A DNA stretch of 64,000 bases from Branchiostoma floridae (lineage: Eukaryota > Chordata > Leptocardii > Amphioxiformes > Branchiostomatidae): contig NC_049982.1 of the NCBI RefSeq assembly GCF_000003815.2, forward strand, positions 13,299,822 through 13,363,821, given 5' to 3'. This document shows positions 1-64,000 of this stretch, piece by piece (within the stretch, counting starts at the first letter, position 1; each line of letters opens with the position of its first letter). The notes beneath the pieces are model-generated. The model was not told the DNA's origin. It did no database searches and worked only from the letters and a program-made list of their open reading frames with translations. The position numbers were made by a program, and so were the translations under genes.

Positions 1-1629
1 CCGGTGGCAGCCAAAGAACCATCTGCTGCCCACAAGGAGTCTGCCACTAAACGTCCAGCAAAGGAAAAGAAGCCGGTGGGAGTAGAGAAACCTGAAGCCA
101 CAGCTGCTGCTGGTATGTCTAATCTTCCAGTGTATGGAAGCATTTGTCTGACAAAGAAACAGGATTTCCCTGTTGCTATCCTAACTTAGGATCTCCAATT
201 GTTTGTGTTGCATCCCTTATTAAGGAAGACATGGTGATGCTATCCAATTCAGACACAAGAAATTGCGGTATTTCTTTTCCACATGCAATATAAAACTGTT
301 AACATTTTGACATGTGGCATATCATATAGGTGTAGGATTCATTATTACATATAGTAGCCACAATAATTCTCAAGTTAATTTATATGGTTATATTGTTCGC
401 CAGTATGACTTGTAGGCTGTTGACAATGGAAGCATATGCTATACTAGTGTTGCAACTCTCCTTATTGTATTGCAGCCATTGCAGCCAGTATGGATGAGCC
501 GTTGCCTCCAGAATCTAAGAGTGAGCCAAAGGCCAAGAAGAAGGCAGAGGACAAACCTGCCACAAAGAAAAAGGCCCTGAAAGAGAAGGCTGAAGACACT
601 GCAGCTGCAGGTGTGTGCAATTTTAAAAAGGAAGAACATCTATAATGGCACTGTTGTTTGCAATGTCAAAATAGTTTTTGTTTTTGTTTTTGTTTTTTTC
701 TTACAGGTCAATACCCAGGTAATGAATATCTTGACAAACCCAAGGATGGCCCATCTGTCCTGTCAACTAATTACTTCATTAAAAGCTCTACACATACTGA
801 TTAGTAAGCTGGCGCAAAAAATTAGTCCATGTGGCCGCTAAGTGTTGTGTTGTGTTGCAAGCTGCTTTTGTGTTGTCATTTCAATGTTGCTACAATTGTA
901 CATGTAATAATGCTTATATACAGCACACGCGCATATATTGAAGTTGGAGTTGCATTCTAGCTGTAGCAGCTGGGATGGACCTACCCATACCTGCCAAGGC
1001 TATGACCACGTCTGGAGAAGCAGTCACCGATAAACATGTTTCTAAGGAAGAAAAGTTGGTCGAAACTCCAGAAGACACTGCTGCTGCTGGTTTGTGTGCG
1101 CTTCTAATATGCCCAATACTTCCCTGCCATCATGAATGCATGATCATGTGGACTATATTGAATGGCACAATGCTGCAGTGCCCCCTAGCATGTTACAGAG
1201 GAACTGCCATGTGCTGGCACAGGCTCAAGTTGGGTTGAGATGGGACACACACAACGTCAGTGCCAAATGCATACGTATTTTGAAGATTGGTGCCAAAGGA
1301 CATTTTGTTTCCACATGACATACATGTAGGGTACAAATGTTGCATGGTGGAAACAATGCAGATCACATGAATGGGATGGTACTCAAAACTAAGTACGCTC
1401 TCTATGCTACGTGTACTCTAGCAAACATTCAATACACACACACACATACAAGGAACTTTTCCATCAATGTAAAGAGCAAATGTCCAAACTTTATTTTGTC
1501 TTATAGCTGTGGCAGCAGCCTTGGACCAGCCCTTTGCTACTGAGGCAAGAGAGACCCCTATGAGAACTCCTGAGGAAGTGCAGGCAAAGCTCCTAGAGAA
1601 GGAGATAGATGATCTTGCTGACAGGGCTG
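1..1629 (+). repeat. IMMT: Tandem-duplicated cassette exons in MIC60
   Basis: Exons at 476-610, 961-1089 and 1507-1629 begin with the same protein motif, A-[IV]-A-A-x-[ML]-D-x-P. The exons ending at 112, 610 and 1089 finish with [DA]TAAA-G. The three complete exons start and end in phase 1 and are 135, 129 and 123 bp long, all multiples of three. They look like products of repeated exon duplication, and each could be skipped without shifting the frame. They encode the charged linker between the membrane anchor and the coiled coil. Confidence 0.8.
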
Positions 1630-4600
1630 GTAAGTGTCTCTACTTTTTGGCCCCCAAAACAGAACAGAACAGGAGGTTAGCAATAACACGACGTGGTATG
1701 CAGTATCAGCAAATATGCCACAGTGAATTTGAAGCTTAAAAGTCTTTGTGGAAGTTCAGTTACTGGGAGTATAGAGGAATGCTTGCAATAATGATTTCAT
1801 TGTTCCAATGCTGCTACTAGTATGTTTGTATCACCCTATTTTACTACTGCAGTAGAAGCCGCTTAATTGCGTTGCCTATTTCCCAGTAAATTTTGTGCAA
1901 TTATCTGGCTGGTGCAATAATGCGAAATTATCTAGCTGAACCACACCTTTTGGGGATTCCATGCAGTTAACAGAAGTGTGCGTTAATCCGTTGTGCAATT
2001 AACTGGCTTCCCCTGTACTATGTTTTCCCTTCCATCACCCTTCCCTGTGTGCAGCCACACTAGCTATCATCCAGCATGAGCTGCAGGACCTGAAGAGGAC
2101 GGCCACCTCAGCTATCCATGCCCAGGAGGAGGCTGCTCACGCTACTAAGATGCACTCTGAACAGATCAAGCATGCCATGGATGAGGACACGGTAAGGACT
2201 GGTTACACCGATACATTGTCATACACAATTTATGTAACTGTAAGCATGTTACAAGCAACATGGCAAACCTTTTTACCTAGAAAATTGGGACATAGAGAAG
2301 TGTTCCCATGTAGTCTCTGTTCCAACCTTTTGTTCAAAATTGTTCTTGATATGTTCTGAAAATAAAAAGTGTCCAAATTTTAATGCAGAACATATGAGGT
2401 TCTTGGCAGGAAACAAGTCCACACAATTTTTGTCAATTAGATAAACTTCATTGTTTCTCTGGTTGAACAATGTTGGAAGAAAATTTAGAACAGAGTGGAT
2501 ACAAGAATATTTACTGTGGAGCTGACATCTTGTCTACCTTTATACCAGACTTGTCATGAACCTTTACTAGGAGTGGGTACCGGTACAGAAAACTGCCTCT
2601 GTTTCAACTTGGTAAACTATTAACTCTCCTCTACTTCACTCTTGTTATTTTTTTGGACTGGTAAGCCCGAAAAGACATGGACGCCTGCCGATATGATCTG
2701 TTGATTTTCGAATCGGTTCAACATCCAGTCTACTGATTTTTTTTTCAGGTCCTGTTTTTCTGGACCAGTCTAAAAACCCACCCCTAACCATTACCAACTG
2801 CTATTCAGCTTCAAGAGTGTTAAATGTGCAATATTAGAGTTATGAAATTCATCCAACTACTGACATCAGTTTGTCTCGATCTGCATGAACAGAGTGGTCC
2901 CCTGGGTAAAGAAGAACAGTGGCAGGCTGTGACAGGGGCCAAGGAGGCCCAGGTGGACGCTCTCAAACAGGCAGAGGCAACTGCTGCTGCTGCCAGGTAA
3001 GGAGATGTCTTGATGGAAATTTTTGGACAGCAGGTCTATTTTTTTACTCCCACATTGTGGCATCTGCCTTTTTATATTACTTTGTAAATAATGTGATGTT
3101 TTGTTATGTTTTTTTGTTTCAACCTTCATTTATTCATGAAAGCTCAAATCGGCCTGCAGGTCGCTTTTCATTGAGGTTATGAGGAAAGAAGCAAGGGTCG
3201 ACTAGATTACAAATTAAAGAAGACAATTGTAACTGTGCATGGTTGTACTTCACAGAATATCGTGTCTCTCCGGTGTTTGATTGATTTGTATTTTATTTCT
3301 TCCACTTGTATGCAGAGAAAATCTGGAGAAAGTGCGAGCTGTCATCAAACAAGGCAAGTCTTCTCTGTCAGAGCCAGACCAGGAGATCCTGTCAGCAGAG
3401 GAGGAGCTGGGAAAGCTGGCATACGAGCTGGAGACTGCTGTGGGGAAGGTGGGTTAGAATAAATGGTAAATCTGTACGGTTTTGTCATGCAAAACGGTAA
3501 ACAGATCTTCATAAGACAAAGATGCTGCCCATTTGAGGGTTCCTTCATATGGCACTGCGAAGGATTTGACTCAGTGAGTTTTATGGAGACTATTTTTCAC
3601 CAGTTGATGCAAGTCCTTAATATTAAGGAGTGATAATTATATGCAGATATATGTATTAGAATTAAGGGCTTTGAATGCTCAAGGGTTCCAAGCTTAATTC
3701 TTGCTCACGTAAGCTGTTGTTACAATAATTGAATTCTGCTGCTAAAATTGAGTAGTATATAGGACATTACATTTCTTACACAAATTTTCCTTAATATACC
3801 TGACTTTCAGAAGTCCTTCTTGAACCAAATGAAACCAAGGTTTGTATGTTAAAGATAACTCATCATGTAAAAGACCAGGTGTATTAAGTGAGTGTTATGT
3901 CATTGTGCTGCAGGTGTCCAAGGCCCAGGCAGATGCCCAGGTGATGCAAGAGTATCAGGCTCTGGTGGAGCAGGGCAGGAAACAGTTCAAGAAAGAGCTG
4001 GAGAGCATCATGCCTGACGTCAAACTGGGGGGATGGAGAGGTGAGCAGAGGGAAAATAGAACATTCAGTTTGGACATTCCAGTGTGCAGCATGTCTATTT
4101 TTGCCAATGTTTGATGTTGATGTTTGTTTTGCTTATTAAAATTCACCACTCAAGTCCCGACATAAAGATACAATGGATCAGGGTTGTAGCCAGCACCCGT
4201 CCTTAAATGGAATTTTGCAGCAGGGGACGGAAAAAAAATTTGCCCATTCTGTCCTCTGTGAGCAAAATTTAACTCTCAAAATGCAGGAAATAGCGTTTCA
4301 GAGGGTCTAGGTTTCAAAATTTTCTTGGGAGCATGCCCCCGGACCCCCTAGGAACGTCGTGCCAAAGTCATTCAAAATCGAGGGGACGGAAAATGATTTC
4401 TGGCTGGCTACAACCCTGCAATGGATACAGATTAAGACTAATAAAGGACAACATAATTTACCTGTGATGTACACATTTCCTTATAGAATATAAGATCAAA
4501 TCAAATTGTAGACCCTCAGGTTCATGACAGTTATTTTGAAACAGCCATTAGTCTCTGCTCTCTACTACATACATCAGATATATCTTATCCGTGTCTTCCA

Positions 4601-6486
4601 AAATCACACAGGCAAACTTTCGGAGGACGAGCTGAACTCGCTGATCGCGCACGCCCACCGGCGTATCGAGCAGCTGCAGAGCCAGCTGGCAGAACAGCAG
4701 CTGCTGGAGAAGTCTCGTATGGACGACGCCCTCGCCAGGCAGCGCACAGAGGACGAGAAGGAGACGCTGGCTCTTCTGAGTAGGGAACTAGAACGGCAGA
4801 AACGTGAACTGGCACTGGCTCAGGATCTCAGAGTACGTGGATGGCAGAAATCATTTCACTTTCACTTTTGTATTAACAGACAAGAATACCTTATACTTGC
4901 CAACCCAACACTTCATGCTAAACAAACTTCAATGGGTAAAGTATTACCAAAGAAGACTAAAATTGTACATCATTCGCTGAAAATGGCCCATGATTTACTT
5001 GACGTCATAAAAGTAGTGAAGAAGTAGTTTTGAACTTGCCTATTTCTCTAGCGGCAATAGGACCCTGCGCCATGTAGTTGAATCTTTGGTGAGTGTTCAG
5101 ATTCAGATTTTATGAAGGTGTGGCACAGTGAAGCATTTTGATGCACACTGGTTGTTTTAGCTATAACCAGATAACTTCCTGTATCTTTTATGTACATGTA
5201 GGTGTTCTGTTTTCTGTATTGCAGATTGCCCAGGCCAGGGACCAGTACGAGGCAGAGATGCGTACCCAGCTGCGGCGGCAGGCAGGGGCTCACAGCGAGC
5301 ACCTTCAGGACGTGCTGCGGGTCCAGGAGCAGGAGCTCAGCTCCAAGCACCAGGCGGAGATGCACGACGCTCTCATGGACGAGAGAGATCGCTACCAGGT
5401 CAAACTGAACGAGGCCATGGCCAGGCTCAGGGGCGTGGAGGCTGCCATTGAGGGTAAGCTTGGTGTACATTAACCCACAGGGTGCCGAGGTACCAGGGCT
5501 CCAGCAGCTCAGAGGTTAGGGTTTTAAAACTTTGGCTAGACATTCATCAAAATGTAGAGCATGTATGTGTACATGTATATGATACAGGAGAGACTTGCGT
5601 TTCCCCTGATTTGCTCTCTATATCTAAACCCCCTTGACTCTTGATATGGAATAGCCCCTTTTAAGACTGTTCCGAACAGTGCGACAAAGCGTTTTGCTCA
5701 AGGTGATCGTTTGTCTCAGTGGTCCTGCCACATATTTACATACACCTCCTACATGTCTGGTAATGTTAACTTGTAGATGTACCTTGTAGTTGTATTACAC
5801 CTTTTCAGCTAGCTATAACTGTATGTGTCAGCGTGCTGATTTGCTTTGTTCTGGCTCCCACAGGAAGAGCTGACATCGAGAGAGAAGCTCGGAAAGCCCA
5901 AGAGCTGCTGATTGCCTGTGAGACGTTAAAACGGCTCATCAACACTGGCAACGAGGAGGCAGCATCATGGGAGGAACGGCGCATCCCCCTCTCCAGGGAA
6001 GTCAACACAGTCAAGGAGGCAGCAGGAGACAGCAAGTTCTTCCAAACCCTCCTGGGCTCCGTGCCACAACAGGCCATGGAGGCAGGCGTGTTTCCAGAGG
6101 ACTCTCTACGACAGCGGTTCCTCCGCGTCAAAAGGGTCTGCCGCCGGGTGGCAATGATCGACGAAACGGGAGGCACCCTCTTCCAGTTCTTCGTGTCGTA
6201 CCTCCAGTCCCTCCTGCTGGTGGATGCTGGGAGGAGGTCGCTTCCTCCGGGGAAGGAAGTCGACCCAAAGAAATTGGACACGTTCACGTTACTATCTTAT
6301 GCAGAACATAGCCTAGAAAATGGAGATTTAGAGCAAGCGGCAAGGTTTATGAACCAGCTGAAAGGGGAGCCTCGGAAAGTGGCTTCTGATTGGTTAGAAG
6401 AAGCCAGGCTTACGCTGGAAGCGAGGCAGGCTGCACAGGCTCTAGCCGCGGCTGCAGCTGCAGTTGGGCTAGGAAATCTAGTTTGA
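1..6486 (+). CDS. IMMT: MIC60/mitofilin, C-terminal 690 residues (5' end outside window)
   Basis: MIC60 is the core inner-membrane subunit of the MICOS complex, which forms crista junctions and contacts the outer membrane. Exons: <1-112, 476-610, 961-1089, 1507-1629, 2055-2191, 2893-2996, 3316-3448, 3914-4040, 4612-4832, 5225-5453, 5864-6486 (stop TGA); all have GT/AG borders and the frame stays open. The first four exons encode a Lys/Glu/Ala-rich segment, followed by a long coiled coil. Family landmarks are LNSLIAHAHRRI (exon 9), MRTQLRRQ and VLRVQEQEL (exon 10), and RRVAMIDET, SYLQSLLL and the helical tail NGDLEQAARFMNQLKGE (exon 11), which is the conserved mitofilin C-terminal domain that binds partners. 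The mitochondrial presequence and transmembrane helix must lie upstream of the window. No frameshift or missing conserved block was seen. The introns hold several MITEs, listed separately. Confidence 0.96.
1850..2015. mobile_element. Short MITE in MIC60 intron
   Basis: The 166-bp segment has imperfect terminal inverted repeats: it starts CAGTAGAAGCCGCTTAATTG, and its end read on the other strand starts CAGGGGAAGCCAGTTAATTG. Flanks (TACTACTG and TACTATGT) agree only partly, so the target duplication and superfamily are unsure. There is no coding capacity. Confidence 0.6.
2569..2789. mobile_element. Probable MITE in MIC60 intron
   Basis: The ends are inverted: AGGAGTGGGTACCGG on the left and AACCCACCCCTAA on the right. 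The interior is AT-rich and non-coding. No clear target duplication was found. A similar GGTACCGGTACA motif recurs at about 62225. Confidence 0.45.
4171..4426. mobile_element. hAT-type MITE with perfect 8-bp target duplication
   Basis: The element runs 4179-4418 (240 bp). It begins CAGGGTTGTAGCCAGC and ends GCTGGCTACAACCCTG, and is flanked on both sides by CAATGGAT (4171-4178 and 4419-4426). The CAGGG terminus and 8-bp duplication are typical of hAT transposons. It has no open frame, so it is non-autonomous. Its interior (about 4270-4350) resembles parts of the element at 48482-49755. Confidence 0.9.
5596..5775 (+). repeat. Partial third copy of the 7.1-11.3 kb duplicated unit
   Basis: This MIC60 intron segment carries CTTGACTCTTGATATGGAAT followed by sequence colinear with 7408-7580 and 9510-9665 (pattern: GAACAG, GCGACAAA, AAGGTGATCGTTT, ACATACACC, TAACGTTAAC-like). 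It is more diverged than those two and represents a short piece of the same family. Confidence 0.75.
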
Positions 6487-6679
6487 TAACGATATAGGAG
6501 TATTTGAGATAGTAGATGTACAAGAAGCAGTCCTGGAGACTTCAGTATTCTTAATGTCAGTTTTCTTCTGCATGTGGGGCTAATTTATATTGTACTTTGA
6601 AAACATCAAGGTTTCGATCATTTTTATGGTTACCCATGTATAAAATTGGGTACATACATGTATAGCCGTACCGAGGCTC

Positions 6680-6685
6680 AATAAA
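6680..6685 (+). terminator. IMMT: Poly(A) signal AATAAA, MIC60 (proximal)
   Basis: AATAAA lies 194 bp after the MIC60 stop codon and is the first canonical signal in the 3' UTR. Confidence 0.6.
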
Positions 6686-6916
6686 AAGATTCTGAAGACA
6701 GAGCAAATAGAATATCCCAAAATTTTTCTGATGGAGTCTCTAGTACTACCTCTTGCCATTTTATTTCCTGTATTTGAAGAGAGATTTTGCTGCAATAAGA
6801 AAATTTCAAAACATATTTGTTTCCCTGCATGTAATGTCATTGAGATGCTTGCGATGTGAAACGGAATTTGACTGTGAGCTTTAAATCAAAGATTGCTATG
6901 AAAGCTTTTTCAAGAA

Positions 6917-6922
6917 AATAAA
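6917..6922 (+). terminator. IMMT: Poly(A) signal AATAAA, MIC60 (distal)
   Basis: A second AATAAA lies 431 bp after the stop codon and is followed by a T/G-rich stretch (GTCAGTTTGTTATGAC). Two UTR lengths are possible. Confidence 0.55.
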
Positions 6923-7713
6923 GGATTGTCAGTTTGTTATGACTTCATAGTGGTACATGGTAGGACAGGACCAATAATTACAAGTGACTTTCATGTAAGC
7001 AATGATGACATTAAAGAGTGAAGTCAGATTATTTGAGTGTTTCCTTGGGCTGTTTACTGTGATTTCCACATGCCAAAACAGATATGAGCAATTTTAACAA
7101 AATTCCGGCACAACAAGTGAGTGCATGCTGTTGAACTCTCCAGCAGGCTTTAGTGGATATTGCGCTTCAGCGACTTTTTGAGATACCGCAACCCAGAACC
7201 AAGTTAACACCACATGTGATGTTTACATACATACATCAAGGAGGTTGAAAGAGGCACCTCCTTGTATGCATATTTATTTGAGGGAGGTTTTTTTTTAGAA
7301 AAGTTTGCATCTGTCTTAGCTCTTTCTTGCACTTGGCCAGTCCAGAGGTCTATCCACCGGACCAGAACACAATGTTGCCACTCAAGTTTCCCCAGAGTTG
7401 CTGTGATCTATACCCCCTCGACTCTTGATATGGAATAGTCCATTTCAAGACCCTCCCGAACAGCGCGACGAAATAAACGTTCTGCTCGATCGCGAGTCAA
7501 GGTGATCGTTTCTCCCATGCCCAGCGGTCCGGCCACGTATTTACATACACCCTCTACATCTCCGGTAACGTTAACCTTTTGTTATTATTTTGGGATTGAA
7601 TGTAGGCCCACTTGCTATGTAAGAGGCGGTCAGGTTTATATATTTTGTCACATCACTCCGTCGGGCCAACTGAGTTAAGCGTCAAGCTTCCCACTAGATA
7701 CCTGAGCTGAGCT

Positions 7714-7813
7714 NNNNNNNNNNNNNNNNNNNNNNNNNNNNNNNNNNNNNNNNNNNNNNNNNNNNNNNNNNNNNNNNNNNNNNNNNNNNNNNNNNNNNNN
7801 NNNNNNNNNNNNN
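7714..7813. other. Assembly gap (100 N)
   Basis: A run of exactly 100 N, likely a default-size gap, directly followed by an AT dinucleotide run. Confidence 0.99.

Positions 7814-7814
<1 letters not shown>

Positions 7815-7850
<36 letters not shown>
7815..7850. repeat. (AT)n microsatellite
   Basis: A perfect AT run bordering the assembly gap. It probably caused the gap. Confidence 0.95.
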
Positions 7851-7852
<2 letters not shown>

Positions 7853-8901
7853 CGGTTGAAAATCATACCTCATGTTGGAGTTTTGGGTACCGACAGGTGA
7901 AAGTTCGAAAGGAAATTGTACACTTCAAGGTACACTTCAAGGTACAACATACATGTAAGCTGTTCGTGAACCGTTTTTTTTTTTTTTTTTTTTTTCATGG
8001 AGGATAACCTTGCGATGTCCATTCCTTTTGTAACAAAACAACTTTGCGGCTATGTCCTGCCAGAGTCAGCTATCACCTTCACATTTGAACTGAAGGGGTG
8101 TTTTTCAAGGTCAGTGACCCTTCGTTGTGACACCTGGAGACGGCACCATTTAAATATGGGCACAGCTGAGTCATATCACCTTTCACATTTGAAAAGGTGT
8201 TTTCGAGGGGCTCTGAGGCATGGGGACGGTACCACTTACATATGGGAACAACAGGGCGTGCCATAGCAGTCATCATCAGATATGTCACCGACTGTTACTG
8301 TTAATGACGTCTTAATCGTCATCAACAATGTAGAAAAACAAACACGTGTAAAGCCCTGGTTTCGGTAACACTTCTAGTACGATTATGTCTTTGATTCTCG
8401 TATGAACAGAGCGGTAAGTCTGAGAAACAAACTAACTTTGTTGTGTGCCTGGAGGTTTTCCAGCTCATTGAACTTTTCGACCTGGCACTGTCAAGTCTGC
8501 AGTGTTGTACTGACTGGTGTATCTTACTGAAAATTCAACAAACAAAAGATAATAGTTCCAGACCTAATGTCGGGTTGGTCGTCACGTACACCATACCCCC
8601 AATGCCACATTTATACATAATTGTAAAGGTCATGACTACTCCTCTCCCTTGAAGCTCAGCACAAGAGGAAAGCTCGCCTTAACGTACCCATTCAAATCAA
8701 CGATGAAATCAATCCGAAGTATCATCATTATCACATATTTTATCTCATACGACACGTGGTTAGACCCGTTTAACAAAGTCAAAGGTGACGACAGCAAGCC
8801 ACGATAAATTTCCGGTTGAGTACAGCAAACGCAAAGTGTGTCCACAGATATCGAAGGACAACCTAACTGCACCAGCTGCAGATTGGTGATAAAATCCAAG
8901 A

Positions 8902-8910
8902 GGTAAGTCT
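8902..8910 (+). promoter_or_regulatory. Consensus 5' splice site, copy A (possible non-coding exon)
   Basis: AG|GTAAGTCT is a perfect donor, with GT at 8903-8904, preceded by sequence conserved with copy B. It may end an upstream 5' UTR exon of the Reeler gene. No transcript evidence can be seen here. Confidence 0.3.
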
Positions 8911-9272
8911 GGTATTGGGTATTGTGTGTTCTGTGCTTGTTGTGCACCATGTATAGTATGTGTCGGTTCACAAAGTCAGGGTGGGCCATAACTTTAACAA
9001 AATTCCGGCACAACAAGTGAGTGCATGTTGTTGAACTCTCCAGCAGGCTTTAGTGGATATTGCGCTTCAGTGACTTTTGGAGGTATCCCAGCCGCAATGG
9101 TCTAAAAATCAAATCGGTTACTTCGGCTACCTTGGAACCATGTTAAAACCGCTTGAGATGATGTTTACATACTTACATAAGGGAAGCTTTTTAGAAAAGC
9201 TTGCATCTTTCTTTCTTACACATGGTCAGCCCAGACTCCATAGCTAGATAAAGAACCTATTTATGAAGGTCT

Positions 9273-9464
9273 ATCCACCAGACGGTGGTGTCTGTGTGGC
9301 GCAACGGCTAGAGCGTTGGAGTCAGAATCAGAAGGTCCTGAGTTCTAAACTCGCCATGCCCCTGCCCCCATGACGGTGGAGTGACGCCCACCGAGCCTCA
9401 CGGCTAATCTGTCTATATCTGCACACTTGCCACTGAGACCCGTGATTTTTTTTATCCACCAGAC
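9273..9464 (+). mobile_element. tRNA-derived SINE with 11-bp target duplication
   Basis: The SINE runs 9284-9453. Its head carries a box-A-like TGGCGCAACGGCTAGAGC and a box-B-like GGTCCTGAGTTCTAAACTC, and it ends in a T-run. ATCCACCAGAC flanks it on both sides (9273-9283 and 9454-9464). The paralogous site in copy A (about 7350) is empty, reading CTATCCACCGGACCAGAACA, so insertion happened after the duplication. Confidence 0.88.
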
Positions 9465-10619
9465 CAGAACACAATGTTACCACTCGCGTCTCCCTAGATG
9501 TGTTTTGTTGATCTATACCCCTCGACTCTTGATATGGATTAGCCCATTTCAAGACTCTCCCGAACAGCGCGATAAAACGTCCTGCTCAAGGTGATCGTTT
9601 CCCTCAGCAGTCTCACCACGTACTTACATTCACCTTCTACATGTCCGGTAATAACGTTAACCTTTTGTTATTAGTTTGGGATTGAATGTAGAGTCCCTTG
9701 CTTTGCTTTTTTCCGTGGACGCCAGGTTTATATAGTCACAACGCGCCATATAGTCTTCTAGCATTTGATTGACGGCTGAAAATCATACCGAATGTTGTCG
9801 TTATGGGTACCGACAGGTCAACGTCCGAAAGGAAGTTCACCGGCACCTTTACCCCCACCCTCGTCGACCGAGGGAACAAAAAAAATGAAAAAGACGTATT
9901 GCCAGCCACTGGAAAACTTCAAGGTACAACATACATTGTACATGTAAACTGTTCATGAACGTTGCAGTTTTCATTATATGTTAATGGGAAATTAAGGAAC
10001 AACTTTGCAGCTAACTGCTAAGTCCTGCCAGAGTCAGATATCACCTTCACATTTTAAAAATATTTTTTCAAGGTCAGTGGCCCTCCATGGGGACACCTGG
10101 AGACGGCACCATTGACAACAGGGCGTGACACAGCATTTATCTTCAGATATGTCACCGACTGTTACTGCTGATACCGTGATCGTCATCAACAATGTAGAAA
10201 GACAAACACGTAAAAAAAATCATTTTCACCAGTAACACCAGTACGATTATATCTTTGATTCTGGTATGAACACAGCGGCATGTGTGAGAAACAAACTAAC
10301 TTTGTAGTGTGCCTGGAGGTTTTCCAGCTCATTGAACTTTTCCACCTGGCACTGTTAAGTCTGCAGTGTTGTACCAACTGGTGTACCCTTCTGAAAAGTC
10401 ACAAAACAAAAGATAATTGTTGCAGACCAAATGTCGTGTCGGTCATCACGTACACCATGACAATACCACATTTATACACGGTTGTAAATCTCATGACCAC
10501 TCCCCTTCTTTGAAGCTCAGCACTAAGGCAAGCTCGCCTGAAGTCACCTTCACCCATTGAAATCAACAATGAAGACATGATTATAGAAGAATTTAACATA
10601 ATTCATGACCGATTTATGT

Positions 10620-11265
10620 AGTTAACTCCCCAAGCAGATATTTCGATTAAGCTAGGGGTACAACCCGCCGTACGTACAATTTGCCCGTACGTTATTTTTT
10701 GGGGGGGGAGGGGGAGGACGCGTCCGCCACGTATTTCTGAAAACGTGGGGAACGACTTGCAAGAGCAGGGAGGGAGTACGTCAACACACGTCACTCGCAC
10801 GGTTGCGCAAGGTGTAAGTACGTGGTCTGCACGCCACGCCTGGCTGCGATCGGTTGCGTTCATCGTTCGTTGCGCAAGTGGTAGGTGAGTTGCACGTGCT
10901 TACAACGTACGGTCTCTGTGCGATTGCCACGTTAACGTATATGCAGGCCCTACTTAGACGTGCTGCTTACGTACGGTTTCCTTACTCACTTGCATGGTGT
11001 AATTGCGGAGCACCTGCTCCCTCGTTACAGTGCAGATGTGTTGTGGGTCGGCATTCACAGGTGAAAAGTGAAGCGTGGAGTAAGCACAGAACACGCAATC
11101 ACCACGTCCGTACAGCAATTGACTGTGAGAAAACTTTGGCTGTACAGGGCAGGCGCGTCGCCCATACTGGCACGTATGGGGGGGGGGGGGGGGGGGCGCA
11201 GGGGGCGCACCGGAGCAATACCCAGCGTTGGCTCCATAATTCATTCCCCTGTGTCGGTACTCACT
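10620..11265. repeat. CpG/ACGT-rich insert with 19-G run
   Basis: Present in copy B but not in copy A. It contains many ACGT and CGTACG motifs and an uninterrupted run of 19 G at 11178-11196. Its CG-rich style resembles mobile elements elsewhere in the window, but no clean terminal repeats were found. ORFs across it are low-complexity and were not accepted. Confidence 0.5.
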
Positions 11266-11296
11266 AACTGCACCAAATTGGCAAAAAAATCCAAGA

Positions 11297-11306
11297 GGTA
11301 AGTCTG
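11297..11306 (+). promoter_or_regulatory. Consensus 5' splice site, copy B (possible non-coding exon)
   Basis: This is the same donor as in copy A, with GT at 11298-11299. The next gene begins with a splice acceptor (TTTTGTTCCAG at 12689-12699) just before its ATG, so an upstream non-coding exon must exist. This donor, 1.4 kb away, is a good candidate. Confidence 0.4.
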
Positions 11307-11322
11307 GTATCGGTTGCCTATA

Positions 11323-12690
11323 GCAGCCGTTACTGACAGCTTAGTCTGGTATTACTGGACATAATGTACCCGGTATTTATCGTTACAAATCGTAGAATCT
11401 ACCTCAGTTCGTGCCGTGAGCAACTTGTTGAACGCAGAACAGCGCCTACGGCAAAGCCTATAGGACACACCGAAGTAAGATGAGCAGAAGTTCTCGTGAG
11501 AAATATTTAAAACGCCTAGGGTTTGATGTTCACACGCCCTTTATGGCCTGTTGCCTCGACCCGGCTCAGTAACAGGTCTTTTCGCTTCAGTTCGCCACAG
11601 GTAGGTTCGCTGCAAGGCAAAGTCCTTTTACAATATCGGAAACGTCGTTTGAATGCAATTTCTCTACATACGTAGACTGAAACAATCAATATTCTTTTAT
11701 GATAATATTATCTATGTACAGGGATCAATTAACTAAAAGAATGGCACATGTTGTAACTGGCCGCCGCGCCGTGCTATCCGTATGGCACAACAGACCAGCA
11801 GCACAACAGAATTCATATCGTACTTTTAGTTCCCCAAAAACTGCCCGGCCGGGCCCCTTTGTGACGTTAGCCTCAACGAGGATTCGAATGTCCAGTTAAA
11901 AACCTGTAATTCTTCTGACCACTGTCAGACCTCAGTATTGTTGTTCATAGTATTCAGCATGTTTGTACATGAACGCACACCAGACAATGACAACAGAAGC
12001 GTATGCAGTATACGGACGACACTCTCCAAACAAAGGTTAGTGAGGAAGATTGTGACCTTTTTAGCACATGTCCAGGTTTTTGTCAGCACTCTCCAACAAC
12101 AACAACACGTACCACTATAACGGCTCTGTTTTTCGTGTAAGACGAAAACACAAAGAGCACCGACATGAAAGGAAAGTGCGTACCTCTATCAATATGCCAC
12201 AGTAAGGACCAATAAGAGCAATATTCACATGGACTTTCCCATGGACCATAACCAAAACCCAACTACAAAAGCCCTGGTTTTTAGACAACCATTTTAAGAT
12301 ACTCGACACACAATCCGCCTTATGTTAGGAATGTGGCGTTAGTTATCTTGTCATATATCAACTACTCCGATTTGTGGGGAACGGTGGTGTTTTTTTTCTC
12401 TCTAATGTCACCAAAACCTAGCCTGGGTACCATCCGTATTTTACCGGGACTCCTTACACTCGCTACCCCTAATTTTTACCGAAAAATGTTGTTTTGAAAC
12501 GTTGTGATGAATATTGTTTGTTCGTAAGACAGATGTTGAGACGGGAAATAGTAGTGAAGAGATAACCGGTGTAAAGAAAAGAAAATGATGAATTTGGGAG
12601 CAAAGTGAGTATTTACTTAAGGTGAGAGTAAACCACAGCGTTGGGCGTTTCTTTATTGCGATCGACGACAAAAAAACATGTCCACTCATT
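11323..12690. other. Unique non-coding sequence upstream of the Reeler gene
   Basis: No convincing gene, RNA or repeat was found. It is likely the promoter and/or first intron of the Reeler-domain gene. Confidence 0.5.
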
Positions 12691-12701
12691 TTGTTCCAGA
12701 G

Positions 12702-14696
12702 ATGGCATTCTCCATTGCAGTCGTCATCACCCTGGCTGTCACCATGTCGGCCTCCGTTGTTGAGGGGTATCCTGAGGGCGCTCCTGCCAGCGCCTGTGCG
12801 GAGATGTTCCCGAACCACCTGATGAGCCATGACAACGCCAGTCTGCCTGACGAGCGGTACAGCTCACAGAACATCTCCTCCGCGCCTTACGTCATCACTG
12901 CAGCCACGCAGAGCAACGGAAAGGTCAAAGGTACAGTAACTGGATAATTAAGATGCATTGCGTGTTTGTTTGTTTTTCTTTTCTTTTTGTGATGGTTGAA
13001 ATGATTCTGACACTTCAAACGTTAACACGCACATTACAACTTACAGTGTCCCTGAGAGTTACCGATGGGTACTGGGAGGGGTTCTTCCTCCAGGCCCGTC
13101 TGCAGGGCACCGCCACTCCGGTGGGCATGTGGGAGGGGCTTCCAGCCAACACTCAGACCAGGAACTGTCCGGGCGGAAACAAGGTAAGGACTGCTGTTTT
13201 TGACATATACGTGTAACTATCGTAACCTTTGCCATGCATGTTATATAAATGGTTCCCTATTACATAAGGGTTGAAGACAGTATAGTAATATGTTAAAATA
13301 CAAATTTTCAAGCGTTAGGAATTGGGATCGTTGAGTGTCAAAAAGACGAAGCAGCCAGAATCCAATACGGGTTGTATACGTATGCCTGCTCGAAGATTAT
13401 AAGACAATTGGGGTGAGGCCGTGGTTCTATTCAGTATTTCCAAGTTGAAGCTTAAGGAGAAATATAGTTTTATTCTACCTTAGGCGATGTTGATTCAATT
13501 ATATGGATGCGTCCGCATAAACTTTCGTCCAAATTCTAGAAAACAATGTTTTTGTTGAGAATCGTTCAAAGCAACTGCAAAATGAGCAAGTTAAACGTCT
13601 GTCATAAGTTGAAAAAAGTATTGAAAGACGGATGCTCATCGCATGCAAAAGTCAATTCCAAAGACAAAGTTGACGATGTGAAAGAACAAAAATCAAACAG
13701 TCCATTGTTCCGTGTACTCCGTATGTTTATTCATTTGTTCAACATTCCTGGCCACTAAGATTTCATGATGAAGGCAACTTTTATCAAATTACCATTTTTC
13801 TATTCGTACGCTTGCATTAGTTTCTGGGTTTCCAGGGAATGCCATCCGTATAATCAAATCAACATCAGGCCTTGCAAACAAGCTAAGAAGTGTTCCATAT
13901 GAAGTTAAGGGGCCTATTTGATCAGAGATTTGACGTCATTTACCGACTTCCTTTGTAGGCCAAAATTGTGCCACCTTGTTTGTGTAGTCTCCAAGCAGAC
14001 ATATCAGATATGACAAAAGAGAAGAATCTGGGCATATAGGGACAAATAAGTTACCATGGGATCTCAGTCTTTTGCAATCTATCCAGCTATCCGCCGGCCG
14101 GTCAGTTTACTCCAATTAACTCCTACTAGGCTTTTATTCCTAACTTGACCATAGTCCCCTATTACTATTCGGCCAGGCCGGGAGTCTGATAGAGACTAGT
14201 GTTTTTGCGTGAGGCTATAACAGTTGACTCTTACATTATATCATCTCTGAAGAACGCCGTCACTCACACGTCCGAGGCGAAGGTCTCCACTTTGGACGCT
14301 ACATGGACTCCCCCTAGCACACCGGCCAATATGACAGTCGTCTTCCGAGGGACTTTTGTCAAGGAATTCGAAGATTTCTGGGTCGGTCTGGAGTCAGATC
14401 CTCTGTCTGTGAACGCCTGTACGTAACAACGTTCAATTGTTTCGTTTTCATAACAAATGTATGGGCCAAATGATAACACGAAAGGTTTATTTTGCTTCTA
14501 TACGTTTTAACGGAAGTTGGCGGAGCCGTTTAGCTCCGCTACTCTTGCTTGTAGTAGTTTCCCCTCTGTAGCTGAGCTGTCGTATCTAACAACATACATG
14601 TATGTTGCAGATGTGAGCGCCGGAGTGCCTCTTGGATCCTTGACTACCGTCGTGCTGGGCACCGCCCTGCTGGCAACCTTCGCCTGCATGATCTGA
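12702..14696 (+). CDS. Reeler-domain secreted protein, probable GPI anchor (205 aa)
   Basis: Exons 12702-12930, 13047-13183, 14253-14418 and 14611-14696 (TGA) give 205 residues. Residues 1-22 are a signal peptide. The Reeler (reelin N-terminal-type) domain spans about 30-175, with the opening signature C-A-E-M-F-P-N-H (C32), the mid signature W-E-G-F-F-L-Q-A-R (86-94), and THT, TWTPP (139-143) and F-R-G-T-F-V-x-x-F-x-x-F-W-V-G (153-167). The last residues are a small-residue cleavage region (SAG) and a hydrophobic tail with no basic end, the layout of a GPI-attachment signal. Only C32 and C117 are available for a domain disulfide. The chosen ATG (12702) directly follows an acceptor. An in-frame ATG at 12678 lies in the preceding intron in this model. 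Reeler-only proteins in invertebrates are often defence or matrix factors, but the role here is inferred. Confidence 0.88.
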
Positions 14697-15878
14697 GAAT
14701 CCTCCACACCTGTATACGCCGCTTCTGACAGCAGTATGTTCAGATAGATCGTTTTAAGTTATGCTGATTAGCGAGGTTTAAAGAGATACAGTATTGGATG
14801 ACATAGCATCTGACTTAAGTATTGACTTGGTATTTCACTGAAGCTGCGGCACGTTGGCTGTGTCCTAAGCTGGATTTGTGTTACCCTTGACTTTGTAATG
14901 GCAATACAAAGTAAAAGGTAACGTTACAAGAAATCCTACGAACACAATAACACAGAGAAAGCGTAAAAAGATGCAATTTGTTTAGCACTCGGTCGTAGTT
15001 ATGTTGCCAGCGTATCACAGGTTCAGGGAGATACCTGCGGCCGACACCTGCAAAGCACCCTACTCAATAGATGTTTGGGGTTTTACTCTCTTTGCTCCAC
15101 ATAGTCTGGGATGACGTCGATGTATTTAAAGCCATATGCGTGTACTTATGAGGTGATGGTAATCTTGTGTCATTAGAGAGATTGGATCGGTAAATTAATC
15201 ATTGCTGCTCTGCATCGTTAAGATACATGGAATCAAAAACTTATCAGAGGTAAAATGACATTTTAGATTGATGCCACTATAGTACAAGATCATATTCCAC
15301 CATCAACATCAATTTCCCGAATCCAGGTGGTTCTTTAGGAAAACCAGAAAAACACAATAATGCAAAAACCATACGTTACTACAGTTAGCACGTTTTAATC
15401 TTACTTTATTTAAAGTATGAAGGAATATGTTAAGTTACATTTTGCTATGCGTTTAAGGTGACATTTGCTCATAGAGGAAATTATGTTAATCATTGTATCA
15501 TGCACTATCAAAGCGTAAGAGATACATGTAAAACATTACGTAAATACAATGTATGTAGTAACTAATGCTACATTTAAAATGCTACTGTACTTTGGTATCT
15601 TTGGTATCACAATCAGCATCATGAATAGTTTGCATGTGACGAAAAATCACGATTCATTCATTCAATAAATTTCAATCTATAAGGTGAAGTCCACGACTTA
15701 CTCATCGATATCAGCATAAACTATGGACTTAAGCTAAAGAAGCGGATTTCATAGGCAAAATATATGCCTCTTATCCCAACTCTTTGATACATGATATATG
15801 ATATGATATAAATATTTTCTAGCATTTAATGATACACCTGCTGATGGACACGCTGTATGTAATAGATTATTAGGCACA
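14697..15878. other. Convergent 3' UTR region
   Basis: AT-rich non-coding sequence between the stop codons of the Reeler gene (+) and the BTB-kelch gene (-). It holds both presumed 3' UTRs and no other gene that can be supported. Confidence 0.6.
15405..15410 (-). terminator. Poly(A) signal (AATAAA on minus strand) for the BTB-kelch gene
   Basis: TTTATT on the plus strand lies about 470 bp beyond the stop codon of the minus-strand gene. An AATAAA on the plus strand at 15664-15669 could serve the convergent Reeler gene, in which case the two 3' UTRs would overlap. Confidence 0.4.
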
Positions 15879-18800
15879 TCAGTTTAATGAAGAAGGCATC
15901 GTCATCTCCAGCGTTATCGTTCTTGTAGTGTTCTTTCTCACCCCCGGAAAGTTGGCCAGCTCGCTCCACCTGTCCTCCTCCAGGTTGTAACAATGAACCT
16001 TCCCTGGCTCTTTGTAGTCCACGAAGAGGAGCCTGTTGCCTAGCAGCGCACATTTGCTGGCTGGGTGGGACGGCAGATAGTCGGGAAGCCGGCTCAGCTC
16101 GCTGGTCTCCTCCGTCAGGATGTCGTACTTCACCACCTGCCCTGCCGGCTCTTCGCTCTGCACCAGGTACAGACAGTTGCGTTCCGCTGCTTTCATTCCT
16201 GGGTTGGCGTAGGTCGGCCATGTTTCTTCTCTCCAGCGGTTGCTCTTGGGGTCGAACCGAAGTTTCTTCGCCGTGGACTGACTGGGGCCTGAGCATGGCA
16301 TATGCCAAAATTCTGATACATCAAGAATAGTACTCTCAGTGAAACAATAAGTTTTAAATGTGCACTTACGTTTATTACACTGGTATATTTGTGTGTGTTC
16401 AGATCAACATGTTAGTTTGTGGCAGATACAATCATCAAGTGACACACAAAAGATTATCACATAAAGCCAACAAAAACACACACCCTAGGAACTAGGAACT
16501 AGAAACACGAATGAGAGTTCTTCAGCTGGATCTTTCGTTATGTGTTAAGTTGATGCCATGCACTTTCGCCACATATGCATTGGTATTTCATCACAGGATC
16601 TCATTACCACTGATTTGCACGTATCCTGTTTCCATGGCCTCCTCCTCCATTCTCCCTACGTGTGCTACATTGCGCAATGGGTACAAGAAAAGCAAGAGGG
16701 AGTTAATACATTGTCCTTCAGAGAAGTCTTTCATCACAATTTTAACAGAATGCATTCTGCAACAGATTGCAATACATGGAGAAAGTGTTACTTTGGGGTA
16801 GGTCTGGGTATAGCAAGTAAGGGAAAGAAGCTAAAGGCACTCATCAGCAGCGACAAGGAAGTTGGAGCCATTCACGGGGTTCAGGCTAAGGCTATTCTTC
16901 AGTATTCTGTGTAACTATTCGTAACGGTGCCATTAACTACTAGCAGTGGACCAACCTTTCATTCCGGGCAGAGCGCTCCACAGCTCCATCCAGCGATCCA
17001 CAGCGGGATCGTAACGCAGCGCCCTGGCTGTGCTGTCTCCCCACGACAGGTGGTCTCCGAAGACCCACAGGTTCCCCATGCAGGTGGTGAGCCTGGGAGC
17101 CCGGACACCTACCGGTAGGGAGCACACGGGAGTCCAGCTGTTGGTCACGGGTTCGAATCTCTCCACAGATGACATGTAGCTGCATCCCATCTCCTTCATT
17201 TCCTGTGTGAGCATCATGGTGGAAATAATGAAAACGTAGGAAATTTCTGCTCTAGACTAGTTTTGACGTCTTTTTTGTGTTTTTTTCGGGCTTTCCATTT
17301 TGCCAGGGTCAGCAAAAAAAGAAAAAAAGACTGACTAGATAGGAAGCCTGACAAAACGCCCCAAAAGACGTCAAAAGTCGGAGCCGAACTTCTGATTGGA
17401 GAGTAGGCTGTGTCCGAAACTTCTGGTGTGGTTTGTGCATGCTCCCGTAGTTTAAGCTTGTTTGGTACGTAAAGAACTTAAAAGTCCTTACGTACCAAAC
17501 AAGCCTTCTGGTCGATTATCTTCTGTGTTATCTTATGTTCATGGTATACAGAGGCACGTTGCATATGTACATCGAAAATCAACATTATTGCCTTATACCT
17601 TAATAAGAAACAATGTATCCAATTTAACGTTGATATATCTATGAGGACGCTCACAAAAGTCATTCGTGTATCACACTGTACCTTTAGATTCCGACCGCCA
17701 ACGACGTAAAGATGTCCAAATAGGGCTGCCAATCCAAAGTAGGAGCGAGGATGTCGCATTTGTGGAACTTCGGACCATAGTCGTAAGAGGGCGTCGAAGC
17801 AGAAGACCCTACAACCACTTTTTCCACGCTGGGTGTCACAGTCCCCTACAATGACGTACACGTAGTGGTCGATGGCAGCGACGTCAAAATACGTCGTCTT
17901 GGAGACGTCGTGAGGAAGGGACGTCAGGAGCTTCCACACGTTCCTACAGTCGTCAAAAATGTACAGCTCCGGAGGCTCATCTGTAGCATGGATGAATTCC
18001 TGAGGGCGCAACCACAACAGGAAGAAGCAAAGTACATGTATATCTGAGCACAGATAAAACAATGATAATACAGAGTCAAAAAAAATACTTGATGAAACAT
18101 CTCACGACTTATCAAACTATCTCTTCTAGTAAAGGTATATGGCATGCAAAGTTCCATATTGTTCAGATGTTTCCAGCTTACCTGTGCAGCTGTGGCCGCG
18201 ATACACTTCATGGGTGTCTTGTCGAAGCGAGCTCTTTGTTGAGGGTTCATGTGTTCTACCGAACACGTCTCTCGTCTGTCTTTTATAAACTGGTACACCC
18301 TGTCTCCCAACCTGGATAGGCCGTAAGTTTCTGTCAAGTTCAAGACGTCTAAGCAGTTCTCTTCGTCAAGATGAAGATACAAAAACTGTGCGACCGCTTC
18401 GATCGCCAGCCGAATTTGAAGGAAGCTGGACGCAACTAGAAGCTCGTTAACTGTTCTGAAGCATAACTGCAGATCTCCAGTGTACATGAACTCCATGAGA
18501 TAGTAAAAGCTCCGCCCGCTGACTCCCTTCAGTGTCACCACGTCTTGTGATCTCTCCTTCATGTCTGACGTGAACATAGAGCGGAAATACTCGCTGGCGG
18601 CGGCAAGAATGTTCTTGTGAGCTCGGAAGACCCTGTTCTCGACGCGAAGTTCAATGTCACAGAACTGCTCGCGTTCTATCATGTCGGTCAGATTCCTGTG
18701 GAAGGAAGACTGGAGGTTTCGCTTTACACTGTCCTGGATAGTGATGGTTGAGGTATCCTGGTACTCAGGGGTTGGCGGTGATGTCGATGGGGGTGGGGGT

Positions 18801-19384
18801 GGTGGAGGAGGTGGCGGTGGAGCAGAGGCAGGGGACTCGCTGCTCCCCTCCCCACCGTCACCACTACCCTCGTCTGCTGTACCCTCGCCATTAGTCATGG
18901 GTGACTCTTCTTTCTTCGCCCCCTCATCAGACTTTTCCTTTTTCTCTCCATCTTCCTTCTTTTTCTCAGACTTCGGAGATGACGGAGGCGTGGGTGGGAA
19001 CTCCACCGGATCGCCGACTGTGGAAAATGTGACAGGAATCTTGAAGACGTCTTCACAAATGTCCAGCAGCTTCGCGTCAAGGTTCTTGGGAAGTTGTGAG
19101 GTGTAGCACATGTACATGACGGAGTCAAACTGCTCCGGAGTCACGGCGTCCGTGATGTTGAACTCCGCGGGTGCAGGGTCCACGGCCTCCCCCGTGAGGC
19201 TGTCGCGGAAGTACGGGCAGCTGACGGCAAGGATGTTTCGGTGCACGGGGAACACTCGGTCGCCCAGGAGGATCCGTCCGTCACAGAGGATTCCTTGCGA
19301 TCGGAACTCGTTCAGGTTTTGCTGTACCAAGTCCCAGTGCCGACTCTTCCAGTCACTGATGACGCCGACATCTTCGGTCGCCAT
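15879..19384 (-). CDS. Double-BTB, BACK, kelch-repeat protein (725 aa)
   Basis: Minus-strand exons: 19384-18182 (ATG), 17999-17682, 17202-16956 and 16288-15879 (TGA). All borders are GT/AG, and the sum is 2178 bp. The first BTB domain is about residues 30-118 (CDGRILLGDRVFPVHRNILA). A linker at 125-215 is acidic/lysine-rich and then has a run of 11 prolines (189-199). The second BTB domain is about 232-336 (CDIELRVENRVFRAHKNILA), followed by a BACK region at about 337-400. Exons 2-4 encode kelch-like blades (YVYVIVGDCD, LYVVGGRN, LWVFGDH, LRYDPAVDRW, LRFDPKSNRW, YNLEEDRW). Proteins of this layout are usually substrate adaptors of Cullin-3 E3 ligases: BTB binds Cullin-3 and dimerises, and kelch binds substrate. 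Two BTB domains in one chain is unusual. The first is more diverged and may have lost Cullin binding. The exact orthologue is not recognised. Confidence 0.9.
17457..17505. repeat. Near-perfect hairpin in BTB-kelch intron
   Basis: GCTTGTTTGGTACGTAA and TTACGTACCAAACAAGC form inverted arms around a loop of about 13 bases. It is strong enough to fold in the pre-mRNA. It lies between exons 2 and 3 of the minus-strand gene. Confidence 0.85.
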
Positions 19385-20640
19385 TTCACACTTGTGTTTT
19401 GTTTGAAGGAATCTGGTGCTCCTATTTACTTAAATGGTACGCGAACTGCTTCCCTGTTTACATAAATGGAGCACGCTGCATCTGTAGGAAGAGCCATGAA
19501 ATAGTTGCGATTGTAAAGGAAGTCAAGCATCGTAGAAGTACGGTTTCATATGCACTAGATCATATGGAAATACACACTTTGAAGTTTACGGGTAATTGCT
19601 TAAGTTCAAGTGGAGCACCGTGGACAGACAAAAAAGAGTGACTGGTTTATATTGGACGTAGCGGATCAAAACGTGCGTTATATTTCAGCTATTTTATCCC
19701 ACGAAGTGATTTTGAATTGGTGAGAAAAAAATCAAAGACATTCTTGGTGATGTAGGCAGGTGCGCTGTTGCACTGTCCGCGCTAACTAGTGTTGGGCCCG
19801 TGTTAGGCGATAGAGGAGAGTATTGTAGAGCCAGAGGCGATTTTCCAATCGAAATGTGTTTATGTAGTGGCTAACTTTGACTTTTGGCTGCGGCTACAAT
19901 TTAGTCCGAACAGCTGAAGTCTTGTTTTGGTACGACGCAGGGGTTAAGCGTGCCTGGCAACGACAAATATGGCTGGCATCCCGGGTACAGAAATAGATTG
20001 CAGCGACGAACCAACATATCTACTACATTTCAATACAGGTCAAAGCTGCAATATCTTAAGAAGCATGGAAAAACATGTCAAAGGGAAACACGAACACGAT
20101 GACTTAATTCGAAAATTCCCATAGTTATCAGCATAACTGTCAACAAGTTCAAATATAGTATCATTGAGGTTGATATTGATAATGCTGATATTTTCTTATA
20201 ATTGCATTGCGTTCAATAAATGAACAATATTTGCACGTCGAAGCTATCATATGAGAAATATCATGAAAGTTTTACAAACCTTTTCGTCGCTCCAGTTAAT
20301 TCCGTTCCCAATCCGTCTTAACACGGGGTACTTCTATTTAAAAACTCGCACCGTGTTCGGCGGGGTTTGTTGTGACCGTGCAGGACTGGGTTAAGTCGAT
20401 AACTACGGAGCACGTCATCACCTGCTGCTGTCAATCATTCTGACGTCATGACTCCATGTGAGATAACGAGTATGCCCAGATGAAGTCTTCTGTAGCTTTT
20501 TGGTCGACCTAAAAAAAGAGGTTAGTTCTACAAACATGGCGTGTGGTTGCAGCTGTGGTTTCGCTGGGGCCCTTTTGGGACAAGTGTATGTACACATGTT
20601 AGGGACAGGGGATGGTGGTAGACAGCAAATCATCCGTTTG
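19385..20640. other. Upstream region of the BTB-kelch gene
   Basis: Non-coding sequence, presumably including the promoter of the minus-strand gene. A short ORF starting at 20536 (MACGCSCGFAGALLG) soon runs into a microsatellite and is not accepted as a gene. Confidence 0.5.
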
Positions 20641-20659
20641 CTTTCCTGCGAATTTCATC

Positions 20660-20728
20660 ATTATCGTTTGTGTATGTGTGTGTGCGTGTGTGTGTGCGTG
20701 TGTGTGTGTGCGCGCGCGCGCGTGTGTG

Positions 20729-20759
<31 letters not shown>

Positions 20760-20929
20760 CAGAGAAAGAGTTTTGGCATCTCTCCCTCTGCACTTTCTTT
20801 CGTCTATCACTGTTTTTCTCAGCACTTTCTCCATCTCTCTCTCTCTCTGTCTCTCTCTCTCTCTCTCACTCTCTGTCTCTCTCTGTCTCTCTCTCTGGCT
20901 GTTACTCTCTCTCACTCCTTCTCACTCCC

Positions 20930-20969
<40 letters not shown>

Positions 20970-21005
20970 ATATATATATATATATATACATACAGAGAGA
21001 GAGCG
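20660..21005. repeat. Compound microsatellite (GT)n, (GC)n, (CT)n, (TA)n
   Basis: A GT/GC run (about 20660-20750), a GA patch, a long CT/GTCT tract (about 20837-20965), a TA run (about 20966-20989) and a GA tail follow one another. Long ORFs here in several frames are low-complexity artefacts. Confidence 0.97.
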
Positions 21006-23000
21006 ATATATACGCAAGAGCGAGCGATATATGCCCACTCTCGTAAAACCTCCGTCAATGTCAATCCGACATTAATGGAATTTTACCATCTGTGTCAAAT
21101 AACGTTATAGTAGTATATATATGCCGATCTTCAAATACAGACACGGCCTAGCCGAGAATCAGAGGAACGTCTGGAGTAAAGTCATATTTTCACATCTAGC
21201 GACCGTACGGTGTTGTACATGTTACCTTTATCGGTGACAGTTGAATTATGACTGTTGTTAGTGAAACGTCCATTCCATTTAAGTTGGAATGGTTCTGAAA
21301 CTGGATGATCTTTTTACAAACAACAAGTATCATTGGCTGACCTACTGAAGGCGTTTTGAGGTGACAAAAGCAAGAAGGCATGAAGTACAATAAAGCGGAC
21401 TCTGATCTCATTAGTTTGATGTGTGTGTCATGGGAACGGCTGTTGGATATTGGATATTGAAGTTGTCTCATTTTATAACTCAGCACCAAGGACAGATAAA
21501 AACATCCTCGGGCAAGTGTAGTCCACTGTGAACTATTGCCCTGGTTTCGGGTCCTAACGAATGTAAGCGTGTATGAAGCATGCAGGATCTAGAGAATGAA
21601 AATGTAGACGATTTTTCTGCAAACATCCCGGGTGCCTCCAGACATATCTATAGCCCTCGAGACGTGATTTTTTATGATCATTTCCCTCAGAGCAAAGTCT
21701 TGCTGTAAGCCGCCCTACAAGTCCCACATCCTGCACTCTATCGATTGACTGATTTCGTCAGTCATGAACATCTCAAGTGTCCTTCGGGAACACCGTGGAT
21801 TCTGCAACACTGGCAGAAAAGACTATAAAGCGGATTATTTGAGACGTCTATCAATATGGTACTCTCTAAAATAGATCTAATTTAGAAAGCCCGTCAAAAA
21901 GGTATAAAACTACGTCAAGAAGCCTGAAGAAGGCAGCCGTTGCTGAACCTCTGCTTAGAGAGTATCAATATGGCGCAATAAGTTGAAGCTGATCTCGAGA
22001 CAAGTACCGCTTGCAAATAGGAAAGAAGAAAGTATGGAAAATGGTGGAAATAAAAAGACTAAGAAAACTTGTAAAATAGGGAAGGTAGCTACTATAAGAT
22101 ATATGTTGTAATGTCACCACAAAAATGCAAATAGAGCAAGTCGACGCAATCGGGATTTCCATTCTTAGACTTGCAGAAAATGTATGATTCTTTTAACCAG
22201 TCAAAACATTTACAATATATCATTATACAGTGTTCCACAGAACCCTGGCAGCAATCATGAATATAATATGACTACCTCACTTCTCAATAGTACATGTACG
22301 TCTGACATTACCCCTCCCTCATCGCTCTTGCTTCTCACCGTAGCCAATATATAAGTAGCGAGAGGGTTTTAACGAAGACACATAGTGGACCATTCTCTGG
22401 AAGAATAAAGCCCTGGAATTAAGCTGTGCGAGCAATGACCGTCCATCTCACGTACCTAATGTACTGACCACTTGCGCATGCATCATGTATGTTGTGGGAT
22501 TTTGAGGTCAAACAGGAGACCACGGCCGGAGACGTCCGTCATTACAATACGTCCCAGGATGTGCTTGCTCGATATTTCAAGAATAAGCGTCAATATGATT
22601 CCGAGAACCTCAGACTCCGTCATTATCGACTTAAACTTCCGTCGTCCCTAAGTCTTTCATAGACAACAAGAGTGCTTCGTACTAGCACGTACATGCAAAA
22701 ACAGGTACAAGTGATAGGTATAATAGTAACAGAAATCAAGAATTAGTCTTGTCTTCTGTGAAAACACGACAATTTTACCAACAGTGTTCACTTGTCATTC
22801 TGGATATATGATACCTTTAGGGGGTGATGTACTTATATTTTATGTAGACCGTTGTTGCATATTCAAAGAACGCACCGCAACGCATGTATCTGAAACATTC
22901 ATATCATTATCAGGTGATTTTTAGAATATTGTCTAAATGTTGCAATGTATTCATCAGAGTCTACACGTCTTTCCGTGCTGGTGACAGATTGATGACCAGT
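21006..23000. other. Intergenic sequence, nothing recognised
   Basis: No ORF with recognisable similarity, no tRNA-like structure and no clear repeat was seen by eye. Confidence 0.5.
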
Positions 23001-23218
23001 CTCGGTCAAAACTCACGCCTGCGTGGCGCCAGGGTGGACGGCAATTAGCTGCACTGCAGGCGCATTCAATCCCGGACGTCCCCGTGGCCGGCTAGCTGGA
23101 AGTCGTGCTGGGATTCGCACTGTACTGGCATTACAACGAACTGCGTTTTCGACGTTCTGTTTCCAGCTAGTCTGTGAGTGTTTCTCATATTCCGCTTTGA
23201 CAGCCAACTGTAACAAGC

Positions 23219-23548
23219 ATGCATCTTGCAACGCCGGGCCTCACCGAGGCATCCACCACCATGTCTTCGGCTCACCTTCGCGACTTGACCCGAGCAACAT
23301 CTCCGCCTGCCCCATTCGTCCCGCCAAATCTTTTTCCAGACAACCTGTTCTTCATCTTCCTGTTGATTTTTGGCGCCATCTTCATGTTGGGAACCTACCT
23401 TGTCCTGACGATCTACAGTAAGCTGTACAAACCATCCAAAACGGAGGTGTGCACGCTGTCTGGAGAAACTGTTCCTGACACCAAGTGGAACGAGATGATA
23501 GGTGGACATGCTGGTTCTCCTAACAAGAGCACCAAGATACCACTGTAA
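23219..23548 (+). CDS. Small single-pass membrane protein (109 aa, or 95 aa from the inner Met)
   Basis: A single open exon. The first ATG (23219) has a weak context. The in-frame ATG at 23261 (Met15) sits in CCACCATGT, a strong initiation context, and may be the true start. Layout: a Ser/Thr/Pro-rich N-terminus (residues 1-40), one hydrophobic helix (about 43-66, FFIFLLIFGAIFMLGTYLVL), the basic stop-transfer YSKLYKPSK, and a polar C-terminus ending in PNKSTKIPL. No signal peptide is visible, so an N-out/C-in type III topology fits. No family is recognised. The helix followed by a Ser-Lys turn is loosely like KCNE-type potassium-channel subunits, but that is weak. Clean codon use and composition unlike the flanking AT-rich DNA support it being real. 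Confidence 0.6.
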   Translation: MHLATPGLTEASTTMSSAHLRDLTRATSPPAPFVPPNLFPDNLFFIFLLIFGAIFMLGTYLVLTIYSKLYKPSKTEVCTLSGETVPDTKWNEMIGGHAGSPNKSTKIPL

Positions 23549-25299
23549 TTTAAGGTACATGCCACCGTGCAACTGATAACATTCAAGTTTCCATTTCTTA
23601 GACACTATCACAGCCACCCTATCGCTGCTAACAGAAACTGTGTTTATGGTTTCAGTTCAGACGTCCTTCGTTAAGGTCAAGCTGTCTCATTTTCTTGCTG
23701 GATGAAGGGTCTGTGACCGCCGAATGACTGTATGATGTAGGCCTACCAAGAAGCATTTTTTTAAGAGCGGTGCATTTTCTTTTCTGAAACGGTTTAATTC
23801 TCTTTATACATATATATCTCCAAAAACCACGTTCCGTATCACCAGCCTTTCGATGTAATGCCAGAAGACGACCGTGATGGCTTTTGTTTTATGAAAACAC
23901 CTTTAGGCGGGACTCTTCTTGTCTGTGCTGATTGTCTTTGACACATCCGAGTTACCTGTGGCAGTTCTTTAATAGCGTCTCTCCTAATCTCCCTGGCCGT
24001 GCGTGCCCGGATTGCGGAATTTATTATGTGTGTTGGATAGTAGGACATGATAAAGAAGCGATCCGATGGATAACAAACCATCTGTCTTTGTCACGCCGTG
24101 TATATCTACCACCACGCGGCCCGCTGGGAGTTCATCGGCCCAGCGACAGTAGAGATGTATCGCCTGTCAACGAATTACCCCACCCCAGAAGTGAGTGGGC
24201 GTGTAGCGATATTGCTTTGGATATTGGCATATTGCTCCGTCTCGATGTACCAGGCATTTTATAAGTTAATGTTGCTCCATCGCGGGACGGTAACAGGTTA
24301 TGATAAGGTGAAATCCCATTTTCAGCAACGTTACTGGATAAGACATGCGGGGGTGTCAGGTAACAACCATGATAATTTAGACAGTACCGTGTAGACACGG
24401 CTTTGAATTCTAGATATACAATTTATATGAATATATATGTGTCGGTAAGTATCCGATTATTATGACCTTTGTTGTATATATATATATATATATGTGTGTT
24501 GTGTGTTACAAGTGCAGGCCAGACCGTCACAACAAGAGAATCGTTGACAAATACGTGAATACATTGTGAAGCTAGCTGTAATACTCTAGTCCATTCTTAG
24601 TGAATTCGACTTCTCCACACTTCTTTGTGATTGAGCACATGTAAAACAGAACTCATTATAGATATAGACTGGGCTGTACTACTTAGATAAAGTAGGAGAA
24701 CATAGATTGTACCAGTCTAAAAAAACTCTCTCTTTGTGGTATATAATCTACATTCTACTTCAAATAACAGTATCCGGACTATCGACATATTCATTGCTCC
24801 AGGGAATGAGGTTATGTCTATCTCATTTGTATCGAACCAGAAAAGGTCTTCATCGAATCCGATTGACAAATGCACTAGAACTACTATACTTTATTGAAAC
24901 AAAATATGATTGTTGATTGCATTTACTGCGGACAAAAATATGCATTATTACATGTACTGCACTATCTACTGAATCCCGCCGCTGAAGATGACACGCGTCG
25001 CGTCATACGCAACCTCAGTGATGTAACCATCTAAACGTATCAGAAGATGACACAATGACTCAGAATTCTAGTGGTACAAAATGTCTTTGATGCGTATTGA
25101 TTTCTTGCCTTGTTATCTATATCACATATCTTATATTACTTTTAGATACGACATGAGATCTTTTGTAGACTTCGCACAACAAATGATTAGGATCATACTT
25201 TACTCAGTAACGTTTATAGAATTTCTAACCATACATTTTATATTGTCTAAGCTAAACATAGAAATAGAGAAAGACAACAAATTCATGAAAAGGCGAGGT

Positions 25300-25560
25300 A
25301 TAGTTTTTAGCTTGTACGTCTGTCTGTCTATCTGTGTGTCTATTTGTAGGTGTTCTTGAATTTTGTGGTCAACATAACTCAAAAACCTCTGGGTGGATTA
25401 TGAACATGATATGTGATATGTGGGTTGGTCTTGGGAGACGAGGATCGATGGCGGTTTGAGCCCTGGTGTGTGACCTTGGTACTGCAGCAAAACTTTCGTT
25501 TTTTTTCTGGAAATGCTATTATTTTCATGTCTTTGTGGCAAATAGCTTCTGCTGAAAAAC
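25300..25560 (+). repeat. Fragment of the dispersed 0.7-1 kb repeat family
   Basis: It shares the order TCTGTCTGTCTATCTGTGTG, then AACATAACTCAAAAACCTCT, then GACCTTGGTACTGCAGCAAA with the copies at 52170-53224 and 55085-55806. Confidence 0.65.
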
Positions 25561-25699
25561 TCTGAGGACTTAGCTTGAGTTTGAATTGATGTACAAACTG
25601 GACTACAACGACGATTTTGTAATTTATGTTATGATTGTAAATTACTTAGTGTAACGTGTTTTAATTACTTTGTATTAATCAATTAATTCGTTTATTTTC

Positions 25700-25811
25700 C
25701 CCTCCACTGGACCTCTGGGTAGAGCGGCTAAGGCCGACAGGGCTATTCCAGTCTAAATTGATGGATGGATGGATGGATGGATGGATGGATGGATGGATGG
25801 ATGGATGGATT
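25700..25811 (+). mobile_element. Retroposon 3' end with (TGGA)n tail
   Basis: A short segment (CTCTGGGTAGAGCGGCTAAG, then CTATTCCAGTCTAAATTGA) is followed by about 13 TGGA units. This is the usual form of a truncated SINE or LINE 3' end. The family was not identified. Confidence 0.5.
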
Positions 25812-28800
25812 CATTGATTCATTGATTCATTGAACGATATCACGTAAATGCGTGAGTCATTTGCACAATTCATGACGAAATGCAAACATGATATTCTGCC
25901 AAAGGAAAGGGCTTTCACATACACAATATATGTACTTTTGGTAGGTATAGGGGAGACCATCATTTCAAATAGATCATGGTAATGACAGTTTTAATTGTAT
26001 CAACAATGAGACAAGATAAGATAGCAGTAATTCTGCAAAGGCTCGGAATATTTCATTGGGACTGGTAGAAGATCTCCGAACTCTTGTTGTATGTAGTAAC
26101 GGTTGTCTTTGATATAGTAGTGAATGATGTATTTTATGTAGACGCAATACCACGGGAAGCGGATCAATTTCTATTCCATAATGGTTGTTAGTCTCCAAGC
26201 AGATCCTACGGTAACATAAGATGCCAGAAGCTGCCAGAGGAGTGAAGCCGACCTAGGAGTGTGTTTGGCTACCGGCTGATGCTTCCCTTTGGCTAGCTAT
26301 ACTCTTTAGCCAGCTTTGATACAGTATCTTATAACCGATAACTATTTTATGCCTCTGGTAAATCTGCCTGGAGATTATATGGTTGTCACAACACTGCAGC
26401 TCCACGAACTGCATGTAGAGACTAAGAGAGAATCGCGTCCACCGTGACCAGGGGTTTAAACCCATTATGGGAACAAAGCGAGGTAACTGATAATGAATTT
26501 CCATGTATTGATTCAAGTTGGCGATACAACGGCCAGACAGCGGAGACGATCATTGAAAAGCCATGACCTTGACTAACAGCTACTCGATATTAAACCAGGG
26601 ATGAATGCTTGCTTCATTATCCACTGTCCTTTCCTAATCAAGCTGCTACGCTAGTGCATGTATCACCATAGGCTGGCCGACAGTGACAATGATGGACAGG
26701 ACACCCCGCCTACGCAAACGCAAATTTGCCTCATCTTTAACAAAAGAACGAACACAATGGAGCAGTAGATAACTAAAATAAACAGCCAAAAGTTTTAGTT
26801 GAATAAGCATAAAGGTTCCTGGAAGGTTATTTATGGCTCAAACGGCTGTGCTTTTTCGTGTCTAGTCGCTATCTATAGGTGAGTAGGGTCACACGTGAAT
26901 TACTCTACATGTGCTACATATGTAATGTGACAACCCCTGCATGGTGTACGTAGGAAAATCTATCACATCCCTCAAATGATTGTAAAGAACCATTTTCATT
27001 CCATACTATGTACCCTTGTATCAAGTAGATTAGCCTCTTGGAACTGTAGTTGTGTAGAGTAGATGTCATGCTTTGTACCTTGTACAATTGTTGCGCGATA
27101 AAGTTATATGTATAACCAAGATTTATCAACAATCAGTACCAGACGCAGACGACTCGTCTCCTTACTTACGTACAGAAAACCACAGGTACAATCCTGCGAA
27201 CGCCAGTTCATTACTAGCAATACACTTCTAAATACGTTATCATTACGCTCTCATGTTGGGATTAATTACTAAGACAAACGAGAAAATACGGATTCCAATC
27301 TCACAAAAAAACACTTCGGTATGATGGAGCGATCATCGGTTCACAGTGCAGGAGTACTTGACGCGTATATGATATTCACTGGGATGATTAGTGGATCGCA
27401 GTCCGACCTTCCATGTGAGATGAAAAGATTGCTGATATCCTTCAAAACGTGCGGAAACATTAAGTAGGTACAGGGCTGGACCTGTGTGCTATATGCTGCA
27501 CATGGATAGGACAATATACGCCATTGATGATATTATAGTGATATCGACCTCCAGAGTTTTAATGCAAAGTGCTGCTGTCATTGGATTCGTTATAACTTCC
27601 TCGCGGATAGAAACCGATAAAACGTACAATAATTGCAATGATGGTATCTCTTGAACGGTAATTGAGTAGGCGACGATCTGACTTAAAAAGAAGGAGACTG
27701 GAATGCCGAAGTAGATCATTGTGCTTGGGAGACGAGCCAAAGGCTGTCTGGAGAAAATGTCTTGAAGATCTGGTCGTGGCTGAACAGTGCGCCGATTTGA
27801 CCTTGATCACGAGTTTAAGGACGAGTGCACCTGGCCAGCGCCATATCCGGGGTGATACAGCCACACAGCACACCGCAGACTGCCGCACGTACATGTGATG
27901 TATGTACATTCTTATCTTGCCCGGTGGTCAGACGTGGTGGTGATACAAGTATCCCTCTTCGACCCTCTTCTTGCATAGTTGCAGCGCGGTTGGTAGTATG
28001 AGTATAATGCATTTGAAAGTTAGGCATGTATAATGCGAGTGTAGACAAATCAGCGATTCTACCGGTAGAGATCCCTATATTGAGCCTGTAATTTGAAAGA
28101 TCCTTAGTCAAAACTTTGTAACATCGATTCCTGTCAATTATATCAAGGGATTGAGTTGTAATTTCAGATAAATAGATAAATAGGAAACCATCATAACACA
28201 TCCCTGGCATACTTACTCTACCAGCAGAATCGTCTATTCTGCTATACACTGATCACATGCCATGATGATGATGATGATGATGATGATCTTAGAGATGAAC
28301 TTGCCATAGGACAGAAAATGAAATCTAATCGGACCAAGGCGTTCCTGTGGCTGCAATGCATCTAGAATGACTTCAAACGGCAAATGGTGGCACTTTGCCA
28401 TTATCACAGTCCTGTCTGGGTCTGCCATGGCGCCCAGGGGAAGCTCAGGCCTGGTAGAACGAGTTTCCCGCCCACGCAAATGGCGTCAAATGTGCGTCAC
28501 ATCACTTCAGATCGTCCCGGAGTTAAAAGCAACACATGTCGCAATTTTCTTTCATCCATGGAAGTGTTGACGTTGGGCTTCATTGGAGGCAGAATCTGTG
28601 CAAATATCCAGGCCACGCCATATCGAAACATATGGCTCTTTTTATCTGTTGCAGTATTTGTGCCAAATCGCCTTATTCGTATCTCACGGCATTACAATGC
28701 TTATGCAACTGCATGGACATTAATCAGTCTCGCACTTTAATGTAGGTCGTCCTTCGGAGGGAAAGGGCGGGGAGTCACAAATGGGGGCTGTGTATTTTTT

Positions 28801-29699
28801 TTATCGGCGCACTCGACCATCGCACACCGAACAGCCTCACTTTGCCAAACATCGTATGTACCAAATGTTACCACTGTGAATTTACTCTGCGCAGTGTACT
28901 TTTCCTGGTTTCCCTACTTCCCATGCCTCCTAGTTTACCTTAGTTCCCTGGTGCCCCATCTTCCACCCAGCCCACCCCGTTTCCTACTTTCACAGTTAAA
29001 CGGATCGAGGAGGTAACCTCCTTAATTTAGCTAGTCTATATTTTTACTGCATTTACTTCAGAAGGCCAGAGATATGACTTTTTATTTCATGTCATGATGT
29101 CACGTCCATCATAACATTTGGGTTACCGTACTCCACAAGCTAGTCGGTAGGTGGCGCTCGTGATCTCTTCATGGAAGGTAAGGCCATGCTGATTTGATAT
29201 TATAGATGACATCATCTGAAAACCCAATACGTGCGAATAAAAAAATGTTTGGCCAAAAGTTGTCTTGGGTTTGAAATCTTGAATGGATCAGGGGGGCTGA
29301 CGAAATGACTAACACACAGAGTACGTAGTATGGTATACCGAACAGTAGATTTTTTTAATGCAAACGGTAATGGAAACGAACAGAAATTTATGCGCGCAAT
29401 GTCTTTTATTAAGTTATTTTTCTTTTTACTCACATGTTTATTTCAGAAGCCCTTCGTCTTTATAAACGAGTCAGTTTTATTTTTACTTCAGCCTGGCTAT
29501 CAAAATATGTATCAGCTCTAGATCTGCAGATTTGTGATTTGTTTTCTACAAAGTCCATGAATTGTTGCAGTAGTCCTCTTCTTTTCAGCACACGTTGTGG
29601 CATTTCGAACTTTGCAGTGCATAGTGCCAAATCCAACCTAGTCTGTGATACGCAAACTCTGCTCTCCTGGGCTGTAACTGGGCCAGCAATGTTTGGTGG

Positions 29700-29792
29700 G
29701 TCGCTTATACATGATCATACCAAGGCAAGGAGGTTGGATTATGGCCCTTATTCAACCTCCTTGGTTATACATGTACATTATAAGCGCGATCG
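29700..29792. repeat. Small foldback element
   Basis: TCGCTTATACATG, then CAAGGAGGTTG, is mirrored by CAACCTCCTTG and then TACATGTACATTATAAGCGC. The result is an interrupted hairpin just upstream of the promoter at 29838. Confidence 0.65.
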
Positions 29793-29837
29793 ATTTATCA
29801 AGGCTTCATCTGACCTGCCTCGTCTTTGGCGCCCAAA

Positions 29838-29927
29838 TGACGTCATAAAATCCAGCCAATGAGAGCGCCACGTGGGGGTGTTCCCCATCCACCATTCACT
29901 TCCGGGGAGTACAGAGACGCCATTTTG
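29838..29927 (+). promoter_or_regulatory. Promoter of the macro-Deltex gene
   Basis: In order: a full cAMP-response element TGACGTCA (29838-29845), CCAAT (29856-29860), E-box CACGTG (29869-29874), ETS/GABP-type CACTTCCGG (29897-29905) and YY1-type CGCCATTTT (29918-29926). There is no TATA box. This is a typical TATA-less promoter with start sites near the ETS and YY1 sites. The link to the gene at 35892 rests on the donor at 30042 and is inferred. Confidence 0.6.
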
Positions 29928-30041
29928 CGTTTGATGTTGTTCTTCAAAGTTTGAGACCCTGCAAACCGACCGAAACCTCCCATTCCCGCGGGAAATGCGG
30001 AGACAAACCAGACTGACAAGTTGTCTAACTTTCCCGTGCAG
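29928..30041 (+). other. Non-coding first exon (start approximate) with strong donor
   Basis: The sequence ends CCCGTGCAG|GTAAGG, with GT at 30042-30043. It has no long ORF. The next same-strand acceptor with a coding exon is at 35851-35853 (CCTACAG), which opens the exon carrying the Deltex-like ATG. The intron would be about 5.8 kb. Confidence 0.5.
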
Positions 30042-30764
30042 GTAAGGAGCCCTTTTCTGTATCAAAATGGTGACTTGAAAGTCGTCAGTGAGAGTTTCTG
30101 TCCTTGCCCTGCAGCTCTGTTTACGTTAGTTCACTTTCACTTCAGATCTGGGGAACTGCCACAGTGGGGTTACGGTCGCATTTGTCTCGTCACGAAAATG
30201 CAAATGAGCAAACGCCCGATTTCACGACCACGAAATTGGAATATGACCTGACGTTGCGACGTTGCACGTGAGTTGCCCAATCCCGGCACGCGAGGAAGCC
30301 CAGGACAGCGATCGTGCCCCACGACGTATGTCTATGATCATGATTCTCAAACTGACAACATACAATTGACGAATCGCTGGGAAAAATGATGCCCCACGAT
30401 AGTACGACGTATAAACGTTATGTCTATGATTCTCAAACTGACAACATACAATAATTGACGAATCGCTGGGAAAAATGATGCCCCACGACGCATGTCTATG
30501 ATTCTCAAACTGACAACATACAATTGACGAATCGCTGGAAAAATGATGCCCCACGACGTATGTCTATAATTCTCAAACTGACAACATACAATTGACGAAT
30601 TGCTGGGAAAAATGATGCCCCACGACGTATGTCTATGATTCTCAAACTGACAACATACAATTGACGCATCTGACAGTGCTACCGTAATGATGTGAATATG
30701 TGACATATGACATTGCGAAGAACTAATTTTGTCATCTGCCCTACTATGATTTTAAATCTAGAAA

Positions 30765-30986
30765 CATCTGACAATGGTCCTTACAACCGGTGTCAGTTTT
30801 TTTTATCTAAGATCTGACATTGGCCCTTACACCATGTCAGGTTTTCAATCTAACATCTGACATTTGTCCTTACGCCATGTCAGATTTTTAATCTAACACC
30901 TGACATTTTTCATATTATTGTCAGATTTCCTGTCTCGGATCTGACAATCATCCTCGCAATTGAAGATTGTTAGTCTAAAATCTGAC
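30765..30986. repeat. Array of short TCTGACA/TGTCAGA hairpins
   Basis: Four or five units of about 50-60 bp, each pairing a TCTGACA with a later TGTCAG across TCCTTAC or CCCTTAC. They form the core of the palindrome and reach the gap edge. ACTGTCAGATGTGAAATCAG resumes after it. Confidence 0.8.
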
Positions 30987-31263
30987 NNNNNNNNNNNNNN
31001 NNNNNNNNNNNNNNNNNNNNNNNNNNNNNNNNNNNNNNNNNNNNNNNNNNNNNNNNNNNNNNNNNNNNNNNNNNNNNNNNNNNNNNNNNNNNNNNNNNNN
31101 NNNNNNNNNNNNNNNNNNNNNNNNNNNNNNNNNNNNNNNNNNNNNNNNNNNNNNNNNNNNNNNNNNNNNNNNNNNNNNNNNNNNNNNNNNNNNNNNNNNN
31201 NNNNNNNNNNNNNNNNNNNNNNNNNNNNNNNNNNNNNNNNNNNNNNNNNNNNNNNNNNNNNNN
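30987..31263. other. Assembly gap (277 N)
   Basis: The run of N lies near the centre of the palindrome, where assembly of inverted arms usually fails. Confidence 0.99.
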
Positions 31264-31993
31264 ACTGTCAGATGTGAAATCAGATATGACAGAACTGATG
31301 TATGTTGTCAGTTTGAGAATCATAGACATACGTCGTGGGGCATCATTTTTCCCAGTGATTCGTCAATAGTATGTTGTCAGTTTGAGAATCATAGACATAC
31401 GTCGTGGGGCATCATTTTTTCCAGCAATTCGTCAATTGTATGTTGTCAGTTTGAGAATCATAGACATACATCGTGGGGCATCATTTTTCCCAGCGATTCG
31501 TCAATTGTATGTTGTCAGTTTGAGAATCATAGACATACGTCGTGGGGCATCATTTTTCCCAGCAATTCGTCAATTGTATGTTGTCAGTTTGAGAATCATA
31601 GACATACATCGTAGGGCATCATTTTTCCCAGCGATTCGTCAATTGTATGTTGTCAGTTTGAGAATTATAGACATACGTCGTGGGGCATCATTTTTCCCAG
31701 CGATTCGTCAATTACTGTATGTTGTCAGTTTGAGAATCATAGACATAACGTTTATACGTCGTGGGGCATCATTTTTCCCAGCGATTCGTCAATTGTATAT
31801 TGTCAGTTTGAGAATCATAGACATACGTCGTGGGGCACGATCGCTGTCCTGGGCTTCCTCGCGTGCCGGGATTGGGCAACTCACGTGCAACGTCGCAACG
31901 TCAGGTCATATTCCAATTTCGTGGTCGTGAAATCGGGCGTTTGCTCATTTGCATTTTCGTGACGAGACAAATGCGACCGCAACCCACAGTGGA

Positions 31994-33653
31994 GATGCAG
32001 CACTAGCTACGTACCTCACAAAATTATGCATTTCTCCTCAGTTTCTGTTCTTCTTCTTCTTTCAAGTTGCAAGGGAAATCGGGCTGTTGCCTCCTTAAAA
32101 CACAGGTACTCAATGTTTGTAAGGCTGAGGACGGAATTTGACAGTTTTGTAGGACTAGGAGCTAGCTCTTTTGAAGTTTGTCCATGTTGTGATTTCTACA
32201 ATGTCGATGGTGAATATATTCGAGAGGAATCATTATCACATAGCACTCAACTATACTAGTAGTTGGAAGCTGTGCAAGTTCCCCCAGTGTATTTTTTAGT
32301 TGGGCACCAGGAAAATCTATTTTGCAGCAGAGTGATTGCATTTATATCTCAGTGACATACTAAAGTATTTAAAACTAAGTATTTACTAAATGCTTTGATT
32401 GCTTGTCATCAAGGAGAGATTGTAAGAGTAGAGTTGCTGTCCACCAATCTAAAAGAAAAACAGTTTCATACAAAATTCACTTCAAATGAATTCAAGTGAG
32501 AAATATTATCAGTCATTTTATAGAGTTTTTCATAATTTTTCATAATTGACCCTTTTTGCTCCACGACCTTGGCATTTTCCTTGACTAATCGTTGCCATGC
32601 AGCATGTGTTTTACTGTAAAGGTAACATATATGATATGACTTGAATGAGATTTCATCTGAAGGCCTAGGGATTCTGATGCTTGGTTTAAGTAGAAACTAG
32701 TTGTCTTTACCTCTGCCTTGGGGCAATATTCTGTTATGGTTGTTTCCATTTAGTTACATTTCGGTATGTCACGTACAAAATATATTCATTGTCTTGTCAT
32801 GTACCATGTAAGTGTCAACTGTCTGCTTGAAGTACAATCTTGTATACATCTCCATGAATGTCTTTCCCCAAAAAAATATACAATACTGTACAATAAATAA
32901 TCTCTAAAAAATATGGCTTTCTTTTAACATTCCATGCCATGTGTTTGTTTATACATTGTACATACATACCTTTAGCATCCTGTCCTGCCACTGAGAGAAG
33001 CAGGAGTCAGTGTCACAGTACAGCCCTAACCCCACCAACATGCTTTAGTCCACAGGTCTTACACGCAATGTGTATTTATTTATTTTATGTATTTCGGTCA
33101 ATAGTAAGTAAATGTGCCATGTAGACGTAGTTGTTTGGTCACACTAACTCTATAGAATATTTTCTTGACATTCTGTTATTATTGAAATGATTGCTGAATA
33201 TTATGAAGGTATTAATTGCTCAAACACAAACATTGGGAGCCAAGAGTGCACATGATAATTTCTTACTAAAAATTGGCTGATAATTTCCTGCTTTTTTTGT
33301 GTAGTTTGATTTTATGAGTGTTTGATTACATCCTACATGTATATGAATATGACAATTATACTTCACAAAACTTTATTGAAAATGGTCTGGTACCATTTGA
33401 TTGAAAATCAAAACATCCATGAAGTGATTGGAAATTCATGGAGCTGTCTTGATGATTTTTGTATTTAATCAGATACTCTTTTGCATTATTTACTAGTGAA
33501 TTAGTTTTACTGGGTGCAGTGCTTATGAATGTTTGATATTCAAATTTGTATACCCAATCACAGTCAGTAAGGTATTGTTGTAATTTGTCACACCTGTTCA
33601 TTGTCTAGTGTGAGTGTAGCACACTAAGTATTGTAACGACTCATACCATACAT
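31994..33653. other. First-intron sequence of the macro-Deltex gene, nothing recognised
   Basis: AT-rich sequence without a supported exon, RNA gene or repeat. Confidence 0.5.
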
Positions 33654-34250
33654 TATTGAATGAATGAAGACCTTTATTGTACAATTTTGCCCAACCGAGC
33701 TAAGTACAGGTCACAACAAGTCAGGATATATACATATAAAGGTGTCGCAAGTCTAGTCTAACACAAAAGTTCGGCTTCTTCTCGCTTCTTGGTAATAGTG
33801 AAAATGTAGGACTGTATGGGTTTCGCTATTGTCGGTTTGTCAAAACGCATGAGAAATATAAACTTAGAGTGCTACTCATGTGTCTAAAATGAGGGAATCT
33901 ACTTTCTATATAACTAAATAGAGTATTTCTATCATTCGCATACATATCGCAATCGACAGTGAAGTGCACTTCATCTTCTACCATGTTTGAGGTACAAAAT
34001 TGGCAGACTCTTTGTTCTAGAGGAGTGCGGTTGTGCCTTCCTGATTCAATTCGCAGTCGGTGACAACTGATTCTTAGTTTAGCAATGGTAGTTCTATGGC
34101 ATTGCCGAATGTTTGTAATTTTCAAATACTGCTCTTCATTGTATGTGGATTTCAGTAGTCTGTACGTTCGGAGTTTGTTTTTCGCACGTAAACCTTTATC
34201 ATCATAAGCACCGGTGTGTACCTACATCGGACTTTTCATATGAATGAATG
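33654..34250 (-). mobile_element. Truncated non-LTR retrotransposon (3' end), minus strand
   Basis: On the minus strand, 34125-33826 encodes about 99 residues with the zinc-knuckle-like end of LINE reverse transcriptases (H-R-L-R-I-E-S-G-R-H, then VCQFC, then E-D-E-V-H-F-x-x-x-C). It is followed by a 3' UTR shared with 59481-59718 and a GAAT-type tail. The upstream reverse transcriptase is absent, so the copy is dead. Confidence 0.8.
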
Positions 34251-35853
34251 AATGAGTGAGTCACTGACCCTCCCAACCTCGCCCAAGGGATCGAGACAAT
34301 TTTGTACATACCAATGATTCTTCTCAAAACCGTACACTGTATTTATGTATTTTGTCCTACTTACTAGTATTAGTAGTAACCAAAACGTTTCCACCATTGG
34401 CCTGCACAGCTGCTATATCAAGCTTCAGATGATTTGCATGATGTTTGATCAGGAAATTTTCAAGTCAATGGATAAAAAAAAGCGAAGTATTTTGTTCCAG
34501 TTTCTGCTTGGCATTCATTCAAGTCAAGAGGTACAAGATGCCTATCTTGTTAGACATGTTAATAGAGGCATTCAAAGCAGTACTGTCATTGTATCAATTC
34601 TATGGTGAAACATTGTGTTTCTAGTGTTAGTGACCTATGACATTTAGGATTGGTTTTCAAAACAAACCTCCCTCAGTGTTTGAGTATCATGTATCCTATA
34701 TGTATCCTAATGGCTTTAGAACAACAATTACTGTGCAACTACAAGGTGGATCATAGTTTGTCTTCATTAGTCAATCAGAGTTTTATAGCAGTGACTCTTC
34801 ACTAGTATCATTTAACAAAGTTATTAGAAGAGACTTGAAAAGTTTACACCAACTTTTTTATCCTACTTTGTAACAAGTGAACACAATGTTATATACATGC
34901 TACCATATCTTACATGTACATGAAGTTGCACTGCATTGGTGTAAGTTAAGGTGGTCAAAGTGGTTAATAGTATATAATAAGCTCCCTAGTTTACACTCGC
35001 GTGGCAGGCTAATACCAGAGACTATAATTTGTGAACTTTACTGGACAAAGAAACCAGTCGTGTAGATTCGAATTTGATGTGACCTGTCTGACTGGTTTCA
35101 TACCATAGCTAGTCCTGCACATGCATTGTGCTGTAACATAACATGTTTTCTCCTCAGAATCTGTGAACTGGACATGGTCAGGGTTTTTTAAGCTGACTGG
35201 GCCAATTACATTAGGCCAATTACATTAGGCCAACTTTGCATGGTACAAGCCAGCATGGAGTTAGAAGAAATGACCACAGTTGGGTCTGGCTTCCTCCTGT
35301 AAAAAATTCTTAAATAACCCCCGAAGATGCTATTTTATACATTTTTGATAGGGTAAAATTTTGTGAAGTTTTCCCTCTTACACACCCTTATTCAAATCCA
35401 ATTGGTAAATCTTTTTAAAGAAGGATGGTCCCCAGTAAAAAAGGCCCCCCTATGTACGAGTTGAACAGCAACGTAGGGACCTAACTCACAGAATAGGGGG
35501 TTCAAAACACAGAAGGGGGGGGTGTGTGCTTAAAGGCTTAGCTAGAACTGTTACTTGTATACTGAGGAACCCTCCCAATTTCAAGTGCTAAGATGGGCAA
35601 CTAATTCTTTTTAATATTTTGGTGCTAATAATCATTCATTCATTCATAACTATGTTTTACTGTGTACGAGCAAATTATCTTACATGTAAAATACATGTAA
35701 GTTATGAGGGAAAAGAACATTGTTGAATGTGGCTTATAGTCAATTTTTGTTGTTACAAATGTACAAAACAATGTAATACCTGCAGGAAAATTAACTGCCT
35801 ACTTCAGATGTCTAGTCAGAGATTTACTGATTTTCTTATCACTTGTCCTACAG
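34251..35853. other. First-intron sequence, nothing recognised
   Basis: AT-rich sequence with a short tandem duplication GGCCAATTACATTA at about 35200-35230. No supported gene. Confidence 0.5.
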
Positions 35854-35891
35854 GACTGTACAGCTAGAGACAGCTGCAGCAACATTGTAAC

Positions 35892-38800
35892 ATGGACATG
35901 GAAGATAAGAGCCTTTTTGTGGGAAGGCAAAAGGGTGGTGACAGCCATGACTGCACTCCTGTAAGTCAGCTATTGCAATTGAATTATACATTTGTAAATG
36001 CCTTCTGTCGTATCTTTGCCACCTAGGTACAGAACATTCTTTTCTACAATGAATTAATTCTGTTAAATTTTGTAGTTAACATGTAGATCACCCTATTGGC
36101 ACCTCCAAATTGATAACTTTTCTGTGACTTATATGTTTGCAGAAAATTTATCTGAATCAGAACTTTCTTACAAATAATACAAAATTGAAGGAAACAAAAA
36201 AAAAATTGTTAAGCTCTGCATGTTGACTATCAACAGCTCCACAATCATTATTGATTTATTGCAAAAATTCTATTTGTTCTCAACCTTTGATGTTTCAGTT
36301 CACATATATCACAACCCAAATTTAAAATCAGTCTAGATTATTCCACATTCCTAGTTTGACTTTGAACAATATTAATGTCTTCTCATTGCTGCATTACACT
36401 GCCGGACAGTTGATTTTGCTATAACGAGTTTCAAAACAGCCTGCATCATCAAGCTGCCACATTCTGAACATGCTTGCCCAGTCAATCGGACAAAATTAGA
36501 TTTGTCTGTAAACTCTAAAGGTTTGTCTGGATACAGTTCGAGTATATAGCTGCAGTCCGTATATATCTATTGCTAACCTTGCCACGAGAACATTTGTGTC
36601 GAGGATAGACATTTTTGTCAGGCAAATGTAAGATTCTAAGAAGCAAATCATTGGGGAAGGTCAGGGATATTGTCTCACCCCACCCCATCCCCCAGTGTCC
36701 TTTGACTTTCAGATACTGTGTCTCTGGCAGTTCTCTCATGTTGAACTCTCGTCTATTATCATGGTCCTTCTCTCCCTTACATTTGCCTCATGTTATGAAG
36801 GTGAAAGACAGTAATACTTCAATAGCCGACCCCTGCTAGACACCCACACCCTTTCTGAATTTAAGAAATGTTAGTTTACACCATCCCTTGTAATGGAATA
36901 TGTAAACGTCCTTTTTCTTTATTCAGTTGTATCATTGTTTTCTTACTAATTCGACCTTCAAGTATAAAAAAAAAAAGTTAAAGTTTGCCCATACATGTAA
37001 GATGCGTAGGGTGGCGCCCATCTCCACTTCGAAGCCCTTGGGCCACACATTTGTGCAAGTCACTACAGCAGGGGACCACAACACCTACATGTACCCACAT
37101 ACCAAATAAGACTGCTTGAAGCATTCTTGATTGCACAGGAAACACACACTTGCAGGTACACCATCGGCCCATGCATAGAATTTACTATACAGTACCTCCG
37201 TATTCCATGTCTTTTTTATTTAGGTGATTACAATGTGGATCAGAAATTAACTGCCTCTGTGTCAGGGCTCTAGCCAGCTCGAAATGTTTTTCCGTCAGCC
37301 AATTCCCATTGTCGCAAAAAACGCGAAAACACTATTCCAGGAGTTAGAGAGACTCGGAACTGAGATCTTGAAATACGGGTTTTTAATGAGATTATCGTAT
37401 GCAAAAGAGCGCAGACACACATTTATCAACAATCATAACAACAACAAAACAAACAGTGTGTGGCTTTTACGACTGCGGACGGCGTCCCCAAGCCGCCTAT
37501 AGCTTCCACCAAGGATTTTTGTCTGTCAAGGTTCACGGATTGGTTTTAAAATTTTTCCGTCAGACGCAGCAAATTTCCGTCAATTGACGGAAAAACGGAC
37601 GCTGGCTAGAGCCCTGCTCTGTGTTATATACAACATGTTGGGACTAATACAGGAAATTTGACTGAATTCCCCATACACATACATGTAGATCTATACGGTA
37701 GTGACAGCAGTCCTGAGCCCTGACATGGTGGACAAGCTGCCGACCAGGCGCCGAGAATTCCTGCAGAAACTGCAGACAGACACGGGTGTGAGCATCAACC
37801 TGCACAAGGGGGGCGGCACCTACGAGGTGGAGGGCAGTCTGGCTCAGCTGCAACAGGTGGGGGAAATCTTGACGCTCTATTCCTTTTCCCTGCCTCCAAA
37901 CTGTAGAATACATGTATAGCCAGTACAAATCTGGTGACAAAAGGTAATTGGGATAATTAAGGTTTATTTTCAGCAAATATAGAAATTACACTTTCCTTCC
38001 CAGACACATCTTTATGTGTAATCAACCCGATTGGGATATGTGTTTCTGGGAAATGTACAGTACTAGAGGTCAAATAATTGCAGATATGCAAGGAACCAGA
38101 AGTAGAAAACAGTTTAGCCCATTCCCACAATGGGGGAAAATTGCAAAGTTCATGATTGTCAGTGGATCTATATGCATAGTATTTCAGCCCCAGGATGAAG
38201 ATTATAGAATTTTCAAACTCTAATATTTCCCACCAAAGAAGTTTGGTCCTACTGTCTATGTTGTGTTGATAATAAAAACTTTTTTCGTTTTAGATACTTA
38301 CAATTACATGTACATTGTATCAACATCTATTTGCCCAGGTACATGACATACTGTCCGAGTTGGTTGGTAACCAGGGATCTCCACGAGCAAGACTTAAGAA
38401 GACAACCATCCCAAATGGCCTGCCTTCAGAGGAGGTTCATGATGCATCAGGCACAAAACCCATTGTGGACAAGGAAGTTTCTGACAAACCCGTCACAAAC
38501 GGGACACCTAAGTCAAAAGTCTCCCCATCTGGGAAACCTCGAGGAGAGATAGTAGAAAAGCGCAAGTCAAGGAATTCAGAGGACGATGACGGCTTTGAAA
38601 TTATAGGTGAGGCTGAACAGGAGGAGGCCGCAAGTCATCATCATCAGCCAGCTGTGAGGCCAAAGGTCAGGCACCAGCGGCCAATGGCAGCCCAGTTTGA
38701 CAATCATGACAGTGTGGAAAAAGCGTCTGGGGCAAATACGAAGAGCGTACGTGAGAGACATGAGGAGGAGGGGTCTGATTTGAGCTCAGATGATGAGGAC

Positions 38801-41800
38801 GTGATGGCACTCGACCAGGACACCTTCAACTACCTGTACCATGCTTACCAGGACAAGCTGCAGGACATACGCCGTCAGTACAGGGTCAAGTTCAGGTCAA
38901 AGAGCAATGAGACAGACATGCTGAAGTTCAAGGTCATCCCAAAAGATCCCAGCACAACTCTGGATCAGCTGACCACTGCCAAGGATTCCTTCATCGCCCT
39001 GTACCAGAGTGTTTTCCCCAACCTGGTGCAGGAGGTGATGGAGCTGGCCTATGACCCTGCTCTGGCGCAGCAGGTCAAAACGGCAATCGACAAAACCAGG
39101 AAAGATCATCCTGACGTGTATGTCCAGGTGGAGAATAACAACCACCGCTTTGCTTTCATAGGAGAACAGGTCCAGGTCAGTGATTAAGTGGGGTATTATT
39201 GTTGTTACATGTACTCAGAAGTTGGCACATGGTGTTTTTTGCCATTGTGTCAAATGTGTACATTTGGTATTGCCAAAGCAGTAAATCAAATTTCTATTCA
39301 TAGGATAACTTTTTTGTTACATTAGTGCTCCTTAAAAGAATTTGGTTGTTCCTTTCATACACAGGTGATTGAAGCTAAAAGCCAGTTCCGGCAGCTGTCG
39401 GGAGTGATGTCCGGTCTGGTTCGCCAGGTGGGTAGGCACCACACCCTGGGCGGTCACATCATCGTCCCAACCAACCTGGAGGACGAGATACGGGAGGACT
39501 TGACGCGTAATTTGGGCAGCAGCGTCCCAGAGGGGTACCCTTATGCTGAGGAGATTGAGCTCCGGGAACGTAAGACCTCAGGAGCCAGTGAGCCAGTAGG
39601 AAGCAGAGGGGTCAGGTTTAAGCAACAGGTGAGAAACATTTGACTGTAGGTACAACACAAATTCTCACTCACTCACCCACCTCCCGGATTATTGTCTGCT
39701 GTTCTCCATCCCTTGGGGGTTAGACGTGCTGTAGATGTGGGGCTTGATGGCAGCTTGCCAGCATCCACTGTCATTTGGGTTGACACTGTAGGTTGAGGAA
39801 GTGTATATCTTCCCTTATGTTGTCCATCCATCTCTTTCTAGGTCATCAGTTCTAATTGTAAAATTGTAGCTGAGTTTCCTTGGGTTGGTTACAACAGTTG
39901 TTTTATTTCATTTTCTTCATTCAATTCAGTATACAAAAGTGTTGCAAAGCTTCATAATTGAAGACCAATGAATATCAGTTAAGCATATTTGAAGTATGAA
40001 TGTACAGTGTTGTACAAAATTGTATTGTAGGCTTGATGGTACTCTTCTTTAGCAACCATGTTGTAACAATTTCTTTTGTTTATCATCCATAGAGTGACAG
40101 ATATGTGTTCAGGACAAAGGAAGGCATTACCGTGTCCATGTACCAGGGTGACCTGACTCAGGAGAACGTCACAGCTATAGTGAACGCAGCCAATGGCTAC
40201 CTGGCCCATGCAGCAGGCATCGCTGCAGCCATCCAGGAGCAGGCCGGGCCCAGTCTGGAGGAAGAGTGCAGGAAGTATGGAGTACCAAAGTATTTGGCCA
40301 CTACACGTGTGCATTTGGTGTTACAGTTGTCTTAAACAATATAGGCATTACAGAAGAGTGGAACACTTTGTCTGATTTCCTATCAGTAAGTAGTGAAAAT
40401 CGTCCCTGATGAGCTAGCTGTCTACTGCCATTTTCCATGTTTAAAATGTCAAATTCATGTACCAGTCATCACATACTGATCATATCTGTCATATATTCAT
40501 TCTACTCTTTACTCATTGACTGCTCTTGTTTATGTACATGTGACTGCTCATGCTTTCTTTCTTCTTGTAGCTCTTTCCTTCTTCCTTCTTCACATCCAAG
40601 CTCTAATGCCGTTCTGTCTGGTAAAATACCCCATCCTTTCTTTAACTTAACTATTTAATAAGTATCTTCTTTGTTCTCTACCTTTGAAATTGCAGATAAA
40701 TTTTGTTTGTTTTATCCTTAATATTATGACATGTACAGTCATGTATCTGTCCCCTAGGCTCTAGCTAGATGCATTGTTGATTTGAATATAATTCCTCCTG
40801 TCAACAAAACTGCCACCAAATTTAGAATCCTGAGATACATGTACATGTACAATTTGCTTAACACAAACATTGTACAGTGTTGATAATAATTCTACCCCCC
40901 CCCCATAAAAGAGAGAACTTAGATAAGTATCTTTTACATTGTAGCTCCAGCAAGAGTCTAGGATTTTACTAACCATGCAAAGATTTTTCTCACATCCCAC
41001 TTTTCTTTATTTCAGGTACATCAGTAAGCATGGCCCTTTGTACGAGACCCAGGTGATGCATACCAGCGCTGGGAACCTGCCCTGTCACTACGTCATCCAC
41101 GCCGTTGGTCCCAAGTGGCGGGACTACAGCAACAAGACAGAGTGTGCCAGTGCCCTGCGTGTGACCTTTCTGAACTGTCTGGACTATGCTAATGAAAAGC
41201 TTCATGCTACAACTGTTGCTCTCCCAGCCATCAGCACAGGTGACTTGTCCAAATTCCTTCTATTTGCTATCATAAGAGGTTTGGTCCATCAAATTGCTTT
41301 CACAGTTAACATTCTGTGCAGCATGTCTAACTTCTTGTCAAAGCTACTGTAACAGCTAAAAATCTTCTTTAAGATGTTGCATAATTGAGTCATATGTCAT
41401 TGCTTCCCCCTCAGGTATCTTTGGTGTACCAAACGACGTCTGTGCTAAGGCCGTGTACGATGCTGTCCGAGACTTCAGCAAGTCTCAGTCTCAGCTGGGC
41501 AGCCTGGGGGAGGTGCGGCTGGTCAATGCGGAGCTGGACATGGTGCACGTCCTGAGACAGATGTTTGAGGTCAGCATGAGTCAGGAGGAGGAGGAGGAGG
41601 AGGGATGTCAAAGCCCCAGTTCAGGGAGTGCCTTCATCAGGTGATTCATCTTAATTCTTATTATCCCAATGTTGAATCTGCAGTGTTCCTTGCCATGCCC
41701 AGTGATTGAATGCTGTGGAAGACTTGTTTTTCAATCTCAGACTCAGAGCAATATACATTGTATGTCTGCTGGACAGAGCTTTAGTAGAGTTAGCTTTTTA

Positions 41801-44800
41801 CATCCCTGAAACCTTGAAAATCAGCAGGTCTGAGGTTATTATTTTCAGACTATTAGGCTCAGAGATGCAAAATTATTTGAAATTCCTTTTTTGCACAGGC
41901 ATACATGGATCAATGAATTATCATGTGTAAGAGTTCACCATAATATGCTATTATGGACAGTCATTTACATTTGTGTAAGTCATTGATATGTATTTATAGT
42001 TTTAACCTAGTCTTGAAGATAATAAAAAGTGACTTAGTGATTCTTGTTCAAGGGTTTACCTGAGTATATGTGATACTCACTATCACTTTTTTTATCATGA
42101 ATGTTTGTCCTGTTTGTTTTCAGAATTTCCAAGACAACAGAAGAGGTTCTTGCAGCCACCTCCCCCAGGGCTGCAAGGAGGAGGGAGGAGGCTGGAGAAG
42201 TGGAAGAAGAAGACACAGAAGTGGCCCAGATCACAGAAATGGCCCCTGAGGAAGGAGAGGAGGAGCCAGAAGTAGAACCACTTGAGGACATACACATAGT
42301 AGCAGGTAAGCAAGGTAGGGAAGAGACAGAAAATGTGAGCATGGTTTGAGGGACATCTGAATCTGAGGTGCTTTTAGGATGACCCTGTAGTGCAACTGAT
42401 GACCTGGTTGAGATCCTGGTTCCAATTTTTTGTTACAAATGTAACTGGTCTGTAAGAGGTCTGTCCCAATCTAGCACATTTGATGGTTCTGATCAAGCAA
42501 GCCCAAACTGTATCTGTAGTAAGTTGTTTTGTTTTTCCTCTAGGCAAACCCAAACTCCTGCACTCCATTTCTGATCCGCATGGAGCCAGTGGGGAAAGGA
42601 GAAGGAAGCAGGACAAGAGTGATGTCAGTTTCACATCAATCACTCCAGACAGACCAACAAGAGGTTAGTTTTCTACTAAACATTTTTTATTCTGTTTCCA
42701 ACATAGGACAAGGACAATGTGGCACTGTACTCAAGTTACTATTTTATTTTAACAGTGAAAACTTTAGCTGTCATCAGCCTGACATTTAGCACATGTGAAG
42801 TGTATAAGTATAAGGTTCATTATATCTCTTCAATAGTTTATGTAAGGGCCTGTCCCACCTTTTTTTCATCACTTGAAATAGACCAACAATGGGTCAGTTT
42901 TGTAGAAAACTCTTGATGTACAAAAATGTAATTGGCCTGACATTAAACACATGTAGAGTGATAAGAGCTGTGTATTGTGAAGATTCATGATGAGGTCTCC
43001 AGCAGTTTGTGACACTTTCATCACATCAACTATTATCACTTTGAGATTGGCTTGACATTTAGTGATTTACCGGTAGCACCTGTGGCTGATTTGAGCTTCT
43101 CATGAATAAAGGTTCAAACAGACCTGTGGAGTGATAGAAAAGCTAACCCTAAGGGCCAATCCAGGCAGATGGCCAACATTACTCGCTAATCTGTCTTCGG
43201 TTAAGATGCAACTTGTTCCTTGATCAAGCTTTAGTTGAGGAAATTGTATGAAATGTTTTCAGGAGAAATGTCATGCATGTTGTTACATTTTTTTGTACCT
43301 TTCCTGAGAATTCTGGCAGCAAGGGATTACACGTGAAAATGCTTTGTAACTTACGCTGTAAGGACACACAAGTGCAGTGCATAGATGCTGATTTAAGCCC
43401 TCAGTTGTTTCAATCCACATCCCACCTGCCTATGCTTATCATCACTTCCTGTATCCTAATCCCTGAATCCACAGATCCCAACCCAACCTTAGATCAGGAG
43501 TCGGCTCCCCCTAGCAGCGATGACCAGACTGCAGCTGCAGAAGTACCAGGCACTGATGAGGATGACCCTGATGATAAACGTGCTTGTCCTTTCTGTTTCC
43601 CTCTTCTTTATATTCACCTTGTCTTTCACGTGTCACTTCAGCTGTTTATGTTTTTACCAGGTGGTTGGTTCAGATACATCGGGGGAAATAAGGATTTTCT
43701 TTTTAATGATAACTTCAAGATTTTTCTGTGTCAGAGGCTTGTGGTGGTTGAATATTGGAGTTAAATGATAATGATAAAACTTCATCTATTGGTAGTTTTA
43801 AGATGTACTGTAATATGGTATACACAGTGCATGTATAGATGTCATGATATACATTGTATTCCTCCTTATATGCCTTTAGGTCCAGTGCAGTTTACAACAA
43901 AGCCACCACCAGAGGAAGGCGTTATGTCTGAGAAGGAAAAAGTTATCAAAGATCTTCTGGACAACTTTGATAAACTGACTGATACAGAAAGGGGTCTCCT
44001 AGACCAGCTCCTGACAGAGACTGACCCACGGTCAGGCCAGTCACATGGAGTCCACAAGCCTCGTGTACGATCACGCAGCCTGGACAGGTCTCCCAAGCAA
44101 CCACCAGGAAGTGTAGAGAGGGAAGCTTCCAGAACAAGGTCACCACTTCGCAGCCAGAAGGCCAGAAGCACTAAGCCTAAAGACAATTGTCTCTTGTGCA
44201 ACACAACAGAGCAACTGCGTACAGTCCCCTTCTGTAAGGTAGGGCACAAGTACTGCCTACAGTGTAAGGTGAAGTATTACTCTCGCCTTCGGACATGTCC
44301 ACACAAGGACTGCCACGAACCCGTCACACCAGACTTCCGCAGTGCTTCAAAGAGCGCCTCCAATGATACAGAGAACAAACAGTTTACTTCAGCCACCCAG
44401 GCTTCAGCCGACCCAAGTAAGGGTCAAAGTGCAGCACGTATTCACTTTCCCTCTGATGTGGACAATGATCCCTCAAGTCAGGAGCCAACTTATGGTACTC
44501 TGTATCCATCGCATGAAAGTTCCTACCCCTCAGAACAACCAACGAACACGCAATCCACGGCCGGCAGCCGTTCAAGCTTAAAAAACACCTCGAATGTGGA
44601 CGGAAGACGGCGTTCGTCAGACTCAACCTTGAATCGTGGTGTTGAGCCAGAAAGCCAATCCCGCAGTGGCTATGTCCCTGAGACAAGAGTACATCATGGA
44701 AGCAGCCACACAGCTGATCCTTCTTCATTTTCACCAAGAAGACGTGTTTCAGATTCAGGTGCTTCTTCAACATACCCAGAACCAACCTCATCTCAGAGAA

Positions 44801-47800
44801 TCAGGACAACTTACAGTTTGGGGGAGAAGGCAAGCCAGCAGCACAGCCAGTCCAAAAGGAAACAACGTGGCCTTATTGTCAAGAGTCTGGCAGAGGACAT
44901 TGATGATGTTGGCCTGGACTCGGGACATCCCCGGCAGGGATGGGACTCAGACACACACAAGGGAAGGGACTCAGAGAACTGCTCTATTTGCAGGAGCACA
45001 TTCATGAACCCGAAGACACTTCCAAGTTGCGGACATGTGTTTTGCACTCCCTGTATCGACCGTGCAATGCAGATCAAACCGGTCTGTCCGATTTGTGGGG
45101 AAGTGTACGGCCAAACATGGGGGTCTCAACCAGAAGGGACCATGGAGTGGAAAGTGGATCCGCACCTACCACTACCTGGTTACGAACGGCAGGGGACAAT
45201 AGTTGTCATGTATGACTTCCCTGATGGCATACAAACAGTAAGTCATGTCCATATATAGCTGTAGGGGTATTTGTCCTTCTAGCTTGAGTCTTTGTACTGC
45301 ATTTTATTGGGAGGGGGACATTTCTCCAAAAGGAGCCAGGCTCAGTGTCACCTTGCCATAGGTTTTTTAGATTAATGATTACTGACACAATATGATTTTC
45401 CTTTTTATTTGTAATGTGCATGTAGCATGTGCTTTATTGTATGCACATGAATAGCTCAGTATACCCAATAGGGCAATAATGATATACAATATGTGTATCC
45501 TCATACAATGTATTTGTAACACATCAAGACTCATGCAGAAATCTAAATTTGAGTTTAAAGATGATTGATTAGAAAGACTGACAACTGTGTTATATTGGTT
45601 TGCTGAAAGCACATGCTCAGATCTGTTCCAATCATGTTTGTGTAGTCGGATCACCCAAACCCAGGCCGTCGCTACTATGGCTGCCATCGCAGGGCGTACC
45701 TCCCCAACACTGCAGAAGGCCAGGAGGTGTGCAGACTTCTGCACAAGGCCTTCCAAGCCAAGCTGCTGTTCACAGTGGGGCAGTCAGTCACCACAGGCAT
45801 GGACAACTGTGTAATCTGGAATGACGTCCACCACAAAACAAATACACACGGAGGCCCAACAAAGTAAGGTTTGATTCTCTGAATGGCACACACCGACGCA
45901 TTTCCACGTCAGTCTTATTATTGTATCTGTTTTCAAAGTAACTATCAAACATCTCCATGAAATACCAGGAGGCAAAGACGTCACTGCTCTGATGATTTCC
46001 TATCTTTGATGTCAGTGAAATTCAGACATGTAGATTAGAAGTACATTTTTGGTCATCTTTCTGTTCCTTCTACTCCAGCCACTACTTTGTTCACATTAAT
46101 AAGCTAGATGTTGTCCAGTGTTTAGAAGGCCATTACACTGTTTCAAGACATGCCGGTCGTTAAAAATGACGTTTCCGTTCACTGCCTGAAAATCTGAGGG
46201 CCTTCAAGCTTATATGGCGTGTGTTACAATCATTAGCTGAGCATGAACATTACAGAAATATGGAGGTGGAACTAAAAAAAAGCTGTTATTGACTGATTCT
46301 GAGACGCGCCTGGACTAATGAACATGGTCATGTATGAAAAAGTATTCCGTCAGATGTAGTATAAACTGGAAATTCAATAAACAACACAGCCATAGACTTC
46401 CATATATCTTTTCCTAAGAATTTAGCCGGCCCCTTGGGAGAAAACAATTTCAAACAGAGTCAACATGAAAGGGTACCAATTAGTCTGCTGATATCAAAAT
46501 AATATAGTTGACACCTCTTTGTATGCATGTAGGACAACACTATCAGCATTATATTATGTGTGGCTATTATATAAGAACACTGCTTTTCTTCTACCTTGAT
46601 TTGATTTGATTTGATTTATTTAGCTGTATAATCATGGGAAATACAGCCAGGCCAGGGCAGTAACTTTTGTCTCAACAAGCTGTTTTATTTCTGGCATGGA
46701 GAGATTTGCAGAAAGAGCCTCTGCCGTAATTCAGTATCCCCTTTCAGTCACAATGAAGTGCTTGATGTGTTATTAGCTCTGCCAAGAAGGTTACGTTTTG
46801 GTTAGAAAATTTTTGTGTGTCCCAGTATGTAGGTCAATATCATATAACTTGGGCAGCTGTGGATGGAATGTCACGATATTTGGTATTTGAGTAGCGATTG
46901 CGTATACCAAGGTTTTGTACGAAAATGGTACTTCTGGCACTTTCTGTCGTGAGTGCAGCGGGGGGAGTGTGTGCGTGTTTGTATTTGTGGACAATATAAC
47001 TTTTGACGCTGTGGATCGTTTTGCATTATATTTGGTACTTATTGAGGGGTTTGAAAAATGAGGGTCAAGTTCGATAATGGGTGTCCTGGCGACAAGTTGC
47101 GGTACGGCCAAATGCGTGCCGGACCGTAGATCAGCCGTCCGCGTGGCCGTAATCGGAAGTGTTTCTGTATCTGCGGGACCGGAAATCACGTAGGACGGGT
47201 GGCCGCTGAGCCTATTTCTTAATCATTACGAATCCAAGGGACCAACAATAAGTGGCCACAATGGCCAGGTGGCCGCTATGCAAAGGTGGCCGCTAAAGCC
47301 CCGGTCACAAAGCGCGTACGATTTCTTGCGATGGTATATTCCGCATATCGTACGATGAGCGCAGTAAATCGCAGCAAAATCGTGAGCAAAATCAGCCATC
47401 GCAACGCATCGGATGGTGTTCAAAATTTTTCCAGCGTTGTACGATTTTTCACTTGTGTCTCTTTTGAATAGCCGCCTGGCCGCTTTTGTGTTTCTTTAAC
47501 CAACAAAATGTGGACTTAGCTGTTGAATACCTTCCTATGATATATTTAACTGTAAAAATAAATTAAAAGAGACCATGACAACAAGAGCATTACAAGATAA
47601 GTTCAAATCAAGTGTGAGTACTGGTACGATTATCTCGGCCTGCTTGCCGGCTCTACGTGTCAGGCTCTTTCGAAGATCGTATCATGATATGCTATCAACA
47701 AAAAGATGCCATCATACAAAAATCATATCATATTGATAAGCATTATATCATATATATTTCCGACTCATAGAGCCTGTCTTTATGTTCGAGTTGTTCCCAT

Positions 47801-50800
47801 GGTTATTACGATTATGGTAAACTAACCCAAGACCGACGAGAGCTGAGATTTGATCTAATTATAAACTCACGTGCATGAAGCGATCAAACAATTGTCTGCA
47901 TCACCTGTGCGGGGCGCGCTGTTCTCTGGTTGCGACTGTGGCAGTTGCGACTGATATATTTTCCCTTTTCGTCAATATCCACAATATCAGGGAAAACTGA
48001 AACCATCACAACATGCTAACAATTCATAAATCTATAACCTCATCAGTAGACAAAAATTGCCGTAATGAAGTCTGCTATGGGGGCAAATAAAATCTTACGA
48101 CGATAGCGAAATTTTGAACATGTGCAAAATCCATTTCAGCTCTATTTTTCGCCATACGACGCTCCCCGATTTACTATGATTCACTGCGATTGACGCAGGC
48201 ACGTTCTTATGACCTCATCGTACGATGCACTACGCGCTTTGTGACCACGGCTTTATATACTTAAATCATTGCTTCCGATTCTCCCCCGACTTACGACGCA
48301 CTGCGCTTATCCTGCGCATCAGAAGGAATCGCAAGGAATCGTACGCGCTTTGTGACCGGGGCTTAATACAGGTTTGACTGTAGCTTTAGTGAGCTGTAAT
48401 TTTAGTGCCAGTTAGTTCACTCCCACGCACATTATTGTAGAGCCCAGGTGCACAGCAGAGCATGCCTACGCAATGCTCTTAGGGACTTGACGATATTTAT
48501 CGGGGAGGAGGGGCTGGTGCATACGGTGGGAGGGCCATTGAAAATTTTTTTGGCCTGGGGGGAGGGCCATAGAAAAATTTTTTGAGCCGGGGGGAGGGCC
48601 ATTGAAAAAAATTGCCTTAGGGGCCTTAATAAATACAAGCAAAATGTGCCCCTGAAATGCAGGAAATGAGGTTTCAGATGGTCAAGATTTCGATTTTGAA
48701 ACACCTCCGGCGCCCAGGACGCTCCGGCACTCGGCGCCATCAAAAATCAGACAGAAATGTCATTACATTTAACACAGTCTACCATGCAAAGTTTATCCCT
48801 CGAATTGCAGAAAATAGTGTTTCAGAGGGTCCAAATTTCAACATTTCAGACCTACCTTGCGACGGCTCGTGCCTTGTGCGCTCGAAATCGTGAAAATACG
48901 TTTGGGGCGGCGTCGCCCTCAATAATAAGCTAAAACCATGTGAAGTTCTACTAGAAAGGCTATTAAACTTGGCTTAGGCTGCCAGCAAATTTTGCCCATC
49001 CAAATTTAGGAAAGATCTTTTCTGATAGTTAGGATTTTAAAATTTTCCTGGGAAGCATGCCCCCTGACCCCCAACGATTACGTCAATATAGTTCGCCCTC
49101 CCCATATGAATTTTGCTGCAGCCGCCTCTCTTTTGATTCCATGTTCGCACGAATTTACGAAAGACTATAGAAACTAAATTGGTATCAATATCAATCCTGC
49201 ATGCATCGGCTTTTTGTAAAGAGAATGGTTCATGGACGACAACGGGATATTATAAAAGATATTATGATGTTTACTTTAGTGACAGCGGGCCGCTCTGCTG
49301 CATGTGACGTTATCATGATGGCACGAAAATTTTTCGGCAACTTTGGTTGGCGGAAATAACTCCCGTTTTGGAATGATTAAAGCAGTCTTGAAGCGGTTTT
49401 AGGAGCAATATCGCTAAAATGTACTCAAGTCTCTTCCAACTACAAAGTTAATTTATTTTCTTTTGTGTAAATATCGTACATGTGTAGTAGAAAAGATCGC
49501 CATGGAACAGCCCCTCCCCCACCCGCTTTTCTCTGTGTTGATATGGACGCATAAATCCACATTTACTTAACAATTTTTTTTCCTCACAGAATGCGGGAAA
49601 TTGCGTTTTAGACTTTAGAGGGTCAAAAGGAAAAATTTTGGGGGGAGGGCCATTGAAAAATTTTGGGGGGCAGGGGGAGGCCATCGAAAAATTTGGGGGG
49701 GCGGGGGGAGGGCCATCAAAACATTTTTTACCAGACATAGATATCGTCAAGTCCCTTAGTTACCTTTGTCCAGAAGGTTATGTTTTCAGTCATGCCATGG
49801 TATGGGTCTGTGGACACATTATCACGATATTTAGTATTTGAGTAGCGGCTGTGGAAAGGGAGGTCAAGTTCAAAATTGTTCACCTGGCATTTTCTATCAG
49901 TACTGCAGCAGGCTCTGAATTTTAATGCATTTCTCTGTGGGCAACATAACTTGGGAAGCTTTTGATAGATCTTGATAAAATTTGGAAGGTGAGTAGTGGT
50001 CATAGGAATGGAAGCTGGACAACACAAATGACCCCTTTCTGTTTGGCCTTAAGGTGAACTCTGCTGTGTCATGGGATTGTGGGGGGAGGGTCAACAATAC
50101 ATTATACAGTAAGGTACACAGCCCAAAATCACACTGGCAGTAGCAAAATTTGCTTTACAAACAGCCGAACTTTCAGTCCGGTATGGCAACTCAATCCTGA
50201 GCGAACAGGAGGGCTAAAGTTGTGTAAACTCAAGACCCACAGCCCAGGGAGTTGGTATAGCACCTGTACTGTCTTGTTAGCAGGTTCTGGCAAGCAGGCT
50301 GTCAGATGACTGACCTAGTATTTTGTAATGTACAGTTGTCTCTGATTACTTCATTGTTTAACAGACAGATGAGTGTACATGTAGCAATAATGGTTCAATA
50401 GGAACAGGAGGCACAGTTTGAGGTTGTTTTTCAGCTTTTGGGTAAGCACAAAGTAAACGACAGGACAGAGGTCGTGGAATCCAAAACAAGGGGAGAGGAA
50501 AAAAGGTTATTTTCAAAACCTGGACCACCCTGTACACGTACCTGCCATATATGCTATTTTTTGTATCAAGGAACTCTATAATCAAGTTATATCTACAATA
50601 GGACAGGAACATCATACTACCAGCAATTTTTGAGGTCTCAAAAGCAGGCATTTTTCATTATAGCCCATGTTTTTTTGGCAAAGGTGTATGTTCGTGAACC
50701 TCTAGTTACATAAGTCATTAAGTGGACCGTGGACCTTTATTTACATAAGAGCAATGTACTGTAATGCAGAAATATCATAGCCACAGCTTGTGAAGATTAA

Positions 50801-50968
50801 ATGAACACCACTTGCATAATGTACTTCAAAGCATGACAGGTTTTCTTGTTGACTTTTTCTGAGCTGTGCCCATGTTTTGTTTTGTTTTGCAGCCATGGTT
50901 ATCCGGATCCTGACTATTTGAGAAGGGTGAAAGAAGAGCTGGCAGTGAAAGGCATTACAACTTTGTGA
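35892..50968 (+). CDS. Macro-domain plus RING-Deltex (DTC) E3 ligase, 1342 aa, DTX3L/PARP9-like fusion
   Basis: Coding exons: 35892-35960, 37689-37856, 38339-39175, 39365-39628, 40093-40274, 41016-41239, 41415-41640, 42124-42305, 42544-42663, 43475-43579, 43880-45237, 45646-45863, 50893-50968. All have GT/AG borders and total 4029 bp. KH-like regions lie at about 25-90 and 210-400. A macro domain at about 447-635 has the ADP-ribose motifs IVNAANG (475-481) and PAISTGIFGVP (578-588). The loop HAAGIAAAI replaces the GGG-containing loop of hydrolytic macro domains, which suggests binding rather than cleavage. An acidic linker follows. A RING-like zinc site uses C896, C899, C911, H915, C918, C921, C932 and C937. 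A true RING uses C1160, C1163, C1176, H1178, C1181, C1184, C1195 and C1198. The DTC domain is about 1202-1342 ([36 protein letters not shown]). DTX3L/Deltex enzymes ubiquitinate targets and bind NAD+/ADP-ribose through DTC. The predicted role is ADP-ribose-directed ubiquitination. Confidence 0.92.
37255..37624. mobile_element. hAT-type MITE with perfect 8-bp target duplication
   Basis: The element runs 37263-37616 (354 bp). It starts CAGGGCTCTAGCCAGC and ends GCTGGCTAGAGCCCTG, and CTCTGTGT flanks it on both sides (37255-37262 and 37617-37624). The ends match the MITE at 4179-4418 (CAGGGTTGTAGCCAGC), so both belong to one family. Confidence 0.92.
46596..46665 (-). mobile_element. LINE 3' tail fragment, minus strand
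   Basis: A TTGAT pentamer run followed by TAGCTGTATAATCATGGGAA is the reverse complement of a LINE 3' end with an (ATCAA)n tail. Only the tail remains. Confidence 0.5.
46750..47100 (+). repeat. Dispersed repeat, also at about 49757-50060
   Basis: Both places share AGAAGGTTAYGTTTT, then CACGATATTTRGTATTTGAG, then TAGCG and GGTCAAGTTC. Their arrangement around the element at 48482-49755 suggests an old repeat cut up by later insertions. Confidence 0.5.
47294..48366. mobile_element. PIF/Harbinger-type MITE with 3-bp TAA duplication
   Basis: The element runs 47297-48363. It opens with AGCCCCGGTCACAAAGCGCG and closes with the inverted form (27 bp perfect), and TAA lies on both sides. A third terminal copy (GCGCTTTGTGACCACGGCTT) lies at about 48230-48252, followed by TTA. 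It shows either nesting or loss of a neighbouring copy. No transposase frame is left. Confidence 0.85.
48479..49758. mobile_element. Second Harbinger-like MITE (TTA duplication) with G-rich interior repeats
   Basis: The element runs 48482-49755. It begins GGGACTTGACGATAT and ends ATATCGTCAAGTCCC (15 bp perfect), with TTA on both sides. Both ends carry several units of GGGGGAGGGCCATTGAAAAA followed by TTTT. Its middle (about 48650-48840) contains TGCAGGAAATGAGGTTTCAG-like units related to the hAT MITE at 4179-4418. Confidence 0.85.
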
Positions 50969-52169
50969 CCATATCCGCCCGATTCATGTATGCCCCATCT
51001 TATTATAAATGTATAATGTGCCATCATTGTCTACAGTACGATAGAAGTATCCTTTATCTAAAGCATGCAACTGGCAACTACACCCACAATTGTTATACTG
51101 GTAATACTAAATAGTTAATTGAAATTGAGTTTGACATATTTATCTGAGCCAACATATATATACATGTAGAGAGAGAAAGAAGGTGATCAGAAAGCTTATA
51201 TTTGTGTGTTTGTGTGGGTGTTCATTATTAGATTTAGCCTGTTTGAATTTGGGATGTGGTGCTACTGCCCTTTAGAAAATGAGTTGGGTGTACATGTACA
51301 TGTACAGTAGTCTAGACAGCTTCTGTTATCAAAACTATCACTTCAGTATGACACCTGGCTGATTCAGGCCAATATTGATTTCAAGCTGCTTTTAAGAAGA
51401 GTCATAACAGGCTGCTCATGTATGCCTCCTCCTAGTAATGTTCTCTCAAAAGAAGTCTCAAAAGAAGAAGAATTATACATGTAGGAGTATGCACTACTGT
51501 CTACTAGACAAATTGAGAAGAAAGTTTTAAAACCAGGGTACACTGTACCATGGTTTGGTTCCAGTACACTTGCTGTCTTAAACTTTTGATTTTTTTTTAG
51601 CCGTTATTCATTATCATTTTCATGTTTTCAGATGATTTTATTTTGAGCCTTTTTGGTGTGTTTGGCTGTTTTATGCCATCATTGTATGAGATAATGATGT
51701 CACATCTGTCAGAAACATGACATTTTGTGCATGATGGTCGACAACCGGATCTTTTAATTATATAAGATCAATCCCATTACTAGCCTGATTTGCCTCTTTG
51801 AAGTTTACATTGTTATAATGCTGCAGTGTAGTCTGACAGAAAGTCTTTCCTGATTTGTTCCTACATTTTGTATCCCTACCTTCAATGCTTTGATGTACTT
51901 GTTTGAAATCAGAGTAATGTAATGTAATATGCATGTAGGATACAAATGTACCTCAATTATACTGTGCTCAGTGCGCACGTCTTTTGACGTTGTGCAGCAC
52001 ACACTGGTATTGTAGAGTTAATGGAAGTTTCCATATTAGTAACTTCTTTCAGCAGTAGATGTCCAACAAGAAACTAGATGTACTGTTTGAAGACTTTGTC
52101 AATGCTCTGTAAGAAAGTATTCATACCAACATGGCAACTTTGTGAAAAAGTTCCTTCCAGTGCATTTTT
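50969..52169 (+). other. Presumed 3' UTR and downstream flank of the macro-Deltex gene
   Basis: Sequence after the TGA at 50966-50968. No canonical AATAAA occurs in this stretch by eye, so the 3' end cannot be placed. No repeat was identified except TACATG runs. Confidence 0.4.
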
Positions 52170-53224
52170 ACCTCCATGAAATGTCATGGAGGTTATATTT
52201 TACCCTGCGTTTGTGTGTGTGTCTGTTTGTCTGTCAACAAGATAACTCAAGAACGGCTGGATGGATTGGTTTCATACTTGGTGTGTTGGTAGGGTGTGAT
52301 GAATGCTGGAAGTGATTAGATTTTGGGCCCCCTAGCGGCTTCCCTTGGTACTGCAGCGCAACTTCCGGTTTTGCTATCTCGTGTTCTGAACAAGCTATGG
52401 TCCCAATTTTTGGGTGTTAGATAGCTCTTGCGGTCAGGAATAAGTGACATAAGTTTGGGCCCCCTAGCGTCTAGTTTTGGGATAGCAGGGGCATTTTTGT
52501 CAAAAACTTCTGAAGACGATAACTCAAGAAAGGAACAGCGGATTTTCATGATTTTTGGTATGTAGGTACCTCAGACAATGTTGTACAAAATGAAATACTC
52601 ATTATGCAAAATTATATTACATTTGCATAATTAATGAGAATATTCTATCATAGCAGTTTTTTCTATGTATCTCTTGTCCCTGACGTGATATGGTCTTGAC
52701 ATTTGGGTGGTGGATAGCTTTCAGTGTCATGACAAAGTGGGGCAAGTTTCAGCCCCCTAACATTTAATTTGGGAACTGCAGGGGCGTTTTTGTCAAGACA
52801 TTCCAATGAGGATAACTGCAGAAAGGATTGACGGATTGGCATTATATTAGGCATGCGGGTACCTTAGGCAAAGATGTTCATAATGATATACATGTTATGC
52901 AAATGAGAGCTTAATTTGCATGATTAATGAGGAAATGGTATAATTCCATTGTTTTCAATAACTGGACTTCAATAAATGTAACACATGTTAATTATGATAG
53001 GTAGAATATAAGCAGATACCTAATATGGTAATGAGGAACTTATTTGCATAATTTATGTAAAAATTGCAAAACCGCTTTATGATTAATAATGGGAATTTTA
53101 TAATTGTGTACGTTAGTCAATGATGAACAACACCATGCATAAATCATGTTAATGTGTTAGTCAATTGCATGAAATTTATGAAAGCTCTAAATTTTCATGG
53201 AGGTATGAGGTCGCCGAACTCTAG
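52170..53224 (+). repeat. Dispersed repeat family, longest copy
   Basis: It starts ACCTCCATGAAATGTCATGG and ends CATGGAGGTATGAGGTCGCC, so the ends form a short inverted pair. Inside it repeats two related modules (GATAACTCAAGAACGG at 52241, GATAACTGCAGAAAGGA at about 52811) with CCCCCTAGCG and TACTGCAGCG motifs, then TTTGCATAATTAATGA blocks. No coding frame. It is likely a non-autonomous mobile element of unknown class. Confidence 0.75.
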
Positions 53225-55084
53225 TTTTGTAATAAGTTCATGTATCTACTCTAGTTTCTTTTGTGTATAGCTGCTAGTGTGAGTAGTTTATTGTAATTAA
53301 CTGCAAGCACCCTGTCACCCACTGGGAAAAATCTTACGGTTCAACTTGACTGTTTCATGTATTTTTGGTTTGGAACTTCAGTACATGTGTAAGGTGGACT
53401 GGTATCAATCATGCATAAAATGAAGTATGGAAAATTTTGAAAAAGGAATCCTACATGTAACACAAGTAGTTGTTGCAATTTTTTTTATAGATGTAACAGA
53501 ACAATATAGGAGAATGATAATGACACTCATTAATGTGTTTGATTATAGATATCTTTGTGTTGCTGATAATGTTAACATGGGTCATAGGTGAGTAGGAAAG
53601 TGGGTAATTTTATGTAAATTTTATCGATTTTTGTTCGGAGAGTCATAACAGGCTGAACTAGTAGTGTTGCTATACAAATGATCCTGAGGACATAGTATTG
53701 ACATTTTTAAATGTACAGGTGATGTACATTGTAGAGTCGTATGTATGTTTTGACATCATGAAGCCAATCTCAGCTGATGAATAAGGATGTGGGAAATTTG
53801 AAATGCTGTCACAGAAAGTGGTTCTGCACTTCAGACAATCAAGCTTGCATTTATCGAACCATATCCTGCCAGGTCAATCGATTCTCATAGGCGGAAATGT
53901 GTGGGTCAGCCCTCAAACATGCCTACAGGCTGCAGTACAAAGGGTGGCACGTTAATGGGCCTATGATTTAAGAACTTCAGGGTTTTACAGAGATTTACCC
54001 ACATACCAAATATGGAATCACACCCAGGCATTCTCTACTTATCTTTCGGACAGGCATCTCCGTGACAAACAAACCACAGCCACTACAATGCCTCCGTTTA
54101 ACCCGCAAGTACAGACTGCTTTTAGATTTTCTTTTTACCCCTCTACGCACAAATACACACACCGTGAGTGATACCCTAGCAGGGGTTATTCGACGTTTAG
54201 AGGGTAACGTTACTATAGAGGAGGAAGAAGAAGCAGAAGAGGAATTCAACTGAGATGCACAGGAAACTCACATCATTATTTCACATCGCTATCCCACTTT
54301 TACCAGCCAACCGCTTTGTGTCCCATTTTGCAGTTTTCTGAAGTATCTAGTGACTCGTTAATCAATGGGAAAGAGTACATAATTTGGCACAGAAAATAAT
54401 GATCTCATGACACTCAAATATCGAAAGTCAAGTTGATCATTAGGGCATGTACTGACGGATGAGGATGCCTGAAAAGGCTGAAACGTTCATATCTACCACT
54501 TGTCCTACTTTACCAAATGACCTAATTATAAATGTCCTACTTTGCCAATTCTGAATACTGTAATGTCTTTAAAGGGTAGCAGGAGAATTTATCTAACATA
54601 TGATATCTGCATGAAATAAAAGAAACACGGGGACAAGAAGTGTCGGTATATTTTAGTTAACCCGACCCTTTATTCATCATGGGATAAATTCAACTGAAAA
54701 AAAATTGACACGTACCAACGATAACAGCTAGCCCGTATTTTAAGGTACATTAATGCGCCTCCAGAGACTTTCCAAGTGGAACGGTTGCCATAGGCTCCAT
54801 TCAGTCAGGCAAGATAACGCCCAGCAAGTCATTTTACGTTGTACATTGACCCATACAGCCCCATAACAGTTATAAGGGAGACCTACTCGCCTTACTTTCC
54901 GTTAAGGATTGCAGACGCGAACATATGAGCTAACTACCATCCGGATGGTATCCAGGCTAGCTTACTTACTTACTTATCCTCTTCGTCCCTGATGAGACAT
55001 AGCTTAGCGTGTGTTATTAGAAATTGAATTGTACTTTGCATGGACCACTCCCCATTTGTTTCACCATTTATGCCCCAATGTTAG
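53225..55084. other. Intergenic sequence, nothing recognised
   Basis: AT-rich and non-coding. A short ORF at 54062-54253 ends in a glutamate run and shows no family. The segment CCTGAAAAGGCTGAAACGTT at about 54468 may be repeat-derived. Confidence 0.45.
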
Positions 55085-55806
55085 GTTGGGTGTGTAACAG
55101 TGTCAATGTGTCTGTGTATTTGTGTTTCCGGATATTTGTGGTCAGGCGCCGTGTATTTGGTAAGTGGGTAGAGGTTGGGAAGGCGAAGGTCAAGGTCGAT
55201 TTTTGGCCCCCTGGTATGTGAACTTGGTACTGCAGCTGAACGTCCAGTTTTTGTATCTTGCCCCGGACGTGCTATGGTCTTTATATTTTGATAGCAGATA
55301 GGTTGTGATGTAAGGAAAGCAATTGTACAGGTTTGGGCCACCTGACAGCTTGCTCTGGAGCTGCAACTGCTCCTTTCTCAGAATCTTCCGAAGAGAATAA
55401 CTGAAGAAAGGAACCATGGATTTCCATAATATTTGGTATGCAATTAGCTCAAACAGAGATGTACATTATCAAGTGCAAGTGCAAGTAAGAAACTAAGTTG
55501 CATTATTAATGAAGAAAATCTATATTTACATTGTTTTCCATTACAGCACTGATACACATAAAATGTGTAGTTTATGACAGGTGGAACATAAACAGATACC
55601 AATTATGAAAAGAAGTTCCTAATTTGCATAATTAATGAAATAGTGCCATAATTCTTATAACTATAACGGCCGAAAATTGATGTGAACGCGGATGTCATCC
55701 AATTGTAATCAAATCAACATGGACTAACTAAGCATAAATCATATACATGTAGAAGTTGTTTGCATAATTAGAACATTTCATGGAGATATGATGTCTCCGA
55801 ACTCTG
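55085..55806 (+). repeat. Dispersed repeat family, copy 2
   Basis: Same order of motifs as 52170-53224 (TTGGTACTGCAGCTGAACGT, AATAACTGAAGAAAGGAACC, TTTGCATAATTAATGAAATA) and the same end, CATGGAGATATGATGTCTCC. It is truncated at the start. Confidence 0.75.
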
Positions 55807-55839
55807 GTTCACTCTGTATTTGTGACTTCCATGATGGAC

Positions 55840-57110
55840 GTATCGGTCTTATTTTGAGATTTCCTAACGCCCTTGCTGATTTCCTTTGGTAGAAAAGAAA
55901 TATCGCAGGCTGCCACGAACACCACTTAAGTTAAAACTCTGGTGACGCTTTAGTGATCTTTAGTTAACTCTAGTTAGATGCACGCTGAAGAAGAGTGATG
56001 GATGTCACTCGAACGTCATGAAGTAAATCTCCGTTTTTATCCAATTGTAGAGATTAAATCGTATTTGAACACTTTAGTCGTCCTCCTACGCAGGGACATC
56101 CAAGAGCGAAACCGCCTGTCTGAATGTACCCTGCTTTCTCAACCGTCGCTCTCGGTTCCTGACCGCCCTGCTTATAAATATCAATGAGCTTACCCTTATA
56201 TATGCGAAAACTGAAAGGCCTATTCTCTGATTGGCTGACAGCTGGTTTGGGGGGGGGGGCGTCCACATGAACTAATGGTGACGGTTGAGAAAGCAGGGTA
56301 CATCCAGACAGGCAGTTCCGCCGTTGGATGTCCCTGCGTAGGAGAATGACTTTAATGAATGTTTTAAACATTTAGAAGCAGGAATGTTACCCATCGTGTT
56401 ATTAAACTCAAAGGTCAAGCACAGAACTTGTCTGTGCCAATGGTTTTGATGGACTTATCTATTCAAATACTGACTCCAGACAGACCCAAGGTGGATAGTC
56501 TTATTTTGAAGATGGTGATAATTGCCTTCTTGAGACAGCCATTACCTAACGCCCTCGCTGATTTCTATTTGGAGAAAAGAAATATCTTCGGCTGACACAC
56601 GCTGTCACGAGCAAACTTTGGTAAAATAACTCTAATGACGCTGCAGAAGAGTGATGGATGTCACTCGAACGTCACTCCGAAGTAAATTTCCGTTTTGATC
56701 CAATTGAAGAGATTGAATCGTATTTGAACACTTTAGTCAATGCTTCAAACATTTAGAAGCAGGAATGCCATCCATCGTACGCGTGTTATTGAACTCAAAG
56801 TACAAGCACAAAACTTGTCTGTGCCAGTGGTTTTGATGGACTTATCGATTTAAATGCTGACTCCAGACAGACCCAAGGTAGATAGTCTTATTTTGAAGAT
56901 GGTGATAAATGCCTTCTTGAGACAGACATAACCTAACGCCCTCGCTGATTTCTTTTTGGAGAAAATAAATATCTTTGGATGACGCAGGCTGTCACTGGCA
57001 CCACTTTGATATCAATGTTTAGAACATTTAGAAGCAGAAATTGCTTTCATCGTGTTATTGAACTCAAAGGTCAAGCACATAACTTGTCTGTATGTGCTAA
57101 TGGTTTTGGA
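55840..57110 (+). repeat. Tandem repeat of about 380-400 bp, three partial to full units
   Basis: Units share CTAACGCCCTCGCTGATTTC, GAAGAGTGATGGATGTCACT, CGAACGTC, ATCGTATTTGAACACTTTAG, CATTTAGAAGCAGGAATG and CAGACAGACCCAAGGT. Units begin near 55840, 56520 and 56930. The first unit is lengthened by the insertion at 56079-56348. Confidence 0.85.
56071..56356. mobile_element. MITE inserted in the tandem repeat, with empty site nearby
   Basis: The element runs 56079-56348 (270 bp). Arms of about 65 bp are inverted copies, starting CGTCCTCCTACGCAGGGACA on the left and CATTCTCCTACGCAGGGACA on the other strand. The flanks are ACTTTAGT (56071-56078) and ACTTTAAT (56349-56356). The unit at about 56731 has ACTTTAGTCAATGCTTCAAA with no insert, confirming the site and the 8-bp duplication. 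Confidence 0.9.
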
Positions 57111-57274
57111 GACTGAAGAGTCGTCAACAGAACGAATGGGGCACAACTGCTCCGCACTGACGACTGCTCCCCACTGACGGTACAATGTCTTTCCTCCATT
57201 ACCTAATCCTGCAGCATTATAGAATGGAGTATGATTATTTCTTCCTCTGACACCTAATATATCAAGCTGCTTGC

Positions 57275-57783
57275 TAAATGTGTGTGGGACCGAGTAGCGC
57301 AGCGGGACCGTGTTCGGCCCGTGACCGGTTGCCGTGTTACAGATCTTGTGCCCCTGGGAAAGGCACTTTACACGACTTTCCTCACTTTACTCAGGTGAAA
57401 ATGAGTACCTAGCTTTTGCTAGGGCCGTCCCTCCGATAGGACGTTAAATGGAGGTCCAATGTCTGGGGAGAGCCATACCCCAGGCACGTTAAAGAACCCG
57501 CCACACGTGCGATCGTGCGGTGTGAGTTGTTCAAAACCTACAGTACTTTGGCCGCACCTGGGGCAATTACTGTCGTATTGAGGTTACCTGAGTGGCGCCG
57601 AATGGCAGCTCGCTCCAGACCCTTGCGACAGTCGTATTGAGGTCACCGTGTGAGTGGCGCCGAATGGCAGCTCGCTCCAGACCCTAGCGATTGCCCACCT
57701 ATTGTAAGCTCCTCGCAATTCAGCCCCTGGCTGGCTGCAAAGAGTGAGTAGTCGGCCCACCCAATAACCCAATAACCCAAATT
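57275..57783 (+). mobile_element. tRNA-derived SINE of about 500 bp
   Basis: A tRNA-like head (GAGTAGCGCAGCGGGACCGT) is followed by a body with GGAAAGGCACTTTACACGAC, GGACGTTAAATGGAGGTCC and GGCACGTTAAAGAACCC. Then comes a 60-bp direct duplication (57570-57630 and 57630-57690, with GAGTGGCGCCGAATGGCAGC) and a CAATAACC tail. The exact family is not named. Confidence 0.75.
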
Positions 57784-58262
57784 ATGCATCGATGCTGGAT
57801 TTGGGAATTTCAAAGCTAAAGACAGGAACATTTTAGGTGAAAAAGTGAGCCATTATGTTGCCTAGATCAGTTGTGGTTCTATTAATGCCAATCTATAAAT
57901 GATATCGATATTTCTACTGACCTCGCATACCTTAGAGAAATACAGACTTCCATGCTGGCTGAAATGAGAATTGCACTTTTCTAAGGAAACAAAGTTTTGA
58001 AAGGTTTGACCTATATATCTACCAGTCCTGACTCTCAGATGTGACAATGTTTGGTCATGAGTGTTGGCTAACGTTTATGAATGGATTGTGTAAAACTTTG
58101 TAAGCTTAGGCCATAGCAAAGAGTGTCAGTCATGGTAAAGATGCCCTTGAGGCCGTAGAACTGGTGGTATTGGGAAGCGGAGCTTAGCCTCTGTTGCAGA
58201 TTTAGACTCCCGGGGTTGTTTTCTTTCAGTTGTCATTTTCATACTACAGATTCGCCATTTTC

Positions 58263-58418
58263 GAACACATCGCGGCCAGGTTTCGCACGAAGGTTGTTTT
58301 GCTGGAAAAAAGAATATGTAGGGGGGTTTGTTGTGGGCGGACTACAAACTCCCCAGCATGTATTCCTTTCAAGGCATAAGAACCTTCCCGGTGCGAAACC
58401 TGGTCGCGATGTGTTAAC
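58263..58418. mobile_element. Short foldback MITE
   Basis: GAACACATCGCGGCCAGGTT is mirrored by AACCTGGTCGCGATGTGTTA, with about 35-bp arms and a core of about 85 bp. ORFs on both strands across it are products of the inverted sequence. Confidence 0.8.
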
Positions 58419-58699
58419 ATCCAATAACAACTTGCGTCAACGCCCACAGAAAGCCCATCGCAAGAGGCTACTGGTTCAGCGAGGTTTAGATATATGTTTT
58501 ATTTGCAAAATTGTGCCCGAGGCTAATTACACGTACAGTCTCAAAGTAATTAAGTATATAACACTAGTTTCCAATCAAATATAAGGTACTACATTGACTA
58601 TTGTGGGTTTTGACTTCTGATTTGAGGATAGTGGTTAAAGAACTGTCCCACGTTTTGCAAAATAGGTGGGTTTTGTGATTTTGATTAAACGTAGACTTT

Positions 58700-59430
58700 T
58701 GGTGATTTTCTAATTAATCATAATGGCAAAAGCTCGGCGAAATTGTGGCAACAGTTTGAATCTGCTTCTTCCGGTCTCGTAGTTAGGACATTGACTGATA
58801 AAATGTATCTCATTTTCCACTGCGTTCATTGGGGAATATTTACACAATCTATCTCGAACAGGTTGCTTTTTATAACGACCTCTTTCTATCTCTAATGGAT
58901 GTGCTCTCATTCTTATATTACACATGGCGGATCTTTCATCGAGCTCATTGAGGTAACGTTACAGGTAATTTTCCATCGAATATTTATATTTGACACTTTG
59001 ATAAAATCCTAGCTTACCATTATTTCGCAATTCGTTAAATAACGTTTGGACGTACATGTCAGTGAATCTTCTCTTTAACAATGTACGAGTATGAACTTTT
59101 GATTTGAATGTTTTCTCCGCCAATGGAAAATTTGATGTTCTTAAAAGTCCTCCCTGATTCATTGAAAACCACCAATTTTACTTTTCTTTAGGTTCACTTG
59201 AACCTTCCATTTCAGACAAAAGGCATTAAGCTTCCCCAGTGCACACTGTAATCCTGTTTCAGATTCTGAAAACATCACATCTAGAATCGATGTAATAAGA
59301 GACGGTAACTGAAAGAAAACAGGCGGCGGAATCTGCAACGTCCACCTTTTCGATGTGGGAGTGTGTGGGCTTCTAAGGTTATTCATATGGTCAGTTATAC
59401 CACACTTAAGGGCTATCAGCATGTACTTCT
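58700..59430 (-). pseudogene. Degenerate LINE reverse-transcriptase fragment, minus strand
   Basis: Read on the minus strand, 59422-59159 has an RT palm end (LQCALGKLNAFCLKW then VNLKKSK). 59162-58959 continues the connection region. 58925-58710 has the C-terminal knuckle-like domain (IRMRAHPLEIERGRYKK, then RLCKYS, then E-N-E-I-H-F-x-x-x-C). The frames are broken between these pieces and both ends are missing. Confidence 0.8.
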
Positions 59431-59480
59431 AATCTCCAAGCATATTTACCGGTGACATGAGACTGCATCGACAGCCGGAC

Positions 59481-59718
59481 AATGAATGAATGAAGACCTT
59501 TATTGTACATTTTTGCCCAACCGAGCTAAGTCAAAACATATATACATATAAAAGTATCACAGATCTAGTATAACACAGAAGTTCGGCTTCTTCTCGCTTC
59601 TTAGTAATCGTGAAAATGTAGGACTGCATGGGTTTAGCTATGGTCGGTTTGTTAAAACGCATGGGGAATATTAACTTGTCAGTGCTACTCATGTGTCTAA
59701 AGTGAAGGAATCTACTTT
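59481..59718 (-). mobile_element. LINE 3' UTR fragment, minus strand
   Basis: Nearly identical in layout to 33654-33905: GAATGAATGAAGACCTTTAT, CCCAACCGAGCTAAGT, AAGTTCGGCTTCTTCTCGCT, ATGTGTCTAAA. It is a 5'-truncated copy of the same family. Confidence 0.85.
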
Positions 59719-60019
59719 ATGGACTTTCGGGCACGGTACTAGCCAAGAGTCCACCCATGTTGAATTTGGCCCGCTCCCGACTGTCACTACGGGGTCCGGG
59801 GTAGCGACTGGCAGGAGCGATCCAAGGCTGGACTACAGGCTGGCACGGTACCGCGCTCGGAGGGTACACGCAGCACCGATACTGGTACCACTGGTAGTGG
59901 TCTCACATCACGGCTGTATGTCCTCGTGCATTTGCAGGGCTTTTTATGGCATATCATTTCTGTTGCACCAAAGAGATTACAGGGAAGGTTGCACTTGGTT
60001 TACATTGCAGTCGTTTTCA

Positions 60020-60620
60020 GAGGAAACAATTGCATTAAGTAGAAAATTCTATCATGGCAGCTTTTCAATGTTTCTCTTGTCCCTAGCATGTTATGGTCTT
60101 GGCATTTGGGTCACAGATAGCTTCTGACATCAGGACAAAGTGGGGCAGGTTTGGATCCCCTTAAATGTAATTTTTGAAGTGCAATAGCGTTTTTCACAAA
60201 TGTCCTAAAGACGATAACTGAAAAAGGAACGACGGATTTCCATCATTTCAGGCATGCAGGTAGCTAATATGCAAAGATGTACACAATTAGATACACATTA
60301 TGAAAATAAGGACTTCAGTTGCATAATGAACTTCTACAATATATTTTATTGTTTCCATAACTGGAAGACAATAAATGTAACAAATGTAATTCATTCTAAT
60401 TGAAACATATCCAGATACCGAATGAGGTCCTGATTGGCAGAATCATACAAAATTGCACAATAATAAATGAGGGAACTTTACACTTGTGATACTTGTAACT
60501 TAGTGGAAGGTGAAAATAACCATACATTGATTATGTAAATGTATAAGTCATTTGCATAAACTCTCTTTTTAATCTGGAATTAATGATTACACAATGTAAA
60601 AAATGTAGTCTTGCCATATT
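60020..60620 (+). repeat. Dispersed repeat family, copy 3
   Basis: Colinear with 52645-53100: TTTCTCTTGTCCCTAGCATG, TATGGTCTTGGCATTTGGGT, GACAAAGTGGGGCAGGTTT, GATAACTGAAAAAGGAACGA, then AT-rich GCATAA blocks. The 5' part is missing. Confidence 0.75.
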
Positions 60621-63531
60621 TCATACTGTAACGCCCATCATGCAGCACTTTCAGCACAGGCTGATGATTGGTTTGTGTTTCAGTGTGAAGGACGGCAAGA
60701 TGTCCCTTTTACCACACAGGTCACCAACCTGCATTCGTGCCTAAATTTTCATCATGATCAACGGCCTTGCCCCAGCCGACTTGAGTGCCCTTATCAAAAC
60801 GCCACAGGCTTGCCTAAAACCGGAAAATGCTACGACCTGAATGGCATCCAGCACAGATAAGAATGAGTTCTTTATTATACAGAGTCTCCCTGGAATACGT
60901 CAGTGCCAGTCACATTACGCAGCTGAGGCAAGGTACATACTGTACGCTGTCAGTCATTCGATGGCTGTCTCTTCTCTATCAGACTCCGTAGTTTGCTGGA
61001 TAAAAATGTCAGAAATTGGCCAAATAGACAGATAACATGCCAATGGAGTTCGACAGTTTGCGTCCTCAGGCTCAGCTAACCACAGTTATTCACAAATAAT
61101 ATAATAACAGACCTACATCCTCCCCTCAAGGCAATGTCTATGGGGAGGACTCAGTAGCCTGTGGTGTTATACATGTACTTACTAAGAGTAAACAACATAA
61201 GAGACAGATAAGAATGGAATAGAAAGAGTAGCTAAAAATCCAACGTTTTTAAACTGAAGAAAAATAACCCGTCTTAAAGCCGTCAACATTCATACCCATC
61301 AGCAACTGTTGAATACCTAGCGAATACCCAAAATCAAAACATGTATTCCAGCCGTAAAAGCGGTAATTGCCAACAATACAAATTTCCATTTCAGTCAGAC
61401 CAGTTTTGAGTGTTCAGATACAGATTCTAATGAAAGACTAGAGAGCTAAGGAGTGCGAATCGAAATGAAAGTTACCGACTGAGGGGAAATGAAAGTCCAC
61501 GGAACATTTCGGCCATTTGGGTTCGATAGTCTATATGTCAAAACAACAGACAGAAAAATCAATACTTTTTTAAGATGTAAACTTAGTGACCCGGTAATAA
61601 GGATTTTGGGTTAGTCGGTCGTTATTAAAATGAATTAAATGGAATGTGAATGGGTCACGGAGATGCTCAACAAGTACAAAACAGTCGTTTCACCTCCAAC
61701 TTTCTGCTTCTCATATTTCCCGGCTAATGATCTGAGCAATGCCGGTGGCGGTGAAAAGTGTTGTTGAAACGTGTAGTGCAAGGTGACTGCTGTCGGAAAG
61801 ACTTCTAAGTAAATGTTCATTACTGCTTTGCGTCCTTTTATTGGTTACGTTTCCACTCATCTAGATACACAAAGGCTTCATTACAGAGATAGTTTATTCT
61901 TTGACTACTGATCCTGATTATTCCCAGCGAAATGATCCTCATCGCTTGTATTAAGTAGATCGCATGATGACCTACATAGAGCAGCATGGAGATTTTTGTG
62001 TGTGTTTTAAAGACTGAATGAAACCAAAGTAGAGTATCTTATGATTATACTTGAAATGATGGTATTATTCCATTGATATACGCGTAAGCAATTGTGCTTA
62101 ATATACACCTTCTCCTGTTGTTGAACATCGCATCAACACATTTATAATTATAGAATCATCCCTCAGACTTGGGGATTTTGTCGAAAGATATCAAAATTTT
62201 GACTGACAGTGGCAATTTGGGACCGGTACCGGTACATACCCAGCACCGGGGCTCAAAACAACATACTATTGAAAAGTCATAGAACTGGTTACAATTTTGA
62301 CTGTGGCGTCATGCAGCCATAATTGGATTAGCCCGCGACAAAGCCTCGAGTCTGAAGAATGATTTTCTGATTGTGCCGTATTCTATAGCAGGTGTATATT
62401 TAGCGTCAACGCGTGTGCACCTTTGTCTTAATCTAATGCTGCTGTTATTGTTACTGAGTGTGGTTGCGATCTATGTTGTTCACCACCATATAACACTTGG
62501 TCTGCTCAGCTGTATGCTCGTTGCTCTGTACAACATAGTTCGCGAACCACTAATTAAGTTGACAAGCAGATTCTACTGGACCATTGCCAGTGATGAGCAG
62601 ATATCACACTGGACCAAAACACTATCGACACCTTATACTTATCAAGATGCAAAATTCACCAACGTTTGCCGGTCAGAAAATGTCCTGTCGGCTCCTCTTT
62701 TCATATTACAATGAGTAATATCTATACGAAAAAGTGTTATGATTAGTCCCAGGATTTACATCTCTGTATTTTCCCCACAAGGAAATGATTTTACGAATAA
62801 CAAATGTTCTGAACTGTTCCCTTTTAGTACATTCCTTTTATCTGAATCAATATCACCGCACATTGAGGTGCCTTTTTGATAACTTAAGATAATGGAACAA
62901 GTGGAAGAAATGGCTGTCCAGCTGATTCCACCAGCATTGCGTGGAGAACTGACCATAGCGCCTCGCGATCGCAGTCGTACAGAGAAGGTGTTTGTTGCAC
63001 GAACTGGTGAAAAAGACAACTAGTGAATGTCCAAACTCTATATATTTCTTAGTCCTTGACAACGAAAAAAATTGTTACGTATTCATTTGTCAGGCAAACA
63101 TAATGTTATATCTTACATCTGGTTGATCAAGCGCTAAACTGCCCAGCCTGTGCCGACTTTAGATGTACCCTCCCACGTGATTCGGAGGCTATTTTGTCTC
63201 ACCGCCAGGAACACAGGCCTGGGCATGATGAAGCATATTCGTTTGATCAGTGCGCGAAGTGAAAAGGAAACATCAGTTAATTCAGATCATTTGAAGTGAA
63301 CGGTCGGTGCTGACGGCTCGTGAAGTGGTTCAATCATCTCATTCCGTACCGTCCCCATCCTGTGCGCGTCACAAAACCGGATTCTTGCTGAGAGCGCCTT
63401 AATGTACACTAATGGGACAAAGACCTCTCTCACTACGGCATCACACAGAGGCTGAGGCTGCTTTGGCTTGCTAATTGTACTTTCAAACTTGCCGCCATGA
63501 CTAGGTACATGCATCTGTACATAGCCCAACA
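60621..63531. other. Intergenic sequence, one doubtful ORF
   Basis: No gene is supported. An ORF at 62373-62714 has two hydrophobic stretches (LMLLLLLLSVVAIYVV and ITLGLLSCMLVALYNIV) but no recognised family and no clear splice or promoter context. Confidence 0.4.
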
Positions 63532-64000
63532 AGACTTCGGAGACCCCATATCTCCATGAAATATTCTTGATTATGCAAATTATTTCCGCATCTACATAAT
63601 CTATGCTTGGTTATATACACCTTTAATTAATTTACACAGGTCAACATGTTGACAACCCAATCATTCACTAGTTATAAGAATGATGGCACTATTGCATTTA
63701 TAATACGAACTAGGAACTTATTTGCATATTTGGTATCTGTTAATCTTCCACCTGCCATGGACTACTTATTTTACGTGTATTTGAGTCCTGTAATGGAAAA
63801 CAATGCAAATATAGATTCCCTCATTAATTGTCCAAATCAAAACCTAATTTGTATATTTTGCACTTCATTGTATGCATTTCTGTTTAAGCTAACTGCATAC
63901 TAAATGTTATGGAAATTTGTTGTTTCTTTCTTCAATTACTCCTCAAATCCTGCAGCTCCAGAGTAAGCTGCTGGGGGTCCCAAACCTACATATTTTTTTC
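63532..64000 (-). repeat. Dispersed repeat family, copy 4 (inverted, runs off window)
   Basis: TCGGAGACCCCATATCTCCA is the reverse complement of the family's 3' end. TTGATTATGCAAATTATTTC and similar blocks follow in reversed order. Confidence 0.7.

Follow-up and report, generated by a model that had tools for sequence, protein, structure and literature searches.

A lancelet gene family linked to DTX3L with a macrodomain and RING-DTC domains predicted in a single chain

In vertebrates, DTX3L, PARP9 and PARP14 act jointly in interferon responses. DTX3L has an N-terminal RRM and binds PARP9 and PARP14 through its KH domains, and PARP9 carries an ART-like domain and two macrodomains. To our knowledge, human DTX3L has no macrodomain. 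In a 64,000-nucleotide stretch of the Branchiostoma floridae genome (the window), the first-pass annotation had placed a macrodomain and a RING-DTC module in one protein and read it as a natural fusion of PARP9-like and DTX3L-like functions. This raised the question of whether the locus is one gene, and where its macrodomain came from. The sequence evidence makes it likely that it is a single gene whose product is an E3 ubiquitin ligase of the DTX3L type carrying a macrodomain of its own, a predicted ADP-ribose reader or eraser.

We rebuilt the 13-exon model at 35892..50968 on the + strand. All introns are GT..AG with consistent phases, and the translation has 1342 residues with a terminal stop only, in agreement with the frame-preserving model and the product length first proposed. 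Exon 1 (35892..35960) is the proposed start, with 23 codons in an open frame followed by the donor gtaagt, and is without domain or paralogue support. Exon 2 (37689..37856), in its best coding frame, encodes an N-terminal region proposed to be KH-like (aa 24-79). Exon 3 (38339..39175) encodes an acidic linker and then, from about 38810, most of KH_DTX3L, which ends in exon 4 (39365..39628) and is followed by a region without domain assignment. The macrodomain (PF01661) begins in exon 5 (40093..40274; GDLT, NAAN, AAGI), continues in exon 6 (41016..41239), whose 3' end falls within the loop-2 Gly codon (phase 1), and ends in exon 7 (41415..41640; IFGVP).

An acidic linker follows. Exon 8 (42124..42305) is required for phase, while exons 9 (42544..42663, 120 bp) and 10 (43475..43579, 105 bp) are phase-neutral and could be optional or, in the case of exon 9, the least certain linker exon, misread. 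The coding scores per codon of exons 8, 9 and 10, which partly reflect base composition, were 0.395, 0.289 and 0.26; a score of 0.2 was reached by 0.4 to 1.3% of random stretches drawn from window positions 52000-63500 (3000 draws per length). For exon 9, an alternative open frame scored 0.292 against 0.289 for the chosen one. Exon 11 (43880..45237) holds the rest of the linker, an additional Cys/His finger, the RING and the first part of the DTC, with RING and DTC assigned by Pfam. Exon 12 (45646..45863) encodes the DTC core (HPNPG, HHKT; PF18102), and exon 13 (50893..50968), beyond a large last intron of about 5 kb, encodes the DTC end (HGYPDP) and the stop codon. PF18102 extends into exon 13, to aa 1339, and the alignment of the exon 13 product with DTX3L runs to near the DTX3L C-terminus.

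The product has the order KH_DTX3L, macrodomain, acidic linker, RING and DTC, without an ART. The macrodomain, RING and DTC noted earlier all scored over the curated Pfam cut-offs in the 1342-aa product: a single macrodomain stretch at aa 476-594 (E 4.9e-31), the RING at aa 1159-1198 (44977..45096, + strand; E 2e-8, with PF13923, PF13639 and PF00097 over cut-off), and the DTC at aa 1207-1339 (E 1.8e-57). A catalytic PARP domain, described as absent, was not among the 15 Pfam families listed with an E-value of 1 or less. The claim of several KH-like regions held for one, KH_DTX3L (PF21718, aa 237-362, E 8.8e-10, 38.9 bits against a cut-off of 27.4; E 1.5e-11 on the segment alone). The others, exon 2 and aa 355-470, gave no Pfam match over cut-off; a stretch similar to exon 2 occurs in the paralogue L025 (E 3.4e-5). 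Searched by sequence against solved structures, the KH region had no match at E up to 10, and folding the KH exon from its single sequence gave a poor model (mean pLDDT 59). Pfam found no N-terminal RRM on the gene model, whose 5' end is uncertain. Upstream of the RING, we read from the sequence an unclassified RING-like Cys/His cluster (44188..44313, + strand, aa 896-937), which has no Pfam match over cut-off and only weak matches in the other DTC loci compared.

The closest solved relative of the DTC is human DTX3L (E 7.2e-47), with 168.8 bits against 149.7 for DTX2 and 147.6 for DTX1. The window DTC has the same 2-residue gap relative to DTX1 and DTX2 as DTX3L. In the DTC tree, human DTX3L and 19 DTX3L-type lancelet DTCs were separated from DTX1, DTX2 and the lancelet L039 at 100/100, also after removal of L042, which was left out of one tree and of AU tests for its long branch; human DTX3 and DTX4 had no rows, so that DTX3 is not excluded by this tree. 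The window gene thus resembles DTX3L, also known as BBAP, a vertebrate E3, in having KH_DTX3L, a RING and then a C-terminal DTC, and differs in the macrodomain between KH and RING, in the RRM, which was not found, and in a His (HGYPDP) in place of human Tyr719. Because of the macrodomain in the chain, we assigned it as DTX3L-type rather than plain DTX3L.

Counterparts of DTX2 His582 and Glu608 are present, the His in HHKT (from aa 1307) and the Glu in KEEL (from aa 1331). By homology, the RING would load E2~ubiquitin and the DTC would hold ADP-ribose, so that ubiquitin would be placed on the ADP-ribose 3'-hydroxyl or on neighbouring lysines. The macrodomain would bind mono-ADP-ribose on targets of PARP14-like enzymes and perhaps remove it, and the KH region may dock partners or nucleic acid. 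The single chain would then perform what vertebrate DTX3L does together with PARP9. The macrodomain keeps the loop-1 Asn (NAAN), one loop-1 Gly and the loop-2 Ile-Phe, all in common with PARP14 and PARP9 macrodomain 1 (MD1). Its loop 1 reads AAG, whereas PARP9 and PARP14 have GG, and because of this replacement its binding or hydrolysis of ADP-ribose may be weak. A reader and a ligase also share one chain in E3 ligases described with other ADP-ribose readers, namely WWE in DTX1/2/4 and RNF146 and PBZ in CHFR; in the window gene the reader is a macrodomain.

We found at least 20 DTC loci in the lancelet genome, 12 of them with a macrodomain, the window gene included; the macro, DTC, KH and PARP match lists are lower bounds. 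With no fewer than 12 members, the macro-bearing DTC genes make up a family, wider than the first-pass annotation, confined to one locus, could see. KH_DTX3L has at least seven genome matches, all seven at DTC loci, and the window gene is the best among the matches listed (43.4 bits). At E 1e-3, KH_DTX3L was detected at 4 of the 12 macro-bearing loci, again counting the window; in L026, L031 and L032 the match was below the Pfam cut-off or obtained with the local query only, and no KH was found in L025, L033, L034 and L036 with the window KH as query. The intron in the loop-2 Gly codon, between exons 6 and 7, has the same position in the window gene and 10 paralogues, and the intron 5' of exon 12 is shared in position by 12 of the 14 loci examined, window included. 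In the C7 cluster, macro-less KH-RING-DTC genes nest among macro-bearing ones, which suggests that the macrodomain was lost there.

Could the locus instead be two adjacent genes, a KH-macro gene ending just past exon 7 and a RING-DTC gene whose start would be within exon 11 or close to it? If the splice site at 41640 is not used, exon 7 meets a stop one codon later, an in-frame ATG (MSEKEKV) lies in or near exon 11, no homologues were found for linker exons 8-10, and AATAAA occurs on the + strand between macro and RING at 42021 and 43105, though the window contains about as many copies of this signal as chance predicts. However, exons 8-10 are in phase with coding-like scores, and in each of the 11 macro-bearing paralogues a single open frame joins RING and/or DTC to the macrodomain or to its second half (10 with RING; L037 with DTC only). 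In L026 a single 963-codon frame runs from KH through macro and RING to the start of DTC, and macro and RING matches are only 21-23 residues apart in L032, L033, L034 and L036. A split between 41640 and 43475, which the annotation had named as its refutation, is strongly disfavoured by these paralogues, and we consider two genes highly improbable. Together with the stop-free frame and the Pfam matches, they support macrodomain and RING-DTC in one chain. That the locus is a family member decaying into a pseudogene also appears very unlikely: the long DTC branch (0.5), the numerous linker exons and the last intron would fit decay, but there is no internal stop, every splice site is canonical, RING and DTC both exceed their cut-offs, the DTC catalytic residues are retained, and the KH_DTX3L score is the highest in the genome among the matches listed.

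As for the macrodomain, its best solved relatives are PARP14 and PARP9, with 116.9 bits for PARP9 MD1, 102.7 for PARP14 MD1, 78.5 for E. coli YmdB, 72.7 for MACROD1 and 70.5 for macroH2A1.1. In a tree of 23 of 27 rows, built after removal of the three unclassified partial matches L045-L047 and of the incomplete second macrodomain in L007, the DTC-linked macrodomains fell on their own side with weak support (47/77), and PARP9 MD1 joined the lancelet PARP14-like macrodomains (90/79), apart from them. The window macrodomain is thus nearest to PARP9/14 MD1 by score, yet on a separate, weakly supported branch. A true fusion, in which a PARP9-like gene lost its ART and second macrodomain and was joined to DTX3L, would account for PARP9 MD1 being the best single-domain match, and vertebrate PARP9 and DTX3L are reported to be linked with a common promoter (Kar 2026). 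Nevertheless, the loop-2 intron is missing from four PARP14-like macrodomain-1 frames, and the KH matches the DTX3L profile, whereas L008, the sole PARP14-like frame scanned for KH profiles, gave matches over cut-off to KH_PARP14_1 and KH_PARP14_3, a match below cut-off to KH_PARP14_2, and none to KH_DTX3L. PARP9 orthologues, as published, are also reported in vertebrates only (Perina 2014). We regard such a fusion as unlikely. The fusion claim stands as far as macrodomain and RING-DTC, with relatives in PARP9/14 MD1 and DTX3L, are united in one chain, as they are in the PARP9-DTX3L complex; derivation from PARP9 is not supported, and with one macrodomain instead of two, no ART, a DTX3L-type KH and DTC-linked macrodomains in a weakly supported group of their own, we dropped the name PARP9-DTX3L fusion.

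The arrangement may be lancelet-specific or ancestral. The macrodomain may have been gained in the lancelet line only and spread through duplication, vertebrate DTX3L never having had one, and we give this close to an even chance. In its favour, the AU test did not reject a lancelet-only DTC clade (p-AU 0.287), and human DTX3L is not known to carry a macrodomain; against it, the best DTC tree nests human DTX3L among lancelet genes, adjoining the C7 cluster, with support of 88/88, or 71/88 once L042 is removed. A pairing of the window gene with human DTX3L is also compatible (AU p 0.395), and the macro-bearing DTCs as a single clade were ruled out (AU p 2.4e-8). Alternatively, and more tentatively, the chordate ancestor may already have carried, in the neighbourhood of a PARP14-like gene, a DTX3L that included a macrodomain; this domain would have been lost from vertebrate DTX3L, in parallel with the apparent loss in the C7 cluster, and PARP9, as a PARP14 duplicate, would have replaced it in trans. 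If this ancestral history is true, the vertebrate DTX3L-PARP9 heterodimer arose when an older reader-ligase, once a single chain, was divided in two.

Our literature search, mostly at title level, met no description of a macro-RING-DTC chain or of this lancelet family. With this family, the question of how the PARP9-DTX3L pair arose can be put to the test, and a reader-ligase family near PARP14-like genes offers a simple system for the coupling of ADP-ribose reading and ubiquitylation. At least 14 of the 19 DTX3L-type DTC loci have PARP14-like catalytic exons no more than 200 kb away; among the matches listed, the PARP catalytic exon closest to the window gene is 187.5 kb away.

Joining the 13 exons of the window gene (35892..50968, + strand) gave 4029 coding bases and a 1342-residue product, with no internal stop and GT..AG at every intron, which exactly reproduced the single frame of the first-pass annotation. 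In this product, Pfam profiles placed KH_DTX3L (PF21718) at residues 237-362, Macro (PF01661) at 476-594, RING at 1159-1198 and DTC (PF18102) at 1207-1339, all above the curated cut-offs, and no PARP catalytic domain was among the matches listed. The single-chain domain content that had been proposed was confirmed, and the interpretation given with it was in part supported. A second RING-like Cys/His cluster lies ahead of the true RING (44188-44313, residues 896-937); of the loci retrieved, the window gene is the only one to show it clearly.

The window spans C4:13299822-13363821 in an assembly of 513,431,437 bases and 431 contigs. Searches of this assembly found at least 49 macro exon matches, at least 39 DTC exon matches at no fewer than 20 loci, at least 7 KH_DTX3L matches and at least 30 PARP catalytic exon matches. 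We took about 10 kb around each of the 19 DTC loci outside the window (L024-L042) for domain layout. A macrodomain lies 5' of the DTC on the same strand at 12 of the 20 loci (L025, L026, L028, L031-L034, L036-L038, L041 and the window). As far as the literature searched shows, the union of macro and RING-DTC in a single chain is new, although the kind of ligase is known, and it occurs as a family. L024, L027 and L030 carry KH then RING in one frame without an intervening macrodomain, the same layout as vertebrate DTX3L; at L029, L035, L039, L040 and L042, neither KH_DTX3L nor macro was found inside the stretch of about 10 kb.

All 7 KH_DTX3L matches listed fall at DTC loci, the window's being the best among them. 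The KH part is demonstrated for some macro-bearing members and not across all: just 4 of the 12 loci (window, L028, L037, L041) reach E 1e-3 with the profile. The others are weaker, namely L026 (E 0.0037 with Pfam, 1.2e-9 with the window KH as query), L032 (4.2e-5, under the cut-off), and, with the window KH as query, L031 (0.068) and L038 (0.47 only), or give no match with that query (L025, L033, L034, L036). L043, a macrodomain locus at C7:24713600-24714600, has a KH-like sequence ahead of its macrodomain that resembles L026 by eye; its macrodomain groups with the DTC-linked ones, and no downstream DTC was among the matches listed.

That macro and RING-DTC belong to one chain is backed by the paralogues: in 11 of 11 macro-bearing ones, the macrodomain or its second half shares a stop-free frame with the RING (10 loci) or with the DTC start only (L037). 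Window exons 7-11 are thus most likely, judging from sequence, the split counterpart of one exon in these relatives. The gap between macro and RING matches is 21-23 residues in L032, L033, L034 and L036, and in L026 a single frame of 963 codons runs from KH through the complete macrodomain and the RING into the DTC start. Splicing exon 7 directly to exon 11 is out of phase and exon 8 is required, exons 9 and 10 being multiples of three. Coding scores per codon were 0.395, 0.289 and 0.26 for exons 8, 9 and 10; among 3000 random stretches drawn for each matching length, 0.4 to 1.3% scored 0.2 or more. Exon 9 is the least certain linker exon, since a second open frame there scores slightly higher (0.292). 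In L037 (C7:24.609 Mb) no RING was found, and this may be a ligase-dead member.

Intron positions were also compared. A phase 1 intron with consensus splice sites interrupts macro loop 2 at the same codon (Gly; Ala in L034) in the window gene and 10 macro-bearing paralogues, L026 lacking it, and the MD1 (macrodomain 1) frames of L004, L007, L008 and L044, called PARP14-like on the grounds of nearby PARP exons, the type of KH or kinship, continue across this position without a break. The first DTC intron, phase 0 and one codon past GIQ, is common to 12 of the 14 loci compared, the window gene among them; it differs in L039 (DTX1/2-type) and was not recovered in L025.

The DTC tree (23 rows: 20 lancelet loci and human DTX3L, DTX1 and DTX2) separates human DTX3L and 19 lancelet DTCs from DTX1, DTX2 and L039 (100/100), and two residues of the latter three are missing from all DTX3L-type rows of the alignment. 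Human DTX3L adjoins the C7 24.6-Mb cluster (88/88; 71/88 without the long row L042), and a lancelet-only clade was not rejected (AU test, p 0.287), so the macro-bearing state may be either ancestral or lineage-specific, both being compatible with this tree. A single clade of all macro-bearing DTC rows was rejected (p 2.4e-8), because macro-less L024, L027 and L030 are intermixed with macro-bearing L028 and L037 (99/97). The macrodomains carried by L028 and L037 fall together with the L031 and L038 ones (98/95), which makes macrodomain loss in the L024/L027/L030 cluster the simplest account. In the macro tree (23 rows), whose root is weak with YmdB as the sole outside row, a branch sets the DTC-linked macrodomains apart from the rest (47/77, recovered in 52% of 200 bootstrap trees), and the PARP9/14 MD1 types (88/89) and MD2 types (98/97) form separate branches.

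Among solved chains, human DTX3L matches the window DTC at 168.8 bits, DTX2 at 149.7 and DTX1 at 147.6; the macrodomain scores 116.9 with PARP9 MD1 and 102.7 with PARP14 MD1, versus 78.5 with E. coli YmdB, 72.7 with MACROD1 and 70.5 with macroH2A1.1. The interferon link of PARP9/DTX3L is known from vertebrates. Equivalents of the DTX2 catalytic residues His582 and Glu608 are both present in the window DTC (cf. PMC11460948), and a His occupies the position of human DTX3L Tyr719 and DTX2 His594. According to PMC10221186, active PARP9/PARP14 macrodomains require an Asn and a Gly in loop 1 and a hydrophobic-aromatic pair in loop 2. The window macrodomain keeps NAAN, one Gly and Ile-Phe but has Ala for the preceding Gly, so ADP-ribose binding is likely and hydrolysis uncertain.

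Among the matches listed, one of 8 PARP14-like catalytic exons is found no more than 200 kb from 14 of 19 DTX3L-type DTC loci, the window gene being at 187.5 kb. These 8 exons, assigned as PARP14-like by macro matches close by, cover about 0.6% of the genome at that distance (8 stretches of 400 kb); the clusters came about by duplication, so they are not independent. The five loci beyond 200 kb are C7:5.90, C7:21.8, C7:24.365 (326 kb), C13 (a contig with no PARP match among those listed) and C19:3.02. Macro and DTC genes are concentrated on contigs C4, C7, C13 and C19; all of these but C13 also have PARP14-like catalytic exons among the matches listed, and this is probably an immune-type expansion. 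Kar 2026 describes clustered PARP14-like genes in Branchiostoma floridae, and human DTX3L, PARP9 and PARP14 linked at 3q21.1 with a common DTX3L/PARP9 promoter. In the vertebrate complex, predicted contacts join DTX3L KH4-5 with PARP9 and KH2-3 with PARP14 (PMC11251020). As the window chain has its own macrodomain and PARP14-like genes occupy the same regions, it could act as a reader-ligase on targets marked by PARP14-like enzymes.

TRIM-like frames also occur near DTC loci. One lies upstream of each of L024, L027 and L030 (C7 24.58-24.64 Mb) on the same strand (RING match; B-boxes by eye), and others were seen by eye near L035 and L042. At L040 (C19:3.02 Mb, oriented 6832-8289), Pfam finds RING and B-boxes in a 486-residue frame whose end resembles the start of a DTC; the latter match comes from a local profile only (E 0.0018) and is absent from the Pfam list at 0.01. 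This frame may be a TRIM-DTC fusion. Within the window, a scan of 10 frames placed neighbouring genes with mitofilin-like exons at 4512-6483 (+) and with BTB and Kelch exons at 15829-19429 (-).
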